Origin: Bacteroidales bacterium
GTDB lineage: Bacteria; Bacteroidota; Bacteroidia; Bacteroidales; UBA12077
DNA: 33,041 bases
Direction: 5' to 3'
NCBI GenBank assembly: GCA_030637515.1
Contig: DAOWGM010000163.1
Location: 1 to 33,041, forward strand
Below the pieces are notes generated by a model, which was not told the origin of the DNA, ran no database searches, and saw only the letters and a list, made by a program, of their open reading frames with translations. Positions 1-33,041 of the stretch are shown piece by piece. The translations under genes were made by a program, and so were the position numbers. Positions within the stretch are counted from its first letter, which is position 1. Every line of letters starts with the position of its first letter.

Positions 1-1579
1 CAAAACTTGTTGTTCTTATTCCATCTTTATAAAGTACATTAGAGGCACTATTAGAAGGAATTGGTAAAAATCCAGAAATGGTAGCACTCTTTATCATTGG
101 ATTCTTTAATAAATCATTCTTCAAATTATTCATATTATTCCAACCTAAATTACTATTCCATATGCATATCAGGTTTTCTTTTTCATATCCCAGATCTTTA
201 GTTTGTATATAACGCATTTGCTTATTTAAAACCAATGTCGAACTAAGCAGAATGATTGAAATTACAAACTGTCCGATCACCATCACACTACGAAATCTTG
301 TTTTCTTTTTACCCGCTGTTATTTCGCTCTTAAGTGCAGATATTGGCTTATAAGATGAAAGATAGAATGCAGGATAACTTCCGGCTACTAAACTGGTAAT
401 AACTATTAGTCCAAATAAACTCAATAATATTTGCGGATTGGAATACTCTATTGAAAGATTTTTTGCCGAGATATCGTTGAAAAATGGCAAAAATACTTCT
501 ACCAAAATCATGGCCACCATATGAGCAATAAACACAATGATAATCGATTCGCTAAGGTGATGACGGATAAGAGTAAGTACGCGCTCTCCGAATACTTTTT
601 TTACACCAATCTCTTTTGATCGTGTTATAGCCTTTGCTGTTGAAAGGTTCGTGAAATTTATACAAGCCAACAAAAGAATAAAAATAGCAATGCTTATAAA
701 AATATACACGTTTTTAGCATCTCCATTTATTCCGAGTTCGCCGTTATAATGAGAATGTAAATGAATATCTCTTAATCTTTGAATTCTAAATTTAAACCAG
801 GTTCCTTGCTTTTGTATTTCTTCCCATGACGCATCTAACCACTGTTCAACTTGAACCGCAAAATATTTATCAACTAAAATAGAAAGTTTTTTTTCAAATA
901 ACTGTGGATCTACATTCTCTTGTAACAAGACATAGGTGGCAAAATTGAAACTACCCCAATTATCATCAGTATATTCATCAAGGCTATAAATTGAAGCTAT
1001 AAAGTCAAAATTAAAATGAGATGCTTTAGGAATGTCTTTATAAACTCCGGTAATTTCAAATTCCCTGTTACCATAATTAAGAGTTTTACCTATAGGATCA
1101 GTATCTCCAAAATATTTTTTGGCTATAGATTCACTTATTGTGATAGTATTTGGTGCAGAAAGTGCATTTTTAGGATTTCCTTTTATCAGAGGTATAGTAA
1201 AAATATCAAATACCGTTGAATCTGCAAATATTGATTTTTTCTCAGTAAAATATTTCTCTCCATATTTAACCTGAACTGAGCTTCTTTTTCTGAATCTGAC
1301 AACATTTTCCACTTCCGGAAAATCATTTTTCAACACAGCAGCCATTGGTGCTGGAGTGCCGACATCATTATTATCCTCACCCGCCAGGCTATAATCTGAC
1401 ATTATACGTACAATGCGCGATTCTTTTTCGTTATATTTATCATACGATAGCTCATCTTTTACCCAAAGCATGATTAATATAAAACCAGCCATACCTACAG
1501 CTAATCCTGCTATATTTAAAAGCGTAAACGCTTTGTTTTTCATATTTATCCTATAAAATAGCTTTAGAAATGTTTTCAT
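1..1579 (-). CDS. FtsX/MacB-type ABC transporter permease, partial (C terminus off the left edge)
   Basis: Inner-membrane permease of the MacB/FtsX ABC family, which usually drives mechanotransmission or export together with a separate ATPase. I translated the minus strand by eye: 526 codons are open from the ATG at 1579 to the window edge. The N terminus (MKTFLKLFYRINMKNKAFTL) runs into a first membrane helix at about residues 17-40 with the family's LNIAGLAVGM signature. A MacB-like periplasmic domain follows (about 45-285), containing the typical segment ITISESIAKKYFGDTDPIGK. Three helices come next (about 289-311, 341-366, 380-405), then ARSKEIGVKKVFG-type loop sequence between them, and the first helix of the second half (about 430-450). 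Bacteroidota members are usually about 800 residues, so roughly a third is missing. A second ATG at 1543 is possible, but the upstream residues fit the family. It diverges from a sigma-54 response regulator and has a sigma-54-like element upstream. Confidence 0.9.
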   Translation of the reverse strand, partial: MKTFLKLFYRINMKNKAFTLLNIAGLAVGMAGFILIMLWVKDELSYDKYNEKESRIVRIMSDYSLAGEDNNDVGTPAPMAAVLKNDFPEVENVVRFRKRSSVQVKYGEKYFTEKKSIFADSTVFDIFTIPLIKGNPKNALSAPNTITISESIAKKYFGDTDPIGKTLNYGNREFEITGVYKDIPKASHFNFDFIASIYSLDEYTDDNWGSFNFATYVLLQENVDPQLFEKKLSILVDKYFAVQVEQWLDASWEEIQKQGTWFKFRIQRLRDIHLHSHYNGELGINGDAKNVYIFISIAIFILLLACINFTNLSTAKAITRSKEIGVKKVFGERVLTLIRHHLSESIIIVFIAHMVAMILVEVFLPFFNDISAKNLSIEYSNPQILLSLFGLIVITSLVAGSYPAFYLSSYKPISALKSEITAGKKKTRFRSVMVIGQFVISIILLSSTLVLNKQMRYIQTKDLGYEKENLICIWNSNLGWNNMNNLKNDLLKNPMIKSATISGFLPIPSNSASNVLYKDGIRTTSF

Positions 1580-1699
1580 AATTGAAAAATATTTATAATT
1601 ATTATTAAAATCAATTTATTTAAATGATTAAACCAATATTATTATTTAAAACTTAATTTCATTTATATAAATTTTGGATAATACATTTGAGATCAATAA

Positions 1700-1716
1700 T
1701 TCAATCTCAGTGCCAA
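1700..1716 (-). promoter_or_regulatory. Candidate sigma-54 (-24/-12) promoter for the FtsX permease
   Basis: On the minus strand the sequence reads TTGGCACTGAGATTGAA. The -24 half (TGGCAC) matches the sigma-54 consensus exactly and the spacing to the -12 half is correct, but the -12 half is TTGAA instead of TTGCA/T. Transcription would start near 1688, about 110 nt before the permease ATG. A TGAGAT/ATCTCA inverted repeat (1688-1709) overlaps it. The gene on the other side of the gap encodes a sigma-54 activator, which makes the site more believable. The imperfect -12 half keeps confidence moderate. Confidence 0.45.
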
Positions 1717-1825
1717 GCTATCTAATCTACTAACACATACGCCATTACGTTGTTTTTAGATTTTATTCAAATTTATAAAGTGTTTATTTTTTACACACTA
1801 CGTGCAATTAGTATCCACTTTTTTG

Positions 1826-1833
1826 TAATTTTG
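1826..1833 (+). promoter_or_regulatory. Candidate Bacteroidota -7 box (TAATTTTG) for the response regulator operon
   Basis: TAATTTTG fits the TAnnTTTG -7 element used by the primary sigma factor of Bacteroidota and lies about 65 nt before the ATG at 1898. I see no convincing TTTG -33 partner upstream, so this is only a plausible start site. The rest of the 318-bp gap (1580-1897) holds the sigma-54-like element on the other strand and no gene that I can see. Confidence 0.35.
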
Positions 1834-1897
1834 AGAAAAGTGCTTAATTATTACTTTTTAATGAAAGAAAATTAGTTACAGCGTACTATTAATTATT

Positions 1898-3280
1898 ATG
1901 ACTATGTCAAAACTAAAAGGTAAAATACTTGTTGTAGATGATAATGATGGGATATTAAAATCGCTTTCTTTCATTCTTAGCCAAGAATTTGAAGAAGTAG
2001 TTACCATAAAGAACCCTGCAAAATTCACTTCTCTTTTACAATCAGGTACATTTGATACTATTCTGCTGGATATGAATTTTACTGCCGGAATAAATACCGG
2101 AAATGAAGGAATGTTCTGGCTCAGAGAGATTTTAAAATCTGATCCAAATGCTGTAATAATTCTAATCACAGCATATGGAGATGTTGAACTTGCTGTAAAA
2201 GCTATGAAAGAAGGTGCAACGGATTTTATTCAGAAACCCTTTGATCCAATTAAACTTGTTTCAACCGTTAAATCTGCATATCAACTTAGGCAGTCGAAAC
2301 TTAAAGTAACAAAACTTATTCATACTCAAAAACATCTTTCAGAAGAACTGGAAAAGAAATATACAACATTAATAGGCAAATCACCTGTAATGATGGAAGT
2401 TTTGGATGTTGTAAGAAAAGTTGCTCCAACCGATGCGAACATACTTATTTTAGGTGAAAATGGAACAGGAAAAGAACTTATTGCAAGGGAAATTCATAGA
2501 CAGTCGGAACGAGCAAATGATGTTTTTATTAGTGTTGATTTGGGTTCATTATCAGAAACATTGTTCGAAAGCGAGCTTTTCGGACATCGAAAAGGTGCTT
2601 TTACAGATGCGAAAGAAGATAGAATTGGTCGCTTTGAAACTGCCTCAGGAGGAAGTCTGTTTCTCGATGAAATAGGAAATCTTCCGATATCACTTCAATC
2701 AAAACTATTAACTGTTTTGCAAAATCGAAATATAATTCCTGTTGGATCAAATAAGCCTATTCCTATTGATGTAAGATTAATAACTGCAACCAATAAGCCC
2801 TTGTCAAATATGATTAAAGATAATCTCTTTAGAGAAGATCTTATGTTCAGGATTAATACAGTGCAAATTGAGATTCCTCCTCTACGCGAGCGAGGAGATG
2901 ATATTCTTTTATTAGTTGAACATTTTCTAAAAATATATGGAAAAAAATATGATAAGCCCAATATTCGAATTAATGGCAATGCGATTGATAAACTTAAACA
3001 ATACGAATGGCCTGGTAATGTAAGAGAACTTCAACATATGATTGAAAATTCTGTAATTATGTCTGAAGATAATATTATAAAACCTGAAAATCTTCAGTTT
3101 ACAAGTACTATTGAATCGGGAAAACCCACATTTAAAGCATCACTTAATCTTAGTAATGTAGAAAAATTAACAATTAAAGAAGCTCTTTTTAAAAACAAGG
3201 GTAATATTAATAAAACAGCAATAGAACTTGGAATAACAAGAAAAACCCTTTACAATAAAATTGAAAAATATGAACTCTAA
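1898..3280 (+). CDS. Sigma-54-dependent response regulator, NtrC/AtoC type
   Basis: Cytoplasmic DNA-binding activator, 460 residues, with the full three-domain layout. The receiver domain (about 7-125) has acidic residues D14 and D15, phospho-acceptor D58 in LLDMN, T91 and K113. The AAA+ domain (about 155-395) has Walker A GENGTGKE (186-193), a GAFTDA loop (233-238), Walker B GSLFLDEIG (252-260) and the arginine region PPLRERGDD (327-335). A Fis-type helix-turn-helix lies at about 420-457. The sigma-54-contacting loop reads GAFTDA instead of the classical GAFTGA. The start could also be the ATG at 1904. The stop overlaps the histidine kinase start, so the two are co-transcribed. The likely target is the divergent permease, which has a sigma-54-like element; control of the efflux locus at 6579 is possible, but I found no such element there. 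Confidence 0.95.
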   Translation: MTMSKLKGKILVVDDNDGILKSLSFILSQEFEEVVTIKNPAKFTSLLQSGTFDTILLDMNFTAGINTGNEGMFWLREILKSDPNAVIILITAYGDVELAVKAMKEGATDFIQKPFDPIKLVSTVKSAYQLRQSKLKVTKLIHTQKHLSEELEKKYTTLIGKSPVMMEVLDVVRKVAPTDANILILGENGTGKELIAREIHRQSERANDVFISVDLGSLSETLFESELFGHRKGAFTDAKEDRIGRFETASGGSLFLDEIGNLPISLQSKLLTVLQNRNIIPVGSNKPIPIDVRLITATNKPLSNMIKDNLFREDLMFRINTVQIEIPPLRERGDDILLLVEHFLKIYGKKYDKPNIRINGNAIDKLKQYEWPGNVRELQHMIENSVIMSEDNIIKPENLQFTSTIESGKPTFKASLNLSNVEKLTIKEALFKNKGNINKTAIELGITRKTLYNKIEKYEL

Positions 3281-4622
3281 CAAATATTATATTGGGATTA
3301 TTCTTAGGGTAATACTTATCGTATTATCTTCTTTGTTATTTGCGTTTTTATCGTTTAAAACGAATTATTTATATTGCATATCTTCCCTTTTTATTATTGT
3401 TACCTTACAAACATGGAACCTAATTAATTATATTCTTAAAAGAAGAGATGATCTTAAGAGAATGCTCGAATATATCAAAGACAACAATCCAACTATGTAT
3501 TTTTCTCCATCACGAGTTTATCCTTTTAATGAATTAGGATATTTTCTTAATGAGATTGGTGATATTGTAAGAGAAGTAAGAATAGATAAAGAAAATCAGC
3601 TTAGATATACACAATATATCGTTCAGCATGTTGGGATTGGATTACTTGCTTTTGATCAGGAAGGGAAAATTGAAATCGTAAATCAAGCAGCTAAAGATAT
3701 TCTGAATTTACAAGTTTTAAACTCGATTGATGTTTTGGATAAAGTTAAATTAGGCTTAACAAACATTGTAAAGGAGATGAGTTTGAATGAGCAAAAAGTT
3801 ATTGTACTAAATTCAAGCAAAAAAATACAACATTTGGCTATTAAAATGTCAATATTTAAAATAGCTCAGAAAGAAATCAAACTAATATCTTTTCAGGATA
3901 TTAAAAATGAGTTGGATGAAAAAGAGATGGACTCATGGCAGAAATTAATTCGAGTACTTACACACGAAATAATTAATTCAATTACACCAGTTACATCATT
4001 AACAGGAACTATTTCAGGTTTTTTTAAAACTAATAGTTCATTAATTACTGCCACTAACATTTCTGACAATACTATTCAACAAACTGTTACTGGTCTTGAA
4101 CTTATTGAAGAACGAGGAAAAGCTTTACTTGATTTTGTGAATAAATTCAGAAGTCTCACAAAACTTCCAACTCCAAAATTTGAAGAAGTCAATCTTGCCG
4201 ATTTAATTAATGGAATTGTAATTCTAAAAAAAGATGAACTTGCCAAAAAAGGAATTTCTTTTAAATTCTCTGTTGATCAAAAAGATATGAATGTTTTATG
4301 TGACAAAAGTCTTATAGAGCATGTACTTTTAAACCTAATAAATAACGCTACAGATGCCGTTAGTAATAATATTCAGCCTAAAAGTATTGAGATAAAAAGT
4401 TGGATAAAAGATAATCTACATCCAGCTATAAGTATTAAAGATAATGGAAATGGCATACCCGAAAATCTTATTGAAGAAATATTTATACCATTTTTCACAA
4501 CTAAAGAAAATGGTTCCGGAATTGGACTAAGCCTTTCACGACAAATAATGCGTATACATGGAGGCAGCATTTCAGTTCAATCTATTCCAAAACAAGAGTC
4601 TGTTTTTACTTTAACATTTTAG
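3270..4622 (+). CDS. Membrane sensor histidine kinase partner of the NtrC-like regulator
   Basis: Inner-membrane sensor kinase, 450 residues from the ATG at 3270; an in-frame TTG at 3261 would add three residues but is less likely. Two N-terminal helices (about 9-29 and 33-53) leave little periplasmic sequence, so sensing is probably in the membrane or cytoplasm. A PAS-like region occupies about 110-210. The dimerisation box is LTHEIINSITP, with H232 as the phospho-acceptor. The ATPase domain shows the N box (around N355/N358-N359), DNGNGIP (391-397) and GSGIGL (415-420), and ends GGSISVQS. The reading frame overlaps the regulator's 3' end by 11 nt, a usual arrangement for translational coupling. 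The HEIxNxITP form of the H box fits the NtrB/NtrY/AtoS-like kinases that pair with sigma-54 regulators. Confidence 0.93.
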   Translation: MNSNKYYIGIILRVILIVLSSLLFAFLSFKTNYLYCISSLFIIVTLQTWNLINYILKRRDDLKRMLEYIKDNNPTMYFSPSRVYPFNELGYFLNEIGDIVREVRIDKENQLRYTQYIVQHVGIGLLAFDQEGKIEIVNQAAKDILNLQVLNSIDVLDKVKLGLTNIVKEMSLNEQKVIVLNSSKKIQHLAIKMSIFKIAQKEIKLISFQDIKNELDEKEMDSWQKLIRVLTHEIINSITPVTSLTGTISGFFKTNSSLITATNISDNTIQQTVTGLELIEERGKALLDFVNKFRSLTKLPTPKFEEVNLADLINGIVILKKDELAKKGISFKFSVDQKDMNVLCDKSLIEHVLLNLINNATDAVSNNIQPKSIEIKSWIKDNLHPAISIKDNGNGIPENLIEEIFIPFFTTKENGSGIGLSLSRQIMRIHGGSISVQSIPKQESVFTLTF

Positions 4623-4629
4623 ATTTATT

Positions 4630-4655
4630 TCAGTTTAATAAAACTGATTATTTTT
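4630..4655 (+). terminator. Weak hairpin terminator after the kinase
   Basis: A 7-bp stem (TCAGTTT / AAACTGA) closes a 4-nt AATA loop and is followed by TTATTTTT. It lies 7 nt after the kinase stop codon. The stem is short and AT-rich, so termination is probably partial. Confidence 0.45.
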
Positions 4656-4768
4656 GAAAATACTTTTTTAGTAAATCCTGTTTATATAGTTTTGGTTACT
4701 TCTTTTATAAGAATTTTAAAATCACTTTAAAAGTTATCACAATTTAAAAACACAATATCATAGCTCAT

Positions 4769-6337
4769 ATGTCTAAAATTAAAACCATTTGTTTACTTGT
4801 TTTACTATTTTCAGGATGTGCTTCAGTTGAAAAGTATAACCAGAGTATTTCAAAATTACATAATCCAGAAGAACTCCATGAGGATGTTGATTATGCATAC
4901 AACAAAATTACAAAGTTACATCCTGATTTGTATTGGTATATTAGTGAAGATTCGTTATACAAAGAATTTAATGCACTGAAAGAAAGCATAGAAAGCCCTA
5001 TGTCGAGTATTGATTTTTACAAACAATTGTCACCAGTGGTTTCAAGTATTAAACAAGGACATCTTTCAATAAATCCACCAAAAAAGAAACAATCTAAAAA
5101 AGACATTAAAAAAGATGGACGTATAGTAAACCCATTTAAATCCTATGCATTTGAGAATATTGATAATAAACTAATTATTCGAAAAAACTATGGAAAGGAT
5201 AGTACAATTATTGAAGGTTCAGAAGTAATAAGCGTTGATAATGAAAATACAGACGATTTAATAGCTTCGTTTCAAAACTTGAATACTGGAGACGGATATA
5301 ATGAGACCTTTGTTCCAAGATATACCAGGACATCTTTTGGTAGGTTATACTTAAATACTCATGAGCAAAAAGATAGTATTCTAATCACTTTAATGAAAAA
5401 CGATTCAATTTATTCACATTATTTATTTTCTCATAAAAAAAAGGTCTCAGCAAGTAAAAAAAGCACCTCAGACACTATACCCAAAAAGACCAAAATAGAA
5501 AAGAAAAATCCCAAACAAAATAAGAAACAAAAAAAGACTTGGGAGAAAAAATATGCTTATAATAAGTATACAAAAGAAAAAAATCGAAGTCTTGAATTTA
5601 TAGAATTAGATTCTGTTAATTCTATTTCCCATATGAAGATCCGGGGATTTAAGGGTGGTAAGTATAAAGATTTTTATAAAGAGTGCTTTTCCAAAATTGA
5701 TTCTGCAAATTCTGAATATTTAATTATTGATTTAAGAAATAATCTTGGAGGCTTATTGAACGAAATAAATGAATTATATTCTTACCTAACCGATAAAGAA
5801 TATGTTTTTATTGAAAAATCTAAAATGACTAAAAGAACAAGTTTCATGTATCCCTATTTTCATTCTAAGTCAGGATTGACAAAATCTGCTGCTGTGCTTT
5901 TCTATCCTATTCTTGCAGGTCTTCAGGTATCCAAAGTAAGAAAACATGATGGCATTCCTTACTTTTCATTTAAAAGCTCAAAAAAAACAAATCCTAAAAA
6001 GAATAACTTTAAAGGTAAAATCTATGTATTAATAAATGGTACAAGTTTTTCTGCAAGTAGTATTATATCAACAAATTTGAGTGCCACTAAACGTGCAACT
6101 TTTGTGGGAGAAGAAACCGGAGGAGCTTACAATGGAACTGTTGCAGGTTTAAGAGCATTTATAGAGCTTCCAAATTCAAAAGTAAATATGAAAGTTGGAT
6201 TACTAACGGTAAATGCTCCTTACACAACCAGTCCTAATGGTTATGGAATAAAACCCGATATTTATGTATCTAATACAACATTAGAAACTGATGAACAATT
6301 AGAATGGATATTGGATGAAATTAAAGGTATTCACTAA
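4769..6337 (+). CDS. S41-family peptidase-like lipoprotein
   Basis: 522-residue envelope protein of the tail-specific protease (S41) superfamily. A lipoprotein signal is visible (LLFSGC, lipid-attached C17). Residues about 30-215 form an N-terminal region without a PDZ domain that I can recognise. A very lysine-rich stretch follows (about 223-272). The S41 core is at about 275-510, with YLIIDLRNNLGG (317-328) and NGTSFSAS (423-430), where S428 is the best candidate nucleophile, then GEETGG (447-452). The usual downstream lysine of Ctp proteases is not obvious, so either a different catalytic set is used or the protein is degenerate. It sits 146 nt after the kinase gene and is closed by a strong terminator, so it is probably its own transcription unit. 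The substrate is unknown. Confidence 0.8.
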   Translation: MSKIKTICLLVLLFSGCASVEKYNQSISKLHNPEELHEDVDYAYNKITKLHPDLYWYISEDSLYKEFNALKESIESPMSSIDFYKQLSPVVSSIKQGHLSINPPKKKQSKKDIKKDGRIVNPFKSYAFENIDNKLIIRKNYGKDSTIIEGSEVISVDNENTDDLIASFQNLNTGDGYNETFVPRYTRTSFGRLYLNTHEQKDSILITLMKNDSIYSHYLFSHKKKVSASKKSTSDTIPKKTKIEKKNPKQNKKQKKTWEKKYAYNKYTKEKNRSLEFIELDSVNSISHMKIRGFKGGKYKDFYKECFSKIDSANSEYLIIDLRNNLGGLLNEINELYSYLTDKEYVFIEKSKMTKRTSFMYPYFHSKSGLTKSAAVLFYPILAGLQVSKVRKHDGIPYFSFKSSKKTNPKKNNFKGKIYVLINGTSFSASSIISTNLSATKRATFVGEETGGAYNGTVAGLRAFIELPNSKVNMKVGLLTVNAPYTTSPNGYGIKPDIYVSNTTLETDEQLEWILDEIKGIH

Positions 6338-6365
6338 ATAAGTAATATTCTAATCTGATTTATTT

Positions 6366-6395
6366 AAAAGAGATTGCTTTTGCAATCTCTTTTTT
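6366..6395 (+). terminator. Strong rho-independent terminator after the S41-like gene
   Basis: A perfect stem (AAAAGAGATTGC / GCAATCTCTTTT, 12 bp) encloses a TTTT loop and runs into a T tract. It separates the regulatory/S41 region from the efflux locus, so the latter must have its own promoter between here and 6579. Confidence 0.9.
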
Positions 6396-6475
6396 GTTAC
6401 TTATAATTCTGATTTACAACTTCATTTGTTTAATAATCAAATTTGTTTAAAAAAATGTAATAATTAACTGTAACC

Positions 6476-6494
6476 GACGACTAATATTATCGTC
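6476..6494. promoter_or_regulatory. Inverted repeat upstream of the efflux locus, possible operator
   Basis: GACGA and TCGTC arms flank the 9-nt CTAATATTA, which itself contains the palindrome TAATATTA. It lies about 85 nt before the first ATPase gene of the export locus and is one of the few GC-bearing stretches in this gap, so it may bind a regulator. The arms are only 5 bp. No clear promoter or sigma-54 box was seen in 6396-6578. Confidence 0.3.
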
Positions 6495-6578
6495 CTACAT
6501 CAAAGCTTATTATATTTATACAATATTTACATTAAATTGTAAGTTAATTTTAAGATTTAGCTGAACTTAACATAAAGA

Positions 6579-7469
6579 ATGAAAATACAAATTGAGAATC
6601 TGGATAAGATTTACAAAAATGGGAAACGTGCACTTTCAGGAATAAATCTCGAAATAGAAAATGGGATGTTTGGGCTATTAGGTCCAAATGGAGCTGGTAA
6701 ATCTACTTTAATGCGTATTCTAGTAACATTAATGAAACCAACCGAAGGTAAAGTTAATGTAAATGGATTTGACCTTATGAAAGATCGTGGCGAGATTCGA
6801 AAAATGCTAGGTTATTTACCCCAAGATTTCAGATTCTTTACTAAATTAAAAACTTGGGAGTTTTTGGATTATGCTGCCGGACTTTCAGGAGTAAATAGTA
6901 AAAAACTCAGATCAGAGAAGGTAGATGAATGGCTTGATAAGGTTGGACTTTTCGATGTTCGTGAACGAAGTGCAAATAAACTCTCAGGAGGAATGAAACG
7001 ACGGTTAGGAATTGCTCAGGCATTAATTGGTGATCCTCAGATAATAGTTGTTGACGAGCCAACCACTGGTCTTGATCCTGAAGAACGTATTCGATTTCGA
7101 AATATACTTTCCGAACTTAGTCAGAGAGATGTAATTATTGTTTTGTCAACTCATATAGTTGGCGACATTTCAAGTATTTGTCAAAATTTGGCATTATTGA
7201 ACAAAGGGAATCTTGAATTTAATGGTTCTCCGGAAGAATTAATTAGCAAAACAAAAGGTCATGTTTGGCAAGTAAACACTTCTGGATTCGAATATGAAAT
7301 GCTTAAAGAAAAGTATGCTATTATTTCTACTATTCCTTCAGAAGAAGGCTGGGAAGTTCAATTGGTAGGTAACGAAATCAATGTAAAAAATGCCATTGAA
7401 ATTGAACCAAATCTTGAACATGCTTATGTTTATTTTATGGAGTATTTAACTAGTCAAAACAGCTTTTAA
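6579..7469 (+). CDS. ABC transporter ATP-binding protein (ABC-2 type)
   Basis: 296-residue cytoplasmic ATPase that should power the permease encoded 1 nt downstream. All motifs are intact: A-loop tyrosine Y12 (NLDKIYKNG), Walker A GPNGAGKST (35-43), Q-loop Q82 (YLPQDF), signature LSGGMKRR (135-142), Walker B IIVVDEPTTGLDP (155-167) and H-loop H192. A C-terminal tail of about 75 residues contains VWQVN and PNLEHAYVYF. The same tail pattern and a near-identical core (NGMFGLLGPNGAGKSTLM) recur in the ATPase domain fused to the RND pump at 16708-21417, so the two are paralogues inside one locus. It is the first gene of the export operon. Membership of the CcmA/NatA-like group is clear; the substrate is not. 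Confidence 0.95.
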   Translation: MKIQIENLDKIYKNGKRALSGINLEIENGMFGLLGPNGAGKSTLMRILVTLMKPTEGKVNVNGFDLMKDRGEIRKMLGYLPQDFRFFTKLKTWEFLDYAAGLSGVNSKKLRSEKVDEWLDKVGLFDVRERSANKLSGGMKRRLGIAQALIGDPQIIVVDEPTTGLDPEERIRFRNILSELSQRDVIIVLSTHIVGDISSICQNLALLNKGNLEFNGSPEELISKTKGHVWQVNTSGFEYEMLKEKYAIISTIPSEEGWEVQLVGNEINVKNAIEIEPNLEHAYVYFMEYLTSQNSF

Positions 7470-7470
7470 C

Positions 7471-10400
7471 ATGAATTCTATTCAAACAATAAAAATTATT
7501 GCCCGATTCGAAATGAAAACACTTCTACGAAGTTGGTTTTTCAGAATCTTCGCAGGTTTATTTGTCATTGGATTAGGGATTTTCAATATTGCTGTTTTTA
7601 ATGAAACTAGCGGTGCTCCATGGTTATTCAGGGCACTTCCGGCTTCAATACCTTATGCAAATCTTATTATATTAAATCTCGGACAAGCAATTGTAGCAGT
7701 ATTTCTGGCTTCTGAATTTTTAAAACAAGATAGAAAAAACGATACTGTTGAGGTGATTTATGCCCGCTCAATGACCAATGCTCAATACATTATCGGCAAA
7801 GCTCTTGGTATATTGTCCGTTTTCCTAATTCTTAATTTTATTATTCTTATTCTGGGAATAAGTTTTTCATTTTTTAGTGGAGACTCTGCAAAAGGTATAG
7901 GTGAGTTTTTCTTATACCCTATTTTAGTTAGTATTCCCACACTTGTTTTCATCTTAGGTTTATCATTTTTCTTAATGACACTCCTTAAAAACCAAGCTAT
8001 AACCTTTATTATTTTATTGGGATATATTGCACTCACAATATTCTATTTAAACGAAAAATATTATCACCTTTTCGATTATATTGCATACAATGTTCCAATG
8101 ATGAATTCAACCATAACCGGATTTGGAAATCTAACAGAAATTGTAATTCACCGAAGCATCTATTTCTTTATTGGTATTGGTTTAATCTTATTTACAGTAT
8201 TTAAATTAAACAGATTACCTCAATCCAAAGCTTTCAAGTTTTTACCGCTTTTAATGGCCCTTATATTTATTTCCATAGGATTTTATTTAGGATCTTATTA
8301 TATAAATCTAAAGAAGTTAAATATTGAGCAAAAAGAGCAAATGGTTGCTCTTAATAATAAGTACTGCAATCTGCCTAAAGTATATATTGATGAGTGTAAC
8401 TTAGAACTAAAGCATAAAGAAAAAACAATATCAGTAAAAGCGAATTTAAAGTGTACTAATAAAACAAAAAGTTCTATTGACACATTAATTTTCAGCTTGA
8501 ATCCAGCCTTAAAAGTTAGTTCGATTGAGATTAATAATGAAAAAACAGAGTTTATAAGAGAATTTCATTTGGTTAAATTAGTTTACCCTAACAAACTAAC
8601 GCCTGGAGCTTCTGATAATGTGGTTATTAGTTACGAGGGTAAAATAAATGAAAACACCCATTTCTTGGATCAGAATCCTTTAAACTATACAGATAACTTT
8701 AGCTTGAATATGTACATGGTACGTAAACGTTATGCATATATTCATACAGATTTTGTTTGTCTAACAAGCGAATCGCTTTGGTATCCTATATCGGGAGTTA
8801 CCTATGCAACAGATAAACCAGGTTTTCATCAACCCGATTTTACAAAATTCAAATTACGGGTAAAAACATCTGAAGATTTAGTAGCTGTTTCTCAAGGAAA
8901 TTCAATTAATAAAGAAAATGGTGTTTTTGAATTTGAGAATGAAAATGCATTACCGAAAATCAGTTTACTAATAGCTGATTACGACAAGCATTCCATAACT
9001 GTTGATTCTGTTGAATATTCAATTTACTCAACCAAAGGAAATGATTTCTATTTAGAGCATTTCACAGAATTTAAAGACACTTTACCAGCAATAGTACGAG
9101 AACTTAGAGATGAATATGAAACTTTGCTTGACTTAAAATATGGATTTAAGCGTTTTTCACTTGCTGAAGTACCAGTGCATTTTGCATTAGATAAACATAT
9201 ATGGTCGGTAACCAGTGATGCCATTCAACCTGAAATAATCTTTTATCCTGAAAGGGGTGTTACATTAGAAGAAACTGATTTCAAAAAAAGAAAGAAGAGA
9301 TTTGAAAAACAGATGAAAGAAAATAATGAAGAAGTTACACCTGAAGAATTGCAGGTTAGAATTTTCAAACATTTTATTAGGGGAAACTTTATGGCTCCAC
9401 CAACAGAACGGTACGAATATAGAAATATAATTGATAAGCACACATATAGTCTTATTCCTCAATATTACAGTTTTCTTACCCAGTTAGAGTCTGAAAAATG
9501 GCCTGTCTTAAATTTAGCTCTTGAAGTTTATTTAAGGGAACGAAATGTAAATAATGTTTCATCAAGCAGGTGGTTCTACCGTGGTATTAGTAAAGGAGAA
9601 AAAATCAACCTTGAACTTAAGCAATCAAGTCTGGCTGAACTTATTAAAAACGGAGTTGAAATAACACGGGAAGATGATGAAGATGGTGATCCTTTAAATA
9701 TAAATGATGTTATACTTGCAAAAGGCGATTATCTATTTTCATTGTTCCGCGCAAGATACGGTGATAAAGACTTTAATAATCTGTTAAACGATTTAATAAA
9801 ATCAAACCAAAATAAGTCATTCTCATTTAATGATTTGGAAGATGCCATGCAGTTCAGGTTTAAAGATTCGTTATTTAATGAAATAGATTATTGGTATACA
9901 AAAAACCAATTACCTGGTTTCTTAATAAAAGATTTACAAACATATAAAGTATTGGATGGTGAATACACGAAGTATCAGATTCGTTTCAAAATTGCCAATC
10001 CTGAAAACATTGATGGAATCATTACAATGAATATTGATCTTGATGATAAAAGTAATGTTCGCAGCTTTACATCAGATGCACCTGAACAACCGGATTTTTC
10101 AAAGAAAATTTTCATTCCTGCAAATTCGGCAAAAGAGGTTGGTATCTTATTTCCAACGGAACCAACACGAATGAATATCTATACCAATATATCAGAGAAT
10201 CTGCCCAATAATTTAATATATGAATTTTCAGAATTTGATGATCTTAAAAAAGTTGCGATCCTTGATGAAATTAAAGATTTCCCTTTGTTCACCGATCTGG
10301 AAAACCAAAATGAAATAATTGTTGATAATGAAGATGAAGGTTTCCAATATATTCAGGAATCTAATGAAAGTTATTTAAAATCAGTTATTAACAAAAATAA

Positions 10401-10827
10401 AGAAGATAAATATAAATATTCTGGAATTCATTTCTGGAATCCTCCATCAGAATGGAAACCTGTATTACGAACGAATTTTTATGGAAAATATATTCGCTCA
10501 GGAATGTATACACGTTCCGGAGAAGGTGAAAGAATTGCCCAATGGAATCCAGAATTAAAAGAAGCTGGCTATTACGATGTATACTGCCATATTGCTAAGA
10601 TTAATATTCAATGGAATCGCGAAAAACGAAAATCAAACTACAATTTTAAAATATATCATAACGATGGTATAGATGATATAACTCTTGCTGATGAAGAATT
10701 AGAAGATGGCTGGAATTATATAGGAACTTTTTACATTTCACCTGAAAATGCAAAGGTTGAGCTAACGAATAAATCAGTAGGAAAAATGGTTTATGCCGAT
10801 GCAATCAAATGGGTGAAAAATGATTGA
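7471..10827 (+). CDS. ABC-2 permease fused to a zinc-site-less M1 peptidase-like domain and a golvesin-like C-terminal domain
   Basis: 1118 residues. The first about 280 form an ABC-2-type permease with seven predicted helices (about 22-43, 63-84, 110-135, 146-172, 175-193, 226-245, 255-277). Seven helices with a cytoplasmic N terminus would put the rest in the periplasm. Residues about 300-815 resemble the non-catalytic framework of M1 aminopeptidases (LWYPISG at 436-442, QPEIIFYPERGV at 586-597, then helical sequence). However, no HExxH zinc motif occurs anywhere; the expected place reads IFKHFIRGNF (631-640). It is therefore probably a binding or structural module and not a protease. Residues about 1000-1118 look like the golvesin/Xly C-terminal domain (AQWNPELKEAGYYDVY, WNYIGTFY, VYADAIKW). 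The permease-M1 fusion is known in Bacteroidota; the missing zinc site and the golvesin tail are the oddities. Partner of the ATPase just upstream. Confidence 0.85.
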   Translation: MNSIQTIKIIARFEMKTLLRSWFFRIFAGLFVIGLGIFNIAVFNETSGAPWLFRALPASIPYANLIILNLGQAIVAVFLASEFLKQDRKNDTVEVIYARSMTNAQYIIGKALGILSVFLILNFIILILGISFSFFSGDSAKGIGEFFLYPILVSIPTLVFILGLSFFLMTLLKNQAITFIILLGYIALTIFYLNEKYYHLFDYIAYNVPMMNSTITGFGNLTEIVIHRSIYFFIGIGLILFTVFKLNRLPQSKAFKFLPLLMALIFISIGFYLGSYYINLKKLNIEQKEQMVALNNKYCNLPKVYIDECNLELKHKEKTISVKANLKCTNKTKSSIDTLIFSLNPALKVSSIEINNEKTEFIREFHLVKLVYPNKLTPGASDNVVISYEGKINENTHFLDQNPLNYTDNFSLNMYMVRKRYAYIHTDFVCLTSESLWYPISGVTYATDKPGFHQPDFTKFKLRVKTSEDLVAVSQGNSINKENGVFEFENENALPKISLLIADYDKHSITVDSVEYSIYSTKGNDFYLEHFTEFKDTLPAIVRELRDEYETLLDLKYGFKRFSLAEVPVHFALDKHIWSVTSDAIQPEIIFYPERGVTLEETDFKKRKKRFEKQMKENNEEVTPEELQVRIFKHFIRGNFMAPPTERYEYRNIIDKHTYSLIPQYYSFLTQLESEKWPVLNLALEVYLRERNVNNVSSSRWFYRGISKGEKINLELKQSSLAELIKNGVEITREDDEDGDPLNINDVILAKGDYLFSLFRARYGDKDFNNLLNDLIKSNQNKSFSFNDLEDAMQFRFKDSLFNEIDYWYTKNQLPGFLIKDLQTYKVLDGEYTKYQIRFKIANPENIDGIITMNIDLDDKSNVRSFTSDAPEQPDFSKKIFIPANSAKEVGILFPTEPTRMNIYTNISENLPNNLIYEFSEFDDLKKVAILDEIKDFPLFTDLENQNEIIVDNEDEGFQYIQESNESYLKSVINKNKEDKYKYSGIHFWNPPSEWKPVLRTNFYGKYIRSGMYTRSGEGERIAQWNPELKEAGYYDVYCHIAKINIQWNREKRKSNYNFKIYHNDGIDDITLADEELEDGWNYIGTFYISPENAKVELTNKSVGKMVYADAIKWVKND

Positions 10828-10897
10828 TTAGCTATTGGCTATTAGGCCTTAGCTAAATAAATATAAATATTAAATATTGCCAATAGCATAGAGCTAA
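10828..10897. repeat. Heptad-word spacer with inverted arms
   Basis: The region right after the permease stop is built from 7-nt words: TTAGCTA at 10828, TTGGCTA at 10835, TTAGGCC at 10842, TTAGCTA at 10849. Related words return on the other strand at 10879-10897, giving a perfect 9-bp inverted repeat (GCTATTGGC at 10831-10839, GCCAATAGC at 10879-10887) that could form a hairpin between the permease and outer-membrane-factor genes. Confidence 0.6.
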
Positions 10898-10922
10898 AGG
10901 ATACAGCAAAATATTAAAAAAG

Positions 10923-12446
10923 ATGAACAAATTTAAACACATACTAATTATTACAATAGCATTAGTTCTAACTAATATGCTTGTAAACGCTCAAATGGTT
11001 TTAACGCTTGAGGATGCTATGAGATTTGCGCAGGAGAATAGTCCTGATATTAAACAATCAAGATTAAGCATGGAACAAAACCGTGAATATTTAAATGCGC
11101 AATTAGCAATGCTTAAATCTAAGTTTTCACTTAATGTTACACCAATTCAATATTCAAATAGCGAAACCTATGATGAGTATTATTCACAATGGTATAATTC
11201 TGAACGAACAGTTTCAAATGGTGGGCTTACTATTGCTCAACCCATTAAATGGACCGATGGAACATTATCATTAAGAAACGATTTTGAGTATAAATCTACA
11301 TCAACGGAAACTTTTGATAATATTACTGATCCTTTAAATCCAACAAAAACTACAAACAATTATAGCGGTTTCGATAATAATCTCTATTTAAGTTATAATC
11401 AGCCTTTGTTTACATACAATAAAACAAAGATGAATTTGAAACGTCAGGAGTTATCTCTTGAAAATTCTACTCTTGCCTATTCTATTCAAATGCTAAACAT
11501 TGAGCGCCAGGTAACTCAGGCATTCTACAGCATATATCAAAAACAAATGTCGGTACAAATTTCCGAAGAGGAATTCAAAAATCAAGAAATTAGTCTTGAG
11601 ATAATTCGAAGTAAAGTTGAAGCAGGATTATCAGCTAAGGAAGAATTGTTACAAGGCGAATTAAATTATGCAACCAGTAAATCAAATCGGGATAATGCAA
11701 AAGTAGATTTGGAAAATGCAAAAGATCAGTTTAAAAGGCTCATTGGTGTTTCATTATATGAAGAAATTGAGATCACAACAGATATTCAGTACGTTCCTGT
11801 TCTTGTTGATTTGGAAAAAGCGATCGAAAACGGTTTATCCCAGAGATTAGAATTATCGCAAAGACAAATTGATTTAAACAATGCTGAATTTGATTTGATT
11901 GAAACAAAAGCAACCAATGAATTTCGTGGTGATGTTGATCTTTCTGTGGGTATTATGGGTAACAACGAAAACTTTGCAAACATTTATGAAAACCCAACAA
12001 AAAGTCCACAAGTTGGTGTCACCTTTTCTATTCCAATTTTTGATTGGGGAGAAAGAAAAGCTCGAATAAGAGCAGCTGAACTTAAAATGGAATCAACAGA
12101 GATTGATTTAAAAAGCCAACAAGACGATATAGTTATTAATATTCGTCAGGTATACAGAAGCTTACAAAATTTAAATACACAAATTGGAATAGCAGAACAA
12201 AATGAAAAAAATGCACAGTTAACATATGAGATCAATCTTGAAAGATATAAAAACGGTGATTTAACAAGTATGGATTTGGATAGATTTCAGAATCAATTAT
12301 CTCAAAAGAAAATGGATTTAGCAAACGCTTTAATCAATTATAAATTAGAATTACTAAACTTAAAAATACAGTCATTGTGGGATTTTGAGAATGATATGTC
12401 TTTCGTTCCTCGGGATTTACAAAATAATATCAAATCTGGTGAATAG
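10923..12446 (+). CDS. TolC-family outer membrane efflux protein
   Basis: 507-residue outer-membrane channel of the OEP/TolC family, the exit duct of a tripartite pump. A Sec signal peptide (MNKFKHILIITIALVLTNML) is probably cleaved near VNA-Q at residues 21-24. The mature protein starts with the classic LTLEDAMRFAQENSPDIKQ segment and contains the two internal structural repeats typical of TolC: long helical stretches with ESLEI...KVEAGLSAKEELLQGE in the first half and NLERYKNGDLTSMDLD in the second. PQVGVTFSIPIFDWGERKAR is the usual second-half beta-strand and loop signature. Length is normal. It is encoded between the ABC-M1 permease and the adaptor lipoprotein and should serve the RND/ABC complex of this locus. 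Confidence 0.95.
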   Translation: MNKFKHILIITIALVLTNMLVNAQMVLTLEDAMRFAQENSPDIKQSRLSMEQNREYLNAQLAMLKSKFSLNVTPIQYSNSETYDEYYSQWYNSERTVSNGGLTIAQPIKWTDGTLSLRNDFEYKSTSTETFDNITDPLNPTKTTNNYSGFDNNLYLSYNQPLFTYNKTKMNLKRQELSLENSTLAYSIQMLNIERQVTQAFYSIYQKQMSVQISEEEFKNQEISLEIIRSKVEAGLSAKEELLQGELNYATSKSNRDNAKVDLENAKDQFKRLIGVSLYEEIEITTDIQYVPVLVDLEKAIENGLSQRLELSQRQIDLNNAEFDLIETKATNEFRGDVDLSVGIMGNNENFANIYENPTKSPQVGVTFSIPIFDWGERKARIRAAELKMESTEIDLKSQQDDIVINIRQVYRSLQNLNTQIGIAEQNEKNAQLTYEINLERYKNGDLTSMDLDRFQNQLSQKKMDLANALINYKLELLNLKIQSLWDFENDMSFVPRDLQNNIKSGE

Positions 12447-12501
12447 TGATTAGCGAAAAGTGAATTGAACCTGGAACTTTGAACTTGAAACTTTAAACTA
12501 A
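12446..12501. repeat. Eight-unit heptad-word spacer
   Basis: Starting at the last base of the outer-membrane-factor stop codon, eight 7-nt words run in one register to 12501. Examples are GTGAATT at 12460, GAACTTT at 12474, GAACTTG at 12481 and AAACTTT at 12488. The later words share an [A/G]AACTT core. The array ends 28 nt before the adaptor ATG. No promoter, Shine-Dalgarno site or open frame is evident in it. Confidence 0.7.
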
Positions 12502-12529
12502 AAAAAACAACCATACAAAAAATACTAAA

Positions 12530-13579
12530 ATGAAAAGATTAATCACATTTATAATCGCAGTTGCAATTTTTGCATCATGTAATAACGAAGAAAAAGATCT
12601 GAACAAGGATATTTCGGTTCCTGTTTCAGTAATAGATCTGAAATTACAATCTATTGAAAAGTTTATTGAAACTACTGGAACGGTTAATCCTGTTAAAGAG
12701 ATCAGCTTAAAATCTGAAATTACCGGTAATTATAACTTGCTCGTAAATCCTGCAACGGGCAAAAAATATGCTTTGGGCGATCGTGTTAAAGAAGGTGATG
12801 AAATAATCAAATTTAAAGACAAAGAGTATGAAAATAATATAAAAATTAATTCGCTTAAACTTAGTCTGGAAATTTCGAAACAAACTTTTGAAAAACAACA
12901 ATCGCTTTACGAAAAAGGTGGAGTAACTCTAAGCGAACTTAAGAATGCAGAAATAAACTATATCAACGCCGATTACAATTTTAAAGATGCGCTAATTCGT
13001 CTCGAGAAAATGCATATTAGAGCTCCTTTTTCAGGAGTAATTGTTGATTTACCATATTATACTCCTACCACAAAAGTTGCTTCAAATTCAACCATGTTAA
13101 AATTAATGGATTACAGCAAACTGTATATGGAAATCAATTTAGCAGAAAAGGATTTAGCATATATAAAATCAGGACAGAAAGTTAAGATTACAAATTATAC
13201 TATTCCTGAGGATACTTTATCAGGTATAATTACACAAATTTCTCCAGCTATTGATGCTGATACGAGATCGTTTAAAACAGTTATTAATATTAATAATACA
13301 AAATTATTAATGCGTCCGGGAATGTTCGCAAAAGGAGAAATTATAGTTGCTTCAGCTGACAGCACAATCGTGATTCCTAAAAATGTAATACTTTCAAAAC
13401 AACATGGGAATACTGTATTTGTAGTTGATAAAGATCTTGCTCAGGAACGAATTATTACATTTGGTTTAGAAAATCCAAACGAGGTACAAATTATTTCCGG
13501 CTTAGAAAAATCAGACCGATTGGTAGTTAAAGGATTCGAAACACTTCGTAATCGTTCTAAAGTTAAAGTTATTAAATAG
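12530..13579 (+). CDS. RND efflux periplasmic adaptor lipoprotein (HlyD/MFP family)
   Basis: 349-residue periplasmic adaptor that links the inner-membrane pump to the TolC-like channel. The lipobox FASC makes C17 the lipid-attached residue. Next come the biotinyl-lipoyl-like half (VNPVKEISLKSEITGNY at about 53-69, completed around HIRAPFSGVIVDLPY near 163-177) and a short helical hairpin (about 103-158, from NIKINSLKLSLEIS through LYEKGGVTLSELKNAE). A beta-barrel (about 190-275) includes LAEKDLAYIKSGQKVKIT and RPGMFAKGEI, and a membrane-proximal domain completes the protein (about 280-349). The hairpin is short, as in RND adaptors. It is encoded 14 nt before the first RND pump, with which it should assemble. 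Confidence 0.95.
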   Translation: MKRLITFIIAVAIFASCNNEEKDLNKDISVPVSVIDLKLQSIEKFIETTGTVNPVKEISLKSEITGNYNLLVNPATGKKYALGDRVKEGDEIIKFKDKEYENNIKINSLKLSLEISKQTFEKQQSLYEKGGVTLSELKNAEINYINADYNFKDALIRLEKMHIRAPFSGVIVDLPYYTPTTKVASNSTMLKLMDYSKLYMEINLAEKDLAYIKSGQKVKITNYTIPEDTLSGIITQISPAIDADTRSFKTVININNTKLLMRPGMFAKGEIIVASADSTIVIPKNVILSKQHGNTVFVVDKDLAQERIITFGLENPNEVQIISGLEKSDRLVVKGFETLRNRSKVKVIK

Positions 13580-13593
13580 TTAAACATCAACAG

Positions 13594-16500
13594 ATGAAGA
13601 AAATAACACAATTTTCGGTTAATAATCCTGTAACGGTTTCGATGATCGTTGTTGCAATCATTCTGTTGGGGTATATCTCATTTGGGAAACTAAGTGTTGA
13701 TCTACTTCCTGATATGAATGCACCGCGTATATTCGTTGAAATAAAAGCAGGAGAACGCCCGCCGGAAGAAATTGAAAAACAATATATTGAAGATATCGAA
13801 GCTCAGGCTATTCGTCAAAAAGGTGTATCGCAAATCTCTTCAGTTTGTATGGTTGGTTCTGCAAGAGTAACGGTTGAATATACCTGGGGCAGAGATATGG
13901 ACGAAGCTTTTCTTGATTTGCAAAAAGGCTTAACAGCATTTAGTCAGAATTCTGATATTGATGAATTTACAATAACTCAACACGATCCTAATGCTTCTCC
14001 GGTAATGATTATTGGGATGTTGCATCCTGAAATTACCGATATGGATGAGCTCCGAAAAGTGGGTGAAAATTATATTCGTAATGAGTTAATCCGATTGGAA
14101 GGAATTGCAGATGTTTCACTCACCGGAACTGAGGAAAAAGAAGTTCTAATTGAGACTAATCAATATAAACTTGATGCATACGGATTAACTACAAGTCAGA
14201 TTGTTCAGGAAATTCAGAACATGAATCGCAATGTTTCTGGTGGAACAATTGTAGAAATGGGAAAGAAATATATTATCAAAGGCTCAAGCCTTGTTGGTAA
14301 TATTGAAGATATTGAAAACATTGTTTTAAGCTACAAACAAATTAATAGTTCTGAGAATCAAACCACCGGAGGAAAAGCTCCAATCTTTTTAAAAGATGTT
14401 GCCAAAGTAAGCTTTGTAAATAAAGATCCTCAAAATTTAGTTCGTATTAATGGTCAACGCTGTGTTGGATTATCAATTTATAAAGAAACCGGATTTAATA
14501 CCGTTAAAGCGGTTGACGATCTTACAGAATCATTTGAATCGATTAAAAAAGCATTACCCGGTTACGAATTTATTATTGTTCAGAATCAGGGTGAATTTAT
14601 TCAAACATCAATTGACGAAGTGCAGGAAACAGCACTAATTGGAATTCTTATTGCCGTGTTTGTACTTTTTATATTCTTACGAAGGATTAAAGTTACGGCT
14701 ATCATAAGTTTTGCAATTCCAATTTCTGTTATTGCTACATTTAACCTCATGTATTTTAACGGATTAAGTTTAAATATTATGACTCTGGGAGGGCTTGCAT
14801 TAGGTGCCGGAATGCTTGTTGATAATGCCATTGTGGTAATGGAAAATATTTTCCGGAACATGGAACAAGGAATGTCGGTGCGAGATGCTGCAATAAATGG
14901 AACAGCAGAAGTTGGAGGAGCAATTGTTGCTTCTACTTTAACTACGATAGTTGTATTTCTTCCGATAGTTTATTTACATGGAGCATCGGGAGCCTTATTT
15001 AAAGATCAGGCATGGACCGTTGCATTTTCATTATTAGCATCATTGTTTGTAGCAATTCTTGTTATTCCTATGCTCTTTAATTATGCTTACGGAAAAAAGA
15101 AGAAGCAGAAAGAAATAAAATCTGTGCGAATTGAATGGTATGGAAAACTACTATCTAAAATATTAGATAAAAAAGGGATCGTATTAATCTCATCTATTCT
15201 ACTTTTAGCATTAACTGCTTATATATTGCCAAAAGTAGGATCGGAATATTTACCTAAAAGCGGAACGAGTGAATTTAGCATTGAAATAAAACTTCAAGAA
15301 GGAACTCAACTTGAACGAACTTCAGGTACAGTTAAAAACATTGAAGTAATGTTGACAGAATTGTTGGGTGAAAAATTGGATATTATATATAGTCAGATTG
15401 GACCATCAAGCTCATCAGGTAATGATAAATCTGTTTTCCAAAATGAAAATACAGCTACTTTAAAAATTCACTTAAAAGATGAGTTTATTACTCAGTCTGA
15501 ATATATTATAACTACAGTAGAAGAGTTGATGGGGACAATTCCCGATGCTGAAATTTCAATCATTCGAGATCAAACTGCACTGCAATCAACATTAGGAACT
15601 GATGATGCTCCACTTGTTGTTGAAGTCAAAGGAAAAGATTTGCAGGTTTTAGATCAGATTTCTTCAGAAATAAAATCAAAATTAATTGAGATACCTGAAT
15701 TAATCAATATCAAAACGAATATTGAAGAAGGTGCTCCTGAAATTGATGTGGTAATTGACAGATACAAAGCAGGAATTTACAATATGAGTGTTGACAATAT
15801 CATTTCACAACTAAAAGATCTGCTAATGGGTAAAAATGCCGGCAAATATGAAAAAGATGGTGAAATGAATGATATTACAGTTAAGCTGCCTGATATGAGT
15901 TTATCGGAATTTAACTCTATAACTTTAAAGAATGGAAATATTGATGTTCCATTGTATGAACTGGCTCATATTGAAAAGTCAGTATCGCCAAAGCAATTAT
16001 TCCGAAGAAATCAGAATAGAATTGGAAAAGTAATGGCAGATGTCGATCGTTCTGTTGCATTTGATCAGGTGATACAAAAAGTACGTGCCCAAATTTCAGA
16101 TCTTGATATTCCACAAGATTATCAGGTTGAGATTGTTGGTGAAGAACAAAAGCGACAGGAAGCCATGTCAAGTTTAGGATTTGCATTAATACTATCTATC
16201 ATATTGGTTTATATGGTAATGGCTTCGCAATTCGAATCACTGATTCATCCTTTCACCATATTGCTTACAATTCCGCTTGCAGGTGTTGGTGCTGTTTGGG
16301 CTTTTCTAATACTCGGAAAACCACTTAGTATTATGGCTTTTATTGGTATAATAATGCTGGCTGGTATTGCAGTAAACGATTCAATTATTTTAGTTGATGC
16401 AATAAATAAATTTAAAGCTCAAGGGCTTGCTCTGCGCGAATCAATTATTCGAGCTGGAGAGAATCGTATCAGACCAATTATAATGACCAGTTTAACAACA

Positions 16501-16683
16501 ATTTTAGCTTTGTTACCATTAACATTTGGAATTGGCGAAAGTGCTGCTTTAAGATCACCTATGGCAATAGCGGTAATTGCAGGATTAATTACTTCTACCT
16601 TACTTACATTAGTTGTAATTCCTTGTGTTTATTATGTTTTTGAAGCACTAAAAATTAAACTATTCTCACAAAACAATGCATAA
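13594..16683 (+). CDS. RND-family efflux pump subunit (AcrB/MdtB-like)
   Basis: 1029-residue inner-membrane, proton-driven pump, a normal full length for the family. Helix 1 is at about 12-30, followed by the DLLPDMNAPRIFVEI strand and the first periplasmic domain. Helices 2-6 (about 345-495) carry LVDNAIVVMENIF (408-420), in which D410 matches the essential AcrB D407 but the next position is N instead of D408. The second periplasmic domain is at about 550-855, followed by helices 8-12. In TM10 the sequence AGIAVNDSIILVDA (923-936) has N928 where AcrB has K940, as in many non-AcrB subgroups. Together with the following RND gene it probably forms a hetero-trimer, as MdtB and MdtC do; this is inference from adjacency. 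It lies 24 nt before the RND-ABC fusion gene. Confidence 0.95.
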   Translation: MKKITQFSVNNPVTVSMIVVAIILLGYISFGKLSVDLLPDMNAPRIFVEIKAGERPPEEIEKQYIEDIEAQAIRQKGVSQISSVCMVGSARVTVEYTWGRDMDEAFLDLQKGLTAFSQNSDIDEFTITQHDPNASPVMIIGMLHPEITDMDELRKVGENYIRNELIRLEGIADVSLTGTEEKEVLIETNQYKLDAYGLTTSQIVQEIQNMNRNVSGGTIVEMGKKYIIKGSSLVGNIEDIENIVLSYKQINSSENQTTGGKAPIFLKDVAKVSFVNKDPQNLVRINGQRCVGLSIYKETGFNTVKAVDDLTESFESIKKALPGYEFIIVQNQGEFIQTSIDEVQETALIGILIAVFVLFIFLRRIKVTAIISFAIPISVIATFNLMYFNGLSLNIMTLGGLALGAGMLVDNAIVVMENIFRNMEQGMSVRDAAINGTAEVGGAIVASTLTTIVVFLPIVYLHGASGALFKDQAWTVAFSLLASLFVAILVIPMLFNYAYGKKKKQKEIKSVRIEWYGKLLSKILDKKGIVLISSILLLALTAYILPKVGSEYLPKSGTSEFSIEIKLQEGTQLERTSGTVKNIEVMLTELLGEKLDIIYSQIGPSSSSGNDKSVFQNENTATLKIHLKDEFITQSEYIITTVEELMGTIPDAEISIIRDQTALQSTLGTDDAPLVVEVKGKDLQVLDQISSEIKSKLIEIPELINIKTNIEEGAPEIDVVIDRYKAGIYNMSVDNIISQLKDLLMGKNAGKYEKDGEMNDITVKLPDMSLSEFNSITLKNGNIDVPLYELAHIEKSVSPKQLFRRNQNRIGKVMADVDRSVAFDQVIQKVRAQISDLDIPQDYQVEIVGEEQKRQEAMSSLGFALILSIILVYMVMASQFESLIHPFTILLTIPLAGVGAVWAFLILGKPLSIMAFIGIIMLAGIAVNDSIILVDAINKFKAQGLALRESIIRAGENRIRPIIMTSLTTILALLPLTFGIGESAALRSPMAIAVIAGLITSTLLTLVVIPCVYYVFEALKIKLFSQNNA

Positions 16684-16688
16684 ATTTT

Positions 16689-16702
16689 GAACTCGAAACT
16701 AA
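16689..16702. repeat. Two-unit heptad spacer between the RND genes
   Basis: The words GAACTCG and AAACTAA stand back to back in the 24-nt gap. AAACTAA also occurs as the final unit of the array at 12446-12501, so the two spacers share vocabulary. The tract is short, so on its own it would not be significant. Confidence 0.4.
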
Positions 16703-16707
16703 TTTAA

Positions 16708-19700
16708 ATGAACTTTATAATAAAACGAAAAGTACTTATTGCAATGCTCTTTACAGGGCTAACGATGCTGGGTTATATTTCATACAAGCAGTTAGCTGTT
16801 GAGTTATATCCAAATGCTACTTTACCAATGCTTTTTGTTCAGGTAGGAACTCCTTTAGAAGTTGATCCAAAATACATGGAGAATCAAGCTATTATTCCTT
16901 TGGAAGGAGCTATTGGAACACTTGAAGGAATTGAAAAAATTGAATCTACAGCCGGACAACAATCAGGTATGATACAAATATCATATCTGAAAAATACGGA
17001 TATCAAATTTGCCTATCTTAAGTTGGTTGAGAAAATTGATGAAGCAAAAAAATCGCTTCCAGAAGGATTTCAAGTACAAACGTTTAAGTTTGACATTGAA
17101 CAACTTACAAGCACATTCATGACAATTCAGGTTCGTGGCAGTGGTGGCGTTGATCGGGTTCGTCAGGTAACTGATAACGAAATCATTAATGAAATTAAAA
17201 ACATTGATGGGATTGCAAATGCTGAAGTTTTTGGAGGAAGAGAAAAATCAATTGAAATTACATTAAAACAAGATATATGTGATAGCTATGGAATAACACC
17301 TTCTGATGTTCGTACAGCGCTAAATAACAATAGTAAGGCAAGGACTTTTGCCGGAAAAGTTAGTCATAACAATCAAACACATTTTGTAAATATAATTTCG
17401 GAGTTTGATGATATAAATGACATTCATAACTTAGTTGTTAAAGAAAAAGGGAAAATCAAGCTTAAAGATATCGCTGATATACATTATGGTGTAAAAGAAC
17501 AAACTTCTTATAGTCGTGTAAATGGTAAAGAAGCTATTACAATAAGCCTTACAAAAGATTCACAAGCTAATATTATTGAGCTGGCAAATAATGTAAAAGA
17601 ACAAATTGAGGTTTTAAATAAAGATTTAGAAGGGAAAGATATTGAAATGGTTGTGCAAAGCAATACTGCAGAAACCATGGAGAAGAATATCGATTCCATT
17701 ATTCAGTTAGCACTTTTAGGGGGATTACTAGCCATCTTTGTTCTTTGGATCTTTTTAAAGAACTTTAGGTTAGTTGTAGCAATTGCATTGGCTATTCCTA
17801 TTTCAGTTTTTACAGCATTTAATTTCTTTTATGCTTTTGGTATTACCATAAACAGTTTAACCCTTTTGGGAATGGCTCTTGCAATAGGAATGTTGTTGGA
17901 TAATAGTGTCGTCGTCCTTGAAAACATTTATCGGCTTGCATCTAAAAAAATGCATCCCGATCAGGCAGTAATTCAGGGTACAAAAGAAGTCTGGAAATCG
18001 ATATTTGCAGCAACATTGACTACAATAACTGTGTTTTTACCATTTGTTTTTTCAACTAACTTTTTTATTGAATTAATCGGAAAAAATATTGGAGTTTCGA
18101 TCATCTCCACATTACTTGTATCATTGGTTGTGGCTTTGCTATTAATACCAATGATCACACACGCATTTTTGAAATTTAGAGGAAATGATAAACCCATTCA
18201 ATTTGAAAAGATTTCATTCCATAACAGGTTAATCCAAATATATTTGGTTTTGCTAAAAACCTGCATGCGAAGTCCCGGAAGAACTATATTGGGAGCAATT
18301 GGAATATTTTTTATTACTCTTCTTATTAGTCTTGGTGTAAGTTTTATTAGAACGCAACAAGCAGAAATAAAAGATATTACACTTTATGTTACACTGCCGA
18401 GTGGTACAACATTAGAAAATACCGATATCCTTATTGCGGAAGCAGAAAAAAAACTGGAAGATCTTGAAGAAAAGAAAGATGTTGTAAGTCAGATATATGA
18501 AGAAGAGGCTCTTCTAACAATATCCTTGATTGATGATTACAAGGATGTTCGGAATTTCTCTATTCCTAAAATTAAAAATGAAATTCTTGAACGTGTCGAA
18601 GATCTGAATCCCGCAGAATTTAGTTGGGATCCACCAGCAACAGGTCGTCGGTTTGGAGGTAGCAATTATAATGATGATGAGTTTGGTCGTTTTCTGGGAA
18701 TAGGAACACAGCGCGAAAAAGTAATCATTAAAGGTCAGAATTTTGATAAAATGCTTAATCAGGCAAACGATGTAAAATACTATTTAGGACAATTAACTTC
18801 GGTTGAAAGAGTTGATATTCGGATTCCGGATAAAAGACCTGAGCTCATGATGAATTTCGACAAACAACTCATGGCTTTATACGATATTCCGGTAACATCT
18901 GTACTTTCTGAGTTAAATTCATTTCAGCATGAATTTTCAAGCGGAGTTAAATTCAAACAAGGAACAGAAGAATACGACATTCTGATTAAAACTATAGGTT
19001 ACAGTGAACAGAAAGAAAGAAATATTAAAGATTTAAAAGCTCTGCCTGTTCGTGGCTCACAAGGTTCTCAATTTGAGTTACAGGATATTAGTAAATTTAA
19101 TTTTGCCGAAGGATTATCAACTATTCGACGCACGAATCAGGAAAAACAACTGGAATTAGTTTATCAATTTATTGATGAAGTGCAGGATGAAAAAGATTTA
19201 TTGGAAGCAGCAAGAATGGAAATTGATGAATTGGTTGCAGGAATGACCTTACCATCCGGTATAGCTTTGGAAGTTATTCATGAAGAAAATGATTTAGGCG
19301 AATTTGGCTTTTTATTACTAATGGCATTTATCCTGATATATATGATTCTATCTTCCGTTTTTGAATCATTTTCAGTTCCTATTGTTATGATGTTTTCAAT
19401 TCCTATGGCTGCTATAGGTTCGTTAGTTTTCTTAATCCTTACAGGAACATCACTAATGAATCCTTATGTTCTTACAGGCTTTTTAATACTACTTGGGATA
19501 GTTGTAAACAATGGAATTATTCTAATTGATTACTCAAGAGTTTTGCGAAAACGTGGATATACAGATTCGCGTGCACTAATGATGGCTGGACTTGCACGTG
19601 TGCGTCCAATACTAATTACTGCCATAACAACGATTATTGCATTAATTCCTTTAGCACTTGGTAAAGCTGAATATGTTTCACTAATTGGTGTTCCTTTTGC

Positions 19701-21417
19701 AGTAACAATTATTGGAGGATTAACAGTAAGTACCTTACTTACATTAGTATTTATCCCCACTTTAAATTCAGGATTACAATCTTCGTTAAAATGGATTCGC
19801 GGACAAAAATCATATATTAAAGCTATCCAAATAGCTATTTGGATAATAGGAACTTACTTTATTTTTACTGAGGTTGATCGAAGAGTTTGGCAAATTATTG
19901 ATTTTATCGTTTTAATGCTAATAGTTCCGGCTACAGTGTATTTCATACAAAATAGTCTACGAAAAGCTTCTGAAAAACTAATTGATAAAGATGAAGATCT
20001 GCATATCAGAATCAGTAATCTTGTTAAAATTTATGATTGGGACAGTCGGTTTATTAGAAATTGGAAATCAGGAATAAACTTAAGAAAAAGATTAGGCATT
20101 CAGCATGAATATAAATCCATAAAAGATTTTGATCAATTAATATGGCAATTACCTTTGATTGGCTTTATAGTGTATTTCATTTATTTCCATTTACAAAGCG
20201 GATTATGGTATTTTATTTTACCAATATTTCTTTATCTAATTACAACCTTTATCCTTGCTCCTGTTGAAAAATATGCAAGAAATCTAAAAAAAGAAAATAA
20301 AGGAAAATTAATTAGAAGATTGATTCTATTTACAACAAAATTATTTTTCTGGGCATTTCCTGCTCTTGCTCTTTATTTATTTTACAACAAATTTGAGCTG
20401 TTGGGATTAATTATTCCTATGGGAGTAATCTGGTATTTTCTTATTCTAATCAAAGTAACTTCCGATAATTTATACAAGAAAAATGTTGACGTAAACCGAA
20501 TTAAAGGCAAATTTAAAGGAATCAGAAAAGGATTCTATCGATTTGTATTGGTAATACCGATAATCGGCAAAAAGAAAGTTCCTTTTAAAGCATTAAAAGG
20601 TGTTTCAGTCGATATTAAAAATGGAATGTTTGGTTTATTGGGTCCAAATGGTGCCGGCAAATCTACATTAATGAAAATAGTTTGTGGTATTCTGGAACAA
20701 AGCTATGGGCAAATCACTATTAACGGTATTGATGTTCGGGAAAAACGAGAAGAGTTACAGGGATTAATAGGATATCTTCCTCAAGAATTTGGCATGTACG
20801 AAAACATGACAGCATGGGATTTTCTGCACTATATGGGAATTTTAAAAAAGTTATACAATAAGGAAGAGCGTACTAAACGTATTGAGTATGTTCTTGGTGC
20901 AGTTCATATGCTGGATAATAAAAATGAGAAAATAGGATCATTTTCAGGTGGTATGAAACAAAGAATTGGTATTGCACAAATCCTGTTGCATTTACCAAAA
21001 ATATTAGTTGTTGATGAACCTACCGCAGGTCTTGACCCAAGAGAACGTATTCGATTCAGAAACTTATTAGTTGAACTAAGTAAAAACAGAATAGTAATTT
21101 TCTCAACACATATTATTGAGGATGTAGCAAGCTCATGTAGCATGGTTGCAGTATTGAAAAAAGGAGAAGTAAGATACCTGGGAGCTCCAATAAAAATGGC
21201 AAAAATTGCAGAAGAAAAAGTTTGGATGCTAAATATTCCCACTGATGATTTTGAACAGTTAAAAGAACATTATGCAATTATTCATCATATGAAAGATGGT
21301 GATAATATACGCTGTCGTTGTTTGGCAGATGAAGCTCCAACGCCAGAAGCAAAATTAGTAAAAGCAAATCTGGAAGACGCATACTTGTATTTGTTAACGA
21401 ATGAAAAAAAGTATTAA
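16708..21417 (+). CDS. RND efflux pump fused to extra membrane helices and a C-terminal ABC ATPase domain
   Basis: 1569 residues in one open frame. Residues 1-1030 are a complete RND pump: LLDNSVVVLENIY (396-408) with D398 at the AcrB D407 position, and TM10 GIVVNNGIILIDY (930-942). Then come two further helices (about 1037-1055 and 1063-1081) and a short strand LHIRISNLVKIYD (1098-1110) that matches the first strand and A-loop of the free ATPase at 6579 (KIQIENLDKIYK). Four more helices (about 1146-1160, 1165-1184, 1208-1226, 1230-1249) follow before the rest of the ATPase: Walker A GPNGAGKST (1312-1320), Q1359, FSGGMKQR (1412-1419), Walker B ILVVDEPTAGLDP (1432-1444), H1468 and the family tail (VWMLN, ANLEDAYLYL). 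The helix count keeps the ATPase cytoplasmic. All catalytic motifs are intact. The expected A-loop tyrosine is Y1109, about 200 residues from Walker A. I know of no described RND-ABC fusion of this form. Confidence 0.9.
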   Translation: MNFIIKRKVLIAMLFTGLTMLGYISYKQLAVELYPNATLPMLFVQVGTPLEVDPKYMENQAIIPLEGAIGTLEGIEKIESTAGQQSGMIQISYLKNTDIKFAYLKLVEKIDEAKKSLPEGFQVQTFKFDIEQLTSTFMTIQVRGSGGVDRVRQVTDNEIINEIKNIDGIANAEVFGGREKSIEITLKQDICDSYGITPSDVRTALNNNSKARTFAGKVSHNNQTHFVNIISEFDDINDIHNLVVKEKGKIKLKDIADIHYGVKEQTSYSRVNGKEAITISLTKDSQANIIELANNVKEQIEVLNKDLEGKDIEMVVQSNTAETMEKNIDSIIQLALLGGLLAIFVLWIFLKNFRLVVAIALAIPISVFTAFNFFYAFGITINSLTLLGMALAIGMLLDNSVVVLENIYRLASKKMHPDQAVIQGTKEVWKSIFAATLTTITVFLPFVFSTNFFIELIGKNIGVSIISTLLVSLVVALLLIPMITHAFLKFRGNDKPIQFEKISFHNRLIQIYLVLLKTCMRSPGRTILGAIGIFFITLLISLGVSFIRTQQAEIKDITLYVTLPSGTTLENTDILIAEAEKKLEDLEEKKDVVSQIYEEEALLTISLIDDYKDVRNFSIPKIKNEILERVEDLNPAEFSWDPPATGRRFGGSNYNDDEFGRFLGIGTQREKVIIKGQNFDKMLNQANDVKYYLGQLTSVERVDIRIPDKRPELMMNFDKQLMALYDIPVTSVLSELNSFQHEFSSGVKFKQGTEEYDILIKTIGYSEQKERNIKDLKALPVRGSQGSQFELQDISKFNFAEGLSTIRRTNQEKQLELVYQFIDEVQDEKDLLEAARMEIDELVAGMTLPSGIALEVIHEENDLGEFGFLLLMAFILIYMILSSVFESFSVPIVMMFSIPMAAIGSLVFLILTGTSLMNPYVLTGFLILLGIVVNNGIILIDYSRVLRKRGYTDSRALMMAGLARVRPILITAITTIIALIPLALGKAEYVSLIGVPFAVTIIGGLTVSTLLTLVFIPTLNSGLQSSLKWIRGQKSYIKAIQIAIWIIGTYFIFTEVDRRVWQIIDFIVLMLIVPATVYFIQNSLRKASEKLIDKDEDLHIRISNLVKIYDWDSRFIRNWKSGINLRKRLGIQHEYKSIKDFDQLIWQLPLIGFIVYFIYFHLQSGLWYFILPIFLYLITTFILAPVEKYARNLKKENKGKLIRRLILFTTKLFFWAFPALALYLFYNKFELLGLIIPMGVIWYFLILIKVTSDNLYKKNVDVNRIKGKFKGIRKGFYRFVLVIPIIGKKKVPFKALKGVSVDIKNGMFGLLGPNGAGKSTLMKIVCGILEQSYGQITINGIDVREKREELQGLIGYLPQEFGMYENMTAWDFLHYMGILKKLYNKEERTKRIEYVLGAVHMLDNKNEKIGSFSGGMKQRIGIAQILLHLPKILVVDEPTAGLDPRERIRFRNLLVELSKNRIVIFSTHIIEDVASSCSMVAVLKKGEVRYLGAPIKMAKIAEEKVWMLNIPTDDFEQLKEHYAIIHHMKDGDNIRCRCLADEAPTPEAKLVKANLEDAYLYLLTNEKKY

Positions 21418-21421
21418 GAAT

Positions 21422-21470
21422 ATGAGATGTGAGACACAAGATATGAGATGCAGGAAATAGCTATATACTA
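21422..21470. repeat. Heptad-word spacer (ATGAGAT type)
   Basis: Right after the RND-ABC stop codon, seven 7-nt words follow in register. The clearest are ATGAGAT at 21422 and again at 21443, GTGAGAC at 21429 and ACAAGAT at 21436; the last three have drifted. The word differs from those in the upstream spacers but the 7-nt period is the same. Confidence 0.6.
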
Positions 21471-21520
21471 AATTGTTAAATGATAGTAAAAGAGATCAAC
21501 CTTATTTAGGCATTGACAAC

Positions 21521-21534
21521 TTGATACTTGATAC
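21521..21534. repeat. Tandem heptad TTGATAC x2 before the ABC-2 permease
   Basis: Two exact copies of TTGATAC end 4 nt before the ATG at 21539. A third, diverged copy (TTGACAA at 21513) precedes them at an 8-nt offset. This tract argues that the coding region begins at 21539 and does not include the open codons that extend upstream to a TTG at 21473. Confidence 0.5.
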
Positions 21535-21538
21535 TAAA

Positions 21539-22249
21539 ATGAAAATGAAAACAAACAAAATAAGATTAGGATTTGATATTATAAAATATAACCTCAAAAT
21601 AGTATTTGCAAGCAAATTTGTCTACTTCCTAATTGCGGCGGTTGCATTTTTTCTAATGGTAATAGGCATTATGCTTTTCAGCAATTCTTCAGTTTCAGAT
21701 AGTGATATTTTTGCAACACTTATTTTCCCTGGACTACTAATTGCTTTTTATCCGGTAATTTTTAATGTTCAAAACGATAAAGATTCACGAATGCTTGAAA
21801 TAATATTCGGAGTTCCCAATTACAGGTATAAAGTTTATTTAGTACGATTTATTATTAGCATGCTCTTGACCTTCGTTATATTAATCTTTATGTCATGGTT
21901 CACTGTTTTCGCTATTTTGAGAATCCCAGTTTTAAGCATGGTTTATCAACTAATGTACCCTATACTTTTCTTATCCTGTGTATCATTTCTATTCTCAACA
22001 TTGGTAAGAAATGCAAGTGGTACTGCAGTTATCATGATTATAATCGGACTGTTTTTCATGATTTTAGAAGATGTCCTAATACAAAGCAAATGGAATATCT
22101 TTTTAAATCCATTTAATGTACCAAGTGATATAAGTCTTACAGTTTGGAAAAACATACTGTATCAAAACCGATTAATGTTACTAATTGGCTCAGTAATTTC
22201 ATTATTATGGGCATTAATTAATTTACAAAAGCGGGAAAAATTTGTATAG
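21539..22249 (+). CDS. ABC-2-type permease without its own free ATPase
   Basis: 236-residue integral membrane protein with six predicted helices (about 27-47, 58-76, 100-126, 135-156, 161-180, 209-229), the normal size of an ABC-2 transmembrane domain. Sequence features such as VQNDKDSRMLEIIFGVPNYR (a cytoplasmic coupling-helix-like loop between helices 2 and 3) and LVRNASGTAV fit that family. There is no ATPase gene next to it; the closest ATPase is the domain at the end of the RND-ABC fusion just upstream, so it is likely powered by that domain. I chose the ATG at 21539 (MKMKTNKIRLGFD) over an upstream TTG because heptad repeats fill the intervening DNA; an ATG at 21545 is also possible. 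Last clear gene of the export locus. Confidence 0.85.
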   Translation: MKMKTNKIRLGFDIIKYNLKIVFASKFVYFLIAAVAFFLMVIGIMLFSNSSVSDSDIFATLIFPGLLIAFYPVIFNVQNDKDSRMLEIIFGVPNYRYKVYLVRFIISMLLTFVILIFMSWFTVFAILRIPVLSMVYQLMYPILFLSCVSFLFSTLVRNASGTAVIMIIIGLFFMILEDVLIQSKWNIFLNPFNVPSDISLTVWKNILYQNRLMLLIGSVISLLWALINLQKREKFV

Positions 22250-22254
22250 GCTCA

Positions 22255-22278
22255 TTTCGATTATTTTTAGTAATTTCG
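22255..22278 (+). promoter_or_regulatory. Possible promoter before the 140-residue membrane protein
   Basis: TAATTTCG (22271-22278) is one base from the Bacteroidota -7 box TAnnTTTG, and TTTCG at 22255 sits where a -33 element would be. It is 20 nt from the ATG at 22298. This would separate the following genes from the export operon, but both boxes are imperfect. Confidence 0.3.
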
Positions 22279-22297
22279 ACTGATTAATAATTGAAAG

Positions 22298-22720
22298 ATG
22301 AAAAAGCTATCACTTGCCTTACTAATACTAGGTTTAATTTTCGGTCAACTTGTTGTTCTTACTTTTAATCTACATAATGGATTTGAAATTCGTGATATTA
22401 CTATAAAACTACTTCCAATTGCTGATTATGCGGGGAGAGCATCTTCTCAACTTTATTTAACATCAACAATACTTGGTTATTTAGCTTTTGTAATTTTTGG
22501 TGTAATTAACACAAATAAAACAAAATCTCCTGCCATTTTTAAAACAGCATTAATGTATACGGGAATTGTTATTGTTGTAAGCTTTTTTGAATTTACAAGC
22601 ATCCTTGAAGATCTAAATGGAACATTTCAAGGCAAGCATTTTAGAATAGGCTGGCTTTTATTCCTGCTTGGATTATGGATTTTTAGTAAAAGATATCTTT
22701 TAAAAAAGAGGAACTTATAG
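22298..22720 (+). CDS. Four-helix membrane protein of unknown function
   Basis: 140 residues and very hydrophobic, with predicted helices at about 4-24, 54-72, 83-103 and 115-132. A short polar loop after helix 1 contains FNLHNGFEIRDITIKLLP. I do not recognise a family. The stop codon (TAG) is immediately followed by the ATG of the O-antigen-ligase-like gene, so the two are almost certainly co-transcribed and translationally coupled. It could be an accessory membrane factor for that enzyme or for the export locus upstream; the sequence does not decide. Confidence 0.75.
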   Translation: MKKLSLALLILGLIFGQLVVLTFNLHNGFEIRDITIKLLPIADYAGRASSQLYLTSTILGYLAFVIFGVINTNKTKSPAIFKTALMYTGIVIVVSFFEFTSILEDLNGTFQGKHFRIGWLLFLLGLWIFSKRYLLKKRNL

Positions 22721-24724
22721 ATGCTATCTGTTAAGAATAATAAAATTATTGAAGATGTTCTTTTTTATATATTGATCATAATTACACCTTTAACTTTTAC
22801 GAAACTGACACCCGATAACCATTTAGCAATTAAACTTACATTACTTAGTACTGTTCTTTTTCTTTTCTCGTTATATATTCTTTTTAAATCAGGTAAAAAC
22901 AGGCTTATAGAAATAAATAAAGTAGTTTCTATTTTTTTTTCATCATTAATTATCTTTATAATTTTTATCGGAATAAGTTTATTTTATACAATAAATCTTA
23001 CTGATGGATTATTCTTTTTTGTTAAAACTATTTTGTTTCTATGTTATACAATAATACTTTTTCTTCAATTTGATAATCCTATTAACTTTATTAATAAATG
23101 TACCCGTTCATTTTCAATTTTGGGATTTATAATTATTGCTATTGGAATTTATCAGTTAGTTGCATTACAATTATTAGAAGAAGTAAGCCATAGTAATCTA
23201 TATAAAATTTCTGCTTGTTTTGGAAATAAAAATATTTATTCGCAAGTATTACTGCTAATCCTTCCCTTTTCTATTTTTTCATTATTTAACCAAAAGATAA
23301 TTTGGAAAATTATCGGTGTTTTTAATACTGTAATCATAATTATTCTGATTACAATTCTAATGACAAGATCTGTATGGGTTGCTGCAATTATAAGTTTCTT
23401 AACTGCAATATCTGTTGGGATAATTACATTAAAACCAAGCTATTTCAACCTAAAAAAAACAGTAGCTTTTATTATTATCATTGTTATTCTAATATCAACA
23501 ACTACAATTCTATATTCAAAATTTGATTCTTCAGATGCATTTAAAAAACAGATCTCAAGTATTTTCAATTTTAAATATGGAAGTACTAATGACAGAATTA
23601 TACTTTGGGAAAAATCATTAGAATTAGCTGCAGAAAAACCATTTTTTGGTAATGGTGCAGGAAGTTGGAAAGTAAACATATTAAAATATGGTAATAAGAA
23701 TCTTTCCTCAGAAGATAATGTAACTTTTTTTCAAAGACCTCATAACGACTATATTTGGATTTTATGTGAACACGGAGCTATAGGACTGATTCTTTATTTA
23801 ATACTTTTCTTAATTAGTATCTACTCCGCAATCAAATTACTAAATAGTGAATACGAAAAAGAAGTAAAGATTTATACCTTTTTAATATTCTTTGCCTTAA
23901 TGAGTTATATGATTTTTTCTTTTTTTAGTTTTCCCTACGAGAGAATAGAATTCATTATCTTTCTTTCTGTAATTTTTTCATCTCTTTTAATATTAATCAA
24001 TAATAAAAAAGCAAAATCAATTTTACATTTAAATGCAGGTCATTTATTGATAATAACCTCATTCATTTTGTTTTGTACTACAATATTTGGATTTAGTAGA
24101 TTAATCTCAGAAATACATTTACACAAGGCTTATAAAGCCAGAGCTACAAATAACTGGAATAAATTAATCTTTGAAATTGACAAGTCTGAGAAGGCAATCT
24201 ATAAGATTGATCCTTTTAGCACACCAATTTCATGGTATAGAGGTTTAGCAAAATTCAATAAAGAAAATTATACTGAAGCTTTTGCTGATTTTAATTCAGC
24301 ATATAAAATTAATCCTTATCACATTCATGTTTTAAATAATTTAGCTACATGCAAAGGTTTAACAAAAGAATATAGCTCGGCACTCGAATTATACAAAGAA
24401 GCACTGAGAATTTCTCCTGATTTTGAAGATGCCATTTATAATATTTGTGGAATATATCAGCAGTTAAATGATATTGAATCAGCTATTTCGTATATTAAAA
24501 AAATTAAAAAACCAGTGAATAAAGATCGATATCAAAAAGTAATCCTTATCTTAGCGCGTCAAAAGCTGAATGAATTGTATAACTCTGTTAATGAGACAGA
24601 AACAAAAATATATATTCATTCAGTATTACACAACCAGAACAACATTTTAGAAATATTTCAAGAATCGATTAAAAATAACTGTTCAATAGAGCAACAAATA
24701 TTGTTGAACACAACAAAAAAGTAA
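22721..24724 (+). CDS. O-antigen ligase/polymerase-like membrane protein with C-terminal TPRs
   Basis: 667 residues. About ten to twelve membrane helices fill residues 10-460. A large loop holds the Wzy_C/WaaL-type signature: NDRIILWEKSLELAAEKPFF (about 292-311), FGNGAG, then RPHNDYIWILCEHGAIGL, with H341 at the position of the conserved loop histidine. After the last helix, residues about 500-605 form two to three tetratricopeptide repeats (ISWYRGLAKFNKENYTEAFA, VLNNLATCKGLTKEYSSALE). In the family these proteins transfer or polymerise undecaprenyl-linked glycans in the periplasm. Wzy polymerase, O-antigen ligase or protein glycosyltransferase cannot be told apart from sequence alone. The TPR tail is common in Bacteroidota members and probably binds partner proteins. 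It is followed after 20 nt by a T9SS-secreted protein gene. Confidence 0.82.
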   Translation: MLSVKNNKIIEDVLFYILIIITPLTFTKLTPDNHLAIKLTLLSTVLFLFSLYILFKSGKNRLIEINKVVSIFFSSLIIFIIFIGISLFYTINLTDGLFFFVKTILFLCYTIILFLQFDNPINFINKCTRSFSILGFIIIAIGIYQLVALQLLEEVSHSNLYKISACFGNKNIYSQVLLLILPFSIFSLFNQKIIWKIIGVFNTVIIIILITILMTRSVWVAAIISFLTAISVGIITLKPSYFNLKKTVAFIIIIVILISTTTILYSKFDSSDAFKKQISSIFNFKYGSTNDRIILWEKSLELAAEKPFFGNGAGSWKVNILKYGNKNLSSEDNVTFFQRPHNDYIWILCEHGAIGLILYLILFLISIYSAIKLLNSEYEKEVKIYTFLIFFALMSYMIFSFFSFPYERIEFIIFLSVIFSSLLILINNKKAKSILHLNAGHLLIITSFILFCTTIFGFSRLISEIHLHKAYKARATNNWNKLIFEIDKSEKAIYKIDPFSTPISWYRGLAKFNKENYTEAFADFNSAYKINPYHIHVLNNLATCKGLTKEYSSALELYKEALRISPDFEDAIYNICGIYQQLNDIESAISYIKKIKKPVNKDRYQKVILILARQKLNELYNSVNETETKIYIHSVLHNQNNILEIFQESIKNNCSIEQQILLNTTKK

Positions 24725-24744
24725 CTATTATCAAATAATTCAAT

Positions 24745-26265
24745 ATGAAAAAAATAATTACAGTAGTAATTCTCTTTTTACTTTTTCACAATTTAAAGTC
24801 TCAGGAAATCATTGATGTAACACCTGACAACTGTATTCAGGGGGAAACAATAAATCTTACAATTACAGGACAAGATGCTCACTTTGCGCAAGCAACAAAT
24901 ACTGTAATATGGTTTAATCAAGCAAGCTCTACAATATATAGTTCAAATTCTTTAAACATTATAAGTGATAATGAAATACAAGCAGATTTTTCATTTAGTA
25001 TTTTTGATCCTAAAGGAGACTATAATGTTAACATAAGTAACAACATAGATGGAGATATTGTTTTAGAAGATGGGTTTACCTTAAATCTATACTCTACAGA
25101 TACTTTCCTTGTTTCTTCAGAACCTAACGAAGCTTATCAGAACAAAACAATCGAATTTAAAGTTTCCGGATATAATACTCATTTTAAACAGGCAACAAAT
25201 ACTGTTTGGTTCCAGCAAGGAACAAATACAATAAATCCTTACTATATGTATGTCTCGAACGATAATTTTATTTATCCTCGATTCTCTTTTACTGAATCAG
25301 ATCCAACCGGTCTTTTTGACTTATATGTTCATAATACAGTTGATGATACACTTGTGCTAAAAAACGAATTAACTTTACTACCGTCAATCGATCCGTCAAT
25401 AAAATCTATATCTCCAAACATAGGATTTAAAGGTGATAAAATTGAACTAACAATAACTGGTGAGAATACAAGTTTTAGTCAGGCTTCAAATTTATGTGCT
25501 TTAGCACAAGATCCTTATAATGAAGAAAAAATAATCTTTCCTGAAAATATAATTGCTATAAATGATACAAAAATTACCGCAGAATTTGCATTTTCCAATT
25601 CACTTGAATCAGGAAGTTACGACTTCTATTTCTATAATGAAATTGATTATGAAATGTTTCTTGAAGATGCATTTATGCTTTATGATGATCTTACTCCACC
25701 AAAATTAATCTCTGTAAGTCCTGATAATTCATCACAAAATGAAAGTATAACACTAACCTTAACTGGGCAATATACAAACTTTAATCAAGGCTCAAATAGC
25801 GTTTGGTTTAGTCAGGGCTCAAATAGTATTTCGTTTACTCAGGGGAGCTCTACAATTTATCCTAAAACAATCGAAATAATATCAGACACTGAAATACAAG
25901 CTTACTTTAATTTTAACGAAGAATATGTTGTTGGTTCTTACACCGTAAATGTTTTTAATCTAATTGACGGAAACCTTTTCATGGAAGACGTATTTACGCT
26001 TGATTATGCATCGTTTATTTCTAAATTTAATGAAGATAAAATAATTGTTTTTCCTAATCCATCGAATGGAAATTTCAGAATAGATAATATTTCTGAAGTA
26101 AATTGCACCATTAGCATAATAAGTATTGAAGGGAAAATTTTAAAAACGTATACAAATGAATCTGATACATTTATTAACATTTCTGTTTCAGGTCTGAAAG
26201 GATACTATTTAGTTCGTATAAATAATAGCTCTTTTCAGTCGACAAGGAAAATTTTAATTCATTAA
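24745..26265 (+). CDS. T9SS-secreted protein with four Ig-like repeats
   Basis: 506 residues with a Sec signal peptide ending near residue 20 (LLFHNLKSQ). The mature protein consists of four modules of about 90-100 residues (about 24-114, 123-212, 221-313, 323-420). Each has the pattern PDN...QGE.I.LTITGQ...F.QATN.VWF, then a D.EIQA.F strand and a DG...LEDAFTL end. They resemble IPT/TIG-like or other immunoglobulin-fold repeats. Residues about 428-506 are a type A T9SS sorting domain (KIIVFPNPSNGNFRIDN, ISIISIEGKIL, GYYLVRI), which directs export and usually surface attachment or release. Module 4 carries an extra short tandem repeat. There is no enzyme motif, so a structural or adhesive surface role is likely. 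Confidence 0.85.
   Translation: MKKIITVVILFLLFHNLKSQEIIDVTPDNCIQGETINLTITGQDAHFAQATNTVIWFNQASSTIYSSNSLNIISDNEIQADFSFSIFDPKGDYNVNISNNIDGDIVLEDGFTLNLYSTDTFLVSSEPNEAYQNKTIEFKVSGYNTHFKQATNTVWFQQGTNTINPYYMYVSNDNFIYPRFSFTESDPTGLFDLYVHNTVDDTLVLKNELTLLPSIDPSIKSISPNIGFKGDKIELTITGENTSFSQASNLCALAQDPYNEEKIIFPENIIAINDTKITAEFAFSNSLESGSYDFYFYNEIDYEMFLEDAFMLYDDLTPPKLISVSPDNSSQNESITLTLTGQYTNFNQGSNSVWFSQGSNSISFTQGSSTIYPKTIEIISDTEIQAYFNFNEEYVVGSYTVNVFNLIDGNLFMEDVFTLDYASFISKFNEDKIIVFPNPSNGNFRIDNISEVNCTISIISIEGKILKTYTNESDTFINISVSGLKGYYLVRINNSSFQSTRKILIH
25780..25860 (+). repeat. Three 27-bp tandem repeats inside the Ig-like protein gene
   Basis: Units at 25780-25806, 25807-25833 and 25834-25860 encode FNQGSNSVW, FSQGSNSIS and FTQGSSTIY. 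The other three modules have one or two copies of this strand motif, so the fourth has expanded by in-frame duplication. The third unit differs most at the DNA level, so the duplication is not fresh. Confidence 0.7.
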
Positions 26266-26274
26266 TTATTATTT

Positions 26275-26967
26275 ATGTCTGACCAAAATACAACAGGACT
26301 CGAAATAGCAGAAAACTCTATCAATCTTATCGATAAAATTATAAATTCTAAAGTAAGAATTTTACTAGTATTTTTATTAGTATTTACTGCAACTGAGTCG
26401 TTATTTAGTCAGGTTTCTGTCAGGAAATCAGAAGTTGATTATTCATTAAAAATTGAAAAAGATAGTATTTATAGAATTCTAACATTCTGGAAAGATAAAG
26501 ACTCAACTAATTACAGTTCAGTCAAATATTCAATTTCTGATTTTAATAATATTTCATCACCAAAAAAGTTAATAGATAAAATTAACACAATTAATCAATT
26601 ATGGAATATTGCAAAAGACAGTATAGCACTTAACCTGAACTCATTCAATATTGGATATCCACTGCTCTATTCTGATGTTTTAAAAAACCACATTCAAGCT
26701 TTTATTGATTCTGAGGATTGGCAAAAACATGTGAAACAAAATGGCAAAACTCTGAACTACGAGATTATAAAAAAGGTAATATTAGAAGCAAATGTTTACA
26801 AGCCTTTAAACAGCTTTCTAAGAACAAAAAACTATCATATTTCAGAATTTGAAACCGAAAAACATGGTTTTGTAACAAAAGAAAATCTGCAAAACGCGGG
26901 TTTCTCTAGTTCTGAAATTATCCCAATGCCATTTATAGTGCGGATTGTTTTGAACCAAAACAATTAG
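26275..26967 (+). CDS. Unknown exported or membrane-anchored protein
   Basis: 230 residues. A polar N-terminal stretch of about 27 residues (MSDQNTTGLEIAENSINLID) precedes one hydrophobic segment (about 28-46), then LFSQVSVRKS, which looks like a signal-peptidase site. It may therefore be a signal peptide with an unusually long n-region or a single-pass anchor. The remaining about 180 residues are mixed helix and strand, rich in K, D, N and S, with no cysteines and no motif that I recognise. It starts 9 nt after the T9SS protein gene and is probably co-expressed with it. No in-frame ATG lies closer to the hydrophobic segment. Confidence 0.7.
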   Translation: MSDQNTTGLEIAENSINLIDKIINSKVRILLVFLLVFTATESLFSQVSVRKSEVDYSLKIEKDSIYRILTFWKDKDSTNYSSVKYSISDFNNISSPKKLIDKINTINQLWNIAKDSIALNLNSFNIGYPLLYSDVLKNHIQAFIDSEDWQKHVKQNGKTLNYEIIKKVILEANVYKPLNSFLRTKNYHISEFETEKHGFVTKENLQNAGFSSSEIIPMPFIVRIVLNQNN

Positions 26968-26972
26968 AAAAA

Positions 26973-27000
26973 TTTGTTTAAAATATCCTTTTTAAACAAA
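26973..27000. terminator. AT-rich hairpin between converging genes
   Basis: The arms TTTGTTTAAAA and TTTTAAACAAA (11 bp) enclose TATCCT, 5 nt after the stop of the 230-residue protein. On the minus strand the right-hand exit is a run of five T, so it could also end transcription arriving from the small minus-strand frame at 27060. It has no G/C pairs beyond two, so it is a weak terminator. Confidence 0.5.
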
Positions 27001-27059
27001 AACCGTTCATCACTTTTAAACTAATCTTTGTTGATTCATTTGCGTACAGAAGAAATTAT

Positions 27060-27221
27060 TTATATATGATTTTGGATATATATTCCAACAAAATAAACCA
27101 CTAAAAATCCAACATAACGAAAACGGAACAGTTCTTTATTGGTATCAAACTCATTAACTAATACTAATATAACTGCTAAAACAGTTATAAATATGATATC
27201 GTAAACTATAGCTTTTTTCAT
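27060..27221 (-). CDS. Possible 53-residue two-helix membrane protein
   Basis: The minus strand encodes MKKAIVYDIIFITVLAVILV, then a charged turn (NEFDTNKELFRFR, about 23-35) and a second hydrophobic stretch (YVGFLVVYFVGIYI, about 36-49), ending NHI-stop. A clean two-helix hairpin with a basic N terminus is unlikely by chance. It lies in a 328-bp stretch that otherwise has only terminators. Against it: the gene upstream ends in a terminator only 18 nt before this start, and I see no promoter of its own, so expression would rely on read-through. No family recognised. Confidence 0.45.
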   Translation of the reverse strand: MKKAIVYDIIFITVLAVILVLVNEFDTNKELFRFRYVGFLVVYFVGIYIQNHI

Positions 27222-27238
27222 ATAAATACATTTAAAAT

Positions 27239-27275
27239 AAAAAAAGCACCCTAATGATTAAATTCAGGATGCTTT
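27239..27275 (-). terminator. Rho-independent terminator of the WYL-GyrI-DUF3795 cluster
   Basis: Read on the minus strand, AAAGCATCCT pairs with AGGGTGCTTT (10 bp with one G-U) around a 13-nt loop and runs into seven T. On the plus strand the same stem would contain an A-C mismatch and lack a T run, so it acts for the minus-strand genes. Confidence 0.8.
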
Positions 27276-27295
27276 AATTTTCAACGCATTACTTT

Positions 27296-27652
27296 CTAAT
27301 TTTTAATTTTTTTCATTGAAACCAGTTTATTTTCAGCCATAAATTTCGCGAATTCGTCGTAACCTTGTTCTTTAATCCTATTTATACCAGCCTTTCGGTC
27401 CGACTTAAATACAAACTCAAACATTTTTGCAACAAAATTGTCAAACATTTTACAATCTTTTACATCAGTAAATTCGTTACAATTTGCACATGAACTGATT
27501 CCTTTTTCTATGCAGCATTTACGAATTTTACACCAGCTTGCTTTTTCATTTTCTGCGCATCCGGGACATTTTCCTTTTTGATACTTTCCGCACGATCCGC
27601 AATATAAGCCACAATAGCTTACTAATTCACTGTTAGAAGTTGCTTCTTTCAT
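27296..27652 (-). CDS. DUF3795 cysteine-rich protein
   Basis: 118 residues with eleven cysteines in the first 67 (C14, C18, C21, C29, C32, C41, C46, C47, C55, C58, C67), in the order typical of DUF3795: YCGLYCGSC, KCPGC, CKIRKCC, SCANC. The cysteine pattern implies metal binding, probably zinc or an iron-sulfur centre; no enzymatic role is established for the family. The C-terminal half is helical (RIKEQGYDEFAKFMAE). It starts 6 nt after the GyrI-like gene, so the two are one transcript, and the transcript ends at the terminator at 27239-27275. Confidence 0.85.
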   Translation of the reverse strand: MKEATSNSELVSYCGLYCGSCGKYQKGKCPGCAENEKASWCKIRKCCIEKGISSCANCNEFTDVKDCKMFDNFVAKMFEFVFKSDRKAGINRIKEQGYDEFAKFMAENKLVSMKKIKN

Positions 27653-27658
27653 TATATA

Positions 27659-28102
27659 CTATTTTATTCCTATTTGTATTTCAGTAATATTATTTTCCAT
27701 ATTTTCAAAATCAACCCGATGATAAATTTCACGGCATTCACCTGTCATAATTAAACCATTCTGCATTACCTCGCCAATAAGTGTTTGATATACATTCTTG
27801 AATTCACTCCAATTTCCATTATGAATGTGTGTTGCACATTTAAACTCATTCAAAGCTGTAATGTCTGTATCCATTTTATTGTTGTCAACTGGATAGCCAA
27901 CCAATAAATCAAATTCTGTTTCTGGATTTCCATCAGAGCCATTATAAATCCACACCTGAGCTCCATTTGGATTGATACACTTCTTTTTCATTTCGTCCAA
28001 AACTCTTTCTGGTAAAACTTTTACATGCTCGCTAATTGTTTTTAAGCTTGTTTTTATTTCTTTACCAAATACTTTAGTCTGTTTTACTTGTTTAATTTCC
28101 AT
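27659..28102 (-). CDS. GyrI-like small-molecule-binding protein
   Basis: 147 residues of the GyrI-like/AraC effector-binding fold, a stand-alone ligand-binding domain. The visible pattern is the two-fold SHS2-like layout: an N-terminal half with PERVLDEMKKKC and AQVWIYNGSDGNPETEFDLL, and a C-terminal half with FKCATHIHNGNWSEFKNVYQ followed by GLIMTGECREIYH and a final TEIQIGI strand. The glutamates near the ends of both halves match the usual ligand pocket region. Such proteins bind hydrophobic cations or hydrolyse certain cyclopropyl compounds. Lying between a WYL regulator gene and a DUF3795 gene, it may sense or sequester the ligand that the regulator responds to; this is inference. Confidence 0.82.
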   Translation of the reverse strand: MEIKQVKQTKVFGKEIKTSLKTISEHVKVLPERVLDEMKKKCINPNGAQVWIYNGSDGNPETEFDLLVGYPVDNNKMDTDITALNEFKCATHIHNGNWSEFKNVYQTLIGEVMQNGLIMTGECREIYHRVDFENMENNITEIQIGIK

Positions 28103-28131
28103 CTCTATCTTGTTTTTTTAAGTTTACAATA

Positions 28132-28166
28132 CAAAGATCAATTCAAGGAGTGACAACAGTATGTCA
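28132..28166 (-). promoter_or_regulatory. Candidate operator (TGACA-N6-TGTCA) and promoter of the GyrI-DUF3795 genes
   Basis: A perfect inverted repeat, TGACA - ACAGTA - TGTCA (28151-28166), overlaps the stop codon of the WYL regulator gene. About 20 bp further down on the minus strand is GATCTTTG (28132-28139), one base from the TAnnTTTG -7 box. The repeat would cover the -33 region, so a regulator bound there could repress or activate the two downstream genes. The adjacent YafY/WYL regulator is the obvious candidate. Confidence 0.55.
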
Positions 28167-29120
28167 ACTAGGGTTATATTTATTTTGAAGTTTTTTTACC
28201 ATCTCACCAACACTAACTCTAATAAGCTCTGGTTCAATTATCTCAACATTATCTAAGAGTGTTAAAATCCATTTCCCAATGTAATCATCAGAGTTACTCA
28301 AGAAGCTCATTTCCATTTTATCACCCAAATCCTTTTCCTCAATAAATCCAAAGTAATATTTAGACTGGTTAATCTCCGGAAGAATTTTTTTATTAACTAA
28401 TAGCTTAACTAAAAATACTTCATCGTTTGAAGTAATGGTTTCAAAATAATCACGTATTAAAGGTTTGTTATCCTGATTAAATTTTTCGTCGGTTAAACTG
28501 ATACTCCTAATTCTGTCGATACGGAAATCACGATAATCTTTTCTTAACTTACAATATGCAATTAAGTGCCAATTAAAACTGTAATGGCAAATCCCTACTG
28601 GCTCTACAATTCTACACGTGTCTTCATTTTTTGAAAATGAATTATAAACCAATTCTATTGATAGCTTTTTATCAATCGCTTTTAGTATAGTATCCATTAT
28701 CCTCTCCGGAATATCTTTCCTTTGTATGGGCGATGAACTAAATACTTCGATATGTTGATCAATATTGGCAATAAATTCTTTTTCCGATACATTTAAAATA
28801 GATCTGATCTTATACAAAGCTGAATTTAAATTATCTTGTAAAGTTCGGTCAGTTAGTTTTTCTGTTAATTTGTTCGCAATTAACAATGCACTTGCTTCTT
28901 CTTCAGAAAAACCAACAGGAGGTAAATGATAACTATCAACCAAGAAATAACCTACACCAGCTTCTGAACCAATTGGAATACCAGCTTCTTCTAAAGATCG
29001 AATATCTCGATAAACAGTTCGTTTACTAATATCAAATCGGTCAGCAATTTCACCAGCTGTTACTATTTTTTTTGATTGTAAATGAATTAAAATAGCGGTT
29101 AATCTGTCAATTCGGTTCAT
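28164..29120 (-). CDS. YafY-type WYL-domain transcriptional regulator
   Basis: 318-residue DNA-binding regulator. The N terminus is a DeoR-like winged helix (1-60: NRIDRLTAILIHLQSKKIVT, then ISKRTVYRDIRSLEEAGIP as the recognition helix region). The linker VGYFLVDSYHLPPVGFSEEE is typical of YafY proteins. The WYL domain is at about 150-230 (IELVYNSFSK, IVEPVGICHYSFNWHLIAYC, DYRDFRIDRI); the name-giving W-Y-L reads W-H-L here. A C-terminal WCX-like domain (about 240-315) completes it. Length is normal. WYL proteins sense nucleic acids or small ligands. The gene heads a minus-strand cluster with GyrI-like and DUF3795 genes and probably controls them through the inverted repeat at 28151-28166. 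Confidence 0.92.
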   Translation of the reverse strand: MNRIDRLTAILIHLQSKKIVTAGEIADRFDISKRTVYRDIRSLEEAGIPIGSEAGVGYFLVDSYHLPPVGFSEEEASALLIANKLTEKLTDRTLQDNLNSALYKIRSILNVSEKEFIANIDQHIEVFSSSPIQRKDIPERIMDTILKAIDKKLSIELVYNSFSKNEDTCRIVEPVGICHYSFNWHLIAYCKLRKDYRDFRIDRIRSISLTDEKFNQDNKPLIRDYFETITSNDEVFLVKLLVNKKILPEINQSKYYFGFIEEKDLGDKMEMSFLSNSDDYIGKWILTLLDNVEIIEPELIRVSVGEMVKKLQNKYNPS

Positions 29121-29183
29121 CCCAAATATTATTCTTTAGTTTTAAATCTACAATGATAAATGTAAAAATAAAAAAAAAGCCAT

Positions 29184-29191
29184 TAACTTTG
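29184..29191 (+). promoter_or_regulatory. -7 box (TAACTTTG) for the small membrane protein gene
   Basis: TAACTTTG fits TAnnTTTG exactly and lies 62 nt upstream of the ATG at 29254, in the divergent gap with the WYL regulator. No TTTG -33 element is visible in the A-rich stretch before it. Confidence 0.45.
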
Positions 29192-29253
29192 ATTATTGGA
29201 TAAATCATATTTTCAATATTTATTTTAATCAACTAAGTTTCTAAAATGGCGCT

Positions 29254-29559
29254 ATGATTATGCTATTTATTATCAGTATAATAGTTTTAGTATTAAATAT
29301 TCCATTTGGTTATTGGAGATCAAACGTGAAAATATTTTCTTTACAATGGTATTTATCGATTCACATTCCTGTCCCATTTATCGTAGCTTTAAGAATCTTT
29401 TTTGAAATTGGCTTCAGCTGGTATACATACCTTTTCCTTGTTGCTGCTTTTTTCCTTGGACAAAAATTAGGCTCAATTATCTATAATTATTTTAAGAAAA
29501 GTGATATTGTTAGCTCTTGCCTTTTTATGGATCTGTACAAATTAGTTTGTAATCGCTAA
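29254..29559 (+). CDS. Small conserved-looking membrane protein
   Basis: 101 residues, three predicted helices (about 2-18, 34-52, 57-77) and a short basic tail. The start MIMLFIISIIVLVLNIPFGY continues WRSNVKIFSLQW, then HIPVPFIVALRIFFE. I have the impression of a widespread Bacteroidota protein with the NIPFGYWR and HIPVPF motifs, but I cannot assign a function. The true start may be the ATG at 29260. It diverges from the WYL regulator gene and converges on the DksA-like gene with only 14 nt between stops. Confidence 0.7.
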   Translation: MIMLFIISIIVLVLNIPFGYWRSNVKIFSLQWYLSIHIPVPFIVALRIFFEIGFSWYTYLFLVAAFFLGQKLGSIIYNYFKKSDIVSSCLFMDLYKLVCNR

Positions 29560-29573
29560 AAAAAACTTTATTT

Positions 29574-29906
29574 TTAATTGGCACAATTAACGCAGTGCCT
29601 GCTTTGTGGCATTAACAAAATTCGTCCTAATGGAATAGGCTTTTTGCATTTAGCACATAAACCAAAATCATCTTCATCTATCTTTGTTAATACATATTTT
29701 AGTTTACTTAGCTTTTCCTCAGCCAGACGCAAGGCAGCTTCGGCAACGCTTTTATTATTGATTGCATCCATACGCGAAATTCTTCCTATTGCACAATCTG
29801 GCTCAATAGGTTTTGTAATTTTCTTATATTCAATGATTGATTTTTCAGTTTTTTCAATCTCTGTAATAATTTTTTCCTTAATTTCGTTCGAAGTTTTATC
29901 GTCCAT
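29574..29906 (-). CDS. DksA/TraR-type zinc-finger protein
   Basis: 110 residues from the ATG at 29906; an in-frame TTG at 29924 would add six residues (MFKNIV) and is less likely. A helical coiled-coil region (about 5-75, KEKIITEIEKTEKSIIEY, AALRLAEEKLSKLKYVLTKI) precedes the C-terminal finger GLCAKCKKPIP ... SRHCVNCAN, with C84, C87, C105 and C108 giving C-x2-C-x17-C-x2-C. In DksA/TraR proteins the coiled coil enters the RNA polymerase secondary channel. The acidic coiled-coil tip of true DksA (DxxDxA) is not obvious here, so it may be one of the general zinc-ribbon relatives and not a stringent-response factor. Confidence 0.85.
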   Translation of the reverse strand: MDDKTSNEIKEKIITEIEKTEKSIIEYKKITKPIEPDCAIGRISRMDAINNKSVAEAALRLAEEKLSKLKYVLTKIDEDDFGLCAKCKKPIPLGRILLMPQSRHCVNCAN

Positions 29907-30024
29907 CACAATATTTTTAAACAATTTACAGTTTCGAATGTACTATTTTTTTTAAACTTTTATTTTTCAGATTAATCGATTTTAATTAAAAAGAGTCTAT
30001 ATAAACAAATCAAAATAAAAAAAT

Positions 30025-33000
30025 ATGCGAAAAATTAGAATTTCACTTTCAGTATTAGCCTTATTTGCTGTTTTTTCAGCATTTTCTGTTAAGGCTCAAA
30101 AGGATGCACGCTTAATGCGATTTCCTGATATTAATAATGACTTAATAGCATTTGTATATGCCGGAGATATCTGGACTGTTGATGCAAATGGTGGAGATGC
30201 AATAAGATTAACATCACATAAAGGATTAGAATTATTTCCAAGAATTTCTCCTGACGGGAACCTTATTGCATTTTCTGCAGAATATTCAGGTAGCAGACAA
30301 GTTTATGTTATGCCATCTACAGGTGGTACACCTCAACAATTAACTTATTATAACGATGTTGGAGAAATGGCTCCACGTGGTGGTTGGGATAATGTTATTC
30401 TTGACTGGACTCCTGATAGTAAAAATATTATGATAAGAGGAAATAGAACTCCTTTTGGTGAAAGAAATGGAAAATACTATTTAGTAAGTATCGAAGGTGG
30501 TTTTGAAAAACCATTACAAATAACTGATGGTGGTTTTGGAGTACTTTCTCCTGACGCATCAAAAATTGCATATACGCCTATTAGTAGAGAATTTAGAACA
30601 TGGAAAAGATACAAAGGTGGACGTGCTTCTGACGTGTGGATTTATGACTTAAATAAAGATGTATCGGAAAAAATAACTGATTTTGCCGGAACAGATCAAA
30701 TCCCTGTTTGGTACAAAAACAAAATATATTTTGCTTCTGACAGAGATTTAACTCTAAATATCTTTAGTTATGATTTAGATACAAAGGAAACAAAGAAGAT
30801 TACAAATCATACTGAATTTGATGTTATGTGGCCTTCCGGCGAAAACGGAATGATAGCATACGAAAATGGTGGACATATTTACAAACTTAATGCTGAAACC
30901 GGAAAAACCGAAAAAGTTACCGTTAATATAAGTTTCGATAATCCAAACATACTTCCTTATTTTAAGAATGTTAAAGATAACATCGAAAATGCTTCAATTT
31001 CACCAAGTGGAAAACGTGCTTTATTCGATGCTCGTGGTGATATTTTCTCTGTGCCTGCTGAAAATGGTTTTACAGTAAATCTTACTAGAACACAAGGTAT
31101 TCGCGAAATGTCGCCAAATTGGTCTCCTGACGGAAAATACATTTCTTATCTTTCTGACGCAACAGGCGAATACGAAATCTATCTTTTAGAAAATAAAGAA
31201 GGTGCTAAAGCCAAACAGTTAACTTTCAATTCTAAAGCTTGGAAATACGACGCTACATGGTCGCCTGATAGTAAATATATAGTTTATTTTGATCGTACTT
31301 TAAAGCTAAAGTATATTGATGTAGCTACAGGAGTTGAAAAAAATATTGCAAGTGCTTATTCTGATGAAATCAGAGATTATAACTTTTCTCCAGATTCAAA
31401 ATGGGTAATTTATACAAACAACAGCGAGAATAGTAATAGCTCTGTTTGGGTTTATAATCTTGCTACAGGTAAAAATCATAAAGTAACTAACGATACTTTT
31501 AATGATTTTAGCCCTGTTTTCTCAAAAGATGGAAATTATATCTTCTTCTTATCAAATCGTGATTTCAATCTTGATTTTTCAAGTTATGAATTTACTTACT
31601 TATATAACAATGCAACTAGAATTTATGCATTAGCTTTAAGAAAAGATAGTCCAAAACTTTTTAAATTTAAGAACGATGTTGTAACAGCAAAAGCTGAAGA
31701 TAAGCCTGATGCAGCAAAAGGTAAAAAAGACAAGAAAGATAAAGAAGAACCTAAAAAAGATGAATTAAATATTTCAATTGATTTTGATGGAATTACGAAT
31801 CGAATTATGGATCTCCCAATTGAAGATGGCAATTATTTTTTCCTTGATGCTGTTGAAGGTGGAATTCTTTATGGTGCAGAAGACGGATTACATAAATACG
31901 ATTTATCAAAAGAAAAAGATGATTTAATTATTTCAGATGTAAGATGGGGGATTCTATCAGCTGATGGAAGCAAAATGCTGTACAGAGCAAAAGGAAATTG
32001 GGGAATTACAGGTATTTCTCCAAACCAAAAAGCGGGTGATGGTAAATTAGATTTAAGTAATGTGGAAATAAAAATCGATCCTAAAAAAGAATGGGAACAA
32101 ATCTATACTGATGGATGGAGAATTTTTAGAGATTATTTTTATGTAAAAAATTTACATAATGTTGATTGGGCAGGATTAAAAGTAAAATACGCCAAACTTC
32201 TACCTTATGTTAGTCACAGAGCTGATTTAGATTATATTCTAAGCGAAATTATTGCAGAAACAAATACTGGTCATGCTTACGATAATTGGGGTGATTTTGA
32301 AAGAGTTAAAAGAATCGATGGAGGTTTGTTAGGCGCTGAATTTAAAGCAGATGCAAACTCTAATCGCTATATTATTTCTAAAATCTATAAAGGTGAAAAT
32401 TGGGATGAATCAAGAAGATCTCCTTTAACTGAGCAAGGAATCAATATTAAAGAAGGCGATTACCTTATTAGTTTAAATGGATTCGATGTTACATTAGCTG
32501 ATAATCCTTATATGTTTTTAGAAAATACTGCAAATAAGCATATCGAAATAAAAGTTAACTCTACTCCTTCTGAGTCTGGTGCTAAAACGTATACCGTAAA
32601 AACTATTAATAGCGAACTTACTTTATTTTATTTAGATTGGGTTGAAGCTCGTCGTAAAATGGTAGAAGAACTATCTGGTGGTAGAATTGGTTACATTCAT
32701 GTTCCAAATACAGCATTTGAAGGAAATCATGAATTGTATCGTGGTATGTATGAACAACATAATAAAGAAGCTTTAATTATTGACGATCGTTATAATGGAG
32801 GTGGTTTTATTCCTGCAAACATGGTAGATCTGTTAGACCGCACAACATTAAGTTACTGGCATAGACAAGGATTACATCCAATGAAATATCATAATATTGC
32901 CCATAATGGTCCAAAAGTAATGTTAATTAATGGTTATTCATCATCGGGTGGTGATGCTTTCCCTTACTTTTTCAGAAAGAAAAATTTAGGTACATTAATT

Positions 33001-33041
33001 GGAACAAGAACATGGGGTGGATTAGTTGGTATTCAAGGAGG
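30025..33041 (+). CDS. Tricorn-like S41 protease, partial (C terminus off the right edge)
   Basis: 1005 codons are open from the ATG at 30025 to the window edge. A Sec signal peptide (MRKIRISLSVLALFAVFSAF, cleavage after VKA) makes it periplasmic or secreted. Residues about 25-530 form WD40/TolB-like propeller blades (ISPDGNLIAFSAEYSG, WSPDGKYISYLSDATGEYEI, WSPDSKYIVYFDR). A lysine-rich linker lies at about 553-580. Then come the tricorn core helical domain (WRIFRDYFYVKNLHNVDW), a PDZ-like segment (GINIKEGDYLISLNGFDV) and the S41 catalytic part: H750 in NTGHAYD and the nucleophile region YSSSGGDAFP, with S972-S974 before G975, G976 and D977. RIGYIHVPNT and IIDDRYNGGG are further family marks. 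Only the final strands and tail are missing (the family is about 1,070 residues). It degrades peptides or unfolded proteins. A -7 box was not evident upstream. Confidence 0.95.
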   Translation, partial: MRKIRISLSVLALFAVFSAFSVKAQKDARLMRFPDINNDLIAFVYAGDIWTVDANGGDAIRLTSHKGLELFPRISPDGNLIAFSAEYSGSRQVYVMPSTGGTPQQLTYYNDVGEMAPRGGWDNVILDWTPDSKNIMIRGNRTPFGERNGKYYLVSIEGGFEKPLQITDGGFGVLSPDASKIAYTPISREFRTWKRYKGGRASDVWIYDLNKDVSEKITDFAGTDQIPVWYKNKIYFASDRDLTLNIFSYDLDTKETKKITNHTEFDVMWPSGENGMIAYENGGHIYKLNAETGKTEKVTVNISFDNPNILPYFKNVKDNIENASISPSGKRALFDARGDIFSVPAENGFTVNLTRTQGIREMSPNWSPDGKYISYLSDATGEYEIYLLENKEGAKAKQLTFNSKAWKYDATWSPDSKYIVYFDRTLKLKYIDVATGVEKNIASAYSDEIRDYNFSPDSKWVIYTNNSENSNSSVWVYNLATGKNHKVTNDTFNDFSPVFSKDGNYIFFLSNRDFNLDFSSYEFTYLYNNATRIYALALRKDSPKLFKFKNDVVTAKAEDKPDAAKGKKDKKDKEEPKKDELNISIDFDGITNRIMDLPIEDGNYFFLDAVEGGILYGAEDGLHKYDLSKEKDDLIISDVRWGILSADGSKMLYRAKGNWGITGISPNQKAGDGKLDLSNVEIKIDPKKEWEQIYTDGWRIFRDYFYVKNLHNVDWAGLKVKYAKLLPYVSHRADLDYILSEIIAETNTGHAYDNWGDFERVKRIDGGLLGAEFKADANSNRYIISKIYKGENWDESRRSPLTEQGINIKEGDYLISLNGFDVTLADNPYMFLENTANKHIEIKVNSTPSESGAKTYTVKTINSELTLFYLDWVEARRKMVEELSGGRIGYIHVPNTAFEGNHELYRGMYEQHNKEALIIDDRYNGGGFIPANMVDLLDRTTLSYWHRQGLHPMKYHNIAHNGPKVMLINGYSSSGGDAFPYFFRKKNLGTLIGTRTWGGLVGIQG

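Follow-up and report, generated by a model that had tools for sequence, protein, structure and literature searches.

A conserved fusion of an RND permease and an ABC ATPase within an exporter-like gene cluster of Bacteroidales

RND and ABC pumps normally use different fuels; RND pumps assemble as trimers, and the ATPases of ABC transporters act in pairs. A draft genome of a Bacteroidales bacterium (GCA_030637515.1) raises the question of whether one polypeptide can carry both engines and, if so, how they might work together. In the stretch of contig DAOWGM010000163.1 analysed here (33,041 nucleotides, the window), a single stop-free frame encodes an RND–ABC fusion of 1569 amino acids, flanked by further transport genes. 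The features of the locus are the following, genes being named below by their first position where needed.

6579–7469, forward strand: stand-alone ABC ATPase (ABC_tran, 110 bits)
7471–10827, forward strand: ABC-2-like permease of 1118 aa with a large further part ending in Golvesin_C (over cut-off)
10923–12446, forward strand: TolC-type outer membrane factor (OEP, 171.5 bits; conserved position)
12530–13579, forward strand: periplasmic adaptor, or membrane fusion protein (TIGR01730, 183.5 bits, cut-off 94.9; conserved position)
13594–16683, forward strand: RND1, sister RND permease of 1029 aa (ACR_tran, 720 bits)
16708–21417, forward strand: RND–ABC fusion protein of 1569 aa, one open frame, with ACR_tran and ABC_tran far above cut-offs
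16711–19764, forward strand: HAE-1 type RND permease part of the fusion, residues 2–1019 (Pfam; alignment with AcrB, MdtB, MdtC and CusA)
19810–19971, forward strand: two further predicted helices, residues 1035–1055 and 1059–1088 (AlphaFold2; hydropathy)
20002–20037, forward strand: putative first strand of the ATPase with A-loop Tyr1109, set apart from the main part, residues 1099–1110 (profile; predicted structure)
20038–20580, forward strand: predicted membrane insertion inside the ATPase, residues 1111–1291 (AlphaFold2, profile, hydropathy)
20581–21414, forward strand: main part of the ABC ATPase, residues 1292–1569 (Pfam; no variation in the counted motif residues among 69 sequences)
21473–22249, forward strand: second ABC-2 (type V exporter) permease, by predicted fold; relatives suggest the ATG at 21545 as the start
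22298–22720, forward strand: small membrane protein, whose occurrence next to the operon is limited to four loci of the same genus (L029, L031, L032 and L033)

According to Pfam, the ACR_tran domain of the fusion covers residues 2–1019 (531 bits against a cut-off of 28) and the ABC_tran domain residues 1296–1440 (103.5 bits against 25). The original prediction, made from the letters of the window, had read the frame as an uninterrupted protein of 1569 residues comprising a full-length RND pump with its proton-relay aspartate D398 and an ABC ATPase with every motif intact. This reading stands: translation of 16708–21417 meets no stop, either between the RND and ATPase parts or elsewhere, D398 aligns with AcrB D407, and Walker A (1312–1320), Walker B (D1436 and E1437) and H1468 are in place, as is the signature, SGGM, at 1413–1416 (placed earlier at 1412–1415). 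With both domains over their cut-offs and the key residues kept, the two machineries of the covalent hybrid appear intact. Two points were absent from that account, namely the asparagines N399 and N934 at the sites of AcrB D408 and K940, and the start of the ATPase, which lies near residue 1099 and not near 1290.

The conservation of the ATPase was followed in 69 full-length fusion proteins, the one of the window included, of which 68 are distinct. K1318, Q1359, S1413, G1414, G1415, D1436, E1437 and H1468 are identical in all of them, and Walker A, the Q-loop, the signature, Walker B, the H-loop and the A-loop are all recognised, each counted residue being the same in 69 of 69. The domain is not contiguous, as profile match and predicted structure set its first strand and A-loop apart from the remainder by 110–205 aa, which supports an ATPase split by a predicted membrane insertion of about 180 aa. 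Residues 1099–1110 form the best window for the profile of the stand-alone ATPase in 12 of 12 sequences (mean 17.1 bits vs 7.0 for the next window), and AlphaFold2, applied to residues 1020–1569, predicts a strand at 1100–1109; taken as an independent HMMER hit, the upstream strand reaches only −3.1 bits. Solved ATPases align from their residue 1 or 2 to model residues from 77–80, ranges which give the first and last aligned residues only, and Foldseek aligns the model to LptB (4p33_A) over 208 columns, the chain having 235.

The same model places four helices within the insertion, at 1147–1161, 1165–1195, 1200–1229 and 1232–1258. Counted after Tyr1109, the insertion measures 110–205 aa in the 69 relatives, with a median of 178. 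Hydropathy recovers the first two extra helices in 65 of the 69 and all four insertion helices in 43, with three found in 21 sequences, two in 2 and one in 3. The six further helices of the original prediction are therefore present as predicted elements, but an arrangement wholly between the RND and ATPase parts is ruled out, because four of the six lie inside the ATPase. A short insertion, of 110 aa, was seen in locus L104 (6905–11503).

The gene order, namely stand-alone ATPase, ABC-2-like permease, TolC, adaptor, RND1, fusion and second ABC-2 permease, is nearly fixed. Of 18 loci fetched from relatives, 12 show all seven genes arranged in this way, and contig ends cut the remaining six. A scan of named genomes provided 65 named loci among its best 80 of 592. 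Within these best 80, TolC and the fusion are collinear in 50 of the 50 loci having both, a homologue of gene 7471 precedes TolC in 44 of the 46 with more than 600 bases there, RND1 lies upstream of the fusion in 54 of 55 where this is visible, and an ABC-2 permease follows the fusion in 62 of 63. Among the exceptions, L092 and L107 have no 7471 homologue before TolC, L107 has no ABC-2 gene after the fusion, and the KSB1 locus L109 is without RND1 beside the fusion and carries the homologues of 6579 and 7471 on the other strand. On the strength of this conserved cluster, the fusion looks like part of a real hybrid export machine.

In the stand-alone ATPase the residues counted, namely the A-loop tyrosine and those of the Q-loop, signature, Walker B and H-loop, are the same in 16 of 16 sequences. 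The product of gene 7471, which carries a large periplasmic part, matches ABC2_membrane_2 with 17.3 bits, under the cut-off of 27.2, and three of seven relatives (L123, L037 and L044) exceed that cut-off; similarity to M1 peptidases, under the cut-off in both cases, occurs only in L123 and L109. For gene 21473 the predicted structure has the ABC-2 permease fold and resembles the NosY, ABCG and ABCA permeases (best Foldseek match, E 0.0097). The alignment of its sequences, searched against solved structures, gave no match at E up to 1. In its family of 46 members, matches at E up to 0.01 were obtained to ABC2_membrane_3 in three members, ABC2_membrane_4 in one, an acyltransferase model in two and a peptidase model in one. 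The fused ATPase itself is by sequence nearest to ABCA transporters among solved chains, followed by TM_1403, with NosF and LptB further down; its best NCBIfam models are GldA and DrrA, both under their cut-offs.

The histories of the paired components were approached with trees. RND1 and the RND part of the fusion group together with SH-aLRT 97 in a quick, midpoint-rooted tree with few outside rows, built from 10 of 69 fusions and 9 of 66 RND1 proteins, and the KSB1 rows split first in both groups. In a second tree, with 18 of 69 fusions and 19 stand-alone ATPases, the fused ATPases form one clade (100/99) and the stand-alone ones another (99/93), as expected for two non-interchangeable halves. 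Recent duplication as the origin of the two ATPases is unsupported, given these separate clades. The trees would fit a fusion that occurred once, after which the components were inherited or transferred together.

An RND permease and a complete ABC ATPase are thus encoded as one polypeptide in a nearly fixed operon. The neighbourhood, which includes a second ATPase, two ABC-2-like permeases and a sister RND, suggests that the fused ATPase belongs to an ABC-2 exporter. We consider it reasonably probable that the fusion occupies the centre of a hybrid exporter, as its inner-membrane subunit, and that this machine spans the envelope, with a type V (ABC-2) exporter tethered covalently to an RND pump. 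The fused and the stand-alone ATPases would power a type V exporter built from the 7471 and 21473 permeases, and the fusion would anchor this exporter to an RND trimer of RND1 and the fusion, comparable to MdtB2C, which is made from two RND paralogues. Hydrolysis of ATP would lift the substrate across or out of the inner membrane; on the periplasmic side it would be picked up by the RND part, which is probably proton-driven, and be pushed on through the adaptor and TolC. The substrate may be lipid-like or amphiphilic, the only clue being the ABCA/ABCG-like parts. A mixed trimer of RND1 and the fusion is probable. If it consisted of one fusion and two RND1 subunits, exactly one fused ATPase would be available to pair with the stand-alone one, and the mismatch between an RND trimer and an ATPase dimer would therefore be solved; alternatively, two fusions and one RND1 may assemble, with the fused ATPases pairing together. 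The choice of oligomer and partners is inferred here from gene order and trees, and the substrate, stoichiometry and coupling proposed for the exporter are to be read in the same conditional sense.

Several observations count against such a hybrid exporter. Both the AcrB D408 and the K940 sites hold Asn, so the proton drive is perhaps weak or absent; the sequence support for 21473 is weak and 7471 lies under the ABC-2 cut-off; the loci L109, L107 and L092 deviate from the common order; and the distribution of the fusion is patchy. The original prediction supposed that the protein would be doubly energised or that one activity would gate the other, and either may be the case. Tentatively, the complex might be a single covalent ABC–RND engine driven by both ATP and protons, moving its substrate from the cytoplasm or the inner leaflet to the outside with a membrane-threaded ATPase, and might represent a new transporter class which arose once, before the split of KSB1 and Bacteroidota or with later transfer.

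If ATP instead served as a gate, the fused ATPases would pair beneath the RND trimer and hold or free its proton-driven cycle; the ABC part would then be a regulatory switch, and the ABC-2 genes would belong to a separate exporter. Conservation of the core of the RND relay as well as of the ATPase motifs agrees with such a role, as does the predicted insertion, which would tie the ATPase to the membrane before and after its first strand. However, the ABC-2 permease that follows the fusion so regularly (62 of 63 named loci among the best 80 of 592) and the stand-alone ATPase in the same operon fit a transport role better, and gating is in our view unlikely.

The state of the proton relay bears on whether the RND half is energised at all. 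In the alignment with AcrB, MdtB, MdtC and CusA, D398, N399, N934, R964 and T971 of the fusion are the equivalents of AcrB D407, D408, K940, R971 and T978, which we take to be the relay residues. The D407, R971 and T978 sites are kept in 69, 69 and 68 of the 69 fusions, respectively, whereas the D408 site holds Asn in 62, Ser in 4 and Thr in 3, and the K940 site holds Asn in all 69. The substitutions at these two sites would suit an RND half that works without protons, as a passive conduit or a substrate-binding scaffold, with the ABC exporter alone energised. Against this stand the retained D398, R964 and T971 and the occurrence of the same set elsewhere: RND1 has nearly the same relay, with Asn at both sites in 65 of 66 proteins, and, among six other complete RNDs of the genome, L162 has exactly the set of the fusion, and Asn occupies the K940 site in four. 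Departures at the D408 and K940 sites are likewise found in CusA and in other RNDs of the genome. Because RND1, L162 and other RNDs of the genome share it wholly or in part, the odd relay looks like an ordinary variant, and its interpretation as a sign of decay is unsupported. A passive RND half is accordingly held to be decidedly unlikely, and proton coupling in the hybrid exporter is plausible judging by the residues kept. Two very similar RND genes, L163 and L164, lie on different contigs (C74 and C184) of the own draft (G000), perhaps through strain mixture or duplication.

That the fusion is real and conserved is confirmed by its occurrence elsewhere. A whole-length match was found in 13 of 98 relatives' genomes (own included), with 46–100% identity, and the region of the joint is matched in 52 of 393 genomes sampled in the order (own included). 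In 44 of these 52 the match lies in an open frame of at least 1515 aa; of the eight shorter frames that match the joint, seven reach a contig end, and the eighth is that of G304. Among 65 named loci (best 80 of 592) the whole fusion lies in one frame at 54; ten are cut by an end and one, L073 (2097–7174), is broken into two frames, so the relatives have the two parts joined. All four segments of the fusion have pN/pS of 0.09–0.30 between the window and five close relatives. The broken L073 and the fragmented own draft (185 contigs, contamination 7.73) might point to an error of assembly or sequencing or to gene decay, but this low pN/pS and the same conserved joint in many other genomes, isolates among them, in effect rule these out, and a wrong join is excluded in practice.

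Within the own genus the fusion is patchy, since only 9 of 20 genomes carry it whole or in part, and in the phylum as a whole few genomes have it (6 of 392, own included). The named carriers among the best 80 of 592 include Marinifilum, Prolixibacter, Draconibacterium, Bacteroides faecis, Parabacteroides, Butyricimonas and Marivirga, and draft carriers in the same set are labelled KSB1, Zixiibacteriota, Calditrichota, Krumholzibacteriia and Latescibacterota. Bacteroides faecis, Parabacteroides, Marinifilum, Draconibacterium and Marivirga represent genera from the gut and from marine or sediment habitats. Genome G021 has, besides its copy on contig C149, an apparent second copy cut by the contig end (C102, 3–3953; 44% identity over query 4–1324). 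Further RND frames, 1448 and 1489 aa in length and with a long C-terminal extension (L001/L047 in G000:C173 and L048 in G088:C15), have a plain RND as their best match.

The RND part conforms to the HAE-1 type, with a full-length ACR_tran domain and an adaptor and outer membrane factor alongside. Among 60 of 80 matches listed, its best solved matches are CmeB and MdtB, and no solved sequence there exceeds 1069 aa. Like the HAE-1 tripartite pumps (CmeB, MdtB, AcrB), the locus encodes a full ACR_tran permease together with an adaptor and TolC in one operon; unlike them, the fusion adds six predicted helices and an ABC ATPase, and has Asn at the D408 and K940 sites. The two adjacent RND genes that group together in the quick tree resemble MdtBC and MuxBC. 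Two sister RNDs form a mixed trimer in the MdtB2C1 heterotrimer, as outlined in PMC7015380. MdtB and MdtC likewise group together in the RND tree, their pair lying apart from that of RND1 and the fusion; the E. coli proteins differ in having 1040 and 1025 aa, without room for an ATPase. MacAB-TolC is an ABC engine acting with an adaptor and TolC, according to the outline in PMC8277102, in which the ATPase of MacB is linked to an ABC permease of its own; the present locus also combines an ABC engine with an adaptor and TolC, but the ATPase of MacB is not joined to an RND pump. The type V exporters NosFY, PmtCD, ABCG and ABCA are similar in that the solved chains nearest the fused ATPase are ABCA and that a predicted ABC-2 permease fold (21473) adjoins the fusion, and differ in that the ATPase is here fused to an RND and split by a predicted membrane insertion.

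In the open-access PMC literature (titles and abstract openings) no RND–ATPase fusion or split ATPase was found described. The parts are all known, and the fusion combines two established kinds of pump; a separate class would be warranted if both engines were shown to work together. Tripartite exporters are sorted by their engine as RND, ABC or MFS, and here two engines occur in one polypeptide and one operon. Should both work, the coupling of ATP hydrolysis and proton flow in one pump would become directly testable, as would the fit between a machine of three subunits and one of two, and the possibility of supplying an RND pump from the cytoplasm. A single ABC–RND engine, if true, would bridge primary and secondary active transport, which are customarily kept apart, and an ABC ATPase interrupted by a membrane insertion would be a fold out of the ordinary that calls for explanation.

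Immediately before the operon, the forward strand of the window encodes a sigma-54-type response regulator (1898–3280), a histidine-kinase-like protein (3261–4622) and an S41 peptidase (4769–6337); among the 18 fetched relative loci, a close homologue of the kinase is present only in L033. Both edges of the window cut through genes, a MacB-like permease (MacB_PCD, FtsX) at 2–1579 on the reverse strand and a Tricorn-like protease with PD40, PDZ and S41 domains at 30025–33039 on the forward strand.
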